The notes under the pieces are model-generated. The model made no database searches and was not told where the DNA came from. It saw only the letters and a list, made by a program, of their open reading frames with translations. Below, piece after piece: positions 1 to 64,000 of a DNA stretch of 64,000 nt. The position numbers and the translations under genes were made by a program. Positions within the stretch are counted from its first letter, which is position 1; the number at the start of each line of letters is the position of its first letter. The DNA comes from Candidatus Saccharimonadota bacterium (GTDB lineage: Bacteria; Patescibacteriota; Saccharimonadia; Saccharimonadales; Saccharimonadaceae), in contig JAAXIO010000021.1 of NCBI GenBank assembly GCA_012270305.1, forward strand, positions 40,970 to 104,969, read 5' to 3'.

Positions 1-104
1 TCGTCTTTGTTCATGTCTGCAACTGCGTAGCCTACACCACCACCGACTGCTAGGCCGAGTACCAATGTTACTGCTACTGTTGCGAACTTGCTGTGAGATT
101 CCAT
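1..104 (-). CDS. partial secreted or membrane-anchored protein, N-terminus only
   Basis: The reading frame starts at ATG 104-102 and runs off the left edge. A strong Shine-Dalgarno (AAGGAGGG, 111-118) precedes it. The visible 34 residues begin MESHSKFATVAV and contain one long hydrophobic, Gly/Val-rich segment (residues ~8-29) followed by ADMNKD, so this is a signal peptide or single membrane anchor. The function cannot be told from this fragment. It is divergent from the MarR gene, and the shared intergenic region holds inverted repeats, so it may be a MarR target (inference). Confidence 0.6.
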   Translation of the reverse strand, partial: MESHSKFATVAVTLVLGLAVGGGVGYAVADMNKD

Positions 105-120
105 AGAACCCTCCTTTAAA

Positions 121-190
121 GTTATTACTTTGTTAAGTTAGTATATGTAATTTACTTTACTTAATTAACTTAACTTACTATTATAGTAAT
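121..190. promoter_or_regulatory. AT-rich divergent regulatory region with repeated TTAAGTTA/TAACTTA motifs
   Basis: GTTAAGTTAGTA (132-143) faces an inverted relative AACTTAACTTACTA (167-180). A TATAGT -10-like box lies at 182-187, on the side of the MarR gene. Repeated inverted half-sites between a regulator and a divergent membrane-protein gene are typical of MarR-family autoregulatory operators. The assignment is by position and symmetry only. Confidence 0.4.
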
Positions 191-220
191 ATAAGTAAGA
201 TAGTTTAGTCAATTAATTTT

Positions 221-691
221 ATGAAAAAAGATATTACCAACATCACTACCTACGAGTCAGGCGTTATGCAGTCCACTGCACATCGTTTAACGATGAAAGT
301 AAAATCTGAATACCTTGCACAGTACGATATTACCCCAATGCAGTGGTTTGTAATTGGCTATGTGTATGAGGCTGGAGCTGATGGTATTCGACTGAATGAC
401 CTGCGGACTATTATTGACTCCACAATGCCTTTTATTACAAACACCGTTAATCACCTAGAGGCAAAGGGCATTTTACATAAGGTAAGTAAACTTGATGATA
501 GCCGCGTTAAAATTGCTAAGTTAAATCCAAAATACACGACGTTAGTGGAAAAAATTGAGGCTGGTTTGCGTACAAAACTACGACAAGAACTGTATGAACG
601 TGATCATATAACTCGCGACGAACTGATTACATACATCTCTGTTATCTACAAAATTGCACATGACTACGAAGAAGATTTAGCTGCAAGTTAG
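221..691 (+). CDS. MarR-family transcriptional regulator
   Basis: 156 aa, a normal length for the family. Residues ~35-110 form the winged helix: a helix ending MQWFVIGYVY, a recognition helix around DSTMPFITNTVNHLEAKGIL, and the beta-wing with the DDSRVKIAKL signature (MarR wings carry D-x-R). No SD is seen before the ATG. It probably acts as a homodimer repressing itself and the divergent secreted protein. The ligand is unknown. Confidence 0.85.
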   Translation: MKKDITNITTYESGVMQSTAHRLTMKVKSEYLAQYDITPMQWFVIGYVYEAGADGIRLNDLRTIIDSTMPFITNTVNHLEAKGILHKVSKLDDSRVKIAKLNPKYTTLVEKIEAGLRTKLRQELYERDHITRDELITYISVIYKIAHDYEEDLAAS

Positions 692-753
692 TCGTAAAAT
701 AGCTAACTTTAACATGTGCGCTCAACGCTCACGAGTACACTCATTTAAATAAA

Positions 754-777
754 AAACCAACCATACATGGTTAGTTT
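754..777 (+). terminator. hairpin downstream of the MarR gene
   Basis: An 11-nt arm (754-764) pairs with 767-777 with one mismatch. It is followed by TTTCTT, consistent with a weak intrinsic terminator. Confidence 0.4.
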
Positions 778-782
778 CTTAT

Positions 783-802
783 TTGGTGGCTCCTACTGGA
801 CT
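783..802 (-). repeat. extra copy of the tRNA-Phe 3' end
   Basis: The 20 bp at 783-802 (TTGGTGGCTCCTACTGGACT) are identical to 941-960. The shared block covers the CCA end, acceptor 3' strand and part of the T arm of the intact tRNA-Phe. Between the copies (803-940) no gene is seen, only hairpins: a 10-bp GTAAAAAAGG-type stem around 819-856 and CGATAG/CTATCG near 884-899. A partial tRNA 3' duplication is the usual scar of site-specific integration. Confidence 0.6.
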
Positions 803-941
803 ATCGCTTCGCTCCTCCGTAAAAAAGGGACACATACAAGCATGAGTTTCCTTTTTTACTCCGCGACCCAGCTGGTTAAATTCCCCGATAGCAAGCTATC
901 GTCAAAATAAAATACCCTAGGCAAGCTAGAGTAATTTATTT

Positions 942-1017
942 TGGTGGCTCCTACTGGACTTGAACCAGTGACACAAGGCTCTTCAGGCCTCTGCTCTACC
1001 AACTGAGCTAAAGAGCC
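942..1017 (-). tRNA. tRNA-Phe (GAA)
   Basis: A 76-nt cloverleaf with encoded CCA. The acceptor is GGCTCTT/AGGAGCC, the anticodon loop CTGAAGA gives GAA, and the T loop TTCAAGT is canonical. A T-rich stretch after the CCA (near 915-932) follows a weak hairpin that may terminate it. Confidence 0.95.
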
Positions 1018-1060
1018 ACACTCGCCCCATTGTAGCGTAACAGGGGCGAAATCTCAAGGA

Positions 1061-1804
1061 TTACTTATTCAGAATATCTTTAAGGTTGGTTAGTTCGGTA
1101 GGCAATACCACGAGTGTTTTTTGGCTAGGTTCAACCGAAATTTTTTCGAGCGTTTGCAATGTTCGAATATTAATACCACCAGGGATCTTAGACAGCATTG
1201 CCGCCGCATCCGCCACTGCTTGCGCGGCCTGTTTTTCACCATCAGCTGAAATCACGACAGCACGTCGCTCTCGCTCAGCTTCAGCTTGCTTCGCCATGGC
1301 TCGCTTCATATCGTGTGGCAGTTCAATGTTCTGCACTTTTACGTTCTCAACATCGATTCCCCATTTGTCAGTCTCTGAATCAACGTTCATTTTTATTTGC
1401 TGCGATACTTCATCACGTTTTGCCAGTAGGTCATCTAAATCAACGTTACCGGCGACATCTCGAAGAGCGGCCTGCGCAAATTGGCTAGTTGCGTACACAT
1501 AGTTCGTGGTTTCAAGCACTGCTTTGGCCGGGTCAACTACACGCAGGTACACCACAGCATCAACGTTTGCAGGCACATTATCACGTGTCATAATTTCTTG
1601 CTTTGGGACATCGATTGGGGTTGAACGAACATCCACACGAATCATGCGCTGCAAAATTGGAATAACGATACGCAGCCCTGGCTGGCGTACTCCGCTGAAC
1701 TTACCCAATGTCAATACAACACCACGCTCGTACTGATTAACAATCTTGATTCCGCTCAGAACAAAAATTCCGGCTGCGATAAGTAGAAATACTGTAAACT
1801 CCAT
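1061..1804 (-). CDS. SPFH/stomatin-like (slipin) membrane protein
   Basis: 247 aa. An N-terminal hydrophobic hairpin (residues 2-20) is followed by the SPFH domain: NQYERGVVLTLGKF, PGL, and DVPKQEIMTRDNVPANVDAVVYLRV. A Lys/Glu/Ala-rich helix follows (AMAKQAEAERERRAVVISADGEKQAA). Slipins form membrane-bound oligomeric rings and usually neighbour an NfeD protein, but no NfeD gene is present here. A strong SD (GGGAGG) precedes the ATG. The role, likely membrane organisation or proteolysis control, is family inference. Confidence 0.9.
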   Translation of the reverse strand: MEFTVFLLIAAGIFVLSGIKIVNQYERGVVLTLGKFSGVRQPGLRIVIPILQRMIRVDVRSTPIDVPKQEIMTRDNVPANVDAVVYLRVVDPAKAVLETTNYVYATSQFAQAALRDVAGNVDLDDLLAKRDEVSQQIKMNVDSETDKWGIDVENVKVQNIELPHDMKRAMAKQAEAERERRAVVISADGEKQAAQAVADAAAMLSKIPGGINIRTLQTLEKISVEPSQKTLVVLPTELTNLKDILNK

Positions 1805-1824
1805 GTAACCTCCCTCAGTTTGAT

Positions 1825-2850
1825 TTAATTATAGCGCACTTCTTGAGCTAGTGTAATCAGCTTGTCGAGTAGCTCGTTATACGCTACTCCCTGTTGCATA
1901 AATAGTTTTGGATACATGCTTATATCTGTGAAACCAGGAATGCTATTTATTTCATTCAAGAATACTTCATTATCGTTTGTTACAAAAAAATCTACGCGAG
2001 ACATGCCGACACCTTCAACAGCATGGTACGCTTCAAGTGCGTAATGCTTAAGGCGGCCCACTACTTCGTTGCTAAGTTCGGCAGGAATAACTGCCTGCGA
2101 AGTGCTCTGTTCGCTATACTTTGCATCATACGAATAGAAGTCATCGTTGGCAATAATTTCACCCGGCTGACTTATACTCACCTCGTGGTTTCCGAGTACG
2201 GCAACTTCAATCTCTCGGCCGCGTATTGTTTTTTCAATTAATACCATTTCAGAATTCTTTGCAGCCACCTGCAGAACATCACTCCATGATTCGCTTGAGG
2301 TTACATGACTTACCCCAACCGATGAACCTGCGCTTGCCGGTTTTACAAATACATCAGTACCTAATTCAGCTGAGATTTCATCATATGTCGGCTCAGTATC
2401 AGTCACTACCCATGTTTTCCATGGCACTACGGGTATGTCAGCCCGTTCAAGCAGCCGCTTTGTCATATCCTTATCCATAGTAACTGCAGCCGATAATATA
2501 CTGGGGCCAACAAATGGCACGCCAAGCAGCTGGGCGAGCCCTTGTACGCTGCCGTCCTCGCCATTTTTACCATGTAGCACGGGGAACAATACATCTACAT
2601 CAATTCTTTTATTATTTGCCTGGGTTATAAATGCCTTACCGCCAAGCACTGGAAATGCTTCGGTCTCAGTGCTTAGCGTAACAGCACCACCATCTTGCAA
2701 GAACCATCTGCCCTGACGTGAAATAAAACAGGTTGTTACTGCATATTTTGTCTCATCGAGTGCAGCAACAATGTTTTTCGCACTAGCAATTGATACATCA
2801 TGCTCAGTTGACTGGCCGCCGTACGCTACGAGTAGATTGAGTTTAGTCAT
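1825..2850 (-). CDS. ddl: D-alanine--D-alanine ligase
   Basis: 341 aa from the start chosen here (MTKLNLLVAYGGQSTEHDVS). A longer frame to 2934 exists but would overlap the divergent rarA start. At 2850 a TATGAT -10 box lies 6 nt away, fitting a leaderless mRNA. ATP-grasp features are visible: GGQSTEHDVS (D-Ala site), HGKNGEDGSVQG, VKPASAGSSVGVSHV, and the C-terminal NEINSIPGFTDISMYPKL metal/ATP segment. It joins two D-Ala for peptidoglycan precursors in the cytoplasm. Confidence 0.95.
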   Translation of the reverse strand: MTKLNLLVAYGGQSTEHDVSIASAKNIVAALDETKYAVTTCFISRQGRWFLQDGGAVTLSTETEAFPVLGGKAFITQANNKRIDVDVLFPVLHGKNGEDGSVQGLAQLLGVPFVGPSILSAAVTMDKDMTKRLLERADIPVVPWKTWVVTDTEPTYDEISAELGTDVFVKPASAGSSVGVSHVTSSESWSDVLQVAAKNSEMVLIEKTIRGREIEVAVLGNHEVSISQPGEIIANDDFYSYDAKYSEQSTSQAVIPAELSNEVVGRLKHYALEAYHAVEGVGMSRVDFFVTNDNEVFLNEINSIPGFTDISMYPKLFMQQGVAYNELLDKLITLAQEVRYN

Positions 2851-2885
2851 ATAACTATCATACCAATTCAGGATACAATAAGGGA
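2851..2885. promoter_or_regulatory. 35-bp divergent promoter region, both genes leaderless-type
   Basis: On the plus strand TACAAT (2874-2879) sits 6 nt before the rarA ATG. On the minus strand TATGAT (2857-2862) sits 6 nt before the ddl ATG. With +1 expected about 7 nt after the box, both transcripts would start at the start codon. Neither gene has an SD. Confidence 0.6.
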
Positions 2886-4052
2886 ATGGAACAACGACGT
2901 GTGCCACTTGCCGAACAAATGAGACCAACCTCACTTAGTGAGGTGATTGGTCAATCGCACCTGCTTGGTGATGCCGAAATTCTTCATAAAATCGTTGAAA
3001 ATAAAGAGCCTGTAAGTCTTATTCTATGGGGGCCACCAGGAACAGGCAAAACAACTCTAGCTAGGATAATTGCCAATGAAGTAAATGCTGAATTCATTGA
3101 ACTATCTGCAGTCACCAGTGGGAAGAAAGATGTAGAACGCGTTATTTCTCATGCTCGACAAAACTGGAATCTACAACTACGCACAATTTTATTCGTTGAT
3201 GAAATTCATAGATTCAATAAAGCCCAACAAGACGCATTCTTACCACACGTTGAATCTGGCTTGATAACATTAATTGGTGCCACTACCGAAAATCCAAGCT
3301 TTGAAGTAATTACCCCGCTACTCAGCCGTACTCGCGTATTGGTATTACAGCCACTCTCCAAATCCGAGATTACCGCCATTATTAAGCGAGCTTTAAAAAA
3401 TATTAATAAAGTGAAACACGTCACTCCTAAAGCAATAGATTACTTAGCAGAGCTTTCAGGTGGTGATGCACGAGTTGCATTAGGAAACTTAGAACTAGCG
3501 CTTAGTTTTGGTGAAAAAGTAACCCCCGAAACGGTAAAAGCCGCTGCACAAAAAAAAGTCCCCGGGTACGATAAAAAGGGCGACATGCACTACGATGTGA
3601 TTTCTGCCTTTATAAAAAGTATGCGTGGCAGCGACGTAACAGCTACCCTGTATTATTTAAGCCGTATGCTAGACGCCGGCGAAGACCCAAAATTCATTGC
3701 ACGTCGCATGGTAGTGTTTGCTAGCGAGGATATTGGCTTGGCGGGAAACGGCGCCTTAAGCCTGGCAGTTGCAACTTTTCAAGCAGTAGAACGAGTTGGA
3801 TTACCCGAAGCGAACTATAACTTATATCATTGCGCTACCGCTTTAGCAAAAAGCGAAAAATCACGTGAAATCACTGACATGATGCAAGCTGCTAAACAAC
3901 TAGCAAGCCAATACCCAGATAGTCCAGTACCGCTGCATGTCCGTAACGCGCCAACTCAACTCATGAAAATTTTGGGCTACAATAAAGGCTATAAATGGCA
4001 AGCAGATTTTATACCTGAACGTGGCTTCCTTCCATCTGACATCGCAGAATAG
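2886..4052 (+). CDS. rarA: replication-associated recombination protein A (RarA/MgsA AAA+ ATPase)
   Basis: 388 aa. N-terminal [21 protein letters not shown] is the clamp-loader-like entry. Walker A is [10 protein letters not shown] (residues ~50-58), Walker [20 protein letters not shown], sensor 1 [11 protein letters not shown], and arginine-finger region LLSRTRVL. The C-terminal MgsA tetramerisation domain includes [33 protein letters not shown] and [11 protein letters not shown]. It acts at stalled replication forks with SSB and RecA-type repair. Confidence 0.95.
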
Positions 4053-4060
4053 TGTAAACC

Positions 4061-4663
4061 CTAGAGATCGGGTAAAATATGCGTACAGCGAACTATCCCC
4101 TGGTTCGGACCCCATGTTACCATATCACCAGAAGGACAGCTTGTCGCTTTTATCCAATATTGGACACTATACTTTCCAGCGCTAACACCGCTATTAGCAG
4201 TCTCGGCTGGAGTAGAAAAAACTGGCCCCGTGAAATGAGCGGGTGCGTTTGGATGATTCACATCGTTATATGTGATATGCGGGCGTTCGTATCGTCCAGT
4301 ATTCGCAATCATTTCGAGTTCATTATTAAATGAGTCGTACTCACCACGTATAACTCGTACATCGGAGTCCCAGCAATCACCCCGGCCATCATTGTTCCAA
4401 TCCTTAAATCCACGACCTATACACACCGAATTTTGTCCAGCAGGCACGGTCGGATAGCGATCATATGCAGCCCTGTAGGCGCGTAGCGCTTTTACTGCTT
4501 GCGAGCTAGCGCTCAATATGTTCGAATTCATGGCCCGTTCTTGAATTCCAGCATATGCAACAGTCGATATGGCCGCAAGAATGGCAATCACAACAATAAC
4601 GATAAGTAGTTCAACAATAGTGAATCCAGCAGTGCTTTTTATCGTGAAGGTCGCGCGCGCCAT
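4061..4663 (-). CDS. type IV prepilin-like protein with short C-terminal domain
   Basis: 200 aa. The class III/prepilin signature TAGFTIVELLIVIVVIAILA has cleavage expected after the Gly and Glu5 present; the hydrophobic assembly helix spans residues ~14-35. The C-terminal ~130 residues contain two Cys (CIGRGF, GDCWDS) and later CPSG/RCTHI, so disulfides are likely. It starts 6 nt after the trehalase stop, so the two are probably co-translated. Probably a pseudopilin or minor pilin of the surface pilus. Confidence 0.85.
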   Translation of the reverse strand: MARATFTIKSTAGFTIVELLIVIVVIAILAAISTVAYAGIQERAMNSNILSASSQAVKALRAYRAAYDRYPTVPAGQNSVCIGRGFKDWNNDGRGDCWDSDVRVIRGEYDSFNNELEMIANTGRYERPHITYNDVNHPNAPAHFTGPVFSTPAETANSGVSAGKYSVQYWIKATSCPSGDMVTWGPNQGIVRCTHILPDL

Positions 4664-4669
4664 TGTCAG

Positions 4670-6259
4670 CTAACTCTCTTTCAAAAGTGCTGCCAGCACC
4701 CCGTTTGTCCACCCGAACCCATCTTGCAAAGGATATTCACCACCACCGCCCAGGCCGCTGCCTGAGCTTACATTATACTTTTCAACAAGTTTATGTTTTT
4801 CAGAGAATACTTTTAAGTTAATAGTAATCCAGCGGTGCTTTATCTCGTTTGCTAAATCATGATGGCCGTAATTCCTAAGCCCTTCTATCGCTATCCACTG
4901 CAATGGTGCCCAGCCGTTCGGCGCATCCCATTGTTGGCCATTGTCCGTTACTGTTGCCAATAGGCCACCAGGTTTTAGAAAATCCTGCTTTAACCTATCC
5001 GCAACACGGTCTGCTTGCTGCTTCGTGGCAATTCTAGCATACAGCGGAAACACAGCAGCCAAACTAAGTACGCCAGTTGATTGCTGATGATGGAAATTGT
5101 AATCAACAAAGAAGCCTATCGATTCATCCCAGCAATACGATTGAATTGCTTTAGCCCTACGATCAGCCAGTGTCTGGAATTTTCTGGCAAGTAATGGATT
5201 TTTGATTAATCGATACGCCTCGGCAATTGTAAGCTCGTGCTGATAGAGTAGACAATTTAAATCTACCGGGATGATGTCAGCCGTGTGAATGCTATTCAGA
5301 TTTAAAGGATCTAAAAACCATCTTGAACTAAAATCCCACCCTGATTCTGCACCAGCACGAAGATGTAAATACAGCCTGTCAGCTTCTCTCTCAGGCGCCT
5401 CCATTGCCGTCTCGGTATCTTCCGAAAGTGACTCTGGCCGAGGGGTCATTTTATTATCATAGTAGCGATTAAGATGCATGCCATTGGGCAGCTGCACCAT
5501 TCGCGCATACGCATTATGCTCCGCCCTAGCTAGCTTTGTACTGCCCTTCATCCAAAAGCGATATTCTTTGAGCAAATGCGGCAAGTACTCAGCATACGTG
5601 CGTGTTCTGCCTTTGTGTGTAGCAAGTAGTCGTACCATGTGTGAAAAAAAGGGGGGCTGGGAACGACTTAAAAAATAAGTACGATTTGCTGTTGGGATAA
5701 AGCCAAACTTACGTAACATGTACGCAAAATTCTTTACCATACCTTCAATCATCTGCCAGCGTCCATCAGCCGCTAAACCAAGCATGATGAAATAGCTGTC
5801 CCAGTAAAACTGTTCACTAAATCTTCCCCCAGGAACAATGTAAGAGTGCGGCAATGCAATCAACGACCCTCGGTTTAGTCGATTTCGCCTCTCTAAAACA
5901 TCCCACAGTAAATGAATGTGCTCAGTCACTGTTCGGTGCGGATCGGTGACAAAGTTTTCTTTTTGCTTATGTGGTGCAAACTCATAAAAATGCCGACTTA
6001 CAAACTCACGTAAGTCAAAGTTAGGGTCGCTGCGTGCTAATTTATACTCTTGCTGAATTGTGCGCATGCGAGCGCGCGGCACTAAATCAACAAATGTCTT
6101 ACCATCATCGTAAATTTTATTCTTCTGCACGGCCTCAAATAGCTCGCCCAGCGCCTCATCCGGGCTACGCGACGTGCGGAGTAGTGACCCAGTTGTTGAA
6201 ACCAGGGCTGTTTTCAGCTTTTCATCGCGTGGTATTTTGAACGGTATCTTTTTAGGCAT
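4670..6259 (-). CDS. treA: alpha,alpha-trehalase (GH37)
   Basis: 529 aa. Both family signatures are visible: PGGRFSEQFYWDSYF (signature 1, residues ~148-162) and QWDAPNGWAPLQWIAIEGL (signature 2, ~447-465). Further (alpha/alpha)6-barrel motifs are AGAESGWDFSSRWF and DLNCLLYQHE. The C-terminal EKYN and GGGGEYPLQDGFGWTNGV are also typical. No signal peptide is seen, so it should hydrolyse intracellular trehalose to two glucose. A TATACT box lies 10 nt before the ATG. It heads a two-gene unit with the downstream prepilin, an unusual partnership. Confidence 0.95.
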   Translation of the reverse strand: MPKKIPFKIPRDEKLKTALVSTTGSLLRTSRSPDEALGELFEAVQKNKIYDDGKTFVDLVPRARMRTIQQEYKLARSDPNFDLREFVSRHFYEFAPHKQKENFVTDPHRTVTEHIHLLWDVLERRNRLNRGSLIALPHSYIVPGGRFSEQFYWDSYFIMLGLAADGRWQMIEGMVKNFAYMLRKFGFIPTANRTYFLSRSQPPFFSHMVRLLATHKGRTRTYAEYLPHLLKEYRFWMKGSTKLARAEHNAYARMVQLPNGMHLNRYYDNKMTPRPESLSEDTETAMEAPEREADRLYLHLRAGAESGWDFSSRWFLDPLNLNSIHTADIIPVDLNCLLYQHELTIAEAYRLIKNPLLARKFQTLADRRAKAIQSYCWDESIGFFVDYNFHHQQSTGVLSLAAVFPLYARIATKQQADRVADRLKQDFLKPGGLLATVTDNGQQWDAPNGWAPLQWIAIEGLRNYGHHDLANEIKHRWITINLKVFSEKHKLVEKYNVSSGSGLGGGGEYPLQDGFGWTNGVLAALLKES

Positions 6260-6323
6260 AGCTGTAGTTAGTATAACCGCTCATGCTTCCTCGAATCAAT
6301 GCGACGAAATATGCAACAACTTA

Positions 6324-7145
6324 CTAATGATTGTCCGCATGAACTTCGCTATCGTGCTCGTGTTGCTCACTGTGACTCTCTGAGCCATGAATAACACTAT
6401 GTGCCAGTGCACTACTTACACCTACAATTACAACCCCTGCAATAAGAACGATAGTTTGGAGTGTGGCCGTTCTACGTTTCTTTTCGGCATGTATGGTTGG
6501 AATGATATCGCTTGCCGCGATGTAGATAAAGAACCCAGCAGTGACTGCTAATAATATTCCTTGATCAATCACCAATGCTTCACCCATAAGATAGATTAAC
6601 GCTGCAGCAACTACCGTTACCACAGCGCTTACAACATTCACCAACACAACCCGGCGCTTCTTCATACCTTTACTGAGTAGCAAACCAAAATCACCAATTT
6701 CTTGCGGTATTTCGTGTGCCGCAACCGCAAACGTGGTGATAATACCAATAACTGGGCTTACTACGAATGCTGCACCAATTGCGAGTCCATCAATAAAGTT
6801 ATGCAGCACATCGCCAATAATAATTAGCGAGGTTGTTTGCGACCGGCCACCATGGTCTGATTCGTCGTGGTGATGATGAAACCACCCCATGCTTCGCTCT
6901 AGCACAAAAAATCCCAAGAACCCGATTAACGCAGCCATGGTAATTTTAGCTGGTTCGTCTAATTCAATTGCCTCAGGTAGTAGATCCAGAAAAGCCGCTG
7001 CCAAGAGTGCTCCCGCAGCAAATGGCACCGCTGCTTTTTGTAACGAGGTTGTGCCGTGCTTGCCATAAATTAGGTACAGTCCACCAACAAGTGATAGTAA
7101 ACTACCTGCGGTAACTACTGCTAAAAGTACAAGAAATTCTTGCAT
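6324..7145 (-). CDS. ZIP-family divalent metal transporter
   Basis: 273 aa with about eight membrane segments. A His-rich cytoplasmic loop (FHHHHDESDHGG, ~88-100) precedes the metal-binding helix pair DVLHNFIDGLAIG and AAHEIPQEIGDFGLLL, the HNxxDG and HExPxExGD signatures of ZIP/GufA transporters. The C-terminus is again His-rich (HSVIHGSESHSEQHEHDSEVHADNH region). It probably imports Zn/Fe/Mn. SD AAGGAGAATAT precedes the ATG. The specific metal is not predictable. Confidence 0.92.
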   Translation of the reverse strand: MQEFLVLLAVVTAGSLLSLVGGLYLIYGKHGTTSLQKAAVPFAAGALLAAAFLDLLPEAIELDEPAKITMAALIGFLGFFVLERSMGWFHHHHDESDHGGRSQTTSLIIIGDVLHNFIDGLAIGAAFVVSPVIGIITTFAVAAHEIPQEIGDFGLLLSKGMKKRRVVLVNVVSAVVTVVAAALIYLMGEALVIDQGILLAVTAGFFIYIAASDIIPTIHAEKKRRTATLQTIVLIAGVVIVGVSSALAHSVIHGSESHSEQHEHDSEVHADNH

Positions 7146-7269
7146 ATATTCTCCTTAGTTGTTTGTATCAAAAATGAATAGTCTAGTTTAGGTGAATAAG
7201 GTATATCGGAAAAAACGGTAAACTTACTGCTCTTAGTGTATAATTACACGTTTGTCGATACAATAGGAT

Positions 7270-9090
7270 TTATTGCTTATTCGCGCGCTTGCGCTCATTT
7301 GCATCAAGGTAGCGTTTACGAAGCCGCAAACTCTTAGGCGTCACCTCAAGTAACTCATCATCTTCAATGAAATCAATACACTGCTCTAAGCTAAACTCAG
7401 TGAATGGCGTTAACTGCACTACGCCATCGCTTGAACTTGAGCGCATGTTTGTAAGATGTTTCGCCTTGCACACATTGATTTCCATATCTTCTTGTCGACG
7501 ATTTAAACCAATAATCATACCTGCGTACACTTCCGTCGCTGGGCCAACGTACAGTTCACCGCGGCTTTCAGCAGCCTGCAAGGCATATGGCGTGGTTGTA
7601 CCTGCCTCAAAAGCAATAAGCGCACCATTACGAGATTGTGGCAACTTGCCGCTCAGTGGTTGGTAGCCATGAGGTAGGCTATTCATAATTACCGTACCTT
7701 TCGTTGCGGTAAGCAAAATATTACGGAGTCCTATCAATGCGCGTGTAGGCAGAATGTAGTCCATACGAACCACGCCACTACTCGAAGTTTCTTGCCCGCG
7801 CATTTCAGCACGACGAGTGCCTAATTCTTGACTAACCGCACCCACAAATTCTGAGCCTACTTCAATATACAGTTCTTCGACTGGTTCTTTCGTTATACCG
7901 TCTTCTTCGATAGTAACAACTTGCGGGCGACCAACTTCAAATTCGAACCCTTCACGTCGCAAGGTTTCGATTAGTACGCTCAAGTGCAGCTCACCCCGCC
8001 CAGAAACAGTAAAACCTATACCATCTTCTTTAACGCGTAAACTCACATTCGTTTCAAGCTCTTTGCGTAAACGATCACCGATTTGACGAGAGGTGTTAAA
8101 CTCACCTTCTTTGCCCTTCAACGGGCTAGTGTTAGGCCCCAAATACATACTGATGGTTGGTGCTTCAATATCGATAGTTGGCAGAGCTTCTGGAGTATCC
8201 TTATCAGCTATAGTTTCACCAATGTGCGCATCAGCTACGCCCACAAGCGCCACAATGTCACCTGCACCCGCTTCGCTGATCTCTTCTTTGTTTAATCCAC
8301 GGTAGCCAAATATTTTTTCGATTTTACTTGAGGTAATTGTTCCGTCGCGTTTTATAAGTGCTACCGGGCCTCGAGTTGCCGTACCACGAGACACACGACC
8401 AATTGCGTATTTCCCTAAGAATGAATCATAGGTCAGGCTCGTAACCAATAGTTGCAGCGGGCCAGACTGATCAACAGTCGGGGCTGGAATATCATTAATA
8501 ATTGCATCAAAAATCGGCGTTAAATCTGCGTGTTCACTCGGATTATCTGGCACAGATTTCCATGCTTTTGCCTCGCGACCGATTGCGTAGTAGACAGGAT
8601 ACTGCAGTTGACTGTCGTCGGTTGCAAGCTCTAGGAACAAATCTGCAAGCTCATCTTCTACTTCATTAATTCGGCGCGCCGGTTTATCTATCTTATTAAT
8701 TACGACTACAGGCTTCAAGCCTAACTCGAGCGCTTTTGTAAGCACAAACTTCGTTTGTGGCATTGGACCTTCTTGCGCATCTACAACCAGCAGAACACCA
8801 TCGGCCATATTAAGCGTTCGTTCTACTTCACCGCTAAAGTCAGCGTGCCCTGGTGTATCGATGATGTTAATTTTATAGTCACCGTAAAAAATTGAGGTTT
8901 GCTTAGCAGTAATCGTGATGCCGCGTTCGTGCTCTTGGTCTCCTGAGTCCATAATGAGCTCTTGGCTCATCTCGGCTTGGTTGTCACGGAACGTGTTGCT
9001 TTGCTTTAATAAACCATCAACCATGGTTGTTTTTCCATGGTCAACGTGTGCAATAATAGCGATATTTCGAATGAGTGTAGGGTTAGTCAA
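7270..9090 (-). CDS. typA: translational GTPase TypA/BipA
   Basis: 606 aa, full length. G1 AHVDHGKTT (residues 15-23), G2 [10 protein letters not shown]3 DTPGHADF, G4 NKID. The EF-G-like domains and the BipA-specific C-terminus ([19 protein letters not shown] and [17 protein letters not shown]) are present. The start codon is TTG at 9090-9088, 8 nt after a GGAGG SD. The protein binds 70S ribosomes and aids assembly or stress translation. The leader can fold over the SD (see 9099-9114). Confidence 0.96.
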
Positions 9091-9098
9091 AATAAATA

Positions 9099-9114
9099 CC
9101 TCCTTAGCTGGAGG
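9099..9114 (-). promoter_or_regulatory. hairpin that pairs the typA Shine-Dalgarno
   Basis: CCTCC-TTAGCT-GGAGG forms a 5-bp GC-rich stem in which the mRNA SD (GGAGG) is one arm. Combined with the TTG start it could limit translation, with release by temperature or a factor (inference). Confidence 0.4.
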
Positions 9115-9126
9115 CTCCTTTGACTT

Positions 9127-9140
9127 ATATTATACCATAG
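9127..9140 (-). promoter_or_regulatory. typA promoter, extended -10
   Basis: On the minus strand TATGGTATAAT gives a TGn extended -10 with TATAAT at 9134-9129. No convincing -35 is seen. The leader to the TTG start is about 30-35 nt. Confidence 0.6.
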
Positions 9141-9178
9141 TTATTTCAAAAATATTACGCTAATGCTAAAGTATAGGC

Positions 9179-9649
9179 ATGGAACCTACAACTAAACCGT
9201 CAAATAATCGTGCAAAAATAATAATTATTTCAGCCGGTATTGTACTGGCAAGTGCCGGAATAACCATCTATGGACTTTCGGCGTACAATAACGGGCTTTG
9301 GCCGTTTCCAGTGAAGAAGGCTACAGATACTACTCAGGACAATACAAAAACTGTAGTTGAAGGTAAGCTTGATAGCGAACCAGTCGTGCGCGAAGTTGGC
9401 CAGTCTGAAACGTTAACTATCCGCCCAGCTATACAATCAACGACACAAGGGGACTGTACCCTCACCATATCTGGAAATGGACAAAAATATGAATACAAGA
9501 ATAGTACAAAGGGTACAGACGGTATTCTAGGATGCTTAGAGTTCAATATTGATGCCAAGTTAATCGAACCAGGTAGCTATACTATGCAAATTCTTTTTAC
9601 AAGCGACTCAGAGACCGCCACTATTAATGAAACATTAGTAGTTAAATAA
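9179..9649 (+). CDS. single-pass membrane protein of an LWPF/GDCTL pair (copy 1)
   Basis: 156 aa. The cytoplasmic N-terminus is ~12 residues and one TM spans ~14-35, ending YNNGLWPF. A low-complexity stalk and an extracellular beta-rich domain (~65-156) with two cysteines (GDCTLTISG, GILGCLEFNI) follow. It is clearly paralogous to the protein at 12325-12831: both share LWPF after the TM, GDCTL, NSTKG and GCLxxNI. The two copies flank the FN3-pilin gene. No known family is recognised. The TAAAGT box 6 nt before the ATG suggests a leaderless start. Confidence 0.7.
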   Translation: MEPTTKPSNNRAKIIIISAGIVLASAGITIYGLSAYNNGLWPFPVKKATDTTQDNTKTVVEGKLDSEPVVREVGQSETLTIRPAIQSTTQGDCTLTISGNGQKYEYKNSTKGTDGILGCLEFNIDAKLIEPGSYTMQILFTSDSETATINETLVVK

Positions 9650-9672
9650 AACGTTAAAAAATAGCACAGTAA

Positions 9673-9700
9673 AAAAGAAGCCCAAGGAAGGGCTTCTTTT
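9673..9700. terminator. bidirectional intrinsic terminator
   Basis: The 11-bp stem AAAAGAAGCCC/GGGCTTCTTTT with a 6-nt loop lies between convergent genes. U-tracts are present on both strands. Confidence 0.85.
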
Positions 9701-9725
9701 AAAATACTCTATTGATGGCTGTTTC

Positions 9726-12206
9726 TTATGGACCACAAGGTGAGTTAGCTGAACTATTACAGGTTCGACGTTGAAGGGATGTGCTAGGCGCTTGCAAATA
9801 CGGTATCCCACTGCAATTACTGTTTACACTATCACACTCTTTGTATCGACAATTCGAATTGAATACAACGATATCGTAAACAGTGTCGGTATTTAACGAG
9901 CCTGAACCTACAGTTGCAGTCGGTGATAACGAATCTCCTGCAGATTGCCAGCTCGAAGCTGTATTCTGTTTATATCGGATCTGAGAAAACGAAGTTTGTC
10001 CGGTCTGGCTCCAGTCAACTCTAATGCTGTTATGCCATCGCTGCTGTATGCTTGCTCCTGGGCCATTTGGTGAACTTGGCCAACTAAACCCGGCGGAGCT
10101 CGATACCCCGTGGCCCGATACAGTTATCGTAGGGGCACTCCCCGTGCAGTTTGAATTGTAGTTAAGAGTACAAGAAGTACTATTAGTTGAGCACGATGGC
10201 GAATAGTTAGAACCAGAGGAAGTTACACTGTAGCCCGGAGTTGACGGGAAAGAAGATCCATTTTGAGACCATGTAGCTGTAGTGTTTGCATACGCATTAA
10301 CTCCCCCAGAGCTAAGAGAAATAGTGCCGTACGTCGTTGGAGACACACTACTCGATCTACTTCCACAGCTATTGGTCGCCGTTAACGTGTATGTATAAAC
10401 TGTATCAGGTGTGAGGCCTGTCCGAACAGTACTACTGTTAGCTGAGACGCTTCCAACTCCAGATAGACTGTAGGATATAGGAGATGTACCACTAGATGAA
10501 CCCCAGTTGAGAGTGATCTGACGTGATGAGTCTACCTGTGCATTTAATCCAGAAGGTGTGCTTGGAGAAGTACACGAAGTGGTTGTTGCAGACGCCGTAT
10601 TACTGTACCCGCTATTACAGCCTGTACCTCTTGCGATCACCCTGAAATAGTACGTGACACCACTCGATAAGCTTCCAATAGTAGCGGAGGTTGATCCTGT
10701 ATTTCCGTAGTAGCTTGAGCCTGGGGATGACGTTCCATAGTAAATATCGTAACTAGATGCGCCAGATACGCCGCCCCAAGAAACGGTGATTGAGCTGGTT
10801 GTTGGACTACCAGCACTAATGCTTGGTGCGGACGGTGGCGTACAAACAGTGTTGGTGGTAGCACTTGCGGTATTACTGTAGCCTGTTTGATTTGCTCCAC
10901 CACAGTTTTCTGCGTATACCCTAAAGTAGTACGTTGTTCCACTCGATAGCCCAGTCACGTTCATTGACGTACTGGTTGTTGAACCTGCGTAGCCCGTTCC
11001 CGGGGATGACGTTCCATAGTACACATAGTAAGTTTTCGGGGCATCACCAGAGACGGCACTCCAAGATACCGATATTGAGTTAGCAGTAGCTGATCCTGCA
11101 GAAATAGTCGGGGCTGATGAAACTCCAGAACAAGCAGGTGGCTGGGTAGTGGCACTTGCCGAACCGGCAGTACTTGTGCCGTAGGAATTACTGGCTGTAA
11201 CCGTAAAGGTGTAACTTGTATTAGCCGCTAGGCCCGTAACGGTACATGGAGACGATGAACAACTAGATGCTGAACCAGCACCGGATACCGAGTAGCTCGT
11301 TGCGCCGGATGATGAAAATGTTAGTTGTATGGTACTTGAACTTGTTGCACTCGCACTCACTGTTGGGGTATTTGGAGCAGATCCTATGTTCATTGACTGA
11401 ATACTGCTTTGTACTTCTGCGCTCGGCACGCCGCTCTCTACACAGCGTGCATTTGCCTGGAAGTACACTACTGTATCTGAGCCAGGGTTGTAATCTTTAA
11501 TTCGTGACGTACCCCATGAAATTGTAGACCACGCAGGCAGGCCACCAGATGTAGGGGCATTGCGGATCTTATACTCCGGCGTACCAGATGCACACGTTAC
11601 TGCTGTTGACGTAATTCGTACCTGTGACGCACTGAGTGAGGCTGCGCTTACCGTAGGGGTATTTGGAGCCGCTGGCGGTGGTGTACTCGGTGTTACTACG
11701 CCGTTTGCACTTTTAATCACAACAATAGAGCCGTCGGTCTCGTTGTTATACTGAATTTCGTACGCATCACAGTAGCCGTTGGCATCTGTTTGGCATTGGT
11801 TATTGGCTGCCGCGTTACTAGTTGCCCCTAGATAAGCCATTTGAGTAGGACTAGGATTAGACGCCACGATAGATGCGTTTGATGTGTTAGAAGCAAGTGG
11901 GAATATGAGTGAATTTGGGTTTGCGAGAGATAGTTTATTCTTCAAAGTACTCGTGTTCTGCCCCACCAATGCAGCGACCGAAGGATATCCGTTATTCTTT
12001 TCGTAGTACTTTTCTAGTGAGCTAGCAACGATAGAAGACTTTGCGCCACGTTCAGAGTCGCGCGCTTGGCGCAGCACTTGTGTAGATACTACCGTTGCAA
12101 TAGACGACACGATACCAATAACCGCTATCACAATTAATAGCTCCACTAACGTAAAGGCACGCAAGCGTTTCTTGCCTTTAGATAGTTGTATGAAAATATT
12201 TTTCAT
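9726..12206 (-). CDS. prepilin-anchored fibronectin type III repeat protein (candidate pilus adhesin)
   Basis: 826 aa. N-terminal prepilin signature RAFTLVELLIVIAVIGIVSS (residues ~16-35), pilin-like alpha domain to ~165 including DANGYCDAYEIQYNN, then Ser/Thr-rich tandem FN3-like modules (about residues 180-630). Repeated landmarks are PNTPTVSA, SYTFTVTASNSYG, TYYFRVYAENCGG, YGTSSPG and GYSNTASATT. The Cys-rich C-terminal ~200 residues end in NSSANSPCGP. Such tip-adhesin architecture is much larger than a normal pilin. It probably extends from the pilus surface and contacts a host or other cell (inference). SD AAGGGG precedes the ATG. Confidence 0.88.
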   Translation of the reverse strand: MKNIFIQLSKGKKRLRAFTLVELLIVIAVIGIVSSIATVVSTQVLRQARDSERGAKSSIVASSLEKYYEKNNGYPSVAALVGQNTSTLKNKLSLANPNSLIFPLASNTSNASIVASNPSPTQMAYLGATSNAAANNQCQTDANGYCDAYEIQYNNETDGSIVVIKSANGVVTPSTPPPAAPNTPTVSAASLSASQVRITSTAVTCASGTPEYKIRNAPTSGGLPAWSTISWGTSRIKDYNPGSDTVVYFQANARCVESGVPSAEVQSSIQSMNIGSAPNTPTVSASATSSSTIQLTFSSSGATSYSVSGAGSASSCSSSPCTVTGLAANTSYTFTVTASNSYGTSTAGSASATTQPPACSGVSSAPTISAGSATANSISVSWSAVSGDAPKTYYVYYGTSSPGTGYAGSTTSTSMNVTGLSSGTTYYFRVYAENCGGANQTGYSNTASATTNTVCTPPSAPSISAGSPTTSSITVSWGGVSGASSYDIYYGTSSPGSSYYGNTGSTSATIGSLSSGVTYYFRVIARGTGCNSGYSNTASATTTSCTSPSTPSGLNAQVDSSRQITLNWGSSSGTSPISYSLSGVGSVSANSSTVRTGLTPDTVYTYTLTATNSCGSRSSSVSPTTYGTISLSSGGVNAYANTTATWSQNGSSFPSTPGYSVTSSGSNYSPSCSTNSTSCTLNYNSNCTGSAPTITVSGHGVSSSAGFSWPSSPNGPGASIQQRWHNSIRVDWSQTGQTSFSQIRYKQNTASSWQSAGDSLSPTATVGSGSLNTDTVYDIVVFNSNCRYKECDSVNSNCSGIPYLQAPSTSLQRRTCNSSANSPCGP

Positions 12207-12324
12207 TTTTACCCCTTATAACCCCATTAAAATTACCATAAGTATATCATTATCAATATGTATGGTAAACAGATTTTAGACATAATGATTGTGTTTTCTT
12301 ATTCGACTTATTATAGTGTGGTAT

Positions 12325-12831
12325 ATGATGGGTAAAAATAATCTAAGTGCGTTGAAATCGAACATGAAAAATATGTCAAAAAAGAATGTATTACTAGTTG
12401 TAGGCTTATTAGCACTATTTCTAGTTTCTGGCTACCTAGCAGTAGCAAATTTTGCAAGATTGTGGCCGTTTGAGCTAAAGAACGAAAAAGGTTCTTCGCT
12501 CACCTCTCCGAAGCAATTAGAAGCACCAAAACCCAAAAGAAACATAACTCTCGTTACTCCTAGTATTCAACAGCTTAATGGAGTTGATACTCTCGTAGTA
12601 AAAGCGAAAGTAGACACGACCGAACAGGGTGACTGTACGCTAAACTTAACCAACGATAAAACTTCATTAGTGCTAGAAAATAGCACCAAAGGAATAGACT
12701 CACGTACAGGCTGCCTTGACTGGAACATCAACGCTGACCAAGTGCCAAACGGTAGATACGACTTAAAGATTGAATTTATTTCTGAGTCTAAGACAGTATC
12801 GATTCTTGAAGAGTCAATTACAATAAAATAA
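12325..12831 (+). CDS. single-pass membrane protein of an LWPF/GDCTL pair (copy 2)
   Basis: 168 aa from ATG 12325; the frame extends upstream to 12289 but TATAGT (12312-12317) lies 7 nt before 12325, favouring a leaderless start. One TM (~ residues 21-41) is followed by LWPF, a linker and a beta domain with two cysteines (GDCTLNLTN, RTGCLDWNI). It is a paralogue of the 9179-9649 product and lies on the other side of the FN3-pilin gene, so a joint role in displaying or anchoring the adhesin is plausible. The family is unknown. Confidence 0.7.
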   Translation: MMGKNNLSALKSNMKNMSKKNVLLVVGLLALFLVSGYLAVANFARLWPFELKNEKGSSLTSPKQLEAPKPKRNITLVTPSIQQLNGVDTLVVKAKVDTTEQGDCTLNLTNDKTSLVLENSTKGIDSRTGCLDWNINADQVPNGRYDLKIEFISESKTVSILEESITIK

Positions 12832-12850
12832 ACTCAAGTCTAGCTTGAGT
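12832..12850 (-). terminator. terminator of tRNA-Ala
   Basis: ACTCAAG-CTAGA-CTTGAGT on the minus strand is followed by TTTATTTTATT, directly after the tRNA 3' end. Confidence 0.7.
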
Positions 12851-12853
12851 AAA

Positions 12854-12930
12854 TGGTGGAGCATATCGGATTCGAACCGATGACCTCTTCCATGCCATGG
12901 AAGCGCGCTAGCCAACTGCGCTAATGCCCC
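12854..12930 (-). tRNA. tRNA-Ala (GGC)
   Basis: 77 nt with encoded CCA. Acceptor GGGGCAT/ATGCTCC contains the G3:U70 alanine identity pair. Anticodon loop ATGGCAT gives GGC, and T loop TTCGAAT is canonical. Confidence 0.95.
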
Positions 12931-12982
12931 TAGTCGTACTTTGATTACCTGACTAGTGTACCTAAGTAGTTCCCTATAAGCA

Positions 12983-13108
12983 AACATCACTTGCCTGTTT
13001 AATAGCAAGTGATGTTTTGAACTGCTACGCGCCCACCCGGGGCACGCGGTGTTGATATTAGGAAGTGTTTGTTTAACAGCGACGGGTACCCCCGTAGCGT
13101 ACCAGTTC
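12983..13108 (-). ncRNA. candidate structured small RNA upstream of tRNA-Ala
   Basis: This is otherwise gene-free. On the minus strand a CATACT box (13120-13115) precedes a rod-like fold. The outer stem pairs 13019-13030 with 13097-13108 (11 of 12 pairs), with inner stems CCCG/CGGG and a 9-position stem (one mismatch, one wobble). It is followed by a perfect 12-bp terminator-like hairpin (12983-12994 with 13005-13016). No coding frame fits. It lacks the SRP RNA tip motif, and 6S RNA could not be confirmed. Confidence 0.4.
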
Positions 13109-13167
13109 CTTACTAGTATGTACTCTTTTTTAATAAAACACAAGCACCATGATACAATCATCATGCA

Positions 13168-13416
13168 ATGACACGAAAAAAACTATACGAAATTGTTGGC
13201 TGGACAGGAACTATGCTTGTTATAGCCTCATACATGCTTTTGAGCCTGGGCTACATTAGCGGCAGCAGCTACACCTACCATTTACTGGTATTATTTGGCT
13301 CAATTGGAGTAGCCATTGTTTCACTCATTAAGCAAGCCTACCAACCATTTGCAATCAACGCCTTCTTTATTGTAATTGCGATTGTTGCTTTAGCTCGAAT
13401 TACCTATTTCCACTAA
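13168..13416 (+). CDS. small 3-TM membrane protein, CBU_0592-like family
   Basis: 82 aa with three hydrophobic segments. EIVGWTGTMLVIASYMLLS, HLLVLFGSIGVAIVS, a KQAYQP loop and a final INAFFIVIAIVAL helix match the CBU_0592-type small membrane proteins of unknown function. The extended -10 TGATACAAT (TACAAT 13153-13158) sits 9 nt before the ATG with no SD, so the transcript is leaderless or nearly so. Confidence 0.7.
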   Translation: MTRKKLYEIVGWTGTMLVIASYMLLSLGYISGSSYTYHLLVLFGSIGVAIVSLIKQAYQPFAINAFFIVIAIVALARITYFH

Positions 13417-13529
13417 CGGTAAAATATGCTTAAATAATAGCGTTCAGAGGCGTTGTGACATGATTCACCAATTGTTGTTACCTCGAAGGTCGATCTGAGT
13501 AATTATTGGTAACCAAATAGAGGAAATCT

Positions 13530-13832
13530 ATGGCACAACAAAACTTGTTTGTCGGTAGCCTAGCATACGCTACAACCGACGATAGTCTAAAAGCTCATTT
13601 TGAGCAAATTGGTGCAGTTGCAAGCGCACGTGTTATCACTGACCGCGAATCAGGCCGTTCAAAGGGCTTTGGTTTCGTAGAAATGGAAAGTGATGACGAC
13701 AACCAAAAGGCTGTTGATCAGCTAAACGGTAAAGAACTTGATGGTCGCACTATCAATGTGAGCCTTGCTCGCCCTAAGGAAGACCGCACACGTTCAAACG
13801 ACGGTGGCTCATTCCGCCAACGTAGCTGGTAA
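13530..13832 (+). CDS. RRM-domain RNA-binding protein
   Basis: 100 aa, a single RNA recognition motif. RNP-2 is LFVGSL (residues 5-10) and RNP-1 is KGFGFVEM (~46-53). A short Arg/Ser/Gly tail (DRTRSNDGGSFRQRSW) is like those of bacterial and cyanobacterial cold-induced RRM proteins. It binds single-stranded RNA in the cytoplasm. A ~110-nt untranslated leader (13417-13529) with complementary GTTACC/GGTAAC segments precedes SD AGAGGAAAT, so post-transcriptional or cold control is possible. Confidence 0.92.
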   Translation: MAQQNLFVGSLAYATTDDSLKAHFEQIGAVASARVITDRESGRSKGFGFVEMESDDDNQKAVDQLNGKELDGRTINVSLARPKEDRTRSNDGGSFRQRSW

Positions 13833-13844
13833 TACACTGCATGT

Positions 13845-13884
13845 TAATAAATTAGCTCCCTTACTACAGGGAGCTAATTTATTA
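13845..13884. terminator. strong bidirectional terminator
   Basis: A perfect 17-bp stem (13845-13861 with 13868-13884) with loop TACTAC and A/T-rich outer arms lies between the convergent RRM and PGPGW genes. Confidence 0.9.
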
Positions 13885-13896
13885 TGGTCAGCCATA

Positions 13897-14262
13897 TTAT
13901 TTGACCAAAGGCGACTGTAGCCAATCTTGGCCCAATCCAAGCCATGCATTCAGTAGGCCGTAGCCATTAACAAGCCATATCGTAAGCACAACAACAATAG
14001 TAGTAAGCGTAAATGTGACCGCTTTAACCGACCAGTGCTGTCGAGCTACCCAAGTATTCCAATCATCATATTTTGCTCTTCCATACACCAATGCACGTTT
14101 TGCCCAAGCGAACTCACGCGACAGTATTGCTAACCCCGCAAATACAATCAACCAGCCTGGACCGGGGTATGGTATGGCTATAATGCCAACAAGCAACACT
14201 ACGCCACCTGCAAGACCAACCGTAAACTTCTGTACCCTACGCTGCTTCTGGAGTTCGTTCAT
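13897..14262 (-). CDS. PGPGW-motif transmembrane protein (TIGR02611-like)
   Basis: 121 aa. A short basic N-terminus is followed by a TM pair containing the diagnostic PYPGPGWLIVFAGLAILSREFAWAKRAL stretch (family motif PGPGW), then a loop and a third TM (~83-103). The function is unknown. SD AGGGA precedes the ATG. Confidence 0.8.
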   Translation of the reverse strand: MNELQKQRRVQKFTVGLAGGVVLLVGIIAIPYPGPGWLIVFAGLAILSREFAWAKRALVYGRAKYDDWNTWVARQHWSVKAVTFTLTTIVVVLTIWLVNGYGLLNAWLGLGQDWLQSPLVK

Positions 14263-14339
14263 GTATATCCCTAATACTTTTTCTTATGTTACTGCGAACT
14301 ACGAATTACGACAACATTTTTCTTTAGTATACTAGTTCT

Positions 14340-14930
14340 ATGAATTATCCGTCTATGGACCGCTTAGCCGAATTACAACAACTCATTATTGATTTTGCCA
14401 AAATCGAACGTGTACCGCAATTTGGTGACATTCCCAGAAAAGAAACGGATGTTGATCATAGCTTTGGCCTTGCAATTACCTGTTGGTATTTACATTCTAA
14501 AATCGCACCTTCTCTCAACCTTGGAAAAATTCTTCAATACGCACTTGCTCACGATATTGTAGAAATACACGCTGGTGATACATATACATTCGATGAAGCG
14601 GCGTTAAAAACTAAAGACACTCGAGAACGAGCCGCACTTATGCAACTTCAACATGACTGGCCAGACTTTACTGAAATTACCACTAGTGCCCAAGAATACA
14701 TGGATAAGTCGAACGAAGAGGCAAGGTTTGTAAAAGCAGTTGATAAAATGCTGCCTATTTTCATGTTTGAGCTAACCCCCGACCCGAAACGAGCTTGGGA
14801 ACAACATGGAATCGGCCTATCTATGGAACGTGAGAGCAAACGATCGATGCATGTGTCTGAAATTATTTCACCCTACTATGAACAACTGATCGATTGGCTT
14901 TACGAACGTGACAACATCCCGAAACACTAG
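14340..14930 (+). CDS. HD-domain phosphohydrolase (YfbR/HDDC2-like)
   Basis: 196 aa. HD metal site residues are H in DVDHSFGLAI (~H38), HD in ALAHDIVEIHAGDTY (~H75-D76), and a later D in KAVDKMLPI. Family members are 5'-deoxynucleotidases removing phosphate from dNMPs; the substrate here is not proven. TATACT (14328-14333) lies 6 nt before the ATG and there is no SD, so it is leaderless. The 3' end overlaps the convergent gene by 4 bp. Confidence 0.8.
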   Translation: MNYPSMDRLAELQQLIIDFAKIERVPQFGDIPRKETDVDHSFGLAITCWYLHSKIAPSLNLGKILQYALAHDIVEIHAGDTYTFDEAALKTKDTRERAALMQLQHDWPDFTEITTSAQEYMDKSNEEARFVKAVDKMLPIFMFELTPDPKRAWEQHGIGLSMERESKRSMHVSEIISPYYEQLIDWLYERDNIPKH

Positions 14931-15562
14931 GGGATAAATTCGAATCGTGACACCTGCTCCCCATTTAAAGTGATCGTCTCTATGAATTGATTGTAGGGTC
15001 GGGCAAATAACGAGTGTTCACTTTTGTAGAGTGGTTTATATATCACCATTGTATCGTTTGTTTCGGTATGGAGCGCGGTCGCTATCACCTGGTATAAGCG
15101 ATTGCTCTTCGAGTGTTTATATACGCCGTTCGTTATCGTTGGTGATGCACTGTTATTTTGAGCCTCTACAGAAAGTTCAGGATACTTCATCGGGTCTTTA
15201 CGACAGTAGTCAGCCCACGTATCTTCCTCGTTCGGTATACTAACCTGCTCGATGTACACGCCTTTACTGAATCCGCCCTTACGATCTAGTTTTTTTATAC
15301 GAATAGCATCAATTTCTGACCTACTAATAGCTGCTACGTTGCATAAATCTTGAATAACCTGCTGGACATCCGCAAGCTCTTCAGTAAGCTCGGTGCGATT
15401 GGTAGTGGCCACCACCTCGTCACACTCTTCCTGGAGCTTATGCATTAACGCCGTCTTTAGCTCGTCACCTGTTAGTTGCGTTGCCATAACTGTGTGCCCG
15501 GCTTCTTCGTGCCATTTTTTTATATTGTCTCGCACTAATTTTGCGTATTGAAAGATAGGCAT
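14927..15562 (-). CDS. NTP-pyrophosphohydrolase (MazG-like) fused to DUF1653
   Basis: 211 aa with two modules. Residues 1-~105 are an all-alpha NTP-PPase: KLVRDNIKKW, LQEECDEVV and EELADVQQVIQDL supply the acidic Mg site (ExxE ... ExxD pattern). Residues ~140-211 match DUF1653: GVYKHSKSNRLYQVI, TMVIYKPLY and LFARPYNQFIE. It probably cleans house by hydrolysing noncanonical NTPs. SD AAAGGAG precedes the ATG. Confidence 0.82.
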   Translation of the reverse strand: MPIFQYAKLVRDNIKKWHEEAGHTVMATQLTGDELKTALMHKLQEECDEVVATTNRTELTEELADVQQVIQDLCNVAAISRSEIDAIRIKKLDRKGGFSKGVYIEQVSIPNEEDTWADYCRKDPMKYPELSVEAQNNSASPTITNGVYKHSKSNRLYQVIATALHTETNDTMVIYKPLYKSEHSLFARPYNQFIETITLNGEQVSRFEFIP

Positions 15563-15594
15563 GTGTCGTGACTCCTTTTAGGTAATATGAGTAA

Positions 15595-18652
<3,058 letters not shown>

Positions 18653-18668
18653 GTAACTCAGTACTCTC

Positions 18669-19544
18669 TTAGAACGAGCCACCGATCGAACGTAGTCGAG
18701 CAACCCTTTCTTCGATTGGCGGGTGTGTGCTGAATAACTTTGCCAAACTTTTCCCGCGGAGTGGGTTCGCAAAAAACAAGTGTGCGGTACTACTGTTTTG
18801 TCTTCTGGTTGCAGTAGATGCACCGCCAAGCTTCAGGAGTGCAGATGCAAGTGCTTCTGGATCACGAGTTGTCATTGCCCCAGTCGCGTCTGCCAAGTAC
18901 TCACGCTGACGTGAGACCGCCGCCTGTACCAAGATAGCAATAACCGGTGCCAAAATAGCTGCAAGAATACCTAATAGTAAAAATATAGGATGAGGTGGAT
19001 TATCGTTGTCTCCACCAAACCACATCATACGAAGGAATATGTCTGCAATTAAACCAATTGCACTCACTAGTCCAAATACGATCATCATTACACGGATGTC
19101 ATAATTTTGCACATGCCCCATTTCGTGTGCCATTACCGCCTCTAGCTCACGATCATCCATTAACTCGAGTATGCCGGTGGTTGCCGCAACGTGAGCATGG
19201 CTTGGGTCACGACCAGTCGCAAAGGCATTTGGAGCCGGGTCATCCACAACGTAGACCTTAGGCATGGGCATACCATTTGTAATTGCGAGGTTCTCTACCA
19301 TTCTGTACAGTCGCGGATTGTCGCGTTTTTGTATCTCTTTTGCACCATTCATCGTTAAGGCTAATTTTGCTGCAGCAAAGTACTGTATGAATGCGTACAC
19401 TGTTGCACCGACCAATGTTCCCCAAAATATACCAGTGCTTCCATATACTACCGAAAACGCATAGCCAAGCCCTGCAATCAACGCAATGAACATTGCAATA
19501 ATTAAGATGGTATTTCGCTTATTTGCAGCAATCGCTTTATACAC
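18669..19544 (-). CDS. htpX: HtpX-like M48 membrane metalloprotease
   Basis: 291 aa. Two N-terminal TMs (~12-60), then the zinc site HEMGHVQNYD (HExxH, residues ~140-144) and third ligand EYLADATGAMTTRDPEALASAL; a second TM pair is at ~155-220. DDPAPNAFATGRDP is the family's substrate-cleft motif. It degrades damaged membrane proteins. It follows lemA by 17 nt, a conserved pairing. Confidence 0.93.
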   Translation of the reverse strand: MYKAIAANKRNTILIIAMFIALIAGLGYAFSVVYGSTGIFWGTLVGATVYAFIQYFAAAKLALTMNGAKEIQKRDNPRLYRMVENLAITNGMPMPKVYVVDDPAPNAFATGRDPSHAHVAATTGILELMDDRELEAVMAHEMGHVQNYDIRVMMIVFGLVSAIGLIADIFLRMMWFGGDNDNPPHPIFLLLGILAAILAPVIAILVQAAVSRQREYLADATGAMTTRDPEALASALLKLGGASTATRRQNSSTAHLFFANPLRGKSLAKLFSTHPPIEERVARLRSIGGSF

Positions 19545-19561
19545 GTATTAGCCCTTTTAGG

Positions 19562-20131
19562 TTAAAACTTTACTTCAACAGGCTTTTCAACACTTGCCAT
19601 GTCATCTACTTCAAAGAATTCTTTGTTCGTAAATTTGAACATACTCGCAACAATATTAGCTGGGAACTGCTGAATCTTAGTATTTAAGTCGCGCACACCA
19701 CCATTATAGAATCGGCGGGCAGCTTGAATCTTGTCTTCGGTGTCAACCAATTCACTCTGTAATTGTTGGAAATTTTCACTTGCTCGTAGTTGCGGATACG
19801 CCTCTGACACCGCAAACAAGCTCTTCAAAGCTTGCTCAAACTGGTTTTCGGCAGCAGCAGTTTCTTTAGGTCCTTTCTGTGTAGCATTTACTACGTTGGC
19901 ACGGGCCTCAGTCACATCCTGAAACACCTGCTTTTCGTGACTTGCATATCCCTTTACCGCTTCAACAAGATTCGGGATCAGATCAGCACGACGCTTTAGC
20001 TGTACAGTGATATCACTCCACGCCTCTTGTACGCGAACATTAAGCTTTACTAACCCGTTGTATGTTGCCCACACGAACAACCCAACAACGACCAGAAATC
20101 CAATCAAGATCCAAAGCCACAATAATTCCAT
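19562..20131 (-). CDS. lemA: LemA family protein
   Basis: 189 aa. One N-terminal TM (residues 3-24) is followed by the LemA helical bundle: YNGLVKLNVRVQEAWSDITVQLKRRADLIPNLVEAVKGYA, ENFQQLQSELVDTEDKIQAARRFYNGGVRDLN and FPANIVASMFKF. This is full length. Family members are membrane-anchored coiled-coil proteins often coupled to HtpX. SD AAGGAGGG precedes the ATG. Confidence 0.95.
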   Translation of the reverse strand: MELLWLWILIGFLVVVGLFVWATYNGLVKLNVRVQEAWSDITVQLKRRADLIPNLVEAVKGYASHEKQVFQDVTEARANVVNATQKGPKETAAAENQFEQALKSLFAVSEAYPQLRASENFQQLQSELVDTEDKIQAARRFYNGGVRDLNTKIQQFPANIVASMFKFTNKEFFEVDDMASVEKPVEVKF

Positions 20132-20159
20132 TACTACCCTCCTTATATACTAGTTATTA

Positions 20160-20456
20160 CTAGTATATCGTACTGTCGGTACGCTGAAAAGTAAGAACAC
20201 GATGGCGATATACGCGCCATGCAATCACACCAAACACACTTGCAATTAAGGTCGAGGTACAGAACTGTGCCATAGATTTTGGAGATACCAGCACTAGGGC
20301 GATGCCGCTAATAACCGTAGCACCAAAACTACCAAGCGCATATGCAGTAACGTGCTGCAGCTTTTTTTGCATAATCGCAAGAAGCGTCATTGCGAGGATT
20401 AATGAGCTATACATTACCGCTAAGAACAAGTGAATAAAAAGCACAAGAGTAATCAT
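20160..20456 (-). CDS. small 3-TM membrane protein, unknown
   Basis: 98 aa from ATG 20456 (MITLVLFIHLFLAVMYSS). Three hydrophobic helices (~2-30, 38-60, 64-82) and a short basic C-terminus (YRHRVLTFQRTD). TATACT (20468-20463) lies 6 nt before this ATG, so the earlier in-frame ATG at 20477 falls upstream of the predicted transcript. No family recognised. Confidence 0.65.
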   Translation of the reverse strand: MITLVLFIHLFLAVMYSSLILAMTLLAIMQKKLQHVTAYALGSFGATVISGIALVLVSPKSMAQFCTSTLIASVFGVIAWRVYRHRVLTFQRTDSTIY

Positions 20457-20562
20457 ACATATAGTATAGCAAATCACTACTCTAGCTACAGAAATAAATT
20501 ACATGAAATATAAAATAGCTTAGATACATTGCGAAATACAAAATTATCTAAGCTAATTTAGT

Positions 20563-20649
20563 TGGTGCGCGGGGCGGGACTTGAACCCGCACAGCCGTAA
20601 AGCCAAGGGATTTTAAGTCCCTCGTGTCTACCAATTCCACCACCCGCGC
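20563..20649 (-). tRNA. tRNA-Leu (UAA)
   Basis: 87 nt, class II with long variable arm and encoded CCA. Acceptor GCGCGGG/CCCGCGC, anticodon loop CTTAAAA, T loop TTCAAGT. Confidence 0.95.
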
Positions 20650-20670
20650 ATAAAATTTGTAAAGTACACA

Positions 20671-20744
20671 TGGAGGCACGTACGGGTAACGCTCCCGTCT
20701 ACCTGGTTTTGCAGACCAGTGCCTAACTTCTCGGCCAACGCGCC
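20671..20744 (-). tRNA. tRNA-Cys (GCA) with noncanonical D and T loops
   Basis: 74 nt with encoded CCA and U73. Acceptor GGCGCGT/ACGTGCC, D stem GCC/GGC, anticodon stem CTGGT/ACCAG with loop CTGCAAA, T stem ACGGG/CCCGT. The T loop is AGCGTTA instead of TTCRANY and the D loop GAGAAGTTA lacks the usual GG, so the standard elbow pairs G18-psi55 and G19-C56 cannot form. All stems are intact. Confidence 0.85.
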
Positions 20745-20762
20745 ACTCGAACTAGTATACCA

Positions 20763-20787
20763 AATAAAAAGAGCCTTCGGAGGCACT
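20763..20787 (-). terminator. terminator, probably the original tRNA-Leu(GAG) terminator
   Basis: On the minus strand GCCT-CCGA-AGGC is followed by TCTTTTTATT. Upstream on the same strand lies GCACCAAA, the 3' end of a tRNA. No gene here needs this terminator. It fits the tRNA-Leu(GAG) now 30 kb away, displaced by the integrated element. Confidence 0.6.
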
Positions 20788-20794
20788 TTGTTAT

Positions 20795-20802
20795 TTTGGT
20801 GC
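20795..20802. other. left attachment site core (attL)
   Basis: TTTGGTGC matches the tRNA-Leu(GAG) 3' end at 51308-51315; the bases outside differ on both sides. The host side keeps the tRNA-type terminator, and the element side keeps the recombinase C-terminal codons. Confidence 0.65.
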
Positions 20803-20951
20803 ACCTCATCGACTCTAGATGGAACACCTTGCTCCCTAGTATATCAAAGATGTATGGGAAGCTAGTCGATTTAGGCTTTGTATATTATAACGGAGAAATC
20901 CATATTGTCGAGCCAGAACAGGAGGACAACAATGTTCAAATTAAGAAGTAA
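20799..20951 (+). other. displaced native 3' end of the serine recombinase gene
   Basis: Read in the frame carried across the 8-bp core, codons 20799-20948 encode 50 residues (VHLIDSRWNT ... DNNVQIKK) and stop at TAA 20949-20951. They contain plausible protein text (KMYGKLVDLGFVYYNGEIHI) and overlap the next gene's start by 20 nt, like a normal operon junction. In the integrated state these codons have no start of their own. Confidence 0.7.
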
Positions 20952-21405
20952 GGGCAAGCAGAGTGATCTTGTTGACTCTGCTTTATATAACCAAGACACA
21001 TTCTATAAAGAGTTTCTGCGGAATATTAGCAGGTGTAAGACGGAGCTTCTTATTGAAAGCCCGTTCATCACGAGTCGTCGTATGCAGTTACTAATGCCTA
21101 TATTTCGTAAGCTGCGGAAACGTGGTGTTAAGATCATCGTCAATACACGTTGCCCAGATGAGCACTATGGCGTACATCGAGAACAGGCAGTCGAAGCAAT
21201 TGCCGATATGCGATCTTTGGGCGTAAAGGTACTCTACACCGTCCGCCACCATCGTAAGATGTCGATTATTGATCGTACTATTATATGGGAAGGTAGTTTG
21301 AATATACTGTCTTATAGTAATAGCTGTGAGATAATGAGAAGGATAGTATCACCTGGCCTCGCCCAGCAGACCATACGATTTATAGGAGTTAAAAGATACC
21401 TATAA
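20932..21405 (+). CDS. phospholipase D-family (single HKD) nuclease-like protein
   Basis: 157 aa from ATG 20932, preceded by SD AGGAGG; an earlier in-frame start at 20878 lacks one. Residues ~20-45 give LLIESPFITSRRM and the catalytic HKD motif is HHRKMSIIDRTIIWEGSLNILSY (H-x-K-x4-D with GSxN). Single-HKD proteins act as dimers, e.g. Nuc of pKM101 and BfiI nucleases. No signal peptide. As the first gene inside the element it may process element DNA (inference). Confidence 0.8.
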   Translation: MFKLRSKGKQSDLVDSALYNQDTFYKEFLRNISRCKTELLIESPFITSRRMQLLMPIFRKLRKRGVKIIVNTRCPDEHYGVHREQAVEAIADMRSLGVKVLYTVRHHRKMSIIDRTIIWEGSLNILSYSNSCEIMRRIVSPGLAQQTIRFIGVKRYL

Positions 21406-21421
21406 TTTAGAAGGAGAGATT

Positions 21422-21655
21422 ATGAAAGACTTTACACAGTTTGACGAGTACGAGCTTAATGAAGCGGATATCGACAAGGTGTTAAACTACCTCAAAATAG
21501 TTGACCCTGACAATGCCACTCCAGAGAACGCTATTGATTTCCTAGAATATTATCAGAGCTTATTTCATGAAGCCGGACATATTACCCGAGATGAAGATTT
21601 AGAGAAACTCTACAATGAGTTTACTAAAAAGCAGTCACGCGATAACAAGGCCTAG
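21422..21655 (+). CDS. small acidic protein, unknown
   Basis: 77 aa with SD AAGGAGAG, 16 nt after the PLD gene, so the same operon. Rich in Asp/Glu and predicted mostly helical (EADIDKVLNYLKIV, AIDFLEYYQSLFHEAG). No family recognised. Its 3' end overlaps the convergent XRE gene by 4 bp. Confidence 0.65.
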   Translation: MKDFTQFDEYELNEADIDKVLNYLKIVDPDNATPENAIDFLEYYQSLFHEAGHITRDEDLEKLYNEFTKKQSRDNKA

Positions 21656-21873
21656 AACGGCAGAATATTTTTAGCCTTAACCCCAAGTACTTTGACAATT
21701 TGCTTGAGAGTTATAACCGATAGATTAGCCTCACCTCGCTCAACTCGTGAATAATAACCACTATTTAAGTCTGCCTTCTCGGCAACCTCAATCTGTGTCA
21801 GTCCTTTTTTGAGTCTAGCAGCCCTAAGCCGTTCGCCAACTACTTGCAAAAGATCGGGGTCATCATTCGTCAT
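21652..21873 (-). CDS. XRE-family HTH regulator
   Basis: 73 aa, essentially one Cro/C1 HTH domain: ERLRAARLKKGLTQIEVAEKADLNSGYYSRVERGEANLSVITLKQIVKVLGV, with recognition helix around SGYYSRVERG. TATAAT lies 9 nt before the ATG (near-leaderless). It likely represses element genes; target sites are not proven, but TTTAC-ATTC-GTAAA (22233-22246) before the T4SS operon is a candidate operator. Confidence 0.88.
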   Translation of the reverse strand: MTNDDPDLLQVVGERLRAARLKKGLTQIEVAEKADLNSGYYSRVERGEANLSVITLKQIVKVLGVKAKNILPF

Positions 21874-21894
21874 ATACGACTAATTATAGCGTAT

Positions 21895-22176
21895 TTATTG
21901 ACTAAGCATTGAACTTTGAGATAACAATGTGCCAAACCATGCAATGAGTATAAAAATTACAAGCAAAATCTTAAGTAGCAATGAACCCGCTCTGAACATA
22001 AACCAGATAACCTTGAAAGTCACGAGGACGAGCAATATCAGGAATAATAGCTGTCCAATAGAGCTATCACCAGTAAGGTTGTAGGTAATGATCCCAAGGA
22101 GTGCTATACCGACCACAACTAGCCAAAAAGGAGGTTTACGCTTAGCTTGAGTCGTTTGAGTTGCTTCCTTGCTCAT
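21895..22176 (-). CDS. small membrane protein, unknown
   Basis: 93 aa from ATG 22176 (MSKEATQTTQAKRKPP). A basic N-terminus is followed by 2-3 hydrophobic helices (LVVVGIALLGIITYN, LLFLILLVLVTFKVIWFMF, LLKILLVIFILIAWFG). TATAAT lies 6 nt before this ATG, so the longer frame to 22212 is unlikely. No family recognised; divergent from the T4SS operon. Confidence 0.65.
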   Translation of the reverse strand: MSKEATQTTQAKRKPPFWLVVVGIALLGIITYNLTGDSSIGQLLFLILLVLVTFKVIWFMFRAGSLLLKILLVIFILIAWFGTLLSQSSMLSQ

Positions 22177-22253
22177 ATACATATTATATACCCGTTCGAT
22201 GTTAACCCTCAAACTATCATCACGCAGTAATATTTACATTCGTAAATTAACAG

Positions 22254-22262
22254 TGATACAAT
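22254..22262 (+). promoter_or_regulatory. T4SS operon promoter (extended -10)
   Basis: TGATACAAT with TACAAT at 22257-22262, about 37 nt before the pilin ATG. SD AGGAGG lies at 22288-22293. The 14-bp inverted repeat TTTAC-ATTC-GTAAA just upstream could be an operator. Confidence 0.5.
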
Positions 22263-22299
22263 GAAAATAGGTCGATTATAAGCAACAGGAGGTGTGTTT

Positions 22300-22641
22300 A
22301 TGAGGAGACGAAAAGAAATGGGGATAGTAGCGCTCATTGTTGCGCTGGGGCTTCCAATAGTGTTCGCAAGCCCCGCGTTAGCAGCCAGTGGTGATGTCAC
22401 ACAGGTAGAGAACTTTATCCGAAACATCATCAAGGTAATCGCAGGTTTAGCCGGTCTAGTAGCGACCGGTTTTTTTGTGGCTGGGGGTTTCATGTATATC
22501 ACCAGCTCCGGTAACCCCGAACATCTTGATAAAGCAAAACGAACACTATTATGGGCAGCGATTGGACTTGGCATCACTATCGCAGCCTTTGTAATAAGCA
22601 ACATTATTACGGATATCGCATACGGCGCTTTCGGAAAGTAG
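22300..22641 (+). CDS. VirB2/TrbC-like T4SS pilin
   Basis: 113 aa from ATG 22300 (SD AGGAGG 7 nt before; the GTG at 22294 is too close to the SD). Signal peptide IVALIVALGLPIVFASPALAA cleaved near ALA-A. The two-helix pilin core is VENFIRNIIKVIAGLAGLVATGFFVAGGFMYITSS and LLWAAIGLGITIAAFVISNI. The connecting SSGNPEHLDKAKRT loop is typical of Gram-positive/CPR TrbC pilins. First gene of the T4SS operon. Confidence 0.82.
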   Translation: MRRRKEMGIVALIVALGLPIVFASPALAASGDVTQVENFIRNIIKVIAGLAGLVATGFFVAGGFMYITSSGNPEHLDKAKRTLLWAAIGLGITIAAFVISNIITDIAYGAFGK

Positions 22642-22647
22642 GTCATC

Positions 22648-23973
22648 ATGGACTTACTATCTGTAATGCACCAAGTGTCATTTTTTGCGGACGCGACCGC
22701 TGCAGGAAATGCCATGAGGAACTTCATCGGGCCGACTATCACAACATTGTGTGTGATAGCCGGACTCGTTGCAACTGGCTTCTTAGTACACGGTGGGTTT
22801 CAGATGATAACCAGTTCGGGGCAACCCGATCGGCTTGACCATGCCAAAACAACAATACGCAATGCGATACTCGGTCTAATAATAGTGCTGTCAGCTGCTT
22901 CTTTAACAGCAATCTTAACAAACACATATCAAAATAGTACGAATAAACCTGTCAAGGAAATGCCCGCTCTCACAGAAGTAAAGCCTGATGAGGGTGGCGG
23001 TGGATTGGTAGAGGTACTTATAAATGCTGTTGTGGGCTTGCTCAAAAATATAGTTGAAACAGTCGGCAAACCATTTATTGATGCCTTGCAGTACTTTACA
23101 AAAGCAACGCCACTTATGGCAGAAAACTCTAGCGTCTTTAACTTATGGCTGACAATTGTAGCCATTGCAGATGTGCTGTTTATATTAGTGGTGATATTGC
23201 TCGGTTTTCATGTCATGAGCTTCTCAGCGCTTGGTCTTGAAGAAATTGAGTTTAAACACCTGTTGCCGCAGTTAATTGTCGTATTTCTGCTTATGAACTC
23301 CTCGATCTTTGCGATTGACGCCATTATCAGTCTATCCAATGGAATGATATCGGCCGTTCAGGCTGGCTTCGCCTCATCAACCGTATGGGAATCACTGTCG
23401 AAAGTTATGGACGAATCGAAGGATATGAAGTTAGCAGCACTATTGATTTATATGGTTTTTATCATTTTGTCGGTAGTACTGCTTATTTACTACATTCTCA
23501 GGCTTGTTGTTCTTTACATAGGGGCTGTTTTGTCACCTATCGTGGCAATGTTATGGCTATTACCAAGCTTCAAGGATTTTGCCTCAAACGCTATCCGCTC
23601 GTACATAACAGTTATTTTCGTTCTTTTCGTTCATGTCGTGATCCTAATACTCGCATCTTCAATCTTTGCGGGTATGGCTACCAACGATCCGAACAAGGGA
23701 CTTGATCCGATTATGTCAATGCTGGTTGGAGTGGCAACTGTACTAGCGCTCCTAAAGACGCAGGCCGTTATTCAGCAGATGGCCTACGCTAGTGCTGGGG
23801 CACGTACTGCTCGTAAGCTTGGCGGACAATTCGTCAATGGCGTAAGTCATCTATCTACAAAGGTTCGCCAAAGTAATACTACAACGACAACGAGCAGTAA
23901 AGCCACAGGCTCAACTACAGTAGCAAAAGATAATCCAGCTCGGTCAAACTCAAACAAAGGGTCTAAGTCATGA
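22648..23973 (+). CDS. VirB2-like domain fused to VirB6/TrbL-like T4SS channel protein
   Basis: 441 aa. Residues ~22-92 duplicate the preceding pilin: CVIAGLVATGFLVHGGFQMITSSGQPDRLDHAKTTIRNAILGL versus the pilin's VIAGLAGLVATGFFVAGGFMYITSSGNPEHLDKAK. Residues ~130-400 hold six or more TMs characteristic of VirB6/TrbL (LFILVVILLGFHVM, LLIYMVFIILSVVLLIYYILRLVVLYIGAVLSPIVAMLWLLPSF). The C-terminus is polar, Ser/Thr-rich and cytoplasmic-like. It probably forms the inner-membrane pore. It overlaps the next gene by 4 nt. Confidence 0.82.
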   Translation: MDLLSVMHQVSFFADATAAGNAMRNFIGPTITTLCVIAGLVATGFLVHGGFQMITSSGQPDRLDHAKTTIRNAILGLIIVLSAASLTAILTNTYQNSTNKPVKEMPALTEVKPDEGGGGLVEVLINAVVGLLKNIVETVGKPFIDALQYFTKATPLMAENSSVFNLWLTIVAIADVLFILVVILLGFHVMSFSALGLEEIEFKHLLPQLIVVFLLMNSSIFAIDAIISLSNGMISAVQAGFASSTVWESLSKVMDESKDMKLAALLIYMVFIILSVVLLIYYILRLVVLYIGAVLSPIVAMLWLLPSFKDFASNAIRSYITVIFVLFVHVVILILASSIFAGMATNDPNKGLDPIMSMLVGVATVLALLKTQAVIQQMAYASAGARTARKLGGQFVNGVSHLSTKVRQSNTTTTTSSKATGSTTVAKDNPARSNSNKGSKS

Positions 23974-24476
23974 AAACAACCGTAGTTCCAGCACAGGTTA
24001 CGACTGTCGAAGACAAAGTAACGGGCAGCCTTAGCCTCCAGCAACTTATCATGCTTACCTCACCAATCTTTTTGGGAAGTATCGTCTATGTATTATTTCC
24101 ACCCTTCTTCAAGGCAGAACCATATAAGATTGTCGTCATCGTAACAATCTTCACCGTCTTTGCCACACTCGCAATACGCATCAAGGGAAAGTTACTTATC
24201 CAATGGATTGCCGTACTGTTTCGATACAACGCACGTCCCCGCTTCTATATCTATAACAAAAGAGATAGCTATTTACGCATCAAACATGACGAGTCACCAA
24301 CAACGAAAGTAACAAAGCAACCGCCTCAAAAAGCGAGTTCACCTATTATTACGACAACCGTACCCATATCTGACAAGGCAGTGCTTGAGCAGATTGTTAT
24401 TGATCCTCGTGCTAGATTGAGATTCCGCACGAACAAGAAAGGAGGTCTTGATGTCCATATTCAAGAAATCAAATAA
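23970..24476 (+). CDS. PrgI/VirB3-like T4SS membrane protein
   Basis: 168 aa. An N-terminal PQVxxxEDKVTGSLSLQQL-type PrgI signature (VPAQVTTVEDKVTGSLSLQQLI) is followed by two TMs (~35-52, 59-77) and a cytoplasmic domain with RPRFYIYNKRD. The family is the Gram-positive/CPR counterpart of VirB3 and sits before VirB4, as here. ATGA overlap with the gene before; SD of the next gene lies within it. Confidence 0.82.
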   Translation: MKTTVVPAQVTTVEDKVTGSLSLQQLIMLTSPIFLGSIVYVLFPPFFKAEPYKIVVIVTIFTVFATLAIRIKGKLLIQWIAVLFRYNARPRFYIYNKRDSYLRIKHDESPTTKVTKQPPQKASSPIITTTVPISDKAVLEQIVIDPRARLRFRTNKKGGLDVHIQEIK

Positions 24477-25065
24477 AAAAGCGTCCTCGCGTAGCCAGAT
24501 AGCTATCAAAGGTGTACAAGATGGCATCTTGATTCTTCCTGGCAATCGTTACCGTATGATATTACAGGTTTCATCAATCAACTTTGAGCTAAAAAGCGAA
24601 GATGAACAAGACGCACTTATTGATACCTACCAGAACTTTCTTAATTCGCTCGCTTGCCCCTTGCAGATGATCGTTCGTGTTCGTGAGATGGATATGGATA
24701 AATATATAGAGGAGTATCGCCTAAAAATTGACGGTGAGAAACAGAAAGTCTATCGTCCCCAGATAAAGAACTACAATGAGTTTGTACAGGGGGTGATTAG
24801 TAAAAACAAAATCCTTGCTCGCCATTTCTACGTCGTTGTACCCTTTAACGCCAAGGACCGCCAAAACTTCGAGATGATCAAGGAGCAGTTACTACTTAAT
24901 AGTGATATCGTCACCAAAGGACTTGCCAGACTCGGAGTACATACGCACCATCTCAGTAGTCTTGAGGTACTCGACCTATTCTATACGTTCTACAATCCAC
25001 AATCAGCTAAGCGCCAACCAATCAGTGAACAGACGATGCAGTTACTTAAGGAGTCATACCTATGA
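24451..25065 (+). CDS. TraC/VirB4 N-terminal-domain protein (split VirB4)
   Basis: 204 aa from ATG 24451 (SD AAAGGAGG). GVQDGILILPGNRYRMILQVSSINFELKSEDEQDALIDTYQNFLNSL is the TraC-like N-terminal domain normally fused to VirB4. Further helices (FNAKDRQNFEMIKEQLLLN) follow and it ends at LKESYL. There is no Walker motif. It overlaps the ATPase gene by 4 nt, so the VirB4 function is split in two translationally coupled genes. Confidence 0.8.
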   Translation: MSIFKKSNKKASSRSQIAIKGVQDGILILPGNRYRMILQVSSINFELKSEDEQDALIDTYQNFLNSLACPLQMIVRVREMDMDKYIEEYRLKIDGEKQKVYRPQIKNYNEFVQGVISKNKILARHFYVVVPFNAKDRQNFEMIKEQLLLNSDIVTKGLARLGVHTHHLSSLEVLDLFYTFYNPQSAKRQPISEQTMQLLKESYL

Positions 25066-26885
25066 AGCTGAAAGCACTCAAACCTACTAAAGCCGTGGCA
25101 AAAAAGCCTACTAAGAAGACGAAGCGTAAAAACAACAAAACATTTGCCAGTCTGCCTCCGATTAAAAAGATTAACGCATGGAAGAAACGACGCGAGGAGC
25201 GGCCTAAACAGCTCGCACTAACTTATGGCGAACAAGACCCGATGGATATCATCTCCTACTCTGGTCTTGAGGAACAGCCAAATTACGTCGAAATTGACGA
25301 TCAATTTATCCGCACGTTATTTATATCGGGCTACCCCCTCACAGCATCATCCGGTTGGCTCAATAGCCTTATTAACTTTAGCCATGATATTGATATCTCT
25401 TATCACTTTCATGAAGTTGATGCACTACAAGCACTACCAAAACTTCGTCGCAAAATTACCGAACTTGAGTCTACTAAACGTGCCATGATACGCAGCGGCA
25501 AGGTTATTGGCTCAGAAATTACCGATCCGCTTGATTCTGCCACGGAACTACGAGACAAAATCCAGCGAGGGCAAGAGAAGCTATTTCAAATGTCGATATA
25601 TATGACTATCACTGCTCCGTCACTCGCTGAACTGGAGAATGTTACTAAACTATTGGAAACAGAGCTATCTGCACGACTATTTTATGTCAAATCCTCACGC
25701 TATCAGCAAATAGAGGGCTTGCAATCGGTTCTACCACGGGGTGAAGATATACTTGATCAGAAACGTAACCTTGATAGTTCGTCAGCAGCACTTACATTTC
25801 CCCTTATGTCATCTGAACTCGTACAAGAATCCGGCATCTTATACGGTGTTAATAAATCAAACAATTCATTGGTGATACTTGATAGGTTCGCGCTGAACAA
25901 TGCAAACAGCATTATCTTTGCACAGTCTGGTAGTGGCAAAAGCTACGCTACAAAAGTGGAGATACTACGCCAGCTCATGCAAGGTACTCGCGTTATTGTG
26001 ATCGACCCTGAACGTGAGTATAAACAACTTACTGAATCGGTAAACGGTACGTACATCAAGCTCTCGGCCAAGAGTAAAGAAAAGATTAATCCGTTTGACC
26101 TCACAACAAACTCATACACACATGACAGGATTGCCGAGCATGCCCAAGATTTGACTGAAGTCATCGGTCTCATGGCTGAGGGACTGGAGCCACGCGAAAA
26201 AGCGGCGGTTGATAAAGCAATATTGCATGTTTATCGCAAGGCGAAAAAGAACACCACTCCACTCTTATCAGACCTGTACGCGGCCTTAAAAGACATGGGG
26301 CATTTGACCCTTTGTGAGCGACTAGAGAAGTACATCAGCGGTTCGCTAGCTAACGTCTTTAACGAGCAAACAAACATCAAGTTAGATAATCGTCTGGTTA
26401 TCTTCGATATCAAAGACTTGCCCGAATCACTAAGACAAATCATGATGATGATTATTTCTAACTTTGTGCAGAACCAAGTTAAGACCCATCCCGAAAAACG
26501 TATGCTTGTCATAGATGAAGGGTGGATGCTGCTTGAGCATGAGGAGAGTGCACGATTTGTCGCAGGACTGGTAAGACGTGCTCGAAAATACTATCTTGGT
26601 GTATCTATCATTTCACAGCAAGCCAATGACTTTCTGCGTAATGATTATGGTCGTGCGATTGCATCTCAAAGCAGTCTTCGTATATTGATGCGTCAAGATA
26701 CGACAACTATAAAAGGTGTCGTAAATGAGTTTAATTTGAGTGAATATGAACAGACCTTCCTACTGACCTGCGAAAGAGGAGATGCACTAATAATTGCTGA
26801 TCAAAATCATGTTGCCGTAAAGGTTGTAGCGAGTGAGAAGGAGCACCCTCTAATTACCACCAACCCTAACGAGATTTATACATGA
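25062..26885 (+). CDS. virB4: VirB4-like T4SS ATPase
   Basis: 607 aa. A basic N-terminus (KKPTKKTKRKNNK) precedes the CagE/TrbE-VirB4 domain (~55-270) and the RecA-like ATPase with Walker A SGSGKS (K293), RVIVIDPEREYKQL and Walker B KRMLVIDEGWMLLEHEESARF. The motif RKYYLGVSIISQQANDFL is the VirB4/VirD4 arginine region. It powers pilus assembly and substrate transfer at the inner membrane. 4-nt overlaps with both neighbours. Confidence 0.93.
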   Translation: MKLKALKPTKAVAKKPTKKTKRKNNKTFASLPPIKKINAWKKRREERPKQLALTYGEQDPMDIISYSGLEEQPNYVEIDDQFIRTLFISGYPLTASSGWLNSLINFSHDIDISYHFHEVDALQALPKLRRKITELESTKRAMIRSGKVIGSEITDPLDSATELRDKIQRGQEKLFQMSIYMTITAPSLAELENVTKLLETELSARLFYVKSSRYQQIEGLQSVLPRGEDILDQKRNLDSSSAALTFPLMSSELVQESGILYGVNKSNNSLVILDRFALNNANSIIFAQSGSGKSYATKVEILRQLMQGTRVIVIDPEREYKQLTESVNGTYIKLSAKSKEKINPFDLTTNSYTHDRIAEHAQDLTEVIGLMAEGLEPREKAAVDKAILHVYRKAKKNTTPLLSDLYAALKDMGHLTLCERLEKYISGSLANVFNEQTNIKLDNRLVIFDIKDLPESLRQIMMMIISNFVQNQVKTHPEKRMLVIDEGWMLLEHEESARFVAGLVRRARKYYLGVSIISQQANDFLRNDYGRAIASQSSLRILMRQDTTTIKGVVNEFNLSEYEQTFLLTCERGDALIIADQNHVAVKVVASEKEHPLITTNPNEIYT

Positions 26886-27508
26886 ACAAACTCCTCTTTG
26901 GCGTCATTGTATCGTTTAAGAAAGAGGCTTATATTGTTCTCGGCACCTTAGCGTTTATCTTATTTCTACCACTTATCGCGGTCGTAGTTATTTCAAACGC
27001 TGGTGTTGCTGCCGTATCTCAGGCACTAGTAGCAATCAATCCAGTCACGCACCTCGTAGAAATATTTGATTCAAAGGGTAATAAGATCGATGAACGCGAA
27101 CTTTCAACAGCGTGGCCAATTAAGGGTACTATCACAGACACGTTTGGGTCTTTTGGTGGTTTTAGAGTCAATCTTGGGCTTGGATCTCATACAGCAATCG
27201 ACATTGGTGCAAACGCCGGAACGCCAATCACTCCCTTTGCAAAAGGCAAGGTTGTAATGGTTGATAACCTAGGCAATACTGCTTGCGGTCTGAGTGTCAG
27301 AGTGGATCATGGAGGTAATGTTGAATCGTTATACTGCCATATGTCAAAAACAAACGCCACACTTCAGCAAGAAGTAAAGCCTGGTGACGTAATTGGCTAT
27401 GTTGGCTCAACTGGTGTATCTACTGGCAATCATGTTCATTTTCAGGTAAATGTCCATGGCATACCAGTTAACCCACGCACCTTCATGGTGGGAGAGCCTA
27501 ATGGATAA
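26882..27508 (+). CDS. membrane-anchored M23 (LytM) peptidoglycan peptidase of the T4SS
   Basis: 208 aa. TM at ~14-40, then an extracellular LytM domain in normal order: AWPIKGTITDTFGSFGG, HTAIDIGANAGTPI (HxxxD), SLYCHMSK, VGSTGVSTGNHVHFQV (HxH). All four zinc/catalytic positions are present. It probably opens peptidoglycan for the conjugation channel, the VirB1-type role. It overlaps the coupling-protein gene by 8 nt. Confidence 0.9.
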   Translation: MNKLLFGVIVSFKKEAYIVLGTLAFILFLPLIAVVVISNAGVAAVSQALVAINPVTHLVEIFDSKGNKIDERELSTAWPIKGTITDTFGSFGGFRVNLGLGSHTAIDIGANAGTPITPFAKGKVVMVDNLGNTACGLSVRVDHGGNVESLYCHMSKTNATLQQEVKPGDVIGYVGSTGVSTGNHVHFQVNVHGIPVNPRTFMVGEPNG

Positions 27509-30125
27509 TATACTCACTTTCTTGTCATCCGTAGCCGACCGGCTACCGACTATTGGCATCTGGCTACTTGCAGTGGTATGTAGCTGGCTGTTTGTAGTTG
27601 TCTGCTTAAAAATCTGGGATTTTGTCTATGCACTCAGAATGCAGCATACGTTTTTTGAGCTAATACCTCCAGCACAGGCGGCCAAAAAGGCTCGTGCCAC
27701 CCAAGAGTTCTTTGCTGTGCTACATGGTCTTTACGGCTCCAGAACACTCTCCGACAAACTATTACGTCGCCAGCCTCATATATCGCTTGAAGTAACGTCA
27801 ACCAAGCAAGGCGGTATCAGGTATATTGCAAGCGTGCCAAATGATGTTGTTGAAACCTTCCATCAAACAATCACCTCATATCTCCCTGATATGATCGTTA
27901 AGCAAACTGATGATTATTTCTCGCCACATACCTCTGGTCAAACTATTGAGTTTCGCCAGACTGGACATTTTGCATTCCCACTAAACGTACAGGAAGAGTT
28001 AGAACAGCATGACCCGATCGCTTACCTTACCGGATCAATGACTAAGCTTGAAGCTGACGAACATGTGACATTTCAAATTGTCCTCACGCCAACCCGTGTC
28101 AAAGAAGCAGAGGTTATTGCCCGAAAAATCCTGACTAATGAGGACTTGCTCAGTAGGCTTGAAGGCAAACGTATGCCAGGGATAGGGGGTGTTTTCACCC
28201 TAATTAACTCTTTTATATTTAGTATCATGGATAGTATTGGCGGTGGGTTCTCTGGCTCATCAAGCAGCTATCGTCGTGAATCAGTAGATACACAGCTCGC
28301 TCGTCATAAGCAACAGGCCGCACTTGGGCTCAAGCCAACCCGCGTACTAAGCACATTCGAACAGCAGCTTATTGAGTCCATACACCACAAGGTTAACCAA
28401 CCGATATTTTTGGCTACTGCTAGGGCATATGTCGTAAGTGCAAGCAAACGAAAGCGCCAACAACGCATCAAAGGTATCAGGGCATCACTAGCTTCCTTTA
28501 ACGTACCAAAATACCAATCGCTCCAGGCACGTTCTAGCTTTCCAAGGCAAATTATGAATAGATACCGAACCTTTGCCCTAGAGCATCGTCTACCGTCATT
28601 TTTGCCCCATAAAGCATCTTTACTTGCTACAAGTGAGCTGTCCGACTTGTATCACTTTCCATATGCGGGAACGACTAAGACTGAAAATATCGTCAAATCG
28701 TTAAGCCGTACTTTGCCAGCACCGCTTTCACTCAAACGCGATACAGATTTTGATGTCGTATTAGGCATTAACAAGTATCATGGCGAATCGACCCCCATCG
28801 GCCTTACCGAAAAAGAGCGTGAACGACACGTTTATATTATTGGCGGTACAGGTAATGGTAAGACGACTATGCTGCAATATGCACTTGTGCAAGATATAAG
28901 AAATGGGAAAGGTATTGCCGTCATCGATCCTCACGGTGACATGGCCGAAACTTTATTACGACATGTGCCATATGAGCGTGTGAAAGATGTAGTATATTTC
29001 AACCCAGACGACCTAGGATATCCTATTGGCCTTAACTTACTTGAACTAGACGATGAACTAGAGGGCGACGAATTATTGCGAGAAAAAGACCTGATTACCG
29101 AAACAGTCGTTTCTATCTTTCGTAAAATATTCTCAGAGGATGACTCGGGCGGACATCGCATTGAGTACATGCTACGCAACGCTGTGCAGACCGCACTCAC
29201 TCAGGAAAACGCTACATTGTTTACAGTGTATGACTTAATCAACGACCCTACTTATCGCAAGAAAGTCATCCAGACGCTAGAAGATGAAAACCTCAAACAC
29301 TTCTGGCGTAATGAGTTTGGTAAAGCCGGTGGTATGCAACGCGTTAAAATGGCAGCCGGTATCACCGCTAAAATAGGACGTTTTCTATTCTCTGCTAGTG
29401 CCAAGCGCATTTTAGAGCAAGAGAAGTCTACGATTGATTTTGATGACATTATCAACAATCGTAAGATACTTATTTGCAACTTCTCAAAGGGCTTACTCGG
29501 TGAAGATACATCCGAACTGTTTGGCATTATGGTACTAGCCAAGCTTCAACTCGCTTCACTTCGTCGTGCTCGTATGCAACAATCCGACAGAACGCCATAC
29601 CATCTTTATGTTGACGAGTTCCAAAACTTCGCCACCATATCATTCGTGCAAATGCTATCTGAGTCACGTAAATATAAGCTATTCCTTACAATGGCCGAAC
29701 AGTCAACCTCACAGCAAGATGATCAACGTATGGTAAATATCATCCTTGCCAATGTTGGTACCGTCATTTGCTTCAGGACGGGCAACCCCGCAGATGAGCA
29801 ATCGCTGCTCCAAATGTTTACACCTTATATTGAACAGGGCGAAATCGCCAATTTGCCAGCGTTCAACTACTATGTGCGTATCGCTGCCATACAGTCACAA
29901 GAACCACTGTCGGGCGAAACGCTGCTACTTGATGAGGATATTACTGAAAGTGATACGATTCGCAAGAGTATCGTTGATAATTCACGTAAGAACTATGCGA
30001 TAAAATATGATGCAAAGAAATCTCAACAGTCAGTTCGATCAAAAACATCTAAGCCTCAGAAAAAATCTAGGCCAAAAACCGATAAGCCCACTGCACCTTC
30101 ACGCAGAAAGCTACCTGGCGAATAA
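27501..30125 (+). CDS. virD4: VirD4/TraG-like T4SS coupling ATPase
   Basis: 874 aa from ATG 27501; the upstream extension to 27450 lies inside the M23 gene. TM at ~10-35, DUF8128-like domain (~50-380), then ATPase with Walker A GGTGNGKTTML (~450), IAVIDPHGDMAETLL, Walker B PYHLYVDEFQNFAT and the sensor LFLTMAEQSTSQQ. The TraM-recognition region follows, with a Lys/Ser/Pro tail. It couples substrate DNA or protein to the T4SS. Last gene of the T4SS operon. Confidence 0.9.
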   Translation: MDNILTFLSSVADRLPTIGIWLLAVVCSWLFVVVCLKIWDFVYALRMQHTFFELIPPAQAAKKARATQEFFAVLHGLYGSRTLSDKLLRRQPHISLEVTSTKQGGIRYIASVPNDVVETFHQTITSYLPDMIVKQTDDYFSPHTSGQTIEFRQTGHFAFPLNVQEELEQHDPIAYLTGSMTKLEADEHVTFQIVLTPTRVKEAEVIARKILTNEDLLSRLEGKRMPGIGGVFTLINSFIFSIMDSIGGGFSGSSSSYRRESVDTQLARHKQQAALGLKPTRVLSTFEQQLIESIHHKVNQPIFLATARAYVVSASKRKRQQRIKGIRASLASFNVPKYQSLQARSSFPRQIMNRYRTFALEHRLPSFLPHKASLLATSELSDLYHFPYAGTTKTENIVKSLSRTLPAPLSLKRDTDFDVVLGINKYHGESTPIGLTEKERERHVYIIGGTGNGKTTMLQYALVQDIRNGKGIAVIDPHGDMAETLLRHVPYERVKDVVYFNPDDLGYPIGLNLLELDDELEGDELLREKDLITETVVSIFRKIFSEDDSGGHRIEYMLRNAVQTALTQENATLFTVYDLINDPTYRKKVIQTLEDENLKHFWRNEFGKAGGMQRVKMAAGITAKIGRFLFSASAKRILEQEKSTIDFDDIINNRKILICNFSKGLLGEDTSELFGIMVLAKLQLASLRRARMQQSDRTPYHLYVDEFQNFATISFVQMLSESRKYKLFLTMAEQSTSQQDDQRMVNIILANVGTVICFRTGNPADEQSLLQMFTPYIEQGEIANLPAFNYYVRIAAIQSQEPLSGETLLLDEDITESDTIRKSIVDNSRKNYAIKYDAKKSQQSVRSKTSKPQKKSRPKTDKPTAPSRRKLPGE

Positions 30126-30140
30126 TTAGAATATCAAAAA

Positions 30141-30175
30141 GGCTCATGTCCTCTCGCAAGTAGCTAACATGAACC
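30141..30175. terminator. terminator between convergent operons
   Basis: GGcTCATGT (30141-30149) pairs with ACATGAaCC (30167-30175) with one mismatch. On the minus strand it is followed by TTTTTGAT, so it best serves the DUF305 operon. Confidence 0.5.
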
Positions 30176-30219
30176 TTCTCACTTATGATACAACGCTTCT
30201 CCTAATAATGGAAAGTGGT

Positions 30220-30318
30220 CTAAGAACTCGGCTTTGTAAAGATAATAAACGCCCATAGAGCTATACAAACAGCAATAAGTATTAGCATAATTATCTTAAA
30301 TAGAGAAAGTTTCTTCAT
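30220..30318 (-). CDS. 32-aa single-TM peptide
   Basis: ATG 30318 to TAG 30220: MKKLSLFKIIML, then a hydrophobic run to WAFIIFTKPSS. It starts 6 nt after the DUF305 stop, so it is probably translationally coupled. A typical membrane micropeptide (basic N-terminus, one TM). Function unknown; the short length leaves doubt. Confidence 0.5.
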   Translation of the reverse strand: MKKLSLFKIIMLILIAVCIALWAFIIFTKPSS

Positions 30319-30324
30319 ACTCTT

Positions 30325-30975
30325 TTAATACCCCTTTGCATTCTTTAAGTCAGTGATGGACTTCACTTCTTTGGTGTAATGTTCTGTATCTGTCTTCACA
30401 AACTCCTTCATCTCCCCATACTGAAGATTGTCTCCGCCCATATTTTTGATGTGCTCCAAGGCACCTTCATGATGCTGCAAAATGAGTCGAACAAACTCTT
30501 TCTCTAGCTCGGCTTTTGACATCTCTGTCATCTTTTGTAGCTCATATGCTGCGGCCAGACCAGTAAAAGTAGGGTAGGCGTCATGTCCATCCGTCTGAGG
30601 GAAGTCAGAAAGGTTTTGATAAGTTTCACCCCACTCTTTTAGCCAATTTGCGTACTTATCGGCAGTTCTGCCGTGAGTTTCAGTGATCTCTTTTGCTAAA
30701 GCCAATACATCGCTGTCACTTCCGCCGTGTTGGACAAGATTAGCAAGCTCTGTGGCTTGTTGGTTATATACGATCATCTTGCGGGCGAAGTCGGTATCCA
30801 TGTAGCTGTGCTTCTTAGGATCGGGTGGTGGCTGCGGTTTTGGTTTATCTTCCTTTACGCTATTCTCCGACTGTGGTGGACTGGAGGCTTTGTCTTTGTT
30901 TAGAAATACCAAAGAACCTGTTATAGCGGCTGCAACCACACCAACGCCCAAGATGCCAATGCTAATCTTTTTCAC
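30325..30975 (-). CDS. DUF305 ferritin-like secreted protein
   Basis: 216 aa. N-terminal TM/signal anchor (~5-24), Pro/Lys-rich linker, then two repeats of the DUF305 helix pair: FARKMIVYNQQATELANLV and FVRLILQHHEGALEHIKNM, with WLKEW between. DUF305 proteins are exported, four-helix and His/Met-rich, and are often linked to copper or metal handling. It overlaps the upstream DsbA-like gene by 14 nt, so they form one operon. Confidence 0.8.
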   Translation of the reverse strand: MKKISIGILGVGVVAAAITGSLVFLNKDKASSPPQSENSVKEDKPKPQPPPDPKKHSYMDTDFARKMIVYNQQATELANLVQHGGSDSDVLALAKEITETHGRTADKYANWLKEWGETYQNLSDFPQTDGHDAYPTFTGLAAAYELQKMTEMSKAELEKEFVRLILQHHEGALEHIKNMGGDNLQYGEMKEFVKTDTEHYTKEVKSITDLKNAKGY

Positions 30976-31609
30976 TTTCCGTACCGCTTTCAGCTAGAGC
31001 ATCATCAATGAGCTTCGATAGTGCATCGACACTATTATCAACCTTCTCGATCCTCTTTCCATTTAAGACAAAGGTTGGTGTGCCATTGCCGCCAAGCTTT
31101 TTAACAGCATCAAGGTCGGCAGTGATAATCGCTTTCACTTCGTCGCTCGTCCTGTCTGTCTCCAGCTTCTGCATATCAAGTCCGATTTCTTTGGCATACC
31201 CATTAAAGTACGTTGATGGGTCAGACGCTACCTCCCATTGCTTTTGCCCCTCGAAAATCTTGTCGTGCATTTCCCAGAACTTGCCCTGCTTGGCTGCACC
31301 TTCGGCATAGCTTGCGGCTATACGAGCAAATTTATGAGAGCTTGAAATCGGAAAATGTCGTACCTGGAACTTTACCTTATCTTTGTACTTTTCTTTGACC
31401 TCTTTAACAGTTGGGTAGTAGGCGTAACAGGCCTCACATTGGAAGTCCACAAACTCAGTTAATGTTACTTTGCTATCGGCTTTGCCATAAATGTTGCTTG
31501 AGCCGTTACTCTTTGGCAATTTCGCTTGGTTTATTCTATTCATTGCGATTAAGCCGCCAAATATCAGAACGACAACCGCACAGAAGATTATCCAACCAGT
31601 CTTAGTCAT
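30962..31609 (-). CDS. membrane-anchored DsbA-like thiol-disulfide oxidoreductase (copy 1)
   Basis: 215 aa. N-terminal TM (~5-22), thioredoxin fold with active site CEAC (VDFQCEACYAYYPTVKEV, ~56-59), helical insertion and cis-Pro segment NGTPTFVLNG. Family members (BdbD/DsbA) oxidise cysteine pairs of exported proteins, and VKOR (34043-34780) could reoxidise it. Highly similar to the product at 39191-39838. SD AAAGGAT precedes the ATG. Confidence 0.92.
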   Translation of the reverse strand: MTKTGWIIFCAVVVLIFGGLIAMNRINQAKLPKSNGSSNIYGKADSKVTLTEFVDFQCEACYAYYPTVKEVKEKYKDKVKFQVRHFPISSSHKFARIAASYAEGAAKQGKFWEMHDKIFEGQKQWEVASDPSTYFNGYAKEIGLDMQKLETDRTSDEVKAIITADLDAVKKLGGNGTPTFVLNGKRIEKVDNSVDALSKLIDDALAESGTESEKD

Positions 31610-31658
31610 AATCGTATCCTTTCAGTTATTTTCTTGTGCTAACGAAAAGATACTCGGC

Positions 31659-32024
31659 TCAAAACCTCATGACGGACGTTGTTAAATAGAGCCTACTATT
31701 GTAGATACGATCTGAGATGCGGCCTGGTCTTGCCATATATAGTACAGCCAGAGAGCCGACGAGAGCTATCCACGTCTGTGGTGGTGGGATTGGCTCACGT
31801 TCAAGCTTTCTGACTGTCTTTTGATGAAAAGGTAGCTCCCCTTGCGTATGGGGCTGACACGCTCCAGCACATACTTTGTTTCCAGAGCCGGAAGATTCGG
31901 CATGTAAATTGCTTCCACCAAACGTACAAACAATAGCTACGAGTATGGCTACTGCTAAGAAAGAGCTTCTGAGTGAGAGCTTTTTTAGTGAGGGCTTAAA
32001 ACTTAAGCCACTCAAAATTAACAA
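31659..32024 (-). CDS. CxxxC-motif bitopic membrane protein (paralogue 1 of 3)
   Basis: 121 aa with TTG start (SD AGGAAGG 5 nt before). Signal/TM at ~20-38 ending in LHAES, then VCAGACQPHTQ (C-x3-C), a linker with REPIPPPQTW, a second hydrophobic helix (IALVGSLAVLYMA) and an Arg-containing tail. The same layout is found at 33648-33989 and 39885-40226. It lies directly before a DsbA-like gene. Function unknown; exported Cys pair suggests a thiol or metal role. Confidence 0.65.
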   Translation of the reverse strand: MLILSGLSFKPSLKKLSLRSSFLAVAILVAIVCTFGGSNLHAESSGSGNKVCAGACQPHTQGELPFHQKTVRKLEREPIPPPQTWIALVGSLAVLYMARPGRISDRIYNSRLYLTTSVMRF

Positions 32025-32056
32025 TAACCCTTCCTTGCGCTCGGCATATAACTTCT

Positions 32057-32103
32057 ATTATACCGCAAAAGCTTGCTTTGAGGCTCATGACGTGTGATAT
32101 ACT
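32057..32103. promoter_or_regulatory. divergent promoters for the CxxxC-DsbA operon and the M23 gene
   Basis: On the minus strand TATAAT (32062-32057) faces 32024. On the plus strand TATACT (32098-32103) faces the M23 gene, which then starts at ATG 32123 (or, leaderless, at GTG 32108). Confidence 0.45.
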
Positions 32104-32122
32104 GCTAGTGCCTCGGATAAAA

Positions 32123-33301
32123 ATGAAAAACAACTTAAAACTAAAAGCACCGCGCAAAAGACTTTTTGCGTATTTTTTGCTTGCTGCCATCCTCCAGTTC
32201 ACTATGGTAGATGCACCGACAATCTATGCCAACAGCCAACAGCAACTAGACCAATTACAGCGACAGATCGGTCAAGTCCAGCAAGATACGGCCAACAAAC
32301 GCGAAACGCAAGGTGTCCTATCCATTGAAGCCTCGTCTCTATCGGAGGCAATCACTAAACTACAGTCGCAAATAGATTCTACACAGAACCGTATTGATAT
32401 ACTGCAAGGAGATGTCGATGCTCTGAACAAGGAGATAACTGAAGCAGAGTTACAACTCGATAAGTATCGGAAAGTGCTGGGCGAAAACATACGTGCCATG
32501 TACGTAGAGGGTGACATAAGTACTCTAGAGATGCTTGCCTCCAGCAAAAACATAAGTCACTTTATCGATAAGCAACAATACCGTGAAAGCATACAAAACA
32601 AAATTAAATCACTGTTTGATACCGTTAAAAAGCTGCAAACAGATTTAGAGGTAAAACGTGGCACCGTCGAGGCTACCATGACCGAACAGAAGGATTTGCA
32701 GAATCAGTTAAAAACTCAGCAAGCCGAGAAAGACCGCATCCTTGCACTCAATCAGTCGCAACGTGACAGCCTGGAGAATCAAATCAAGGCAAATAGCGGT
32801 AAACTGGCTGAACTGAAGAAAAAACAGGCTGAGGCTGAGGCGGCACTAGCACGATCACTTAACAGTGGTAGTTATAGGGTTGCCTCTGCGGGGGCAGTAT
32901 CGACAGGCGATATTGTTGGCGCAGTCGGCAATTCCGGCTTCTCATCTGGCCCCCACCTTCATCTTGAGGCACGAAACGGCAGCGGAATCGTTAATCCAAA
33001 TCCGTACATACAAACTCGTCCGGTTGCTATGCCGCCTGCGTGGATCAGTCAAGGCTATGGCGTCGCCAACTCCCTGTATCGAAGTGGCTATCACTCAGGT
33101 ATTGACTACGCTTCTGGGTCAAGCTCACCCATTTATGCTATAGCAGGAGGACAGCTCTATCGTGGCTGCTCAGATCAGATACTAGGGACGTCAAATAACG
33201 CTTACGGGTACGTTGCCATCATAGAGCACCCAAATGGGATCAAGAGTATATATGCACACATGAGCGGTGGACCCAGTAGCTGTAGTTACAATACCTACTA
33301 A
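32123..33301 (+). CDS. coiled-coil protein with circularly permuted M23/LytM domain
   Basis: 392 aa from ATG 32123. Signal/TM at ~10-30, long EnvC-like coiled coil (~35-250; heptads rich in Gln/Leu/Lys), then LytM halves in reversed order. First comes IVGAVGNSGFSSGPHLHLEARNGSG (the HxH half with ...NPNPYI), then ISQGYG, YHSGIDYASGSSSPIYAIAGG (HxxxD half), VAIIEHPNG and SIYAHMSGG. Normal M23 proteins have the HxxxD half first. All zinc-site motifs are present, so it could be active if the fold is permuted. Confidence 0.82.
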   Translation: MKNNLKLKAPRKRLFAYFLLAAILQFTMVDAPTIYANSQQQLDQLQRQIGQVQQDTANKRETQGVLSIEASSLSEAITKLQSQIDSTQNRIDILQGDVDALNKEITEAELQLDKYRKVLGENIRAMYVEGDISTLEMLASSKNISHFIDKQQYRESIQNKIKSLFDTVKKLQTDLEVKRGTVEATMTEQKDLQNQLKTQQAEKDRILALNQSQRDSLENQIKANSGKLAELKKKQAEAEAALARSLNSGSYRVASAGAVSTGDIVGAVGNSGFSSGPHLHLEARNGSGIVNPNPYIQTRPVAMPPAWISQGYGVANSLYRSGYHSGIDYASGSSSPIYAIAGGQLYRGCSDQILGTSNNAYGYVAIIEHPNGIKSIYAHMSGGPSSCSYNTY

Positions 33302-33302
33302 T

Positions 33303-33443
33303 CTAAACGGTTCCGCCTAGAAGAAATTTATTGTACGGGCGGATGTTAGTTGCACGCTTCTTCTTGCGACGGCGATGCTTACGATTGATACCACGCTTAA
33401 ATAATGGGCCGGAAAGCTTATCATATATATTGTAGATGGACAT
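33303..33443 (-). CDS. 46-aa very basic protein
   Basis: ATG 33443 with a good SD (AAGGAGAAAAT) to TAG 33303. Sequence MSIYNIYDKLSGPLFKRG, then an Arg/Lys-rich centre (NRKHRRRKKKRATN) and a hydrophobic end (FLLGGTV). Not a recognisable ribosomal protein. A TATACA box lies just before the SD, so it has its own promoter. Probably binds nucleic acid or RNA (inference). Confidence 0.6.
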   Translation of the reverse strand: MSIYNIYDKLSGPLFKRGINRKHRRRKKKRATNIRPYNKFLLGGTV

Positions 33444-33647
33444 AGATTTTCTCCTTGTATAAACATTTTTTGTGTAAATATCTAAGCCCTGCCAGGTGAA
33501 CCCTCGAAAGTCCCTCCTATGCCGTCAAGGCCTCGGCCTCCTTTCATGCATTATTGAAATAGTCTCCCAATTTCACACATTTTTGAGCAGCATGAAACGG
33601 ACGTACTAAGTCCGAGGGCTCGCCCGACAGGGCATGAGTTATTCGGC
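33444..33647. other. gene-free stretch with small hairpins
   Basis: No convincing frame. The plus strand shows CGGAC-GTACTAA-GTCCG, GGGC-TC-GCCC and GCCC-GACA-GGGC between ~33598 and 33635, possibly a terminator cluster for the oxidase operon read on the minus strand. Confidence 0.3.
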
Positions 33648-33989
33648 TCAATTACGTCTGAGGGCGCACAAGACAAGCAAATCAGGCGGTCTACGCTGGA
33701 GTAGTGCAAGAGTAAGTACTGCAAACAAAACCGCATAATAGACAGCTATTGCTTGTTCGCTAGGAGCTTCATTTATGAAAGAATTGGGATCGTCATCATC
33801 CTCAACAGCTTTTAAGCGATTCTGTTTCTGGGTATTTAGCGAGTAGCAGCCAACATGACAGTGGTTCTTTGAGTCGGATATACGAGACTCAATACTGGCT
33901 GGAAGTGTTGGACTGCCAGAAAACGCATGTACAAGACCGCTGCCGGATAGCATGCCAAAAGCAACAAGGAATGCAACTGCAAATCTCAT
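33648..33989 (-). CDS. CxxxC-motif bitopic membrane protein (paralogue 2 of 3)
   Basis: 113 aa from ATG 33989 (SD GGAGGCA; longer frame to 34022 rejected). Signal/TM at 2-22, HCHVGCYSLNTQ (C-x3-C), acidic stretch VEDDDDP, second TM (~75-95, AIAVYYAVLFAVLTLALL) and an Arg-rich tail RRPPD. Last gene of the oxidase operon, 53 nt after VKOR. It matches the layout of 31659-32024 and 39885-40226. Confidence 0.65.
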   Translation of the reverse strand: MRFAVAFLVAFGMLSGSGLVHAFSGSPTLPASIESRISDSKNHCHVGCYSLNTQKQNRLKAVEDDDDPNSFINEAPSEQAIAVYYAVLFAVLTLALLQRRPPDLLVLCALRRN

Positions 33990-34042
33990 TGTATGCCTCC
34001 TTCGCCTAAGTCTCGTAAACACGCTAACCTCACACCTCCTTA

Positions 34043-34780
34043 CTAAAACAAACTGAGCCAGTAATCAGACCAACGATAGAACAGCAACAAGAAGATGGCC
34101 GCGTATGTTATTGCAATAAGCTCGTGTTTAAAGCTGAGTAACTTATTAAGATGCTTACCTAAGTTTATGTGCTTGTTCTTGATACAGTAAGCAGTCACAA
34201 GCCATAACGAGGCAAAGGTTACGAGCCAGACAAGCATACAGTACAAACATAGCTTTCCAATCTCAAACACTCCTTGATAGAACAGCCACGCAGCAAAGCT
34301 TGCACCAAATGTTATACCGCCTAGTAATGTTCGCCACCACGCCCTTGCAAGCTTCGTTGCTCCTGCTGCAATTGTCATGGCTGCGGCAAATACGGCAGTG
34401 AAACCAAAGATACCGATGAATGAATTAGGGAATCCAAACGCACTTGCTTGGGGGCTGGCGATAATTGGTGAACAAGCAACAACAGGACTCAAGCTACAGC
34501 TTGCAATGTGTGCTGGTTCTGTAAGTATCTCAATTTTCTCAATAGACAAAATGACTGACGCGCTGATACCGATAGCGGCAAGGACGGCCAGCCATCGAGC
34601 TAAAGCAATTTCAGGTTTTGATGTACCATAACGCTGCACTATAGCCGTGAGTGCGACTAATATGGCTGCTGCGATGTAGATGTACTGTACCTTGCCACGC
34701 AACAGAAAAATGGCGGTTAAAATATAAATAACGGGTATTACCCAGAAGTATTGTTTAAGTTTTGCTTGTATGAAGTCCAC
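34043..34780 (-). CDS. VKOR-family disulfide-generating membrane enzyme
   Basis: 245 aa with GTG start. About five to six TMs. The loop cysteines CSLSPVVACSPIIASP and the active-site pair LCLYCMLVW (CxxC at the membrane face) are the VKOR hallmarks, with SPxAS/FGxPNS between (SAFGFPNSFIGIFGF). VKOR passes electrons from DsbA-like partners to a quinone. Here it sits in the same operon as DsbA, cupredoxin and a quinol oxidase, which could reoxidise the quinol. Confidence 0.88.
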   Translation of the reverse strand: MDFIQAKLKQYFWVIPVIYILTAIFLLRGKVQYIYIAAAILVALTAIVQRYGTSKPEIALARWLAVLAAIGISASVILSIEKIEILTEPAHIASCSLSPVVACSPIIASPQASAFGFPNSFIGIFGFTAVFAAAMTIAAGATKLARAWWRTLLGGITFGASFAAWLFYQGVFEIGKLCLYCMLVWLVTFASLWLVTAYCIKNKHINLGKHLNKLLSFKHELIAITYAAIFLLLFYRWSDYWLSLF

Positions 34781-34830
34781 TAGGCTACTTTCTGTTAAAT
34801 TTTATAGTTACTGACGTAAGGTTACACATG

Positions 34831-35292
34831 CTACTCGACTACCATAACACTGCCTTTCTTGGAGGTATGAGATGAACAATGATAGGTAGTCTGCCCCAGC
34901 TCGTTGAACGTAAATGAATAACTTGCCTTCTCTGCAAGAGACGGACTCAAGAGGGTGGCGGGATCAGTATCTGTCATTGACACATCGTGTGCCATGTTGC
35001 TGCCTGCATGATCTGCCATGACGTTATGCTGCGAGGTATCGAGGTTTATCCAGGTTACTTTGGTGCCTTTTTTGATCTTTATATCCGGAAGTGAATAGCC
35101 AGGGCTGTTAATATCAATCTGCACTTCTGATTGGTTGGATAAATCAACTGAGGTCTCGCTGCTCTGGCTGTCTGGCTCAGACTGTACAGGCATGGGCGCA
35201 TTGGCGGATGATTGTAAGAGAATAATTGCTCCGCCACCCATGATAAGGATTACGGTGATAACTGTAGCGAGTATGGCAGTGCTCTTTTTCAT
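34831..35292 (-). CDS. cupredoxin-domain exported protein
   Basis: 153 aa from ATG 35292 (SD AAAGGAGAA). N-terminal TM/signal (~6-27), Ser/Gln-rich linker, then a plastocyanin-like domain: SLPDIKIKKGTKVTWINLDTSQHNVM (His ligand) and TTYHCSSHTSKKGSVMVVE (Cys and His ligands). The residue expected to be the axial Met (C-x2-H-x2-4-M) is Lys/Gly here, so the copper site may be altered or non-blue. 16 nt after cyoD; likely copper delivery or electron transfer at the oxidase. Confidence 0.85.
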   Translation of the reverse strand: MKKSTAILATVITVILIMGGGAIILLQSSANAPMPVQSEPDSQSSETSVDLSNQSEVQIDINSPGYSLPDIKIKKGTKVTWINLDTSQHNVMADHAGSNMAHDVSMTDTDPATLLSPSLAEKASYSFTFNELGQTTYHCSSHTSKKGSVMVVE

Positions 35293-35308
35293 AGTTCTCC
35301 TTTCCGTA

Positions 35309-35671
35309 CTAACGGTAAATATTCTCTTTTTCCATAATTTCACGATCTATGTCTTTATTCATATCGGGCATCATATTGTAGTGCAGGTTCTTCATAATCC
35401 ACAGACTGCCAAAAACAAGAATACAAATCACGACCGCAGCAAAAGCAAAGGCCATCAGATTCCAACGTGGTCGTGATTCACTACCTAGATGCAGGAAGTA
35501 GCGCAATTGCACCCACAACTGGCAGATCGCTAGACCGGTCAGAGCAAAGACAAGCGGCCAACCCGACAGCATTTTACTACCTACCAGAATAAAAGCAGCA
35601 TTGGTGAGTAGGATTGCTAGAATCAACCCGACTACATAGGATGACGTACTGTGCGTATGTTGCTTGCTCAT
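35309..35671 (-). CDS. cyoD: cytochrome bo-type quinol oxidase subunit IV
   Basis: 120 aa with three TMs. SSYVVGLILAILLTNAAFILV, LVFALTGLAICQLWVQLRYFLHL and WNLMAFAFAAVVICILVFGSLWIMKNLHYNMM match CyoD/COX4-pro. Overlaps cyoC by 4 nt. Assists assembly of CuB into subunit I in known systems. Confidence 0.92.
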   Translation of the reverse strand: MSKQHTHSTSSYVVGLILAILLTNAAFILVGSKMLSGWPLVFALTGLAICQLWVQLRYFLHLGSESRPRWNLMAFAFAAVVICILVFGSLWIMKNLHYNMMPDMNKDIDREIMEKENIYR

Positions 35672-36252
35672 AGTGGCGACACTCCCATCAGATATACGAT
35701 CGTGAAGATAAATATCCAGATAACATCAAGAAAATGCCAGAACATACTAAACATAAGAAGACGCTTTCGATTTATGCTGATCAGACCTTTTCTGCGTATC
35801 TTAGGCATAAGGTAGGTCAGCCAGATAAGCCCTGCGCTAATGTGCAATCCATGCATGCCAACAAGCGTGAAGAATGCCGATAAGAAGCCGCTGCGCTGCC
35901 AGCCATAACCTTCGTGAATAAGTTTCGCAAATTCGTAAGCTTCAAGGCCAAGGAAGACCAGACCCAGTGCGCCAGTTAACCCAAGTAGCCAGAGAGTTTT
36001 CCTTACATTATTACTGCGGGCAGCGATGAGTGCTAATCCGCACGTAAAGCTACTAAGCAGCAATACCATCGTGAGCAGCCAGACATAGGGGAGACTGAAG
36101 ATATCAACTCCTGCTGGCCCGTCCCATACACTGTTTCTCATAACCGCAAAAACAGCAAACAAGCTGGCGAATAGTACGCAATCGGTCATCAGGTAGAGCC
36201 AGAAGCCAAATGTTGCTTTTTCGGTGTGCTCTGACTGCCGTATCACACTCAT
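35668..36252 (-). CDS. cyoC: cytochrome bo-type quinol oxidase subunit III
   Basis: 194 aa with five TMs: [69 protein letters not shown] (the conserved LGxE/H and GxHGLHxxxGL regions) and [21 protein letters not shown]. Full length. 4-nt overlaps with cyoB and cyoD. Confidence 0.95.
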
Positions 36253-38213
36253 GCCGCCCCCTCTCTTGCTTGCTCTTCTATACGGGCAACTTCAGCAGCC
36301 GGAATAACGTACTCTGTCTCCTCGTCGTTTGCACGCACCATGATACAAGCGATGATCCCTATCACTGCTAAGATCGCCAGCCACCAGATATGCCAGATGA
36401 CGGCAAATCCAAAGACAAGCGCTATACTGGCTATAACGATGCCGAGACCTGTGTTTTTTGGCATATGAATATCTTGATAATAAGCAGGGGCTTGTCTTGT
36501 ATCACCATGTTGTTTTGCCTCCCAGAAAGGATCACGCTCAGAAATAACTGGCAGCGTGGCAAAATTATAGACTGGTGCCGGTGATGGAACCGACCACTCC
36601 AGTGTGCGTCCGTCCCATGGATCACCCGTGGTGTCACGAAGTTTTTTGCGTTGTCGGATACTAACGATGAGCTGTAAAATCTGGAATGCTACGCCAACCA
36701 TGATGAGTGCCGCACCGGCAGCTGCGACCATAAAGAGCCATTGCCAGCCAAGTGAAGCATCATAACTATCCATTCGACGGGCAGCCCCCATAAGTCCAAG
36801 AACGTAGAGCGGCATAAATGCCAGCAGGTAACCAATTATCCAGCACCAGAAAGCAGCCTTGCCAAGCCGCTCGTGCAGCTTGAAGCCAAATATCTTTGGA
36901 AACCAGTAGGTCAGTCCCGCGAAATACCCAAAGACCACTCCACCAATAATCATGTTATGGAAATGTGCCACAACAAACAGGGTGTTGTGTGTCTGGAAAT
37001 TGACACCAGGTATCGATAAGAGAACACCTGTCATGCCGCCAATCGTAAAGGTCAATACGAACGCAATGAACCACAGCATCGGAACCGTTAGTCGTACACG
37101 GCCACGATACATCGTGAATAGCCAGTTGAAGATTTTAACACCTGTAGGAATAGCGATAATCATGGTCATAATGCCAAAGAACGCATTGACATTCGCACCT
37201 GCTCCCATCGTAAAGAAGTGGTGGAGCCAGACCGTAAAGGATAGCAGGCTGATCGCCCCAAGCGCCCAAACCATTGAGGTATAACCAAATAGTTTCTTGC
37301 GCGAAAACGTGGCTACTAGCTCGGAGAATATACCGAAGGCAGGCAGAATAAGTATGTACACCTCCGGATGACCCCACGCCCAAATGAGATTAACATACAT
37401 CATCGGATTACCACCGAAATCAGACGTGAAGAAGTGCATGCCGAGCGTGCGATCTAACGACAGTAATAGCAGTGTGGCTGTTAGGATCGGAAACGCAAAT
37501 GCGACCAGTAGCATACTGCCTAATACGCTGTGTACGAAGATTGGCATTTTCATCAAGCTCATACCTTTTGCACGCAGCTTTAATATCGTAGCAGTGAAGT
37601 TGATACCTGAGAGCAGACTACCCATACCGGCTATCTGGAGACTCCATATCCAATAATCAACCCCAACCCCCGGACTGTATTCAAGCCCCGAGAGTGGCGG
37701 GTATGCCAGCCACCCGGCAGCCGAAAACTCTCCGATTACCAAAGAAGCATTTATTAGTACCGCTCCAGCCACAAAGAGCCAGAAACTGACGGAGTTGAGA
37801 AATGGAAAGGCAACATCCCGAGCACCAATTTGTAACGGTAATATGATGTTGATAAGACCGAACATCAGCCCCATCGCCACGAAGAAAATCATAATCGTAC
37901 CGTGAGCAGAAAACACTTGCTGGAACATTTCAGCACCGAGTACACCATCTGCACCCGCCCCGGTAACCTGTTGTAAGCGCATCATGAGTGCATCGGCTCC
38001 ACCGCGTAGCAGCATAATTCCGGCTACGAGCAGGTACATGACTCCGATTCTTTTTGGATCAAGCGAAGTAATCCAGTTTTTCCAAAGCCATTTCCATTTC
38101 TTAAAATAGGTAAGTGCAGCTACGATGAGTAATCCGCCCCCTACCATACCGGCAGCCGCTCCGAGCGTTATAAGGTCGCTTGGTAGCGCATCCCAGCTCA
38201 GTCGTCCCAACAT
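36249..38213 (-). CDS. cyoB: cytochrome bo-type quinol oxidase subunit I
   Basis: 654 aa, full length. Heme/copper ligands are in [11 protein letters not shown] (low-spin heme His), [17 protein letters not shown] (CuB His and cross-linked Tyr), [10 protein letters not shown] (CuB His pair) and [17 protein letters not shown] (high- and low-spin heme His). N-terminal extension and C-terminal helices as in CyoB rather than cytochrome c oxidases. It reduces O2 with quinol electrons and pumps protons. No heme O synthase gene is in the window. Confidence 0.97.
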
Positions 38214-39127
38214 CAGTGTGCACCTCCTTCTTGCTTGCTTGTGGACTTACTGTGGCTAGGAGGCATCCAGGAAGCGATTGTATCGTTAAATAGCGTCGGC
38301 TTGAAACCGTTAAATAGTATCGGTTTATCCAGGGTACTCGGTTTTGCTAGTTCTTTATAACTTTTACTATCCAGATATGAGTCAGTCTCTTTTGTAGTGC
38401 GTACCCAATCTAGAAAATCATCATTACTCATAGCCTTAGCCTCAAACCCCATACGAGCAAAACCTTCACCGCTAATGTTGGTGGATAGGCCACGGTAGCT
38501 ACCAGGTGTATCTGCACGTAAATGTAGCTTGGTTTGCATGCCTTTCATGGCGTATATCTGACTGCCAAGCTTTGGTATCCAAAAGGAGTTCATCGGAGCA
38601 TCGGAGGTGATACTGAAGTTTAGCGGCCTATTAGTCGGTACGGGCAGTAGGTTGACAGAAGCAACATCATATTCGGGATACAAAAACAGCCATTTCCACT
38701 CCAAAGCGATGACCTGTATCTCGATGGCTTGCGAGTTATCCGCGAGCGGCTTATAGGGGTCAAGCGTATGTGATGTACGCCATGTTACGACGCCCAATAC
38801 TATGATGATAATTGCCGGAACGCCCCACCAGATCGTTTCGAGAATCCGACTATGACTCCAGTCGGGGCGGTAGGCGGCTTTTTTGTTGCCTTCACGATAC
38901 CGAACGGTGACAAACAAGGTCAATGCAAAGACCGGTATGACAACGAGCATACTCAGCCAAAATGCGAACACCAACAGGTCGCGCTGTTGTGACGCAACTT
39001 CACCTGCTGGATTCAAGACCGCTATATCACTGTTGCCTATGAGCCACACGAAACCAGCTGATACAAGTACTGCACAGGCGACTAAAAGCCATTTGAGAAA
39101 CGTACTCAAGCTGTGTCTACTGCGCAT
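38213..39127 (-). CDS. cyoA: cytochrome bo-type quinol oxidase subunit II
   Basis: 304 aa. Two TMs (~10-32, 48-75), then the periplasm-type cupredoxin fold without CuA ligands: [52 protein letters not shown] and [18 protein letters not shown]. The absence of the CxxxC CuA motif marks it as a quinol oxidase. There is no lipobox, unlike E. coli CyoA. The stop overlaps the cyoB start. Confidence 0.95.
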
Positions 39128-39190
39128 ATGTACTTGTACCTTGTTTTTGTTGCTGATTCACGCCCGTATTATCCTCTCCCTTTGTCGGGA

Positions 39191-39838
39191 CTAATTTTGT
39201 TCTGCTTCAGCGAGTGCGTCGTCTATCATCTTAGACAGTTCTTCTACACTAGCTTGTGGATTGTTTTCTACTTTTTTACCGTTTATTGCGAAGGTTGGTG
39301 TACCTGTACCGCCAATCTCTTTTACATCGGCTAGGTCTTTGTTGATGACAGCAGCAACATCAGAGCTATCTCTGTCGGTCCGATATTTTTCCATGTCTAA
39401 CCCAATTGCCTCAGCGTAACCGTCAAAGATACTTTGTGGATTTTGGGTCTGCTCCCACTGTTTTTGTCCTTCGAAAATTTTGTCGTGCATTTCCCAGAAT
39501 TTGCCTTGACGAGCCGCTGCTTCAGCGCTACGAGCAGCCTGAAACGCAAACTGGTGGCCTGATACTATTGGGAAGTTGCGGATTTGGAAACGTACTTTGT
39601 CTTTATATTTTTCTTTTACTTCTTTGACAAATGGATAGTAGGCATAGCAAGCTTCACATTGAAAATCGACGAACTCAGTAATCGTTACTGGGCTGTCTTC
39701 TTTACCGTAAAAGTTTTGTGATCCTTGTGAGCTTGCAGCTGAGGTACTCTCGGCTGCTTTGTCTTTCTTGCTGAACATCACTATGCCGAAAAAGCCGACT
39801 ATAATGACTAATAGAATAATAGTAAAACGTTTATCCAT
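39191..39838 (-). CDS. membrane-anchored DsbA-like thiol-disulfide oxidoreductase (copy 2)
   Basis: 215 aa. TM at ~5-22, VTITEFVDFQCEACYAYYP (CEAC active site), GKFWEMHDKIFEGQKQWE and cis-Pro GTPTFAING. Very similar to 30962-31609, including the shared 12-residue block around the active site, so a recent duplication inside the element. It lies 63 nt before cyoA. Probable substrates are exported Cys-pair proteins, including the CxxxC family (inference). Confidence 0.92.
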   Translation of the reverse strand: MDKRFTIILLVIIVGFFGIVMFSKKDKAAESTSAASSQGSQNFYGKEDSPVTITEFVDFQCEACYAYYPFVKEVKEKYKDKVRFQIRNFPIVSGHQFAFQAARSAEAAARQGKFWEMHDKIFEGQKQWEQTQNPQSIFDGYAEAIGLDMEKYRTDRDSSDVAAVINKDLADVKEIGGTGTPTFAINGKKVENNPQASVEELSKMIDDALAEAEQN

Positions 39839-39884
39839 GATTTCCTTCTGTATTGTTAAGTAGAACTTGGTCTAAGTTCTACTC

Positions 39885-40226
39885 TCAAAGTCGGAGTTGA
39901 GTGGATAAGAGATGTTTTCTAAACAATAAGCTAAGTGGCACTACAGCAAGTACCGGTAGGGTGTAGAGAATTTCTAAATTGATCTCCGTTTGCTGCCAGT
40001 AAGCTATTGGAGGAATGGGCTCTTTGTCATCATCGTCTTTGTTCTCTTTTTGAGAGCCAACGGCTGCGGGCTGTGCATGTGAGTTACATGCTGATGAACA
40101 GTTTTGTCCTTGCGAGCTTACTGCTGCCGTATGAGCTGAGAAGGCTGTGAATGAGAGAAAGGCAAAGAAGCCACCGATGAGCAGTGTCAATAGAAAAGAC
40201 GGAAGTAGCTTACCCAATCGCCCCAT
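39885..40226 (-). CDS. CxxxC-motif bitopic membrane protein (paralogue 3 of 3)
   Basis: 113 aa. Signal/TM (~8-30), NCSSACNSHAQ (C-x3-C), acidic NKDDDDKEPIPPIAYW, second hydrophobic helix (LEILYTLPVLAVVPLSLLF) and a basic tail. Motif order equals 31659-32024 and 33648-33989. First gene of the oxidase operon; TATAAT lies 8 nt before the ATG with no SD. Confidence 0.65.
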   Translation of the reverse strand: MGRLGKLLPSFLLTLLIGGFFAFLSFTAFSAHTAAVSSQGQNCSSACNSHAQPAAVGSQKENKDDDDKEPIPPIAYWQQTEINLEILYTLPVLAVVPLSLLFRKHLLSTQLRL

Positions 40227-40234
40227 ATACCAAT

Positions 40235-40300
40235 ATTATAACCCATCACCCTCATTATGTAACAATTAGCGTTTTAGAACGAACCTAGCCGAGTTATAAT
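40235..40300. promoter_or_regulatory. divergent promoters of the oxidase operon and the D,D-carboxypeptidase gene
   Basis: Minus-strand TATAAT (40240-40235) drives the oxidase operon and plus-strand TATAAT (40295-40300) drives the carboxypeptidase gene. Start codons follow after 8 and 9 nt, so both are near-leaderless. Confidence 0.65.
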
Positions 40301-40309
40301 AGAAAGTCA

Positions 40310-41317
40310 GTGAGTCGATCATATTACTATTACAGGCGTGGCGTAAAAAAGCCGCGGAGCAAACTTAAAATAGCAGCAATTGCATGTTTATGTTTTGGAG
40401 TTGTAGGCATAGGTGGACTAAAAGTAGCGGAATTGCAACCAGGCGAATCGGACACCTCTCCGATAGTAAGCAGCCTAAAAGAAACTGCAAGTCGCCCAGC
40501 AGTTATTCCGCCAATCAGTTTGCCAAATCCATTACCTTGGCCAGAGAAAGGCATAGCAGCGTATAGTGTACCAACCGACAAATTAGCTGTTGCTTCAGTT
40601 GACAAAGACAAGTCTGTGCCTATAGCGAGCCTTACCAAGATCATCACGGTGCTGGCTGTGATGCGTGAGAAACCACTTGAGCCAGGCCAGCAAGGGCCGT
40701 CTATTACTTTGACCGAGAAAGATATAGCTATCTATAACGAGTACATACGAAAGGACGGAACAGTCACACCAGTTGCCGCAGGGCAGAAAATAACACAGTA
40801 TCAAGCTATGCAGGCTATCATGCATGTTTCATCAAACAACATGGCTGACATGCTAGCTATCTGGGCTTTTGGTTCTATCGAGAACTACACACGCTACGCC
40901 AACAATATGCTGCAAGAGCTAGGACTTGAGAATACGCGAGTTGCCGATGATGCAAGTGGCTACTCGTCGAATAATGTCAGCACTGCAAAAGAAATTGCCA
41001 CACTTAGCTTCTTGTATTTACAGAATCCCGTACTGCGGGAGATCACCCAACAACCCCAAGCAACAATCCCCATAATTGGAACAATACGAAATACTAACTC
41101 ATTTATCAATGAGGGTGATGTATTTGGTCTGAAGGCAGGCTTTACCGGTGACGCTGGCAGATGTTTTATCGTTGCCAGTATCCGCAAAACTCCTGAAGAT
41201 AAGGAAGAAATCTCTGTCGCTGTGGTACTAGGGAGCGACAGCATTACGATGGCAGCAAAAGATGCAGCCAAAATCTTAGAAACCGGGAACCGTGACCACG
41301 ATACGATAGTAAAGTAA
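40310..41317 (+). CDS. serine-type D-Ala-D-Ala carboxypeptidase (PBP5/DacA-like)
   Basis: 335 aa, GTG start 9 nt after TATAAT. TM anchor (~20-40), then the peptidase S11 fold with the three penicillin-binding motifs: SLTK (PIASLTKIITVL), SSN (MHVSSNNMADML) and a KxG variant (FGLKAGFTGDAG, KAG in place of KTG). No obvious C-terminal membrane helix. It trims peptidoglycan stem peptides outside the membrane. Cargo or T4SS helper of the element. Confidence 0.9.
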   Translation: MSRSYYYYRRGVKKPRSKLKIAAIACLCFGVVGIGGLKVAELQPGESDTSPIVSSLKETASRPAVIPPISLPNPLPWPEKGIAAYSVPTDKLAVASVDKDKSVPIASLTKIITVLAVMREKPLEPGQQGPSITLTEKDIAIYNEYIRKDGTVTPVAAGQKITQYQAMQAIMHVSSNNMADMLAIWAFGSIENYTRYANNMLQELGLENTRVADDASGYSSNNVSTAKEIATLSFLYLQNPVLREITQQPQATIPIIGTIRNTNSFINEGDVFGLKAGFTGDAGRCFIVASIRKTPEDKEEISVAVVLGSDSITMAAKDAAKILETGNRDHDTIVK

Positions 41318-41374
41318 GTTACTTCGCCTCAGTTCAACCTTTGTCTGAAAAAGTATAGTTGAGGGCATTGCACT

Positions 41375-41394
41375 ATATCAGTACATGTTGATAT
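41375..41394 (+). promoter_or_regulatory. probable ArsR-family operator
   Basis: ATATCA-GTACATGT-TGATAT, an inverted repeat of 6-bp arms around a partly symmetric core. It overlaps the -35 region of TATAAA (41409-41414), upstream of the HXXEE-ArsR-ATPase operon. SmtB/CadC-type operators have this AT-rich dyad form. Confidence 0.5.
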
Positions 41395-41428
41395 ATTGAT
41401 ATTAGCACTATAAAAATAAAGGTACTGT

Positions 41429-42013
41429 ATGAAAAAAGTAAAAGCTACTAATGAAAATCAAAAACGGCCTAGCGTTATAGCAATCGCGTTTCTTTTCTCG
41501 CTCCTAATACCCCTCATCGGCTATATCTATACTGGGCCATTGATCGCTTTTCTATTTTTACTTGGCTATCTCGGTGGTTTTGCACTATGGCTTTTAGTTC
41601 CTCGACAGACACTATGGTCTTCAATCCGAGTGCCATACTGGACAGCCTTTGCGATTTATCTATTCCTGCACAAGGTCGAAGAAAACCGCATGAAGTTTTT
41701 TGAGGTACTGGGCGACAAAATCACGGGTATTCCTGTGCCGGAAGTAACGCCCTTGTTGATACTGGGGCTACTAGTCCTGCCGCTTGGCTCATGGCTACTT
41801 ATACCGTATCTCGTGAAACATAAGCGTCCGCTAGGCTACTTCTTAGCGTGGACATTCTTTACCAGCTTCGCAGTCGTTGAATCTGCACATTTCGTTTTCC
41901 CACTATTGACCGGCGAGCCATACGGCTACTTCCCAGGCATGGCCAGTGCCATTATTCTTGTGCCTGCCGGACTATGGGGTATGTATCGACTTTGGAAAGG
42001 AAAGGTAAAATAA
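41429..42013 (+). CDS. HXXEE-domain membrane protein
   Basis: 194 aa with about six TMs. FLHKVEENRMKFFE gives the H-x-x-E-E motif, and ESAHFVFPLLTGEPYGYFPGMASAIILVPAGLW matches the family's second conserved stretch. Function unknown. First gene of the metal operon, directly before arsR (no gap), so probably linked to metal or stress control. Confidence 0.72.
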   Translation: MKKVKATNENQKRPSVIAIAFLFSLLIPLIGYIYTGPLIAFLFLLGYLGGFALWLLVPRQTLWSSIRVPYWTAFAIYLFLHKVEENRMKFFEVLGDKITGIPVPEVTPLLILGLLVLPLGSWLLIPYLVKHKRPLGYFLAWTFFTSFAVVESAHFVFPLLTGEPYGYFPGMASAIILVPAGLWGMYRLWKGKVK

Positions 42014-42379
42014 ATGACGACAAAATCAGTAGACATGCAGCTCATGCTTGAGGCTAAGTTCTTCAAGGGCTTGGCGGATAAATCACGACTTACCATTTTG
42101 GAAGTTTTAATGGATGGTGAAAAAGTCGTAGGCGAAATTGTAAAGACCACTGGCCTCTCTCAATCAAACGCATCAATGCACCTTGCGTGTCTGCTAGATT
42201 GCGGTTTGGTACTCAAAACCAGACAAGGCCAGCACGTGCAGTATCGTCTTGCTAACGAAGAAATCAAAGACCTGATTGCCATAATGCGAAAGGTCGTGAG
42301 CCTACATGCGCAAGAAATCTTTGACTGCATGCATGATTATGACCATCATCAGACAAGCCAAATGGAGGTGACCGCATGA
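42014..42379 (+). CDS. ArsR/SmtB-family metal-responsive repressor
   Basis: 121 aa. Winged helix: LADKSRLTILEVLMDGEKVVGEIVKTTGLSQSNASMHLACLLDCGLVLKTRQGQHVQYRL. Cys in HLACLLDCG and a His-rich C-terminus (CMHDYDHHQTSQ) are candidate metal ligands, as in CadC/CmtR-type sensors. It overlaps the ATPase gene by 4 nt and should derepress it on metal binding. Confidence 0.92.
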   Translation: MTTKSVDMQLMLEAKFFKGLADKSRLTILEVLMDGEKVVGEIVKTTGLSQSNASMHLACLLDCGLVLKTRQGQHVQYRLANEEIKDLIAIMRKVVSLHAQEIFDCMHDYDHHQTSQMEVTA

Positions 42380-44298
42380 GTCACGCCCACGATGATGATC
42401 ATGGAGGCGGCAGTCGTCTTAACAAAATCCTCACGATTGTAGCCGGTGTTAGCTTTCTGTTGGCCGCCCTGCTTGCCTGGCTCGGACAACCATACGCTGA
42501 CTGGCTATTTATTCTATCGGTTGCGGCTGGTGGCGTACCTGTTGCGCGTGAGGCCATAGAAGGCTTGCGTGATCGCCGTATCACGATCAACTTGCTTGTG
42601 ACCATAGCTGCCGCCGGTGCGCTCTATTTAGGCGAACTGCCAGAGGCCGCAACAGTCGTCTTCTTCTTTGCGCTTGCTGAAGCGTTTGAGGCGTTTGGCG
42701 AGGCTCGTTCACGCAAAGCTGTTGCCGCTCTTATCAATAACTCGCCCAAAACTGCCCGACTCAAAAACGGTAAAACACTACCCGTTGAAGAAGTAGCGAT
42801 TGATGATGTTGTCGAGGTACGCCCTGGCGATATGATACCGCTCGATGGCGTAGTAATCGGTGGTGAGTCGTCAGTTGATGAGGCTGCGATCACTGGCGAA
42901 AGTGTGCCAAAGGAAAAATATAAGGACGAGGTGGTTTATGCTGGAACGCTCAACCAGTCCGGCTTTTTGGAGATTAAAGTCACTAAGTTGGCTGGGGATA
43001 GTACGCTCAACAAAATCGTCACCCTCATCGAGGAGGCTGAAAAATCACGGCCAAAGATGCAGGACTTTCTTGACCGTTTCGCTGGATACTATATTCCTAT
43101 TGCCGTAGGGATTGCGGTCTTGGTTGCCTTTGTGCCACCACTTTTCTTTGGACAGGAGTTTACTGTCTGGTTTGAGAAAGGCCTCATTTTGCTGGTGCTG
43201 GCTTGTCCCGATGCATTAGTGGTCTCTGCACCAGTGGCAGTAGCCGCAGCAATTGGTGGTGCGTCTAAGCGTGGTGTCCTCATCAAAGGTGGTCGGTATC
43301 TTGAGGTGCTGAGCAAAGTGAAAGCTGTCGCCTTTGATAAAACCAAGACACTGACTGTTGGTGTGCCAAAGGTTGCAGAACTTAAAGCATTTCATGGTGC
43401 CAGCGAAGAAGACGTATTAGCTGATGCGGCCGGTCTTGAAAAGTTTTCATCTCACCCGCTTGCCAAGGCAATCGAAGACTATGCCGAGGAGCGTGGTGTT
43501 AAGCCACACAACATGGACAAGTTCCAAAATGTTGCCGGACGTGGCGGTAATGCAAACTGCATGGTCTGTGAAACTAAAGAACACGCCATTGGCAACCTAC
43601 AGCACATCGGTGCGTCTACCCGAACCTGCAAAGAGGTACTAAAAGAAGTCGAGCGCATGGAGCAGCAAGGCATGACCTCTGTACTTGTGAGCGAGGGCAA
43701 TACTGTCATTGGTGTCATTGGTATTACTGACCAGCTACGCTCTGAATCGGCAGGCGTGGTGACAGCGCTTGACCAAGCTGGCGTTAGTTCAATTATGCTC
43801 ACTGGCGATAACAAGCGTGCGGCACACTACGTCGCACAACAAGTGGGTATTAGCGAGGTTCACGGCGCGTTGCTGCCTGAAGACAAGGCCGAGCTGATCG
43901 GCAAAATGCAGACGAAATATGGCCGTGTGGCAATGGTTGGTGACGGCGTAAATGACGCGCCAAGCCTTGCCAAAGCTGATGTTGGTATTGCTATGGGCGG
44001 TGGCGGTTCGGACATCGCAATCGAAACTGCCGACGTTACCCTGATGAATGACGCAATCGAAAATATACCGTATGTTATTCGACTTGGACAAAAGACATTC
44101 CGTGTTGTTCGTCAAAACGTCTTTGGATCGCTCGTCATCAAAGGCATTATCTTAGTTGCTGGGATGGTCGGTATGGTGAGTCTCGGCACAGCTGTTGCCA
44201 TAGATGCTATCACCGCCATACTTGTAGTTATCAATGGACTTCGGTTGTTCGGTACACACAAGTTGGAGCGTCGCCAGACAGTACAGCCTAAAGCCTAG
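42376..44298 (+). CDS. P1B-type heavy-metal ATPase with variant CPD and DKTKT motifs
   Basis: 640 aa. His/Asp N-terminus (HAHDDDHGGG) without an HMA domain, TM helices, actuator TGES (ITGESVPKEK), membrane motif ACPDALVVSAPVAVAA (C277-P-D279 where CPC is usual), phosphorylation loop AFDKTKTLTVG (D321; DKTKT where DKTGT is nearly invariant), HP motif SSHPLAKAI and hinge MVGDGVNDAPSLAKADVGIAMG. ArsR context suggests Zn/Cd/Co efflux. Both variants are clear in the DNA (GAT; AAG). Confidence 0.92.
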   Translation: MSHAHDDDHGGGSRLNKILTIVAGVSFLLAALLAWLGQPYADWLFILSVAAGGVPVAREAIEGLRDRRITINLLVTIAAAGALYLGELPEAATVVFFFALAEAFEAFGEARSRKAVAALINNSPKTARLKNGKTLPVEEVAIDDVVEVRPGDMIPLDGVVIGGESSVDEAAITGESVPKEKYKDEVVYAGTLNQSGFLEIKVTKLAGDSTLNKIVTLIEEAEKSRPKMQDFLDRFAGYYIPIAVGIAVLVAFVPPLFFGQEFTVWFEKGLILLVLACPDALVVSAPVAVAAAIGGASKRGVLIKGGRYLEVLSKVKAVAFDKTKTLTVGVPKVAELKAFHGASEEDVLADAAGLEKFSSHPLAKAIEDYAEERGVKPHNMDKFQNVAGRGGNANCMVCETKEHAIGNLQHIGASTRTCKEVLKEVERMEQQGMTSVLVSEGNTVIGVIGITDQLRSESAGVVTALDQAGVSSIMLTGDNKRAAHYVAQQVGISEVHGALLPEDKAELIGKMQTKYGRVAMVGDGVNDAPSLAKADVGIAMGGGGSDIAIETADVTLMNDAIENIPYVIRLGQKTFRVVRQNVFGSLVIKGIILVAGMVGMVSLGTAVAIDAITAILVVINGLRLFGTHKLERRQTVQPKA

Positions 44299-44305
44299 AG
44301 CTCAA

Positions 44306-44359
44306 ACACCAAAACAAGTTTTGGTGTGACTTTGACTTTTCTTTTAGAAAAATCAAAGT
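44306..44359. terminator. two adjacent hairpins between convergent genes
   Basis: CACCAAAA-CAAG-TTTTGGTG (44307-44326; flanking A/T extend it) followed by ACTTTGA (44329-44335) pairing with TCAAAGT (44353-44359). T-rich on both strands. Confidence 0.75.
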
Positions 44360-44378
44360 GATAGAGTAAGCCTCCGCC

Positions 44379-45590
44379 TTATCCTACGAACGTAAGCCAG
44401 ATCAATGCGATATTCAACATCACGATAACCCCTACAATTAAGCCGAGGATACCCGTTATCCATTTGCTGTTACGCTCTTCACCCATAATCTTCTGACTAG
44501 AAGTAGCGAGAAGTAATGGAATCAGTGCAAAAGGAATCCCAAAGCTCAAAATAACCTGTGAAATGATCAGTGCTTGAGTTGGGTCAATGCCAAATCCGAT
44601 AATGATAATAGCAGGAATTATGGTAATTACTCGACGTACTAATAAAGATATCCGTCGCTTCAATAAACCGTCCATAATAACAGCACCGGCATGAGCACCC
44701 ACTGTTGTACTTGCAAATCCTGATACCAACAAGCTTAGACCAAATAGTCCGGCTACGATAGGGCTAACATTACTACCGAGAGCACTAAAAATACCCTCTA
44801 AGCTATCGGCGTTCACATCTCCTCGAAGTGCTGAAGCGGCTAGGAGTAACATTGAGATATTGACACTTCCAGCTATGACCATAGCAATTCCGACATCAAA
44901 CTTTGTGGCCTTGAGCATTTTCTTTAGTTCAGTCTTTGCGGATTTGCCATGACGATCGCGGGCTAACGCAGAGTGCAGATAAACTACATGCGGCATCACG
45001 GTTGCACCGAGCATTGCAGTAGCTAACAGAACCATATCCGTACTTTCCAGTCTTGGGATAACGCCCCCTAATATACCCATTGCGTCGGGCGGTTGCATTA
45101 CGAGTCCAACAAAGAACCCGATAGGTATAATCATAAGCAACCCTATAATAATCCGCTCAAAAAGTTTCTGGCCGCGTCTTGTATAAATAAATAGCAGTAA
45201 CAGTGATACTAGTCCTGTGATAACCGCACCAGTAAGAAGTGGCAAACCGAACAGTAAGTTAAGTGCGATCGCTCCACCAATCACCTCTGCTAGATCAGTT
45301 GAGATTGCTACTGCTTCAGCTTGCAGCCAGTAAGCTATCCGACTATTTCTACCTAAGCGTTTCGCAACAACTTCCGGTAGGCTCATGCCTGTCACAAGGC
45401 CGATTTTTGCAGATAAGTATTGCACTAGCATTGCCATTAAGTTGGCAGCTATCAGTACCCAAAGTAGTGTATAGCCGTACTGTGCTCCAGCGGAAAAGTT
45501 AGCGGCAAAATTGCCAGGGTCAACATAAGCTACCGACGCTACAAAGGCCGGTCCTAGCAGTAGTAGTATCCTACGAACTTTACCCTTCAT
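44379..45590 (-). CDS. mntH: NRAMP-family Mn/Fe transporter
   Basis: 403 aa from ATG 45590 (GGGAG close upstream; frame extends to 45659). 11 TM-type helices. TM1 metal site AYVDPGNFAANF (DPGN) and TM6 region AxxMPH equivalent AMLGATVMPHVVYLHSAL. EAVAISTDLAEVIGGAIALNLLFG is the other conserved stretch. Imports Mn2+ or Fe2+ with H+. Oriented against the metal-ATPase operon. A ~130-nt leader lies upstream. Confidence 0.94.
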   Translation of the reverse strand: MKGKVRRILLLLGPAFVASVAYVDPGNFAANFSAGAQYGYTLLWVLIAANLMAMLVQYLSAKIGLVTGMSLPEVVAKRLGRNSRIAYWLQAEAVAISTDLAEVIGGAIALNLLFGLPLLTGAVITGLVSLLLLFIYTRRGQKLFERIIIGLLMIIPIGFFVGLVMQPPDAMGILGGVIPRLESTDMVLLATAMLGATVMPHVVYLHSALARDRHGKSAKTELKKMLKATKFDVGIAMVIAGSVNISMLLLAASALRGDVNADSLEGIFSALGSNVSPIVAGLFGLSLLVSGFASTTVGAHAGAVIMDGLLKRRISLLVRRVITIIPAIIIIGFGIDPTQALIISQVILSFGIPFALIPLLLATSSQKIMGEERNSKWITGILGLIVGVIVMLNIALIWLTFVG

Positions 45591-45720
45591 TACTCCCAAT
45601 ACTTGCTGTGGTGGCTGACTATCCGTGTAACACGTCCGCCCTAAAGCCAATAGGCTCAATCCATCCGATAAGCTTATATACCGGCGAGTAAGTAGGAGCT
45701 ACGATTACACTTCTATGACT
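45591..45720 (-). promoter_or_regulatory. mntH leader with small hairpins
   Basis: A TATAGT/TATTAT box lies near 45715-45725 on the minus strand. The leader contains the palindrome ATAAGCTTAT, an AGCC-TATT-GGCT hairpin and CGTGT-ACACG symmetry. It does not match the yybP-ykoY manganese riboswitch by eye. Regulation is possible but unproven. Confidence 0.3.
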
Positions 45721-45735
45721 ATAATATCAGTAAAA

Positions 45736-45759
45736 TTGCAAATAATTGCAAAAGTTGCA
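45736..45759 (+). repeat. three spaced TTGCA repeats (iteron-like)
   Basis: TTGCA occurs at 45736, 45746 and 45755, spaced 10 and 9 bp in AT-rich DNA, beside the plasmid-like gene block. It could be a regulator or replication-protein binding array. Confidence 0.35.
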
Positions 45760-45797
45760 TAACGATAATTAATAACCTCCTCACTTCACGTACTGCC

Positions 45798-45890
45798 TCA
45801 TTATACGGGTCGAGCAAACGCATCAAGGTCGTATTCACCCCTGAATACGATTTTTTCTTTTAATTACTGTATTCAAGGGGAATCTCCACC
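45798..45890 (+). promoter_or_regulatory. repeated leader element, copy 1
   Basis: A conserved block from TCATTATACGGGT to GGGGAATCTCCA shared with 46656-46754. Core hairpin CCCCTGAATAC (45838-45848) pairs with GTATTC-A-AGGGG (45869-45880) with one bulged A, around the conserved loop tract ATTTTTTCTTTTAATT. It precedes SD AAAGGAGG and the gene at 45954. Confidence 0.6.
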
Positions 45891-45953
45891 TGTTACACAT
45901 TTGCCATGCGACCCCGTCAGCAGACTCCGTTACGTAAAGTAAAGGAGGAAGAA

Positions 45954-46253
45954 ATGACTAGCGTAGCTCAAGCAACACAAACCGAAACCACCGGATACCA
46001 AGGGTGGAGTAATTACGAGACGTGGCTCATCAACCACTGGCTCACGAACGATGAGAGCTACTACAAGCAGCTTCAACTCATCGTCTCGTCACACAGTGGC
46101 GTGCAAGATCAAGCCGAAGCCCTGCATGAGTGGCTACAGCTTGAACACGAAGAACTAGAGATCACTAATCTCTGGAGCGACATCGTGGGCAGCACTCTCT
46201 GTCGGACAAACTACCAAGAGATTGTTGAAGCCAATGTGGAGGAGACGCTATGA
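45954..46253 (+). CDS. DUF7249-like NYETW protein
   Basis: 99 aa from ATG 45954 (SD AAAGGAGG). GYQGWSNYETWLINHWLTND is the signature of a small family found on phages and plasmids. The rest is helical (LQLIVSSHSGVQDQAEALHEWLQLE). Function unknown. ATGA overlap with the next gene. Supports the plasmid-like nature of this part of the element. Confidence 0.7.
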   Translation: MTSVAQATQTETTGYQGWSNYETWLINHWLTNDESYYKQLQLIVSSHSGVQDQAEALHEWLQLEHEELEITNLWSDIVGSTLCRTNYQEIVEANVEETL

Positions 46254-46531
46254 GCGTCTCTCCATCTCCCCAGAGCATAGAAAAGTGCCGCAAGTTCTGG
46301 GCGAACGTGGCGAAGAAGAATGGCTGGTATAAAGAGCCGTTCTACGTACAGGTATGGGCAGATAGCCGCGGTGAAATTACCGATAGCGTGTCCTTTGACG
46401 GTCTTCAAGAAGACATTGTGGAACTTATCGGTGACTTTGCACACTGTGCATCGTGCGATATTGTTATCGATCTCGACTTCGATAAGTGGTACTGCGATGA
46501 CTACAACACCTACTGCGACAACTGCCAGTAG
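46250..46531 (+). CDS. small Cys-rich protein, unknown
   Basis: 93 aa. EKCRKFWANVAKKNGWYKEPFYVQVWADSRGEI, then a C-terminal cluster HCASCDI and WYCDDYNTYCDNCQ that could bind zinc. Overlaps the NYETW gene by 4 nt. Its stop is followed after 4 nt by an RNA pseudoknot element. No family recognised. Confidence 0.65.
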   Translation: MSVSPSPQSIEKCRKFWANVAKKNGWYKEPFYVQVWADSRGEITDSVSFDGLQEDIVELIGDFAHCASCDIVIDLDFDKWYCDDYNTYCDNCQ

Positions 46532-46535
46532 TTCA

Positions 46536-46562
46536 CGTCCTGAGCATGACGCTAAACTGCTC
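46536..46562 (+). ncRNA. 3' pseudoknot element, copy a
   Basis: Stem CGTC (46536-46539) with GACG (46548-46551). Loop bases GAGCA (46542-46546) pair with TGCTC (46558-46562) downstream, giving an H-type pseudoknot. Copies at 47396 and 47937 keep both helices with different loop bases. Confidence 0.65.
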
Positions 46563-46655
46563 CTATAGTCATGCTATACGGAATATCGGAAGTATTACGA
46601 GGTTGTTCTGCAAATATCAGTGAGACTATGTAAGAGTCTTCCTCCCTCTGTCTCT

Positions 46656-46754
46656 TCATTATACGGGTGAACCAAAACAATCAAGGTAGTATTCACCCCT
46701 AAGATATAAATCATTTTTTCTTTTAATTGAATATCTTAAGGGGAATCTCCAGCC
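46656..46754 (+). promoter_or_regulatory. repeated leader element, copy 2
   Basis: Same block order as 45798-45890. Core stem CCCCTAAGATAT (46696-46707) pairs with ATATCTT-A-AGGGG (46731-46743), the same bulged A and loop tract but different stem bases than copy 1, i.e. compensatory changes. It lies ~75 nt before the DUF3768 gene. The rest of 46563-46830 holds no gene. Confidence 0.6.
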
Positions 46755-46830
46755 TTGACAGTTTTGGTGTCATCCCGAGCCCTTCTGACAGAGAGGGAGA
46801 AAGCCCTCTCGTTAAGCAAAGGAGGGTCTT

Positions 46831-47169
46831 ATGGACACCGAAGAAAGAATACAAATCGAAACAGCAGCAAAGATTGCTGCTCTCAACGACGCAGCCAGGA
46901 GCAACGCTGCGAACTATATGGCGACAAGGGGCATTATGTCTCTAAAACCAGAAGTTATCTCAGATATCTTTATTGGTGTACAGGGGTTCACGGACTTCAC
47001 TGAAGGTAATGACCCCTACGGTGAGCATGATTTTGGCTCACTCAAGGTAGACGGCAATAAAGTCTTCTGGAAAATAGATTACTACACCAAAGACTTATCC
47101 GGAGGGTGTGATCCACTCGATCCGGAGTGTCGGCGGGTGCTGACCATTATGTTAGCCGAGGAGTACTAG
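46831..47169 (+). CDS. DUF3768-family protein
   Basis: 112 aa, SD AAAGGAGGG. NDPYGEHDFGSLKVDGNKVFWKIDYYTKDLSGGCDPLDPECRRVLTIMLAEEY matches the DUF3768 core (DFG...FWKIDYYD...SPDPADP...RVLTIMLAxEY). Common on plasmids and mobile elements; function unknown. Ends at a strong terminator. Confidence 0.85.
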   Translation: MDTEERIQIETAAKIAALNDAARSNAANYMATRGIMSLKPEVISDIFIGVQGFTDFTEGNDPYGEHDFGSLKVDGNKVFWKIDYYTKDLSGGCDPLDPECRRVLTIMLAEEY

Positions 47170-47183
47170 CTCCTCGGTTTTTT
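47156..47183 (+). terminator. intrinsic terminator after the DUF3768 gene
   Basis: CCGAGGAG-TACTAG-CTCCTCGG followed by TTTTTT. The stem includes the gene's last codons. Confidence 0.92.
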
Positions 47184-47220
47184 AGTTCAGCAATAAATTG
47201 TAAACCCAAGGAGGTATGAC

Positions 47221-47391
47221 ATGGAAGTTCAAACACTTGACCGCGAGGAATTGGAAAAAGTAGCACTCATGGCAGTGTGTGCCTGCAACTACTACGACCT
47301 TGCAGACAATATCGACATTACGACTGATGAGGAGCTTTGGCAAATCATCGACAACCGAGATGCCGAATGCGAGAACTGCAAAGAGCAGTAA
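47221..47391 (+). CDS. 56-aa acidic protein with two Cys pairs, unknown
   Basis: ATG 47221 with SD AAGGAGG; ends TAA 47391. MEVQTLDREELEKVAL, then VCACNYYDLADNIDITTDEELW and CENCKEQ (CxC and CxxC). The C-terminal CxxC end resembles the DNCQ end of the 46250-46531 product, so the two may be distant relatives. A pseudoknot element follows 4 nt after the stop. Confidence 0.65.
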   Translation: MEVQTLDREELEKVALMAVCACNYYDLADNIDITTDEELWQIIDNRDAECENCKEQ

Positions 47392-47395
47392 CTCA

Positions 47396-47424
47396 CGGTC
47401 CTAGGCAAGACGGGAAACTGCCTA
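47396..47424 (+). ncRNA. 3' pseudoknot element, copy b
   Basis: Stem CG(g)TC / GACG with one bulged G. Loop TAGGCA (47402-47407) pairs with TGCCTA (47419-47424). It sits between two genes, ~30 nt before the next start. Confidence 0.65.
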
Positions 47425-47453
47425 TCAAAGTTTAATCCTAAAGGAGAAAAGAT

Positions 47454-47930
47454 ATGCACTACTTAGTGACCTTGATAGTACCAGGTGAAGACATCGCAGA
47501 AGCGAACAGCAACGCAGATTCTATAATGATGGATCTGATTGAGTGGAAAGAGTTTGATTGGTATCAAACCGAAGCGGCAGATAGCCGATGGGAAGATTGC
47601 TGGAAGCCAATCAGTTTATCCAGCAAGAAAGCACAAGCTATCGTGGCCAATACAATGCAGGGGCAACTTGAAGAGTTTAAGCAAGCACTGTCTACTATCC
47701 GAGTAATGTTGGATAAGTACAGTGACGAGCAAATATTCAATGAGGAGTTTGAGCAGGAATCTGGACACTACCTCAGCAGATGGCAGTTCTCTCGAGCATC
47801 TGGCTACCATGCGAATGCCTGTCAGCTCTTTGGCGAAGGTGGCGATTCTATCATAAGCCAGCAACAGCTTGATTGGTATTTAAAAGATGCCGAAAAACTG
47901 TGGGTTGTCCAAGTAGATTGCCACAATTAG
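47454..47930 (+). CDS. protein of unknown function (element tail)
   Basis: 158 aa, SD AAAGGAG. HYLVTLIVPGEDIAEANSNADSIMMDLIEWKEFDWYQTEA, with Trp-rich RWEDCWKPISLSSKKAQ, long helices and C-terminal EKLWVVQVDCHN. No signal or TM. No family recognised. Followed 6 nt later by the best-formed pseudoknot copy. Confidence 0.65.
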   Translation: MHYLVTLIVPGEDIAEANSNADSIMMDLIEWKEFDWYQTEAADSRWEDCWKPISLSSKKAQAIVANTMQGQLEEFKQALSTIRVMLDKYSDEQIFNEEFEQESGHYLSRWQFSRASGYHANACQLFGEGGDSIISQQQLDWYLKDAEKLWVVQVDCHN

Positions 47931-47936
47931 CCAGTC

Positions 47937-47964
47937 CGTCCTAGGCAGGACGTAAAACTGCCTA
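47937..47964 (+). ncRNA. 3' pseudoknot element, copy c
   Basis: Stem CGTCC (47937-47941) with GGACG (47948-47952). Loop TAGGCA (47942-47947) pairs with TGCCTA (47959-47964). All positions pair perfectly. Confidence 0.7.
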
Positions 47965-48548
47965 GCAAGGAAAGACTAACCACTGGCCGCACCATGTAAA
48001 CAGTCCAAGGACTATTTACATCGTCCGTCCAGTTAAACAGCAAGTATAGGCATGTCCGTACTTACCCCCTCGGACTTTACATGCGTCCCGCAGTAAAGTT
48101 CCTCGCGTGCAAGAACGAACAATGCCTCAGACGCGTCTACGCTACAACATAGATTTACTTATTGTTATCTTATTTGTCGCAAGGTACGGACAGCCGGTAC
48201 ATACTGTCCGTTGGACAGAATGTACGCAACTGCCGCACACTTGGCCAAATAAGTAGACCCCGAACGCACCGGCAAATATGACCATTACAAGCTCGTTATC
48301 ACTCACTTGCAATCGTCATATTGCCTTCATCTAATCCATACATTTAACTAGCCTGAACACTACTAATCTATTGATACTACCCTATGCATATGTTTGTATT
48401 AAAGTATTATTACGTAATCATAGTTATATTATAGTTTTATATCTGTTATTAATGTATATTATTCCAACCTTATATTTATATAAAGAGAGGAAAAGAAAAA
48501 AGAAAAAGAGTATAATAAGAATGTAAAGAGTAAGAGCAAGGAGGGCTT
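47965..48548. other. gene-free region with three long inverted repeats (candidate oriT/origin or structured RNA)
   Basis: No frame fits. IR1 (47994-48021): ATGTAAA-c-AGTCC/GGACT-a-TTTACAT, loop AA. IR2 (48072-48102): GGACTTTAC/GTAAAGTTCC with a bulge. IR3 (48197-48225): GTACAT-a-CTGTCC/GGACAG-a-ATGTAC, loop GTT. 48350-48540 is very AT-rich. Location inside a conjugative-type element between maintenance genes and the replication-relaxation gene fits an oriT or origin. Confidence 0.4.
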
Positions 48549-49370
48549 ATGAGTAAAGGCGATGACACGCCTGACAAAGCCAGGCGGCCACTCAATACGA
48601 ATCAGCTTGATACGCTTAGGTTGATTTATCGCTTTCGCTTTGTAACGACTGAGTTAATAGCTCATCGTAAAAATAAAAAGCGCGATGCCGTGACTAATGC
48701 TCACATGCGGGTCTTATACGAACAAGGCTATATAGGGCGTCACTACGATTCAAGCTACAAGCTACAAGGTAAGCATGCGGCCTATTATTTATTGCCAAAA
48801 GGACTAGCTGCACTTAAAGAAAAAGATGACTCAATTACAAGTACTAGTAAGACAATTTACAATGATCGTAAAGCCTCAGATCGCTTTATAGAACATAGCT
48901 TAGCTGTATTCTCAGTGGCTTGCACATTTCAGCGTTTATACGATGGCACAAAGCAATTTTTTGCAAAGACCGAACTAGCCACATTTGACTATTTCCCCCA
49001 ACCAATGCCTGACGGCTACTTGTCTATTAAACAGAAAAATAAACGATACCATTTCTTTGTAGACATTTACACTGAATCTACTCCAATGTTTGTGCATATA
49101 CGTACACTTAAACGATATATCACCTACGACGAGTCTGGAGAGTGGGATGTAACTGAGAGTGATTTTCCTAGCATTATGGTTATTTGCGACACCAAGAGCC
49201 TAAAAAACCGGCTCATGACACGTATTCAGAGCATATTTGAAGAAGAAGCCCCTCACTTAGTAGTATTAGCAACTACTGTAGATGAGCTGCTTAATAGTAA
49301 TGATCGTGATGATCGAATTTGGTCTCCTATAAACTCTGAGGATTTTGTTCCAAGAAAACTTCTAAAATAA
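48549..49370 (+). CDS. replication-relaxation family winged-helix protein
   Basis: 273 aa, SD AAGGAGGG. N-terminal winged helix LNTNQLDTLRLIYRFRFVTTELIAHR, RVLYEQGYIGRHYD and YYLLPKGLAAL match Replic_Relax proteins. The C-terminal part (~110-270, DRFIEHSLAVFSVACTF, FADIYTES-like FFVDIYTEST) resembles their nuclease-like domain. Family members are linked to plasmid replication or mobilisation and may be the closest thing to a mobilisation protein here. Confidence 0.8.
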   Translation: MSKGDDTPDKARRPLNTNQLDTLRLIYRFRFVTTELIAHRKNKKRDAVTNAHMRVLYEQGYIGRHYDSSYKLQGKHAAYYLLPKGLAALKEKDDSITSTSKTIYNDRKASDRFIEHSLAVFSVACTFQRLYDGTKQFFAKTELATFDYFPQPMPDGYLSIKQKNKRYHFFVDIYTESTPMFVHIRTLKRYITYDESGEWDVTESDFPSIMVICDTKSLKNRLMTRIQSIFEEEAPHLVVLATTVDELLNSNDRDDRIWSPINSEDFVPRKLLK

Positions 49371-49390
49371 TCTGTTAAATAGGGGTTGCA

Positions 49391-49414
49391 TTGTACTTAT
49401 AAGTACAATATAAT
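49391..49414 (+). promoter_or_regulatory. 18-bp perfect palindrome over a promoter
   Basis: TTGTACTTATAAGTACAA (49391-49408) is a perfect dyad abutting TATAAT (49409-49414), which drives the small gene at 49457 and the recombinase. Likely an operator for a dimeric repressor controlling excision. Confidence 0.6.
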
Positions 49415-49456
49415 TGTATATATAAGAACAATTTTCTTATATAGGAGGGTTCCCCT

Positions 49457-49636
49457 ATGGGCAGAACGAAAGGCACTAAAAACAAGAATCCACCAGCGGT
49501 ACCAGACACCGTAAGCTTTACGACTGAACAACGTGTCGAGTTCATCGCAACCCTCATAGTTGAACGCATACTTGAAGATATTTCTAATGGAAAACCCCTC
49601 TTAAAGCAACTAGGAGGCGATCATGCCCCCGAATAG
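49457..49636 (+). CDS. 59-aa protein upstream of and overlapping the recombinase
   Basis: ATG 49457 with SD AGGAGGG; TAG 49634-49636. Basic N-terminus MGRTKGTKNKNPPAVP, then a helical part (TTEQRVEFIATLIVERILEDIS). Its 3' end overlaps the recombinase start by 14 nt, so they are translationally coupled. Position suggests a recombination directionality or regulatory partner (inference only). Confidence 0.6.
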   Translation: MGRTKGTKNKNPPAVPDTVSFTTEQRVEFIATLIVERILEDISNGKPLLKQLGGDHAPE

Positions 49637-51350
49637 CTTACCTCCAAAGCTCCGTACACTTCTCGCGGTACGAGTCTCAACACTCGGCCAGGGTATCGAT
49701 GGTGACTCGCCAGAGGCACAAATAGAACAAGGCGAGCTCTATGCACCACGGCACAATATGGAGATTGTCATGATACTCCAGTATCTTGAGTCCGCATCGA
49801 AAGAGCAACAGCCAATGCAGGAGGTTATTAACTACTGTAAAAAGCACAAAGGCGAAATAGATGTTGTGCTCATCAAATCTATTGACCGCTTTACTCGTGC
49901 TGGTTCGACTGTTTACGATCAACTCAAGGAGCAGCTTGAGCCGCTTGGTGTTATGCTCGTTGACATGTACGGGGTAATCGGTGCCCAGAAAGTAAATACC
50001 CTAGAGCACCTCGGTCAAGAGTACCGATGGAGCGTTTATTCTCCAACCCGCAAAACGGAACTTCTGGAGGCTGAACGCGCTAAAGATGAAGTACGCGACA
50101 TCTTGAGCCGTATGATTGGCTCAGAGATACGGTATACGCAGATTGGATATTGGTCGCGTGGCGCTCGATACGGCTACAAAACGAAAAAGATTGAGACCAC
50201 AAACGGCAAACGTACCATACTTACGTCAGATGGGGACAAGGCGAAGATTATCCGTATGATGTATGAGGAACGTGCAGCAGCCGTCCTTAGCGATGATGAA
50301 ATCGCTAAGAAAATGAATGATATGGGCTTTCGTACTCCTATAAAGGTTGTACGAGACAAGAAAGACCGCACGAAGATAGTAAGTCGTACTGGCAACAAGC
50401 TCATGACGGGTAAACTCCTACGCACCTATATTAAGCAGACGATCTATGCTGGCGTGAATACCGAGAAATGGACAGGAGACAAGCCTGTTAAGTGTAAGTT
50501 TGATGGTCTCGTCTCCCCCGATCTGTTTAACCAAGCAAATCGCGGCAAAGTTGTCATTCGTGATAATCCTGATGACCCCGATCATCCTATTGTCGAAGAA
50601 GCACCAAAACTAGAAAAGTTTGCCAAAAAGAATGTCTATAATGCCGATTACCCGTATCGTAAGGTAGTTATGTGCCCTCATTGCCGTAAACCGCTGCTAG
50701 GTAGTGCCTCGCGTGGCAAATTGGGTAAATACTACCCTGCCTATCACTGTAGCAACCACGGCCATTATTTCCGCGTCCGCAAGGAAGAGTTTGACAAAGT
50801 GGTTGAAGAGTTCGTACAAAGCGTTATCGTGCGTCCTGAGCGCATAGACGAGCTTGTAGGGGCTGTTACGGCTGTTTATGAGCAACGACAAGGCCAGAAG
50901 GTACAGGCCGAGGAATTAGTAGATAAACGACGCTTAGAGCTAGAGGCTGAAATCAAAGTCATTATCGACAAGATGAAGCTGATTAGCTCCGAGACTGCAA
51001 TTAAATACATGGAGGAGGACTTAGTAAAACTAGAGCAAGAAATAAAGAGCCTAGACACAAAAAGGGAGGAAGAAGCAGCCAAAGAAACCGTCGATTTGCC
51101 GACCATGTTGACATATGTCAAATACTTTATGGAACACCTCAAAGATTTGCTTATCGACCACTGTAATCCAGTCAAAAGAGCACAGTATTTTGGAGTAATT
51201 TTCGATGAGGTGGCAACTTTCCAAGAAATAAAAGATGGAACCCCAGAAATAGAAAAAATCCCAGGGGTGAACGAGCTATTTAAGCTCATCAACTCTGAGA
51301 AAGTCTCTTTGGTGCGGCGAAGAGGACTTGAACCTCCACGATCGCAATGA
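49623..51350 (+). CDS. large serine recombinase (integrase) of the element
   Basis: 575 aa, SD AGGAGG. Resolvase domain with catalytic S19 (LLAVRVSTLGQG), conserved IDRFTRAGS, recombinase domain (~150-300), zinc ribbon CPHC (C351/C354) ... YHCSNHGHYF and a coiled coil (~420-500). The last 13 codons (from GTG 51312) come from the tRNA-Leu gene (VRRRGLEPPRSQ). In the circular form the frame would continue into 20799-20951 for a 50-residue native tail. Catalyses attP x attB integration and excision. Confidence 0.93.
   Translation: MPPNSLPPKLRTLLAVRVSTLGQGIDGDSPEAQIEQGELYAPRHNMEIVMILQYLESASKEQQPMQEVINYCKKHKGEIDVVLIKSIDRFTRAGSTVYDQLKEQLEPLGVMLVDMYGVIGAQKVNTLEHLGQEYRWSVYSPTRKTELLEAERAKDEVRDILSRMIGSEIRYTQIGYWSRGARYGYKTKKIETTNGKRTILTSDGDKAKIIRMMYEERAAAVLSDDEIAKKMNDMGFRTPIKVVRDKKDRTKIVSRTGNKLMTGKLLRTYIKQTIYAGVNTEKWTGDKPVKCKFDGLVSPDLFNQANRGKVVIRDNPDDPDHPIVEEAPKLEKFAKKNVYNADYPYRKVVMCPHCRKPLLGSASRGKLGKYYPAYHCSNHGHYFRVRKEEFDKVVEEFVQSVIVRPERIDELVGAVTAVYEQRQGQKVQAEELVDKRRLELEAEIKVIIDKMKLISSETAIKYMEEDLVKLEQEIKSLDTKREEEAAKETVDLPTMLTYVKYFMEHLKDLLIDHCNPVKRAQYFGVIFDEVATFQEIKDGTPEIEKIPGVNELFKLINSEKVSLVRRRGLEPPRSQ
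51308..51315. other. right attachment site core (attR) in tRNA-Leu 3' end
   Basis: TTTGGTGC, identical to 20795-20802. It covers the CCA end and last acceptor base of tRNA-Leu(GAG), so integration leaves the tRNA intact. Confidence 0.65.
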
Positions 51351-51397
51351 TCACTAGCCCCTCAAGCTAGCGCGTCTACCAATTCCGCCACCGCCGC
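51310..51397 (-). tRNA. tRNA-Leu (GAG), integration target
   Basis: 88 nt with encoded CCA. Acceptor GCGGCGG, anticodon loop TTGAGGG gives GAG, long variable arm, T loop TTCAAGT. The recombinase C-terminus is encoded on the opposite strand over its 3' half. No terminator follows; the element has separated it from one. Confidence 0.95.
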
Positions 51398-51420
51398 ATA
51401 GATTTGAATTATACCCTATT

Positions 51421-53211
51421 TTAAGGTGTTTTGTAAACAGATTCTTGCTGAGCCGACCAGTACAATACGTTTGCATAGCGATCAATTTCTGATGGCACAC
51501 CACGCCCTGGTATGTCAGGATGAACACTTGGACGGTGAACGTACTGGAGTACTGACTGATATAGTCCAATTGCCGGCACATCGCTCACCCACTGACGCGC
51601 GAAAGCTTTGTATTTTTCGTTGCGTAACGCAGGATCAGAGTTTACCCGAGCGCTAGAAAGTGCGTCGTCGCTCACACTGTTACTGTAATTAGAGAAGTTA
51701 AACCCACCTGTTGTAGCTTGCGTTGAATGCCAATAGGCGTATACGTCAGGGTCAACACCTATAACCAGCTTATACAGAAGTACGTCGTAACTGCGCTGCT
51801 GTAACACCGTTTGCACAAAATCTTGCGAAGTAGAGTCGCGCGTATCGGTATTTATTTTTATGCCCAGCTTTCGCCACTGCCCCGCTAACCGCTCCATAAC
51901 CTTTTCATATGTCGGATCATTTGCCGTTACTACAGTTAGCTCTAATGGCTGATCACCCTTCTGACGTACCTGGCTATCTTTTGGTAGCTTCCATCCCGCT
52001 TTATTAAGTAAGTCTACAGCTTTTTTGCTGTCGTACTCAATATTTGCTGGTATGTTTTTTCCGCTCAATTGACCATTAACGAACGGTAAATGAAGTGATG
52101 GCACTTCGTACCCTATCGCCTTGCGCACCTCCACGGTATCAGTCCCCACTTGTAACGCTCGCCGAATAGCCTTGTCTTTTAAGATACTACTTTGGGTATT
52201 CAACAACGCATACACTCCGCTATTGAGAGGATACTGCTCGGCTTTAAAAGTGCTTGGTAGCTCGTTGGGCTTAATATTCGTTCCAGCAGCAGCTGTTACT
52301 TCGCCAGTTTGCAAGGCGGTTGCCATATCATCAGCTGAATTGTAGGCGTGGAGCTCAAACCGTGACAGGCGCGGGGCTCCGCCGTAATATCTTGGCGATG
52401 CAGCCATGTTAGCAATTTTATGTTCCCCATCAACTGAAGCCTGTAGCAGCTTTAGTTCAAATGGGCCACTGCCTGTTGGCGAAATGCTAAATGTACTCTG
52501 ACGAATAGCACCGGGTGCCGTATCTGCAAGTACGTGCTCTGGCAGCACGGCAAATGTTAACGCATGAGGGAACGAGGCGTATGCTGCCGGTAAGGTAAAC
52601 TTTATTGTACGCTCGTCGAGAGCCTCTGCCGTAACATTTACCCAGTTACCCTGCATTATCGAACGCACTTCAGGCGACTGCATTAACGATACAGTAAATG
52701 CAATATCATTTGCGGTTAGTTTTGTATTGTCACTCCAACGAGCGTCATCTCGAATTCGAACAACGTATTCTTTACCATCATCGCTCATATCCATAGATAC
52801 AGCCAAGTCATCACCCAATGTACCAGTATCATCATACCTATACAGCGAAGAGAATAGCAGCTTGCCTGCCGACTGCTCAGCTTGAGTTACTGCATATAAT
52901 GGATTCAACGTATTAATCGGTCCAATACTTGCCTCGGCATATGTTCCACCCGATTTCCAAGCTACAGTCCGATAAGCTTCTTGATTCCAATGCATTTGCA
53001 CTGCGACAGCACCTATGAGCGTACCCACGAGTACGAGCCATAGTACAATGTGCTGCTTTACATTACGTAGGTTATCAAGCTTACTTACAACGAACTTATG
53101 CGCGTGGCGAGTTGTATTGGTTTCGGCTCTTTTGGCGCGCTTTGAGAAGCTTTTAGAGTCAAATGAGATACGCTGAAATCGTTTCCAGCTTGTCTTTTTG
53201 TCTTCCGCCAC
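51421..53211 (-). CDS. peptide ABC transporter substrate-binding protein (family 5)
   Basis: 596 aa, GTG start. A basic cytoplasmic N-terminus of ~55 residues, TM anchor (HIVLWLVLVGTLIGAVAV), then SBP_bac_5: TYAEASIGPINTLNPLYA, LFSSLYRYD, YVVRIRDDARWSDNTKLTANDIAFTV and QNLFVxx-like C-terminal repeats. Unlike classical binding lipoproteins it is held by a TM helix. It binds oligopeptides for uptake. No permease genes adjoin it. Confidence 0.9.
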   Translation of the reverse strand: MAEDKKTSWKRFQRISFDSKSFSKRAKRAETNTTRHAHKFVVSKLDNLRNVKQHIVLWLVLVGTLIGAVAVQMHWNQEAYRTVAWKSGGTYAEASIGPINTLNPLYAVTQAEQSAGKLLFSSLYRYDDTGTLGDDLAVSMDMSDDGKEYVVRIRDDARWSDNTKLTANDIAFTVSLMQSPEVRSIMQGNWVNVTAEALDERTIKFTLPAAYASFPHALTFAVLPEHVLADTAPGAIRQSTFSISPTGSGPFELKLLQASVDGEHKIANMAASPRYYGGAPRLSRFELHAYNSADDMATALQTGEVTAAAGTNIKPNELPSTFKAEQYPLNSGVYALLNTQSSILKDKAIRRALQVGTDTVEVRKAIGYEVPSLHLPFVNGQLSGKNIPANIEYDSKKAVDLLNKAGWKLPKDSQVRQKGDQPLELTVVTANDPTYEKVMERLAGQWRKLGIKINTDTRDSTSQDFVQTVLQQRSYDVLLYKLVIGVDPDVYAYWHSTQATTGGFNFSNYSNSVSDDALSSARVNSDPALRNEKYKAFARQWVSDVPAIGLYQSVLQYVHRPSVHPDIPGRGVPSEIDRYANVLYWSAQQESVYKTP

Positions 53212-53224
53212 CTAATTCGCAACC

Positions 53225-53461
53225 TTAGCCGTTAATACTCGGGAGGAGTAGTCCAGCTAGAATAGATAATACAAAAATTACAGCTAGTACAATGGTTGCG
53301 TCAAACAAGCTCTTATCAAGACCACGGCGTGTTGTATATAACTCCCCTGAACTTCCAAAACCAGCACCAAGGCTTGCTCCACGCTGCTGCAATAATATAC
53401 AAATAATCATTAGTACCCCGGCACCGAGTGTCACAAACTGTAGAATCGCGTCAATTTGCAT
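53225..53461 (-). CDS. secG: preprotein translocase subunit SecG
   Basis: 78 aa with two TMs. AILQFVTLGAGVLMIICILLQQRGASLGAGFGSSGELYTTRRGLDKSLFDATIVLAVIFVLSILAGLLL has the LLQQ..G.GLG..FG and RRG.....T hallmarks. Part of the SecYEG channel. Confidence 0.93.
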   Translation of the reverse strand: MQIDAILQFVTLGAGVLMIICILLQQRGASLGAGFGSSGELYTTRRGLDKSLFDATIVLAVIFVLSILAGLLLPSING

Positions 53462-53466
53462 TATAG

Positions 53467-53859
53467 TTATGTCTCCTTCTGTAATCTCTCGTACCGAACT
53501 TCAGCGGCACTGCTTACTATATAGTTTATCAAACTTAATAAAATACCGGCTAACACTGAATGCCAAAATGTCATTTGCAGCCCTGGCGTAATCAGGAACG
53601 AGATATACACCATAAGACCGTTAACAATAAACGTAAACAACCCAAGCGTCACCAAAATGGCTGGAAGGGATAAGATAATAACAATCGGACGTAGAATACT
53701 GTTCACCAAAGAAAAGATGAGACCGGCTAGTAAAAAGAGCGGGATGCTGCCGTCGACCGCAGAATCACTGTAACCATCGCCGAACAAGCGAATCGCCAAC
53801 CACAGACCAAACGAATTAAGCAACCATCGGATTACGAATACTAAGAATTGTCGTTTCAT
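53467..53859 (-). CDS. 4-TMS phage-holin family membrane protein (PF04020-like)
   Basis: 130 aa with four TMs: FVIRWLLNSFGLWLAIRLF, IPLFLLAGLIFSLVNSILRPIVIILSLPAILVTLGLFTFIVNGLMVYI and FWHSVLAGILLSLINYIV. NSILRPI and LPxxxxTLGLF are family hallmarks. Widespread in bacteria, usually unrelated to lysis; function unknown. 5 nt before secG. Confidence 0.88.
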   Translation of the reverse strand: MKRQFLVFVIRWLLNSFGLWLAIRLFGDGYSDSAVDGSIPLFLLAGLIFSLVNSILRPIVIILSLPAILVTLGLFTFIVNGLMVYISFLITPGLQMTFWHSVLAGILLSLINYIVSSAAEVRYERLQKET

Positions 53860-53891
53860 AAATAAAAAAGATTGTTACAAGTATACCACGG

Positions 53892-55103
53892 TTACGCTAA
53901 GCCCGTAGACAACTTGCCGCTCAAGTTTTTGTAGCCTTTATCTGTTATTAAGATGTCATCTTCAATGCGAATACCAATTCCCTCTTCTGGTATATAAATG
54001 CCAGGCTCAACAGTTAGCACCATACCTGGCTGCAACTGCGTAGCGCCGCCTAGGCTATCGTGCACGTCAATGCCCAATCCATGGCTAATTGCATGAGGAA
54101 AGTAAGTTCTGTACGTTTCATCATCATCTTTAGATTTCAATAACCCAACTTCTAGCAGCGCCTGCTTCATACGCCTATCTACAAGATTTGCATACTCTTC
54201 AACGAACAGTCCCGGTGTGAGTAGTTGTATGATGTCGCAATGGGCAGCCTCGACCGCTGCGTGTACAGCAATTTGGCGCTTACTAGGCGCCCCTTTCACA
54301 TACGTTCGTGTTATATCAGCGGCGTAGCCATCTACTCTGGCTCCTACGTCCATAAGAACCAGCTTTTTTGCACGTAGTAGACTAGTATTGGCGTTATAGT
54401 GCAAGGTGCATGCATTCTTAGCGCTCGCAATAATTGGGTCGTACGCATGATTCCAGCCACCGTTACGCTTGAACATATAACTAAATTCCGCTTCGAGCTC
54501 ATACTCGTACCTTGCTGAGTCAAGCTGCGCTTTAACTGTATTAAACCCATCAACCGTAAGATCTACCGCGTTTTGAATAGCCACAATCTCAGGCGTTTGC
54601 TTTATTGCCCGCAGTTTTGCAATGTCTTTCTGGCAATCTATCACCGACTCAAATGTTCGCTCGAGTATTTTTTTATTATGTGAAATGTTCGGGTTCATTG
54701 AAAAATTGAATCTACTAGCATGTGGTGGATGGTCGACTGTATACGCTACAGTGTGCTTTTTAGCCAGCTTTCTAAGTAGTGGTGTTGCTTCGTCTTTCGA
54801 TATCACTCTCTTTATGCCGCTAGCCACAGTTGCTTGCTCAGCGGATAGCGAACCATCAAAAGTTTCATGCACCGCATCTATGCGTGGACCCACAAGCCAT
54901 TCATCGCCATTGACCGCATCTAAAATAAGAAGCCAGTCAGGATGGTCTATGCCAGTGAGATACCAGAAGTTGGCTTCTTGCTGAAAACGGTGTGCCATAT
55001 CATTTTGACTTTGCTGCCCGTGATAGGCTGATAACACAATTACCCCGCCTTTCACGGAGTTAGCTACCCTACGTCGATTCTGCTCAAAGAATGTTGCTTG
55101 CAT
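53892..55103 (-). CDS. pepP: Xaa-Pro aminopeptidase (aminopeptidase P)
   Basis: 403 aa. N-terminal AMP_N domain (ATFFEQNRRRVANSVKGGVIVL), then the pita-bread fold with two-metal ligands: VLMDVGARVDGYAADITRTY (Asp, Asp), FPHAISHGLGIDVHD (His), LTVEPGIYIPEEGIGIRIEDDILIT (Glu, Glu). Removes N-terminal residues before Pro. TATAAT lies 11 nt before the ATG. Confidence 0.94.
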   Translation of the reverse strand: MQATFFEQNRRRVANSVKGGVIVLSAYHGQQSQNDMAHRFQQEANFWYLTGIDHPDWLLILDAVNGDEWLVGPRIDAVHETFDGSLSAEQATVASGIKRVISKDEATPLLRKLAKKHTVAYTVDHPPHASRFNFSMNPNISHNKKILERTFESVIDCQKDIAKLRAIKQTPEIVAIQNAVDLTVDGFNTVKAQLDSARYEYELEAEFSYMFKRNGGWNHAYDPIIASAKNACTLHYNANTSLLRAKKLVLMDVGARVDGYAADITRTYVKGAPSKRQIAVHAAVEAAHCDIIQLLTPGLFVEEYANLVDRRMKQALLEVGLLKSKDDDETYRTYFPHAISHGLGIDVHDSLGGATQLQPGMVLTVEPGIYIPEEGIGIRIEDDILITDKGYKNLSGKLSTGLA

Positions 55104-55137
55104 GTGTACGTAAGATTATATCAAAACCCTCAGGTGC

Positions 55138-56121
55138 TTACTGAGCGCCAGAATCATATATGGCTTGTATTTCAGATTGCTGCAGTGGCCTGTTATAAAT
55201 TCGCATGTCGTCTAGCGAGCCTTGCATGTCAGCATTGTGCCCCGTACCAATTCTGGCAAAGCCATTGATAGTAGTTGGGAACGTAGCAGACCGCTGGCCG
55301 ATAGGATTACCATTTACATAGTTACGCATCGTGCCAGAACCCCACGTAAAGGCAATATGCGTCCATTGATTTACCGGAATGTATGAGGCTGTGTTATACG
55401 TTAAGTCTGTGCAACACGAGGAGCCTGAGCCAAATCTGAAATACGTGTTTGAATTACTATGCGGAAATACCGCTATCCAGTCATTGAAGTTCACACTAGT
55501 TGAATTGTACGTTTGCCACACCCCCCAACCGTTTTGCACTGTAGGGTTTACCCACACAGATATCGTCCCGCTTGTTGGAGTGATGCTGTTCGTTTGATGA
55601 AGAATATAGCTGCTAATGCCCGAGAAGCTATACGAATTATCTTTCTTTCCGTTCTGGCCCGTAGCCGAAGAGACATTATATGCAGTACCGTCGTTGCCAC
55701 TGCCACTTAAATCGAAGCTACTGCCGTTCATGGGCCACCAGCCAACAAGTCCTAAACCTGGGCAACGACCAGATTGAGGTTCTTTATTGGGACCATCAAT
55801 GTAGTACACAACACCGCTGGCTTTTGTGCTGCCAGCCTGCAAGCAAAACGACTGACCATCAGTACTACCCCCGCCCGCTACAGCCACGCTCTCACCTGAC
55901 TTAAAAGTATTAGGCACACCTTGTGGATAGCCCGAGCCAAAGTTTTTAGCCTGTTCGATTGAAACTGCCGCTAACTTTAGTTCGGATTTTACAGAATCAC
56001 GAGCCAACCGCCCGTTCCAATCACCATACCCAACAATAGTTATGGTCGCGAGTATCGCCACAACAGCTATGACTATCATAACTTCAACAATTGTAAATGC
56101 CGATTTCAACGCCCACTTCAT
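55138..56121 (-). CDS. prepilin-anchored LamG/concanavalin-like protein
   Basis: 327 aa. Prepilin signature KSAFTIVEVMIVIAVVAILATIT (residues ~6-28), pilin alpha domain to ~120, then a LamG-type jelly roll: LVGWWPMNGSSFDLSGSGNDGTAYN, YSFSGISSYILH, GTISVWVNPTV, WTHIAFTWGSGTMRNYVNGNPIG and GSLDDMRIYNRPLQQSEIQAIYDSG. A candidate pilus-tip lectin or adhesin, parallel to the FN3-pilin at 9726. Confidence 0.9.
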   Translation of the reverse strand: MKWALKSAFTIVEVMIVIAVVAILATITIVGYGDWNGRLARDSVKSELKLAAVSIEQAKNFGSGYPQGVPNTFKSGESVAVAGGGSTDGQSFCLQAGSTKASGVVYYIDGPNKEPQSGRCPGLGLVGWWPMNGSSFDLSGSGNDGTAYNVSSATGQNGKKDNSYSFSGISSYILHQTNSITPTSGTISVWVNPTVQNGWGVWQTYNSTSVNFNDWIAVFPHSNSNTYFRFGSGSSCCTDLTYNTASYIPVNQWTHIAFTWGSGTMRNYVNGNPIGQRSATFPTTINGFARIGTGHNADMQGSLDDMRIYNRPLQQSEIQAIYDSGAQ

Positions 56122-56153
56122 ATAATATATTCAACTATACCATTGTTTTATTG

Positions 56154-57698
56154 TCATATAAACGTCTTTAGAATACGGGCTTTTTTAGGACCAATTTGAG
56201 CAGCCAGATCTTCTTCGGTCGCCTCCTGTACTGCCTTCAAACTTCCAAAGGACCTTAGTAGCTGCCGACGCGTAGCAGGACCAATACCCGGAACATCCTC
56301 GAGAATGCTTTTTGTTTGACGCCGCTTCTTTAGCTGCGTATGGTAGCTAATAGCAAAACGATGCGATTCATCGCGAATTCTTTGAAACAGTTTTATAACA
56401 TCAGAATACGGACTCACACTCACCCCACTCCCTAAGTTACGTGAGTGGCCACTCGCGTTTCTCTGGCCTAGGTGTAAATTCACTATTAAATAGCTACCTT
56501 CAGTAAATACGCCAACCCCCGGAACGGGGTTTTTCTGTAATAACTCAAGTGTTCTTAAAGAAATATTTGAATCCGTATTATGAATTACCATTTCTTCTTC
56601 ACGCTTAGCAATACTCACTACTGGCACCGCTAACTCTCGTTCCGACAGCGCGCGAATCGCAGCACTCAGCTGCCCCTTGCCACCATCGATAAGCACTAAT
56701 CCGGGCAACCCCCATGATTTAACATTTTTTTCAGAAAAGGGCCGAAAGATTGTTTCGGACATGCTGGCTGTGTCATCATTTTGCTGCTGCTTCACTTTAA
56801 ACTTTCGGTACTCCGCTCGATCGCTTACTCCATTCGTAAATACCACCATACTGGCAACTACATCTTTACCGCTTTGGTGTGAAATATCATAGCCTTCAAT
56901 ACGAGCCAAGCTAGTCTCTATTCCCAGGAGCATTTGTAAATCATTCAATGCTCTATCCTTAGAAATATCTAAGAATTCACGATCACCAAACATTACTCGC
57001 CGCTGCAACTCACGCATTGCTTGGTATTTATTCCTTAACACTGCTGCCTGCTCGAACTCCTGCTGCTTAGCTGCATATTTCATGGCTTGCTCAAGTTCAC
57101 GCATCAACGCCACACGGTTGCCTTTGATATAGCTAACGAGTTTACGTAAATTTTGTTTATACAACTCTGAGCCCTCACTCTTTTTCGGACTCAGTCCTAA
57201 ATCTTCATCCAGACGCGACGTACGACTGGCTGGAGGCTTTGTGAAATACGGGTAGATTGGCCGCAGGTAGCGAATGGCTTTTTTTAGTGCATGGCCATTG
57301 TAGAATGGCCCGAAGTACTCCGCTTTATCGTCTGCCGGATTACGAGTAAAACTAACATGAGGCCATTCGCTTTTCATATCAATTCGTACAAATAACTGAC
57401 TTTTATCGTCACGTAGTAGTATATTAAAGCGTGGTTTATAGCGCTTTACCATTTCACTTTCAAGAAATAGTGCATCTATTTCACTTTCGGTTTCTACCCA
57501 ATCTGTATCGTAGATTTCTCGCACTAAGGCAAGCGTTTTAACATCAAAGTTACGCGAACTTTGAAAATACTGCCGCACTCGATTTTTCAGTACCGCGGCT
57601 TTTCCAATATAAATAATTTCACCGTTCGATGACTTATGAAAATAAACACCGGGGCTGCGCGGCAGAGTTTTCAGCTTATTTTCTAAGTTTGCATTCAC
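56154..57698 (-). CDS. uvrC: excinuclease ABC subunit C
   Basis: 514 aa, GTG start 8 nt after TATACT. GIY-YIG nuclease (SPGVYFHKSSNGEIIYIGKAAVLKNRVRQYF), UVR motif (AMKYAAKQQEFEQAAVLRNKYQAM), RNase H-like nuclease (RIEGYDISHQSGKDVVASMVVF ... PGLVLIDGGKGQL ... RDESHRFAISYH) and C-terminal HhH (LEDVPGIGPATRRQLLRSFGS). Shorter than E. coli UvrC (610 aa) but all modules are present. Makes both incisions in nucleotide excision repair. Confidence 0.96.
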   Translation of the reverse strand: MNANLENKLKTLPRSPGVYFHKSSNGEIIYIGKAAVLKNRVRQYFQSSRNFDVKTLALVREIYDTDWVETESEIDALFLESEMVKRYKPRFNILLRDDKSQLFVRIDMKSEWPHVSFTRNPADDKAEYFGPFYNGHALKKAIRYLRPIYPYFTKPPASRTSRLDEDLGLSPKKSEGSELYKQNLRKLVSYIKGNRVALMRELEQAMKYAAKQQEFEQAAVLRNKYQAMRELQRRVMFGDREFLDISKDRALNDLQMLLGIETSLARIEGYDISHQSGKDVVASMVVFTNGVSDRAEYRKFKVKQQQNDDTASMSETIFRPFSEKNVKSWGLPGLVLIDGGKGQLSAAIRALSERELAVPVVSIAKREEEMVIHNTDSNISLRTLELLQKNPVPGVGVFTEGSYLIVNLHLGQRNASGHSRNLGSGVSVSPYSDVIKLFQRIRDESHRFAISYHTQLKKRRQTKSILEDVPGIGPATRRQLLRSFGSLKAVQEATEEDLAAQIGPKKARILKTFI

Positions 57699-57717
57699 TA
57701 CGTACTAGTATAAAACA

Positions 57718-59178
57718 CTAGTATCCACCAAAGAAATCACGATGAATAGACCGTGCGCCAAGTTCACGCACTGTCCGCACCGTGCCATCAACCATAGCCG
57801 GTGGGCCAGACACATACACCTGTCGTTCCGCTACATCATCGGTGTATTGCATAATTGTTTGGCGATCTAGCACACCTTCGTGAACATGTATTGATGCAAG
57901 TCTTTGGTATTTCTTTATATCAATTGCATCGCTTTTTCTCGCCACTGCATATACAAAAATAATGTCACGCTGCTGTTTTGTTTGCAGTAGCCACTCAAGG
58001 TGCGACAGAAATGGCGTAACACCAACACCTCCAGCAATAAATAGTAGCTTTTGATTGACATTTGTAGGCAACACAAAGTCACCCCAGATACCGGTAACGC
58101 GCAAACTAGATCCAATATTTACTCGTTCGAGTGCTCTTTTGTACGTGCTTGCTTGCCTAGGACGACGAGTAATTATACTCACCGTAGCCGTATTCGGTGC
58201 AGAAGCAATCGTGAACATCCTGCGCACACCTCGATTATCTGGCTTTGCATGCGGAATATGAAGTTCCATGTACTGCCCGGCATTAAATTGCATACTCTTA
58301 GGAGCACTAAATACATATTCAACTTGATCACCCGCTAGCTTGCGACGTGACTGAAGCGTCAGCCGTGTTGATCGGCCACTTAGGTAGACAGCACTGGCAA
58401 TATTGCCAATAACTAACGCAAGTTCTGGTGTCATACCGATCGGCCCAATCACAAGTTGGCTATGTGCCAGCACGGCAATTCCGACTGCAATGAAGTTACG
58501 TTGACGACGCCTAGGGGCGGTGGTTTGTGGTTCAGTCAGCATGAAAAATGCTAAAAATAATATCGGATACGACGTAATCGCGATCCATAGCGATGTTGCT
58601 GTAAACGTACTGTTTACAATCGCGAGTAAGGCAACCATCGCAAACGAAACAGCTACATATATTCCCGCCATATCGAGTCGACGAGTTTTATAGAGTACTG
58701 CCATGCCTAAAGGCAGAACAACTGGTAGTAGCCAAGGCGTTGCCACCCACCATCCAGCGTACCCAATGCCAGCCAGTCCCAGCAACACAACACTAATGGC
58801 AGCAGGATTAAATACGTGCCTGCCCCGCCAGACCAGCAAATATTTCGATACAGCAGCCAGCAGCGCCGCCAAGCCAGCAAGCACGAAACTTTGCACAGAC
58901 CCTGTTGGCAGCAGTAAAAAGTAGAGTATAAACGATGTTACAAACACCGATTCAGGGTTAGGCTTGGTTTTATATACCCATGCAAGCAACCTATCCGCAC
59001 AGTAGCCAACCGCCAGTAAAATAATCAGCTGCATCACCATAGCAACAACAAAAAAATTGATAACACCCACAACACTAAACACCAACGACCAGACTGTTAA
59101 TGCCATAAGCGAATAGAGTACGGTGCGATACATCGTTGTCTGGTCTATATAGGCCTTCACGCTAGCTACGTGTCTCAT
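57718..59178 (-). CDS. RnfD/NqrB-like membrane domain fused to FAD/NAD ferredoxin-reductase domain
   Basis: 486 aa. Residues ~15-250 form ~9 TMs with RnfD/NqrB-like text (RHVFNPAAISVVLLGL, LFLAFFMLTEPQTTAPRRR) but no SGAT covalent-flavin site. Residues ~270-486 form an FNR module: AGQYMELHIPHAKPDNRGVRRMFTIAS (FAD, RxxT/S-type), GIWGDFVLP, LLFIAGGVGVTPFLSHLEWLL (NAD) and YVSGPPAMVDGT. Probably oxidises NAD(P)H and moves electrons across the membrane. 4-nt overlap with apbE. Confidence 0.85.
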   Translation of the reverse strand: MRHVASVKAYIDQTTMYRTVLYSLMALTVWSLVFSVVGVINFFVVAMVMQLIILLAVGYCADRLLAWVYKTKPNPESVFVTSFILYFLLLPTGSVQSFVLAGLAALLAAVSKYLLVWRGRHVFNPAAISVVLLGLAGIGYAGWWVATPWLLPVVLPLGMAVLYKTRRLDMAGIYVAVSFAMVALLAIVNSTFTATSLWIAITSYPILFLAFFMLTEPQTTAPRRRQRNFIAVGIAVLAHSQLVIGPIGMTPELALVIGNIASAVYLSGRSTRLTLQSRRKLAGDQVEYVFSAPKSMQFNAGQYMELHIPHAKPDNRGVRRMFTIASAPNTATVSIITRRPRQASTYKRALERVNIGSSLRVTGIWGDFVLPTNVNQKLLFIAGGVGVTPFLSHLEWLLQTKQQRDIIFVYAVARKSDAIDIKKYQRLASIHVHEGVLDRQTIMQYTDDVAERQVYVSGPPAMVDGTVRTVRELGARSIHRDFFGGY

Positions 59179-60062
59179 ACAAACAATTCTCCATTAAATC
59201 CGGGTGACACGTCAATAGCACCGTAAACATCAAGCGTCACGTACTCAAAGGTGTACGATTTAGCTAATTCACCTGGGCTCACAAAGAATAATGCCGTCGC
59301 TAAGCCGTCTGCAACCAACCCAGAATTGGCCACCACCCATGATGCCACCAGCGTATCTGTAGGTTGCAAGGTTTGGGGGTCAAACACATGATGCAGGCCA
59401 CGCCACGCCCTCCGGTTTATCGCCGAGGCACATAAGCTCTGATTACGCACATCGCATACACCAATGATCTTTGATGAATCGCCCGGATGCTCCAGCCCAA
59501 CACGCTCCACCACCCCTTTTGTACGAATATCACCGCTCGCATCAACCGTATATTGATTTATTTTATTGTTATCGAGTATCCCGCACACAATGTCTACCAA
59601 ATATCCCTTACCAGCTGCTCCAACGTCAAGCACAATTGGCTCACTCGGCCGTAGCAATACATCACCGTCCCAGCCAAGTGCATCAAAGGCAGGCACAGGC
59701 CTTGCGGCCGACTGCACAAAACTATAGTTAGCATCATACCCAGCACTTTCAAGTACACTTCCAATCAGTGGCGTCATTCGCCCGCTAGTCAAATCGTAAA
59801 GCTCCTTATACAAACCAAGTAGTGGCCGTGCGTCATGCGGTATGGTATACACGCCAGGTTCGCGTAGCTTTGCTACAAAAGAATCTTCACGAAATCGTGA
59901 ATAGTTAGCGTCGAATTCCTCTATACGCTGAGTAATTTCCTGGCGGACTGAATTCGGCAATTCCAGCGAGGTATCAATACGCCAGGCTGTACCAATGGCG
60001 CTAAAGTGCCAACTAGCCCGTAGCGTCTTCTTTAATTTGGTCGAGTGCGTCATTAAATCCAT
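59175..60062 (-). CDS. apbE: FAD:protein FMN transferase (ApbE)
   Basis: 295 aa; start uncertain (60062 or ATG 60053). AIGTAWRIDTSL, RFREDSFVAKL, PLLGLYKELYDLTSGRMTPLIG, VLDVGAAGKGYLVDIV (flavin/Mg site), YTVDASGDIRTKG and SWVVANSGLVADGLATALFF are the ApbE motif series. Attaches FMN through Thr to the neighbouring FMN-binding protein. Overlaps that gene by ~40-50 nt and the reductase by 4 nt. Confidence 0.92.
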   Translation of the reverse strand: MDLMTHSTKLKKTLRASWHFSAIGTAWRIDTSLELPNSVRQEITQRIEEFDANYSRFREDSFVAKLREPGVYTIPHDARPLLGLYKELYDLTSGRMTPLIGSVLESAGYDANYSFVQSAARPVPAFDALGWDGDVLLRPSEPIVLDVGAAGKGYLVDIVCGILDNNKINQYTVDASGDIRTKGVVERVGLEHPGDSSKIIGVCDVRNQSLCASAINRRAWRGLHHVFDPQTLQPTDTLVASWVVANSGLVADGLATALFFVSPGELAKSYTFEYVTLDVYGAIDVSPGFNGELFV

Positions 60063-60504
60063 TCGAAGTGAGCGATGATCCAGCCACGCGGCTTAGTTCA
60101 ACCTCATTAATGTTTTTACCAACAACCAAATCTTTGTAGTTATTCACAAATTCAGATTGATATTGGCGCGATGTACCCGAGGCAGCTTTTGGCTCAACTT
60201 CCACAGCATTAATCGTTCCATCATCCGCCAGTGCTACTTGCACAGCAACTTCCTCATTACCACCTGGCGATTGATATAAACCTATCGCCTGGTAGTCGCC
60301 AGCCTTAAATGATTCAATCACCACCTTTTCATCGTCTTCATCAGCAACTAGATGGTCACTACTTGATGTAGATTGTGTTTCTTGAGTCGATGCATTGTCA
60401 CCTGAATTGTTTGCCATATACCACGCCCCAGCCGCCAATGCAGCCAGTATAACCGCTATCACAACCCCGATTAACACCTTATTTGGCTGCTGCCCCTGCT
60501 CCAT
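60013..60504 (-). CDS. exported FMN-binding domain protein (RnfG/NqrC-like)
   Basis: 163 aa from ATG 60504 (SD GAGGTG). TM anchor (~10-30), Ser/Thr/Asp linker, FMN_bind domain: GGNEEVAVQVALADDGTINAVEVEPKAASGTSRQYQSEFV and RVAGSSLTSNGFNDALDQI, where the Thr in GSSLT is the likely flavinylation site. First gene of the three-gene flavin operon. Passes electrons outside the membrane. Confidence 0.88.
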   Translation of the reverse strand: MEQGQQPNKVLIGVVIAVILAALAAGAWYMANNSGDNASTQETQSTSSSDHLVADEDDEKVVIESFKAGDYQAIGLYQSPGGNEEVAVQVALADDGTINAVEVEPKAASGTSRQYQSEFVNNYKDLVVGKNINEVELSRVAGSSLTSNGFNDALDQIKEDATG

Positions 60505-60680
60505 CACACCTCACTTATTTACGCTGTAGTAATTAGTTTACATTGTATACCATCCACGCTTACGGTTACCACTATACTGGCTAGATAAGTGCTATTCTCT
60601 TGCATACATAGCCGGCCATTTTCCTACTTGTATTTCTATAAAACAGGCGTATAGTAAGGAACTATCAAAGGAGAAATTCT

Positions 60681-60935
60681 ATGTGTAAAGAAACAAACCA
60701 TGCTAATAAAGCTCCGGCAGAACACCAAATACTCCATACAATGAAAGTTGAGCAAACCCTAGCAAACCTGGCACTTGAAAAGTTTGAGCGACTAGCGCCT
60801 GATTACGTTGAAGCTGCCCAGTACGATGCGCACGAAGCCCGACTACTCGCAGACTCCTCAACTACTCCTGAATGCCTTGCAATTCTCGAACTTGTTGAAG
60901 CTGGCGAACTTGCAGCTGCCTCCCGACTACGCTAA
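60681..60935 (+). CDS. small soluble protein, unknown
   Basis: 84 aa, SD AAAGGAG. Mainly helical: MKVEQTLANLALEKFERLAPDYVEAAQYDAHEARLLAD and PECLAILELVEAGELAAASRL. No family recognised. Ends against metK (4-bp convergent overlap). Confidence 0.6.
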   Translation: MCKETNHANKAPAEHQILHTMKVEQTLANLALEKFERLAPDYVEAAQYDAHEARLLADSSTTPECLAILELVEAGELAAASRLR

Positions 60936-61912
60936 GCAGTTTCCCAACTAAACTCGCTATGCCCAAAATGCCCGTACCTAGCCGTTTGTTCGTATTGCGG
61001 ACGCAGTAAATCAAGCCGCTTAATAATCCCCAATGGGCTTAAATCATATCCTTCGACCACGTACTCTTTTCCATCAACAACCGCCGTAGCCTCGAGTGGC
61101 TGGTCGTAGCCTATCGCATATGCCAGATACACATACACTTCGTGCGAATCAAACTTTTTCAAATAGTCGATCGCAATATTGCGTGCCATATACGCCGCAG
61201 ATCGGTCTACTTTGCTCGGGTCTTTCCCGCTAAAACAGCCACCACCAATTGGAATTCGCGGCCCGTAATTATCAACCACTAGCTTTCGGCCGGTTAGTCC
61301 GGCGTCGGCATCAAAGCCACCTTGCTGCCAATCACCGGCAGGATTGGCGTGAATGACTGTATTTGTAGTCTGTAATGAATACTCCTTTACCACTACATCA
61401 AGCCATTCCTCCACGGCTCTACGCAGGTCAGCCTGTTTCGCATTCTGAAAACTCGCCACTACGGCCACTATTTCAGTACCGTTTAGTGTAACCTGCGTTT
61501 TGCCATCATACGGCCACTCTTTATACAAACGTTGATTTAGTTTGCGCGCTAGCACTACTTCAAGCGGTAAAAACTCCGGGGTTTCATTTGTCGCATAGCC
61601 AGTCATAATGCCTTGGTCGCCCGCACCACCTGTATCTACACCATTGGCAATCTCGGGGCTCTGTTTTGCTAAATGAACCGTTAAGTCTACATCGCCAGCA
61701 ATGCGCCGCACAATCGGTGCAATGTCTGGGTGCGATGCGCTGGTTACCTCGCCAGTAATAAACACCCTGCCGTGCCCACCAACCGTTTCTACAGCTACAC
61801 GCGCATTGGCGTCATTAGCTAAATAGGCATCCAGTATCGCATCTGATATTTGGTCACACAGCTTATCAGGATGCTTTGGGCTTACGCTCTCGGCAGTTCT
61901 AAATATTGACAT
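60932..61912 (-). CDS. metK: S-adenosylmethionine synthetase, compact form
   Basis: 326 aa, shorter than the usual 380-400. TAESVSPKHPDKLCDQISDAILDAYL (Met/ATP site), GHGRVFITGEVTS, GAGDQGIMTGYATNET, HANPAGDWQQGGFDADAGLTGRKLVVDNYG and GGGCFSGKDPSKVDRSAAYMAR are all present, so catalytic residues look complete. Deletions lie in the central domain. Makes SAM from Met and ATP. The SD (AAAGGAG) can be hidden by the leader (61920-61980). Confidence 0.95.
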   Translation of the reverse strand: MSIFRTAESVSPKHPDKLCDQISDAILDAYLANDANARVAVETVGGHGRVFITGEVTSASHPDIAPIVRRIAGDVDLTVHLAKQSPEIANGVDTGGAGDQGIMTGYATNETPEFLPLEVVLARKLNQRLYKEWPYDGKTQVTLNGTEIVAVVASFQNAKQADLRRAVEEWLDVVVKEYSLQTTNTVIHANPAGDWQQGGFDADAGLTGRKLVVDNYGPRIPIGGGCFSGKDPSKVDRSAAYMARNIAIDYLKKFDSHEVYVYLAYAIGYDQPLEATAVVDGKEYVVEGYDLSPLGIIKRLDLLRPQYEQTARYGHFGHSEFSWETA

Positions 61913-61919
61913 AAAAATA

Positions 61920-61980
61920 CTCCTTTATTTGCAACGTATCTGTCCGGCCGCTACATAAAGGAGGTAAGAAGGAGTTCTTA
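61920..61980 (-). promoter_or_regulatory. metK leader that can sequester the Shine-Dalgarno
   Basis: In the mRNA, CTCCTTTAT (61963-61955) is perfectly complementary to the SD segment ATAAAGGAG (61928-61920), with a 26-nt loop. Just upstream is hairpin TAAGAA-CTCC-TTCTTA (61980-61965), whose loop CTCC could also pair the SD. Alternating folds would switch translation. It is not a SAM-I motif by eye. Confidence 0.45.
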
Positions 61981-62278
61981 TCTTTCCCTATTGAGGACTA
62001 GAAGTAGCACCGTTGTTTGGTAGTTGGTATATGCGATGTAGTAATTGGCATTTCACCATATACTATCTACTAAACATGGTTGCTGGCAGGTCATAAAGCT
62101 AGTTCTCTCGCTGCACTCTTGATACGTTGTTTCGTTAATGTACCGTTTTACTATACCACACCTACAGGGTTTGAATTAGCTACCCCTTCGAGTGAGCGAT
62201 TTATATACCAATTAAATAGGCCCCACCAGGAGCCGAGGGTATACTCATCCTCGACTCCCAGCAGGGCGATACGCCGGC
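61981..62278. other. no gene seen
   Basis: Short frames only. 62160-62225 on the minus strand looks vaguely tRNA-like but has no valid T stem or acceptor. The region probably includes the metK promoter. Confidence 0.5.
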
Positions 62279-62473
62279 TCACGCCAGCGTCTTGTCGTGC
62301 TCGAACTTGGCTCTCTCGAGCTCCAGCCGTGCACGTTCGGTGCGGTGCTCCTCGACCTTGACCGCAGCCTCAGCCTTCTTCACGCTTGCCTCAGCAAGAA
62401 TCTTAATGCAACTTTCCAGTCCAAAGACGAGGAAGAACAGAAGACCCATGCCAACCAGAATTAGCCACTCCAT
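62279..62473 (-). CDS. TM plus coiled-coil small protein
   Basis: 64 aa from ATG 62473 (SD AAAGGAT; the GTG at 62482 is too close to it). One TM (MEWLILVGMGLLFFLVFGL), then a charged helix (AEASVKKAEAAVKVEEHRTERARLELERAKFEHDKTLA), like short phage-shock or DUF-type coiled-coil anchors. Function unknown. Confidence 0.65.
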   Translation of the reverse strand: MEWLILVGMGLLFFLVFGLESCIKILAEASVKKAEAAVKVEEHRTERARLELERAKFEHDKTLA

Positions 62474-62503
62474 GGCTATCACATCCTTTCAGAATGGATT
62501 TAG

Positions 62504-62521
62504 CTCTTAAATGCTTAAGAG
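62504..62521. promoter_or_regulatory. inverted repeat between divergent transcripts
   Basis: CTCTTAA-ATGC-TTAAGAG, a perfect 7-bp dyad between the coiled-coil gene and the candidate ncRNA; possible operator. Confidence 0.4.
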
Positions 62522-62529
62522 CCGAATGC

Positions 62530-62650
62530 TATAGTACGTTTGAAATAGCTTGATGTCAAACATAAGCACTATCGTAGGAATAGATAATAAGATTATCGTC
62601 AACTCGAATAGCTACCCGCGCAACAAGCTGCGCGGGCGTTTTACTTTTTT
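62530..62650 (+). ncRNA. candidate small RNA with its own promoter and terminator
   Basis: Extended -10 TGCTATAGT (TATAGT 62530-62535). The ~100-nt transcript has no open frame, contains GTTTG/CAAAC pairing, and ends in a strong terminator: CCCGCGC (62615-62621) with GCGCGGG (62630-62636) followed by T-rich sequence. No upstream plus-strand gene explains this terminator. Confidence 0.4.
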
Positions 62651-62772
62651 AAATCAAAATGATATAATAAATAATCTCTGAAGTTGAGCACCACTAGATG
62701 GCTCCTTCGGAGCACATTAACATCTACTACTGCACAACGTTTGAGATTCCGTCCCCAACCCTAGGAAGCCAC

Positions 62773-63033
62773 ATGGAAAAACCTGAGAAAGTGTTGGTCA
62801 CACTTAAAAATGGCCGCACCGGTGAAGTCGTCCAAGAGGAATACTCCTCCCTAGAAGACTTTCGTACATTCCGCCCTAAACACGCGGATGGCCGAGACGC
62901 CATTTACTCGTTGCTACCCTTAACCGCCAGAGTTTCGGAATGGCGAATAGAAGTAACTTTGTTCTACCCTAACGGAAAGAAGGTGACCGTAGAAGATCCT
63001 CGCCCTTACGCCGAGGATGTCATGGCGAGTTAA
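62773..63033 (+). CDS. small protein, unknown
   Basis: 86 aa from ATG 62773 (SD AGGAAG; the frame opens at 62698 without SD). MEKPEKVLVTLKNGRTGEVVQEEYSSLEDFRTFRPKHADGRDAIY, then beta-rich WRIEVTLFYPNGKKVTVEDPRPYAED. No signal or TM; no family recognised. TGATATAAT lies ~110 nt upstream. Confidence 0.6.
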   Translation: MEKPEKVLVTLKNGRTGEVVQEEYSSLEDFRTFRPKHADGRDAIYSLLPLTARVSEWRIEVTLFYPNGKKVTVEDPRPYAEDVMAS

Positions 63034-63210
63034 TCTCGTCCCCAGGGAATGCTTTACTAGAAAGGCTAAGACCGTTGATCGCTTACGCGTTTGATGCAGT
63101 ATTAGACGGAACCGCTGCTTAGTTAACCGCTCAGCATGTTCCCATTCTCCTTTGCTCACAACTCGCATTGTGATTAAAGGAGAGTGTATTCACAACTATA
63201 AATTGTTTTA

Positions 63211-63400
63211 TATAATGCAAAGTTTTGACAAACCGCTTATGTAGGTGTAGCCTGGTACATAGTAAGTAATCGATAAAAAGAAACACTTACGCCTGGCTCG
63301 GGGCACATTCCGATAAACAATTGAGGAAAGGGCCGTTTGAGCAACAATTCAAACATTCCTTGCAAGGGACAGAAATACCGGCTGATCACCGGTATTTTTG
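63211..63400 (+). ncRNA. candidate structured RNA, ~175 nt, four hairpins
   Basis: TATAAT (63211-63216) predicts +1 near 63223. Stems: TATGTA/TACATA (63238-63243 with 63256-63261), GTAAGT/ACTTAC (63262-63267 with 63285-63290), nested AGGAA...GTTTGA/TCAAAC...TTCCT (63324-63360), and terminator AAATACCGG/CCGGTATTT (63373-63397) followed by T-rich sequence. No reading frame. Contains GAGGAAAG and GACAGAA-like bits reminiscent of RNase P but is far too short and lacks its other conserved regions. 63034-63210 holds no gene. Confidence 0.5.
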
Positions 63401-63412
63401 ATTTGTGAATTA

Positions 63413-63925
63413 TTACGCAACCGTATCAAGTTCGAATTGGTGCGCCATAGCCGCACCTAACACTGCATAGCTAGTCAACTGCGGGTAGTACCGCATGGCA
63501 GCGCTCACAACTACCTCTTTAGTCTTTGGAAGATTACTAGTAAAGATCGCGTACGCTTTTTCTTGATAGTCGGCTAACTGTGTAATATCGGCGTGCATCC
63601 AAGCAGCAGCCTGGGTTTGAACGCTAAATAACTCACTCGTTCGAGTGGGCACCGCCGCGAGCAGTAGCGACATCGCCTCGTATAAGCTGGCGCCGTGATC
63701 GAGCGCGTTATAGCGACTATCATGATCTAAAACAGTACCTGTAACTGCACTTACAACTTTATGCCCTACTTTAAACACCCATGAAATGCGCTCTGATGCC
63801 TGGTGGCTTTCAGTTACAATATCTTGATTACTTAGAAGCAGCTCTAGCATAGCGGCATTATTGTCGGTTAGATCTTGATTAGGAAATTCCGGCTGAGCCG
63901 ACAAACCAGTAAGTAGTTCTACCAT
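63413..63925 (-). CDS. helical protein of unknown function
   Basis: 170 aa, all-helical prediction without TM or signal (NAAMLELLLSNQDIVTESHQASERISWVFKVGHKVVSAVTGTVLD, YEAMSLLLAAVPTRTSELF, AVLGAAMAHQFELDTVA). No family recognised. Faces the terminator of the candidate ncRNA. Confidence 0.6.
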   Translation of the reverse strand: MVELLTGLSAQPEFPNQDLTDNNAAMLELLLSNQDIVTESHQASERISWVFKVGHKVVSAVTGTVLDHDSRYNALDHGASLYEAMSLLLAAVPTRTSELFSVQTQAAAWMHADITQLADYQEKAYAIFTSNLPKTKEVVVSAAMRYYPQLTSYAVLGAAMAHQFELDTVA

Positions 63926-63966
63926 AAAAGCATTCTACACCTACTTTGTAAAAACATAAAAGAAAA

Positions 63967-64000
63967 ATGTTCATACAAGCAGAGATTGAGGCTATAGCCG
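63967..64000 (+). CDS. possible gene start cut by the right edge
   Basis: ATG 63967 opens MFIQAEIEAIA in frame to the window end. There is no SD, and the upstream sequence is AT-rich. Divergent from 63413-63925. Too short to classify. Confidence 0.25.
   Translation, partial: MFIQAEIEAIA

Follow-up and report, generated by a model that had tools for sequence, protein, structure and literature searches.

The window (the whole 64,000-nucleotide stretch of DNA that was analysed, part of a 912-kb draft genome) contains a 30.5-kb ICE-like element at positions 20795-51315, inserted in the gene for tRNA-Leu(GAG) (Table 1). Close relatives of its recombinase come from Saccharibacteria, and the host, judged from sequence, is Saccharibacteria-like. 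The element has the feature set of an ICE: a T4SS; a coupling protein; a site-specific recombinase; and defined att sites. Among the proteins scanned, a Replic_Relax protein adjoining the recombinase is the sole candidate for a relaxase. Cargo genes (34043-44298, 44379-45659, and 30325-31609) include the haem-copper oxidase subunits COX1, COX2, and COX3, along with DsbA-like and VKOR proteins, a P-type ATPase plus ArsR regulator, and an Nramp transporter. A related element (element A of genome G270) carries cytochrome bd-like genes, judged by ORF appearance only.

Table 1. Features of the element and its attachment sites, in window coordinates.
Feature	Position	Strand	Remarks
attL core TTTGGTGC	20795..20802		identical to 51308-51315; crossover confirmed by empty site in G396
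Native LSR C-terminal tail VHLIDSRWNT...NNVQIKK, stranded	20803..20951	+	fused 613-aa ORF; tails in 24 elements
Direct repeat C, TGGAACACC	20820..20828	+	+23; encodes W-N-T of tail; attP right half-site motif
PLDc_2-domain gene	20932..21405	+	Pfam PF13091; overlaps tail stop by 20 nt
T4SS genes: T4SS_pilin/TrbL, PrgI, VirB4-like, M23 peptidase, VirD4-like	22648..30125	+	
Replic_Relax (replication-relaxation) protein, adjoins LSR	48549..49370	+	PF13814, 5e-15
Large serine recombinase (LSR), integrated form, 575 aa	49623..51350	+	Pfam Resolvase PF00239
Direct repeat B, TGGAACACC	51130..51138	+	-180; in M-E-H-L codons
Direct repeat A, TGGAACCCC	51236..51244	+	-74; in G-T-P codons
attR core TTTGGTGC	51308..51315		second copy of 8-bp core
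tRNA-Leu(GAG), target	51310..51397	-	antisense strand encodes replacement tail

The recombinase has the resolvase and recombinase domains of a large serine recombinase (LSR). PF00239 scores above its cut-off, and Recombinase (PF07508) reaches 20.4 bits, just under the cut-off of 21.1; the catalytic domain matches TP901-1 integrase in sequence, and the fold matches full-length serine integrase complexes (9y66/9dxf, E 1e-16 to 1e-17). An earlier, sequence-only reading of this DNA proposed that the gene crosses the 8-bp core into the tRNA and so acquires a 13-residue end. It does: LVRRRGLEPPRSQ, the 13 residues from the core onward, is encoded antisense within tRNA-Leu(GAG). The same reading described 50 open codons in this frame at the left end of the element, and these too are present, running from the core to a TAA (20949-20951) that lies 20 nt into the next gene, the PLDc_2 ORF (ATG at 20932). 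Joining attR to attL at the core converts the 575-aa LSR into a 613-aa reading frame with a 50-residue tail.

The crossover point was confirmed by means of an empty site. Joining both host flanks of the element at the core predicts the empty attB, and this sequence is present in a same-genus genome (G396), identical at 233/233 nt and with no gap. No LSR homologue was found in that genome. By this comparison, an exact empty site in a genome without the LSR, the crossover at the core is real.

Related elements form a large family in tiny parasitic bacteria; as the sequences read, their integrase genes hold the recombination site within the 3' end. When GTDB genomes (all those compared being assemblies, mostly MAGs) were scanned, 80 LSR loci came up in other Patescibacteria, belonging to Saccharibacteria, several Microgenomates, WWE3, and Parcubacteria. 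At 66 of these the LSR reads antisense into a tRNA gene, with 10 isotypes represented: Glu (29 loci), Leu (11), Lys (8), Gln (6), Gly (4), and others (8). Among the remaining 14, one has kept its tail, and 13 are masked at the tRNA, cut by a contig end, or unclear as to target. Some loci are unusual. Two LSR genes (L118 and L151) end beside TCGAAAAA(A)TTCGAAC with no tRNA, possibly another type of target; the frame of another (L167, BroJett019) runs about 160 codons beyond the matched region, maybe into a host protein gene; and two contigs that carry a Patescibacteria LSR (L165 and L169) are labelled Micrarchaeota and Chitinophagales and are probably misbinned.

A search of the genomes with a profile of the tail located stranded tails in many of them, each sharing strand and contig with the recombinase and lying upstream of it. 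Reconstruction of both att sites succeeded for 20 elements; their cores, 6-13 bp long, fall at the tRNA 3' end, and 20/20 have a homologous in-frame tail at the far end. Four further elements agree, including one from Levybacteria in tRNA-Val, for a total of 24/24 elements with both ends located, from about 15 lineages. Homologues thus do have the tail, each at its own element's left end, and the left-end frame is conserved in related elements. This agreement puts the tail frame far beyond chance. The window rests on a single assembly, which might have left room for a chance reading frame or a misassembly; with 24/24 elements in accord and the empty site matching at 100%, that explanation is refuted and can be put aside. 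Since the recombination site falls within the end of the integrase gene, every integration would swap a conserved tail of 40-50 residues for arbitrary tRNA-derived sequence.

Do the stranded tails matter as protein? Pooled pN/pS for the tails is 0.32 in the native frame, versus 0.79 and 1.67 in the other two, and dN/dS between related elements is 0.06-0.49, mostly 0.06-0.26. By these ratios purifying selection acts on the stranded tails, in the native frame only. Modelled alone, the tail is predicted with fair confidence to form a helix and a β-hairpin, and is as predicted a conserved mini-domain. The full-length LSR model has low confidence over the tail, and says little about it because the tail rows were unaligned in its input alignment. 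Both length and sequence of the tail are variable, and one lineage (G207, G323, and G129) has a shortened version. Together, the 24/24 elements, the exact empty site, and the frame-limited selection strongly support the proposed exchange of the C-terminus upon integration, with the native tail left stranded.

The swap might nevertheless be a neutral by-product, attP having settled at the gene end for compactness and the two enzyme forms being alike. The replacement ends vary freely, from 3 to 55 residues, and the catalytic, recombinase, zinc, and coiled-coil domains of serine integrases all lie upstream of the tail. Moreover, integrated LSR frames are mostly open, which indicates that the LSR body is still selected. 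But the native tail is under purifying selection at the protein level and is recognizable across classes, and must therefore do something in the circle; we consider neutrality rather unlikely.

The att sites have the anatomy that large serine recombinases would leave: a short shared core, and a half-site motif whose position differs by 5 bp between attP and attB. The antisense T-loop motif of attB, GAAC (TAAC in tRNA-Gly), starts at +20 from the core TGG in every site that could be read (18/20). In attP, the equivalent motif begins at +25 in 20/20 elements, exactly 5 bp beyond the position of the T-loop motif in attB. The shift applies to the right half-site alone; the left half of attP showed no inverted counterpart of the +25 motif. 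The serine integrase of Listeria A118 follows the same rule: relative to attB, its zinc-domain motif in attP lies 5 bp farther away from the centre (PMC3783163). In the present family, however, it is the tRNA T-loop that supplies the attB motif, and the gene holds two further direct copies upstream.

These copies are elements of a repeat whose consensus is TGGAACACC, present as three 9-nt direct copies around attP in three codon phases. The mean match is 7.6 of 9 at -74 and 7.2 of 9 at -180, against a background of 3.3 (sd 0.5), and the copies covary between lineages (0 of 20,000 shuffles for -74; p 0.002 for -180). The -74 and -180 copies are spaced by 106 nt in 48 pairings, which by itself is uninformative at the DNA level because it reflects ungapped protein. 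Rather, the DNA-level evidence, from sequence comparison, is the word shared in different phases together with the covariation. That the repeats are arm-type binding sites is a guess.

Downstream of the tail, an ORF overlaps the tail stop in 19/20 elements and resembles the PLD ORF in size and N-terminus; the PLD domain itself was shown in the window element, and the ORFs of the others are recognized by size, position, and N-terminal sequence only. The earlier claim that circularization places recombinase and PLD gene in one operon agrees with this conserved overlap. A terminator-like hairpin on the plus strand (22449-22471) and minus-strand ORFs (21895-22742) intervene, so that the circle operon would comprise the LSR, PLD, and one small ORF, without the T4SS genes. 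The idea that circularization switches on the T4SS genes is accordingly not supported.

The same overlap with the PLD start, and the TTG, GTG, or ATG codons offered by the core, would suit a stranded tail that is translated at attL in the integrated state as a separate small protein, a leader for PLD. Such a role is very unlikely. No conserved ribosome-binding site or promoter was seen upstream of the tail, where each element abuts a different host flank.

A further explanation puts the switch on transcription and not on the enzyme: the tRNA gene would lose its terminator upon integration, leaving its promoter aimed antisense into the LSR gene and silencing it. LSR gene and tRNA are convergent in 66/66 cases. 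In the window, the left host flank has a hairpin plus T run on the tRNA (minus) strand at 20769-20789, now 30 kb from the tRNA, which from its sequence apparently is the terminator of tRNA-Leu(GAG); several other attL flanks are similar. This explanation leaves the coding selection on the tail unaccounted for, and as the whole story it is possible but not probable. It is, however, compatible with the enzyme-based model that we prefer.

That model, which we consider very probable, is as follows. An ICE-like element carries attP within the 3' end of its LSR gene, giving a full-length enzyme from the circle and a tail-less enzyme once integrated, with the tail and PLD gene stranded. In the circle, the LSR gene would encode a 613-aa enzyme that ends in the conserved mini-domain, its stop codon overlapping the PLD start. 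Crossover at the 3' CCA end of the tRNA gene fuses the gene body to antisense tRNA sequence, and the gene then encodes a tail-less enzyme with an arbitrary extension of 3-55 residues. The native tail and PLD gene stay behind at the opposite end, cut off from the recombinase promoter. Presumably, the full-length form is the integrating enzyme. The tail-less form may be altered or weaker, as the analogy with phage Mx8 suggests for an altered enzyme, and the integrated state would thereby be stabilized; excision or a second integration would restore a tail. PLD would be expressed mainly from the circle, and convergent tRNA transcription without a terminator may also silence the LSR gene. The anatomy, the empty site, the family-wide conservation, and the coding selection on the tail can be read from the genomes; the tail swap as a built-in switch of activity is plausible, by analogy.

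Free circular forms were sought in viral contigs and plasmids, and none was found. Two intact or partly intact LSR-tail frames were seen, both at hybrid junctions of tandem elements. In G155 (L065), the fragment of a second recombinase reads in frame into the tail of the first element. In G270 (L092/L198-L200), contig-end overlaps link an intact hybrid recombinase-tail gene to a neighbour element, whose recombinase ends in tRNA-Glu. As assembled, both genomes carry a pair of related elements arrayed in tandem at a single tRNA. The intact tail at L148 (G270:C6) was considered as a free circle, and rejected on the evidence of the contig-end overlaps and the second recombinase at tRNA-Glu; it most likely is the internal junction of the tandem pair. 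From the geometry of entry at the tRNA, a resident recombinase would gain the tail of the newcomer.

A broader proposal is tentative, and we hold it with somewhat less than even confidence. The LSR family may read the universal tRNA T-loop as attB, with arm-type repeats in its own gene; the C-terminal swap would reset enzyme activity and partner-gene expression at each integration; and tandem newcomers would re-tail the resident.

Across this whole family of Patescibacteria elements, integration-dependent rewriting of the integrase is the rule and not one phage's curiosity. Many tailed enzymes in the family come with a natural tRNA-tailed counterpart, which makes them useful for studying direction control in serine integrases, and the family yields serine recombinases that may recognize tRNA genes generally, which have been rare so far. 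Moreover, a Patescibacteria T4SS here belongs to an element that is movable and has defined limits, a point relevant to the question of whether such systems are conjugative. From the absence of relaxases in most cases, a 2025 survey concluded that they have probably been recruited to other functions (PMC12102498).

A literature search, with most subscription journals outside its reach, found no paper describing these elements. The principle of the C-terminus swap is already known, from Mx8 and Mx9 and from the serine integrases of rumA ICEs. Phage Mx8 (and Mx9) carries attP inside int, and integration of Mx8 replaces a 112-residue C-terminus by 13 residues (PMC6070905, PMC4701971); the integrated form of the integrase is altered and less active (PMC4701971). 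By sequence, the Patescibacteria LSR genes share both traits, attP within the integrase gene and a C-terminus exchanged upon integration. However, the Mx8 enzyme is a tyrosine integrase of a phage, whereas here a serine recombinase serves ICE-like elements at many tRNA isotypes in several Patescibacteria lineages. In streptococcal rumA ICEs the serine integrase gene contains attR, and the C-terminus that it encodes is consequently a different one once the element is excised (PMC4701971). Those elements have a single protein-gene target; here there are tRNA genes, a conserved tail domain, the PLD overlap, and direct repeats.

SSV-type integrases belong to the tyrosine recombinases, and their gene is divided in two. 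In archaea, the SSV-type integrase gene extends over attP (PMC4383910), and the present genes likewise span attP, but the Patescibacteria LSR loses the tail alone and keeps its catalytic part intact. Serine recombinases at tRNA genes are called rare in one source, which cites phiRSM1 and Mycobacterium AICEs (PMC3218068), and also in another (PMC4383910). Those LSRs resemble the present family in integrating at tRNA genes; the available text describes no C-terminus swap for them (PMC3218068), whereas here one family covers 10 isotypes. New in the Patescibacteria elements are the family-wide conserved swapped tail in tRNA-targeting LSRs and the range of tRNA targets, along with the PLD overlap, the tandem tail exchange, and the direct repeats.

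Follow-up and report, generated by a model that had tools for sequence, protein, structure and literature searches.

Frpo1 and Frpo2 of plasmid F reportedly go back to the work of Masai and Arai in 1997. In Frpo/ssi elements a stem-loop formed by single-stranded DNA rebuilds the −35 and −10 boxes of a promoter, recruits RNA polymerase and drives early genes of the leading region until conversion to double-stranded DNA (PMC9849209, PMC11541004). Promoter boxes in folded single-stranded DNA, the ssi/Frpo-like ones of ColIb-P9 among them, also stand before early, putative anti-defence genes in plasmid leading regions (Samuel et al. 2024, PMC11541004), as they appear to do at the locus described here. 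The candidates of that survey were gathered by BLAST to known sequences and by a consensus search, and its text makes no mention of Patescibacteria (PMC11541004). The EGeRS of the pLS20 family resemble the present elements in being large inverted repeats upstream of establishment genes of conjugative elements, but they are much longer and fold without forming a promoter. Their authors reject single-stranded DNA promoters there because the transferred strand is the non-template strand (PMC8708921), in which respect they also differ from what is proposed here.

The window (the whole stretch of 64,000 nts that was analysed) contains two copies of a folded element, A and B, which are very probably single-stranded DNA promoters, Frpo/ssi-like in working, belonging to a mobile element whose host resembles Saccharibacterium. 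The data presented here show the fold and how it covaries, the strand that folds, the promoter boxes with their geometry and the link to particular genes. So far as we are aware, the single-stranded DNA promoters with experimental proof all come from plasmids of enterobacteria, F and ColIb-P9 for instance, and we know of no earlier family of them backed by covariation and a strand test instead of by similarity or a consensus search. A search of the open literature (subscription papers and preprints lay outside it) returned nothing on such promoters in Saccharibacteria, and for Patescibacteria, a very large group of minute, parasitic bacteria, they are apparently unreported.

As with Frpo1 and Frpo2 of F, the folded single strand would rebuild a −35 and a −10 upstream of small leading-region genes, there are two copies per element, and the putative leading genes point towards the presumed oriT. 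The order (Frpo, leading genes, oriT, relaxosome genes) is also that of F, the oriT of the window being a candidate. Unlike F, which has an AT-rich upper stem, the predicted promoters of Patescibacteria have a tip hairpin that is variable or absent. In F Frpo2 the extra unpaired bases are mainly on the other arm, and its boxes cannot be confidently placed from sequence alone. The host phylum and the genes differ as well. A blastn search with copy A against a plasmid collection that included F and ColIb-P9 gave no match. Since no sequence relation was found, the likeness to Frpo is one of working, without demonstrated descent. If the reading is right, one of the largest bacterial radiations has a family of single-stranded DNA promoters with no detectable sequence relation to those described.

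Anatomy of the fold and its relatives

Copy A is predicted to occupy 45776–45948 on the bottom (−) strand, before a DUF7249 gene, and copy B 46638–46803 on the same strand, before a DUF3768 gene. Comparison of the two with their relatives gives a nested fold which runs, from outside to inside, through a helix P0, an unpaired zone with the conserved TCATTATAC, the helices P1, P2 and P3, and a variable tip, P4. In copy A the outer arm of P0 (CCTCCTCACTTCACGTA on the + strand, 45776–45792), which would be the downstream duplex of the promoter, pairs with the inner arm at 45931–45948 (CCTCC..ACTTCACGTA with TACGTAAAGT..GGAGG). The outer arm of P1 (ACGGGTCG on the + strand, 45805–45812) has its covarying partner at 45909–45917, those of P2 (GCAAA) and P3 together (45814–45829) have theirs at 45888–45904, and P4 takes up 45832–45887. 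In copy B the outer arm of P0 (CTTCCTCCCTCTGTC on the + strand, 46638–46652) pairs with its partner at 46787–46803 (GACAGAGAGGGAGAAAG; CTTCCTCCCTCTGTC with GACAGAG..GGAGAAAG), the outer arms of P1 (ACGGGT), P2 (ACCAAAAC) and P3 (TCAAGGT, pairing with ACCTTGA) at 46663–46687 have their partners at 46753–46777, and P4 takes up 46691–46750. A switch in copy B between P0 and GAGAGG/CCCTCTC pairings was weighed and discarded as needless.

Folded as bottom-strand DNA, each copy is better than 200 of 200 dinucleotide shuffles (z = −4.65 for A and −6.47 for B). The top strand folded as RNA is also stable (z = −5.81), and the top-strand folds, whether RNA or DNA, nearly match those of the bottom strand. 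Because hairpins fold on both strands, fold energy by itself cannot identify the strand.

A preliminary description of this DNA, made from the top strand, had reported two leader hairpins with shared blocks, and all the blocks that it quoted are present. Within the window TCATTATACGGGT has just two occurrences, at 45798 and 46656, GGGGAATCTCCA is restricted to the same two copies, the loop ATTTTTTCTTTTAATT is identical in both, and the stems, unlike in sequence, are nevertheless paired in both. One common cis-acting folded element does precede both Shine Dalgarno-bearing operons. The hairpins themselves are real, but each makes up just the variable tip, P4, of a far bigger structure extending to the Shine Dalgarno region, and sister copies which lack the tip hairpin (L073, for example) retain the outer helices P0–P3. 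The bulged A that was taken to be conserved is an artefact of the top-strand reading; on the bottom strand it is a T.G wobble in a stem that is continuous but for a single bulged base.

Homology search with a covariance model, proposed in the same description, was done with a model of eight sister cores, none of them from the tested window segments (the eight include a third copy, from another part of the source genome). The model recovers both copies, matching 45798–45917 in A (E = 1.3e-6) and 46656–46778 in B (E = 1.2e-13), so that chance resemblance between the two is excluded, and it also finds the third copy of the source genome. Blastn within one family gave matches in 20 of 295 genomes. 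With the model, the genomes with a match number 27 of 394 for the family, 30 of 392 for the order, 32 of 392 for the class and 14 of 380 for a phylum sample. The element is present in four families of the order, in another family of the class and in other classes of Patescibacteria. Rfam, searched with the window and the sister loci, has no match at gathering score, and a permissive scan yielded chance-level matches only, with no relevant family.

At the loci that were fetched, intact matches are nearly all directly 5′ of DUF3768 or DUF7249 genes. In sister elements carrying these genes, singled out beforehand as the place where the motif might prove absent, it recurs before them. The exception is one genome (G748), in which two matches (L122 and L123) precede the gene for a 55-aa protein (MKTRGEAVTDFLEEDRKYSELVKEYRGDDEAL...), possibly a further early gene. 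When named genomes were searched for DUF3768, the motif-bearing loci were nearly all from Candidatus Saccharibacteria, Berkelbacteria and other Patescibacteria, with one from a bin labelled Chthonomonas. Neither the DUF3768 genes of Alphaproteobacteria nor the 80 DUF3768-carrying viral contigs that were examined have the motif, and one exact-pattern search in viral contigs was also empty. Long inverted repeats are present 5′ of some DUF3768 genes outside Patescibacteria (L198, L200, L204, L153 and L199, from Roseibium, Aquamicrobium, Nitrospirales, Woeseiaceae and Scalindua bins). These repeats, in which no clear −10/−35 architecture was seen, are possibly diverged single-stranded DNA promoters.

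Covariation is extensive. In the 16-pair helix P3–P2, which holds the −35 and spacer, 12 of the 16 pairs have changed on both sides among 42 distinct sequences, and none of 500 shuffles reaches the observed pairing or covariation score. P1 has been replaced wholesale with pairing kept (ACGGGTCG/CGACCCCGT, ACGTACCG/CGGCACCGT and ACAGCTCG/CGAGCTTGT), and further variants of it (ACAAAGCAA/TTGCTTTGC and AAGGGGTAA/TTACCCCTT) are also paired. The tip P4 has at least three unrelated forms, or is merely a 13-nt loop. The two promoters of an element mostly share one form of it (45832–45887 and 46691–46750 in the window, and G131, G488, G482, G578 and others), though they do not in G114 and G205 (the loci compared include L075, L080 and L081). 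The likeness within an element suggests either concerted change or a shared binding partner.

Promoter boxes and the strand that folds

Read on the bottom strand, TCATTATAC becomes GTATAATGA, which contains a −10 box: TATAAT at 45800–45805 in copy A and at 46658–46663 in copy B. The hexamer is TAnnnT in all 53 distinct relatives (TATAAT in 27, TATACT in 11, TACAAT in 8, TACACT in 3, TAAAAT in 2, and TATCAT and TATGAT in 1 each); one subgroup outside the class Saccharimonadia has TATAAG, TACAAG or TATACA at the position. Most of the spacer varies freely, while −12, −11 and −7 are fully invariant. In recognition of the −10 by sigma-70 these are the bases of greatest weight.

The helices are placed to match. 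P1 ends on T−12 in most copies (by a crude test T−12 is paired in 35 of 53), so that the bubble would open at −11; in copy A T−12 is the last base of P1 and the strand is unpaired from −11. P0 closes the bubble at −1 in type B and at +2 in type A, near the borders of an open complex, restarting near −1 in copy B itself and at about +2 in copy A. P3 holds the −35, with TTGATx on one arm (TTGATG in copy A and, within the P1–P3 outer arms of copy B, TTGATT at 46679–46684, both on the bottom strand). The other, template-side arm has TTGACA in 23 of 53 relatives and TTGACC in 10; in copy B the right arm has TTGACA at 46755–46760 (+), which would be the duplex −35 of the folded promoter. The spacer is 15–16 nts on the −10 arm, which is short for sigma-70, and by inspection 17–19 nts on the opposite arm. 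The inner arm of P0 is the predicted region of mRNA start in both copies (45931–45948, with the Shine Dalgarno sequence inside it, in A; 46787–46803, about 44 nts 5′ of the ATG, in B; both +). Among relatives the start of P0 is 23–24 nts from the ATG in most of type A and about 44 nts from it in most of type B.

A scan of the duplex region 45560–46860, limited to promoters of sigma-70 type, found none against 1.9 expected by chance, and in double-stranded DNA the −10 box faces away from the gene. Judged by its sequence features, the folded bottom strand would be the only form to give a promoter which faces the gene, with a start 23–45 nts before ATG and Shine Dalgarno.

Covariation itself is strand-blind, but wobbles are not: what is G.U on the top strand appears as A.C on the bottom one, and vice versa. 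In the clean 16-pair helix, with 55 distinct arm pairs, 75 mismatches are G.T wobbles on the bottom strand and 5 on the top. (A looser count which takes in the bubble is noisier, at 170 to 55 mismatches, and the 16-pair helix was used instead.) With each column and change type counted once in the order-level set, the figures are 14 for the bottom strand and 3 for the top (binomial p = 0.013), and sequences added by the wider search alone give 8 and 1. Of the cells, 91.7% are paired on the bottom strand versus 83.9% on the top, and none of 500 shuffles is as high. F Frpo2, the positive control for strand asymmetry, gave 2 versus 2, too few mismatches to decide. The wobble asymmetry, the pairing percentages and the orientation of the −10 box all point to the bottom strand, the template of the downstream genes, as the strand that folds. 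Strand-specific deamination bias could add to the asymmetry, but such a bias would itself imply that the bottom strand is often single-stranded.

In the proposed working, the bottom strand, when single-stranded as after transfer into a recipient, would fold back on itself so that the gene-distal arm acts as non-template strand and the gene-proximal arm as template. Its helices would rebuild the −35 (TTGAC) and the spacer (P2 and P1) as duplexes, with P0 as the duplex downstream; between them a bubble from about −11 would leave the −10 box TATAAT unpaired on the non-template arm. RNA polymerase could load on this pre-opened promoter and make transcripts of both operons (DUF7249 and DUF3768), with a start within P0 some 23–45 nts 5′ of the start codon. 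Synthesis of the second strand would abolish the fold and leave the −10 box facing away from the gene, and expression would stop. Recognition by RNA polymerase, activity at entry and conjugative transfer of the bottom strand are what we infer from the architecture.

The evidence on the folded strand is shared by a single-strand initiation site, at which RNA polymerase or primase would prime the complementary strand from the folded bottom strand without gene expression. Many elements have two copies, however, and behind each a Shine Dalgarno sequence and a start codon follow at a constant interval, for which a site that served priming alone would have no use; we regard the priming reading as improbable.

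The view first taken of the locus, a shared cis-regulatory leader RNA, is quite improbable; as such, the top strand would work like a riboswitch or bind a protein, and would gate the Shine Dalgarno sequences of both operons. The element is like the riboswitches and leader RNAs of Rfam in being structured, covarying and before a Shine Dalgarno sequence, its top strand folds well as RNA, and by inspection the upstream P0 arm of copy A, and CCCTC in copy B, can pair with the Shine Dalgarno sequence. Yet the top strand has hardly any of the G.U pairs that an RNA should show (5 of 80 wobble cells) and the other strand has many, the bases of highest conservation are precisely those at −12, −11 and −7 of the −10 box on that other strand, to which the TATAC block belongs, no upstream sigma-70 promoter was found by the scan, and Rfam gave no match at gathering score. 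In contrast to such RNAs, the fold here is that of a DNA template strand. Transcription starts downstream of the hairpins, which would have told against a leader, are a prediction of the single-stranded DNA promoter model, in which the transcript would start inside P0, downstream of the hairpin. No link was found to support the suggested coordination with pseudoknots.

An ordinary double-stranded promoter firing leftwards, or an antisense RNA, that lies within an inverted repeat by chance would accord with TTGATx-15-TATAAT, which reads leftwards in the duplex, and with the Nramp gene leftwards of copy A. It is highly improbable: the DUF7249 operon to the left of copy B runs in the opposite sense, the scan finds no promoter of standard spacing, and neither covariation nor wobble asymmetry is explained, since a leftward transcript would not contain the hairpin. 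A folded recombination site resembling attC, situated where gene cassettes end, to which bottom-strand hairpins with unpaired bases, small genes and a nearby recombinase might point, is hardly credible given the location 5′ of genes at fixed Shine Dalgarno distance, the conservation of promoter consensus positions and a recombinase that is of serine type, with no integron integrase seen.

Downstream genes and the mobile element

The first gene behind copy A (45954–46253, +) encodes an acidic DUF7249 protein of 99 aa (PF23907, 31.9 bits against a cut-off of 27), and the first behind copy B (46831–47169, +) a DUF3768 protein of 112 aa (PF12599, E = 7e-27). Both families are mostly acidic, with a median pI of 4.55 for DUF3768 and 4.2 for DUF7249. 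This fits DNA mimics, though it is no proof. AlphaFold models (pLDDT 93.5 for DUF3768 and 78.7 for DUF7249) had no confident match to any solved fold. A role in establishment or anti-defence is what we infer for the two proteins. If the promoters work as proposed, the element could express these two small early genes immediately on entering a new cell. The covariance model also provides a search tool that marks leading regions, and hence candidate early or anti-defence genes, in the genomes of uncultured bacteria.

Further along are a Replic_Relax protein (48549–49370, +; PF13814, 56.5 bits against a cut-off of 25.3), which adjoins the leading genes in nearly all sister elements and is a candidate mobilisation protein, and a large serine recombinase (49623–51350, +; PF00239), whose reading frame ends inside a tRNA-Leu at 51310–51397. 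A search of the window for an attL duplicate of the end of tRNA-Leu was negative. Between the leading genes and Replic_Relax is a conserved, non-coding, hairpin-rich region at 47931–48330, which has 71–85% identity over about 300 bases in six sister elements (L059, L065, L069, L076, L083 and L107) and is conserved in sister elements regardless of the direction of Replic_Relax. It is a candidate oriT or, alternatively, a structured RNA. In nearly all sister loci holding the Replic_Relax/recombinase block, the genes behind the proposed promoters point towards Replic_Relax, small genes and the large serine recombinase.

The window also has type IV secretion (T4SS) genes at 22648–30125 (pilin/TrbL, PrgI, VirB4, M23 peptidase and VirD4-like), a cluster that lies upstream of a respiratory-chain and metal-ATPase region. 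Such loci are common in Patescibacteria, chromosomal and usually without relaxases, and a 2025 survey considered that, with relaxases scarce, they probably serve roles other than conjugation unless very different relaxases await discovery (PMC12102498). Promoters that are sensible only on entering single-stranded DNA argue that the elements enter as single strands. They suggest which strand is likely to be transferred, which genes are early and where to seek oriT, and they make the disputed conjugation of Patescibacteria testable. A wider reading, less likely than not, is that Patescibacteria exchange integrative elements as single strands, that these carry their own phylum-wide class of single-stranded DNA promoter, that DUF3768 and DUF7249 serve establishment or anti-defence as immediate-early proteins, and that Replic_Relax with 47931–48330 might be the overlooked relaxase and oriT of the phylum.

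Two further features were seen. An Nramp gene is divergent from the first single-stranded DNA promoter in two different elements of the source genome (44379–45659 in the window and 6973–8449 in L085), its position being an apparent slot for metal-transport cargo. An H-type pseudoknot-like motif (GTCCT-GRGCR-YGAC-nnWAAAC-YGCYC), which has no Rfam match, is present in three copies, at 46537–46567, 47398–47428 and 47938–47968; it sits after stop codons or before the next Shine Dalgarno sequence and recurs in many sister elements.

What the first reader, a model, noticed from the sequence alone, without database searches (positions are those of the whole stretch)
46536..47964. Three-copy H-type pseudoknot family after small genes of the element tail
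Seen: just 4-6 nt after three different stop codons (46531, 47391, 47930) lies CGTC-loop-GACG in which the loop pairs with a segment 7-12 nt downstream: GAGCA/TGCTC, TAGGCA/TGCCTA, TAGGCA/TGCCTA. The loop helix changes on both sides together between copies a and b/c. Compensatory change argues for a conserved RNA fold. I know no Rfam pseudoknot that it matches. It could be a 3' stabiliser, anti-terminator or ligand sensor.
Basis: seen in the sequence. Interest (0 to 1): 0.82.

Follow-up and report, generated by a model that had tools for sequence, protein, structure and literature searches.

The report
Phage RNA knot resembling decay-blocking viral RNA
A 28-letter knotted RNA behind three small genes of a bacterial mobile element turns out to be a widespread phage element that closely resembles a plant-virus RNA known to stop the cell's 5'-to-3' RNA-shredding enzyme, so phages may use the same trick inside bacteria.

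Summary
The three pseudoknots are real. Their consensus matches exactly three times in the window, against 0 expected. The motif is not restricted to CPR elements. It occurs in phages of Staphylococcus, Streptococcus, Lactobacillus, Moorella, Mycobacterium, Arthrobacter, cyanobacteria, Roseobacter relatives and others, and in hundreds of environmental phage contigs. Both helices covary strongly, and the geometry is fixed (P1 4 bp, L1 C, P2 6 bp, L2 1 nt, L3 NNAAAC). The stem and spacer, CGUC...GACGUUAAACU, are those of the plant-virus 'coremin' Xrn1-resistant RNA (PMC10520033). The six-nucleotide-loop coremin form shown there to stop Xrn1 also occurs in phages. It sits in tandem with our form (L100), beside it in S-CRM01, and at the same place before scaffold and capsid genes in an Enterococcus phage. 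Best explanation: a mechanical roadblock to 5'->3' decay, probably RNase J, that shields downstream mRNA. The fold and kinship are well supported. The biochemical function in bacteria is inferred and untested, and the RNase J host link is only partly clean. The window copies are a pseudoknotted variant, not strict coremin members: loop G2 and hp2 are absent.

The parts
46536..46563 (+). Pseudoknot copy a: P1 CGTC/GACG, L1 C, P2 TGAGCA/TGCTCC (5 bp), L2 T, L3 CTAAAC
   Evidence: identical core in other Saccharimonadia-family genomes (G117, G035, G072, G122, G167)
47396..47424 (+). Pseudoknot copy b: P1 GTC/GAC (+C-G over a bulged G), L1 C, P2 TAGGCA/TGCCTA, L2 A, L3 GGAAAC; between two ORFs, next start codon at 47454
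47937..47964 (+). Pseudoknot copy c: P1 CGTC/GACG, L1 C, P2 TAGGCA/TGCCTA, L2 G, L3 TAAAAC; followed by about 580 nt without a called gene
46250..46531 (+). 93-aa ORF whose stop codon lies 4 nt before copy a; C-terminal CxxC
   Evidence: no confident Pfam/PHROG match
47221..47391 (+). 56-aa ORF ending 6 nt before P1 of copy b; C-terminal CxxC
47454..47930 (+). 158-aa ORF between copies b and c; a 158-aa ORF is flanked by two motif copies in the same way in G048
   Evidence: L007: copies at 317 and 853

Best explanation
The element is a small self-folding RNA roadblock, a pseudoknotted relative of the plant-virus coremin Xrn1-resistant RNA. Shown: a 28-nt H-type pseudoknot made at RNA level, conserved and covarying across phages and mobile elements, lying in gene junctions with its first base pair usually 5-6 nt behind a stop codon, and sharing the coremin stem and spacer. 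Inferred: when an mRNA is attacked from its 5' side, the host 5'->3' exoribonuclease (RNase J, which this genome encodes) digests the upstream cistron, runs into the 5' face of P1, braced by the L3 strand and P2, and stops. The RNA downstream survives as a stable segment. In phages this would let stoichiometric products (scaffold/capsid, SSB) outlast the enzyme genes upstream of them, or leave a stable 3'UTR RNA at operon ends, as for copies a and c here. The 5-6 nt distance from the stop codon is about the closest position a terminating ribosome leaves folded.
For: (1) Covariation: with P2 and spacer fixed and the other P1 bases free, 92.5% of P1 cells pair over 123 sequences, against 58% (max 65%) with shuffled partners. 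With P1 fixed, 90% of P2 cells pair over 158, against 77.5% (max 79.4%). (2) The descriptor found 378 hits in 3.0 Mb of fetched loci, 76 of them not caught by seed patterns, against 1 in reversed sequence. Geometry (1,1,6) has 173 hits against 14-26 for nine other geometries, with spacer NNAAAC and L1=C in the great majority although neither was required. (3) Coremin is GUCCGAAGACGUUAAACUAC with a CGUC/GACG stem. Its 6-nt loop form YGNNAD resists Xrn1 and the spacer C and U are essential (PMC10520033). The phage consensus keeps that stem, L1=Y, the loop A, and GUUAAACU. (4) Exact hexaloop coremin is in 20 phage contigs, including tandem octaloop+hexaloop in L100. S-CRM01 has both forms, each directly after a tRNA 3' end, where RNase Z cutting would leave a new 5' end. 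(5) Synteny minor head gene - motif - scaffold - major capsid: Staphylococcus, Lactobacillus, Streptococcus, Planomicrobium and other Bacilli; the Enterococcus phage has the hexaloop before its scaffold and capsid genes. A microvirus has the motif about 260 nt before its capsid gene. (6) Downstream genes include SSB 7/75 and scaffold 3/75; SSB and scaffold do not appear among the listed families of 80 control genes. (7) A flaviviral xrRNA stops RNase J1 in vitro (PMC5760640). (8) G000 encodes RNase J at 488 bits, and 5,426 E. coli genomes have no match.
Against: No biochemical or transcriptomic data were available. The window copies do not meet two coremin requirements (G at loop position 2; hp2 after the spacer), so resistance is extrapolated. 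RNase J was not found in about 7 of 15 genomes whose copy has a plausible P1; all are MAG contigs under 75 kb, where misbinned phage DNA is possible. A crAss-like phage hit (host presumably Bacteroidota) is a further possible exception. In the class samples, Bacilli gave 8 matches against 3 control, Gammaproteobacteria 3 against 6 control, so prophage counts are low. A sharp stop-codon distance is not predicted by decay blocking alone. Copies a and c have no gene close downstream. Copy a can form a competing hairpin of -11.5 kcal/mol (the folding program does not model pseudoknots).
Confidence: 0.6

Rival explanations
1. Translation punctuation: the pseudoknot stands at the ribosome's mRNA entrance when the stop codon is in the A site, and stops post-termination 70S or 30S from sliding on, or pauses termination, so insulating neighbouring cistrons.
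For: First pair 5-6 nt after the stop in the largest class, with all three stop codons used (TAA 120, TGA 37, TAG 35). Coremin also slows scanning eukaryotic ribosomes (PMC10520033).
Against: Copies directly behind tRNA genes in S-CRM01. Copies far from any annotated stop but in the leader of the next gene: crAss-like cr7_1, JNU_P5, Javan407, the microvirus. In 24 of 287 hits the upstream called gene is on the other strand.
Confidence: 0.2
2. 3' protection or transcription termination: the fold marks operon ends and shields mRNA from 3'->5' exonucleases, or ends transcription.
For: 39 of 378 copies are followed within 16 nt by five or more T, against 1.5% at random positions. Copies a and c in the window end gene groups. 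27 copies precede a gene on the opposite strand.
Against: About 90% have no T tract, including all three window copies. 251 of 287 have a same-strand gene next, median 28 nt away. In phiEF-1.1 and Javan407 a separate terminator-like hairpin with T tract lies just upstream of the motif (sequence).
Confidence: 0.1
3. Binding site for a phage or host protein, or a small-ligand riboswitch, that happens to share the coremin sequence.
For: High sequence conservation of L1 C, the A-U pair and AAAC beyond what pairing needs.
Against: One-nucleotide L1 and L2 leave little room for a ligand pocket. No consistent downstream pathway. Hosts span many phyla. No Rfam riboswitch matches. The conserved letters are those needed for Xrn1 resistance in coremin.
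Confidence: 0.08

Closest known systems
[quoted passage not shown]
   Same: 4-bp stem CGUC/GACG, first loop base C/U, loop A, spacer GUUAAACU with the essential C and U, placement at gene ends and in intergenic regions, tandem copies. The hexaloop form occurs letter for letter in phage contigs.
   Different: The window form has an 8-nt loop forming a 6-bp pseudoknot with the bases after the spacer, instead of YGAD/YGNNAD plus a separate hairpin hp2. P1 sequence is freer. It lies in DNA phages and mobile elements of bacteria. Exonuclease resistance is untested.
Flavivirus and tombusvirus-type xrRNAs
   Same: Pseudoknots that act as mechanical blocks to 5'->3' exonucleases, including RNase J1 in vitro (PMC5760640)
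   Different: Much larger ring folds without sequence similarity
5' mRNA stabilisers of Bacillus and its phages (e.g. SP82, ermC leaders; from general knowledge)
   Same: Elements that protect downstream mRNA from 5'->3' decay
   Different: Those act through ribosome binding or purine-rich leaders, not through a conserved pseudoknot
PreQ1-I riboswitch and other small H-type pseudoknots
   Same: H-type fold with an A-rich third loop
   Different: Loop lengths, conserved bases and gene context differ; no Rfam match

Membership tests
Coremin-type Xrn1-resistant RNA (xrRNA_C) | 4-bp hp1, CGUC/GACG in the original | tested here: met
   Copies a and c exactly; b with 3 bp plus a bulge. Across phages CGTC is the commonest P1, with covarying alternatives
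Coremin-type Xrn1-resistant RNA (xrRNA_C) | Spacer UUAAAC followed by U, with essential C and U | tested here: met
   AAACU invariant in a-c; TTAAAC in 114 of 173 strict hits, though spacer sequence was not required
Coremin-type Xrn1-resistant RNA (xrRNA_C) | Loop consensus YGAD or YGNNAD | tested here: not met
   Window loops are CTGAGCAT, CTAGGCAA, CTAGGCAG: Y, A and D present, but position 2 is T and length is 8. Met by hexaloop copies in 20 other phage contigs
Coremin-type Xrn1-resistant RNA (xrRNA_C) | Second hairpin hp2 directly after the spacer | tested here: not met
   The bases after the spacer pair back into the loop (P2) in all three copies; no separate hairpin required
Coremin-type Xrn1-resistant RNA (xrRNA_C) | Stalls Xrn1 or another 5'->3' exoribonuclease | not testable with these tools
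   Needs an enzyme assay
Coremin-type Xrn1-resistant RNA (xrRNA_C) | A 5'->3' exoribonuclease present in the host | tested here: inconclusive
   Own genome: RNase J, 488 bits. About 8 of 15 other genomes with a plausible motif have it. None of 5,426 E. coli genomes has the motif
Any Rfam 15 family | Score at or above gathering threshold | tested here: not met
Intrinsic transcription terminator | G+C hairpin followed by a U tract | tested here: not met
   No T tract after a-c; 39 of 378 relatives have one
Type III antitoxin RNA (ToxI-like pseudoknot repeats) | Head-to-tail repeats next to a ToxN-type toxin gene | tested here: not met
   Copies are separated by genes; neighbouring proteins do not match toxins

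The most novel reading that the evidence does not exclude
DNA phages and mobile elements across bacterial phyla carry exoribonuclease-resistant RNAs of the coremin type, used as decay boundaries against RNase J inside polycistronic mRNAs. This would be a bacterial counterpart of the xrRNAs so far described from RNA viruses of eukaryotes, and its covariation exposes the loop-spacer pseudoknot that underlies the still unsolved coremin fold.
Probability: 0.55. Interest if true: 0.92.

Novelty: new variant of a known kind. Interest (0 to 1): 0.85.

Why it matters
xrRNAs are known as tools of RNA viruses of eukaryotes against Xrn1. Finding the same stem and spacer, and even the exact hexaloop form, in DNA phages of many bacteria would mean this mechanical trick also operates against bacterial 5'->3' decay, gives phages a 28-nt way to set expression ratios within an operon, and yields a portable stabiliser for bacterial mRNAs. 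The phage alignments also show covariation of the loop-to-spacer pairing, testable at once in coremin, whose structure was reported as unsolved in 2023 (PMC10520033).

Tried and rejected
Rfam at gathering and permissive thresholds: nothing. The freshwater-2 hit at copy b is chance: the match rests on an ORF-end hairpin and the Shine-Dalgarno region. Stop-codon readthrough was considered and dropped: the frame after the stop closes within a few codons in copy a, and within or just past the motif region in b and c. Rho blocking was considered: from general knowledge cyanobacteria and streptococci lack Rho, yet their phages carry the motif, so Rho cannot be the common target (not tested here). 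The reversed-sequence control was invalid, because complementing a sequence keeps its pairs, and was replaced by comparing geometries. Tetraloop coremin was not found in viral contigs. Several genome contigs and class-scan matches (L337, L339, L343, L353, L355, L356) have unpaired P1 and were set aside as chance. The 27 Vibrio phage hits lie inside or across annotated genes at E 0.3 and were not counted. A clean RNase J host correlation was sought and only partly found.

Full report
OBSERVATION. The three copies lie at 46536-46563, 47396-47424 and 47937-47964 on the + strand, 4, 6 and 6 nt behind the stop codons ending at 46531, 47391 and 47930. A 25-nt consensus matches exactly three times in 64 kb and never in 100 shuffles, even with 3 mismatches allowed. 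Copy b has a slightly imperfect P1. Two P2 base pairs differ on both sides between a and b/c. Rfam has no match.

SPREAD. It occurs in 21 of 295 genomes of the window's own family, three copies only in the window's genome. Annotated phages with it include Moorella MTATph1 (33 of 33 bases), Nostoc NMeng1, Synechococcus S-EIV1 and S-CRM01, Mycobacterium Labelle, Arthrobacter Molivia, Paracoccus ParMal1, Lactobacillus phiEF-1.1, Streptococcus Javan407/384, Geobacillus GR1, and many Staphylococcus aureus phages. With another P1 (ACAC/GTGT) it is found in Roseobacter SIO1, Lentibacter and Celeribacter phages. 5,426 complete E. coli genomes gave no match.

STRUCTURE. A descriptor requiring P1, P2, Y and AAAC gives 378 hits in 3.0 Mb of fetched loci, 76 of them independent of the seed patterns, against 1 hit in reversed sequence. 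With all spacer and loop letters free, geometry L1/L2/L3 = 1/1/6 has 173 hits while nine neighbouring geometries have 14-26. In those 173, L1 is C in 162 and each of the four spacer positions AAAC is kept in 159-165 (loci were fetched with the motif, so counts are not frequencies in nature). P1 and P2 each covary well above shuffled partners.

POSITION. P1 begins 5-6 nt behind a stop codon in the largest class, with TAA, TGA and TAG all used. Of 287 hits with both neighbours called, 263 have the upstream gene and 251 the downstream gene on the same strand, against about 73% and 74% for intergenic gaps in general. Median distance is 8 nt to the upstream gene and 28 nt to the downstream one. The strand bias speaks for RNA rather than DNA function. 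Copies also lie directly after tRNA genes in S-CRM01, shortly before tRNA genes (8 of 378 within 200 nt, against 5 of 1134 random stretches), and far from stops in leaders of the next gene.

KINSHIP. From the literature, the coremin motif is GUCCGAAGACGUUAAACUAC. It has a 4-bp CGUC/GACG stem, a YGAD or YGNNAD loop, a spacer whose C and U are essential, and a following hairpin. It stalls Xrn1 in vitro, is found in 3'UTRs and intergenic regions of RNA viruses, and also slows scanning ribosomes (PMC10520033). The phage motif has the same stem, first loop base, loop A and spacer. It differs in an 8-nt loop that forms a 6-bp pseudoknot with the bases after the spacer. The hexaloop coremin itself is in 20 viral contigs, with loops CGAAAT and CGCAAT among those tested as Xrn1-resistant, often shortly after a stop codon. 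In L100 an octaloop and a hexaloop copy stand in tandem, twice. S-CRM01 has both forms. Enterococcus phage SEsuP-1 and Lactobacillus phage JNU_P5 carry the hexaloop. This links the window's form to the known class better than sequence likeness alone.

GENE CONTEXT. In Staphylococcus B166, Planomicrobium (L341) and another Bacilli genome (L350) the order is minor head protein - motif - scaffold. In the first two, and in Lactobacillus phiEF-1.1 and Streptococcus Javan407, scaffold and major capsid genes follow the motif. The Enterococcus phage has a hexaloop copy there, before a scaffold (phrog_172) and an SU10-type capsid gene. A microvirus has the motif about 260 nt before its capsid gene. Among 75 downstream proteins of environmental loci, 7 are SSB and 3 scaffolds; upstream ones include DNA polymerases and ribonucleotide reductases. 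Among 80 other genes of the same loci neither SSB nor scaffold appears in the listed families. Related phages are among these, so the counts are not independent.

MECHANISM. Shown: fold, conservation, position, kinship. Inferred: the RNA stops a 5'->3' exonuclease so that the downstream segment outlives the upstream one. RNase J is the natural target. A flaviviral xrRNA stops RNase J1 in vitro (PMC5760640), and the window's genome encodes RNase J. Against a strict link, some MAGs with the motif lack a recognisable RNase J, possibly through misbinned phage contigs. The preferred 5-6 nt distance from the stop codon is read here as the closest position that a terminating ribosome leaves folded. 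It also keeps alive the rival that the fold acts on post-termination ribosomes.

VERDICT. A real, widespread, previously unlisted phage RNA. I found no report of it in the open literature searched (no preprints held). It works like, and is very probably related in fold to, coremin xrRNAs. It is not filed as a strict member because loop G2 and hp2 are not met. New variant of a known kind, of high interest.

Noticed in passing
window 46543-46576: Copy a can form a competing hairpin AGCATGAC/GTCATGCT (MFE -11.5 kcal/mol, z -2.6) that would dissolve the pseudoknot. The downstream GTCATGCT is also present in related elements (L010, L011, L018, L019). It may be a switch or hp2-like element.
   Followed up: partly
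window 45798-45903 and 46656-46766: Two-copy leader of about 110 nt (repeat families D2, D3, D6) before the DUF7249 and DUF3768 genes, with inverted repeats CCCCTAAGATAT/ATATCTTAAGGGG and GGGTGAA/TTCACCC. It looks like a duplicated structured 5' leader or promoter region.
   Followed up: no
window 47965-48548: About 580 nt without a convincing gene between copy c and the replication-relaxation gene (48549). It would be the stable 3' RNA if copy c blocks 5'->3' decay.
   Followed up: no
L381 1470-1530, L326 3940-4030, L378 1970-2020: In Streptococcus, Lactobacillus and Enterococcus phages a terminator-like hairpin with T tract stands just before the motif and the scaffold/capsid genes.
   Followed up: no
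L100 (- strand) about 690-745 and 1758-1815: Tandem octaloop plus hexaloop motifs, and the whole tandem unit is duplicated about 1.07 kb apart in one phage contig.
   Followed up: partly
window 49623-51397: A large serine recombinase gene overlaps the 3' end of a tRNA on the opposite strand (51313-51397), a likely attachment site. No second copy of the tRNA end was found in the window.
   Followed up: partly
window 46460-46531 and 47221-47391: The ORFs before copies a and b both end in a CxxC motif plus a few residues (CDNCQ, CENCKEQ), hinting at related C-termini.
   Followed up: no
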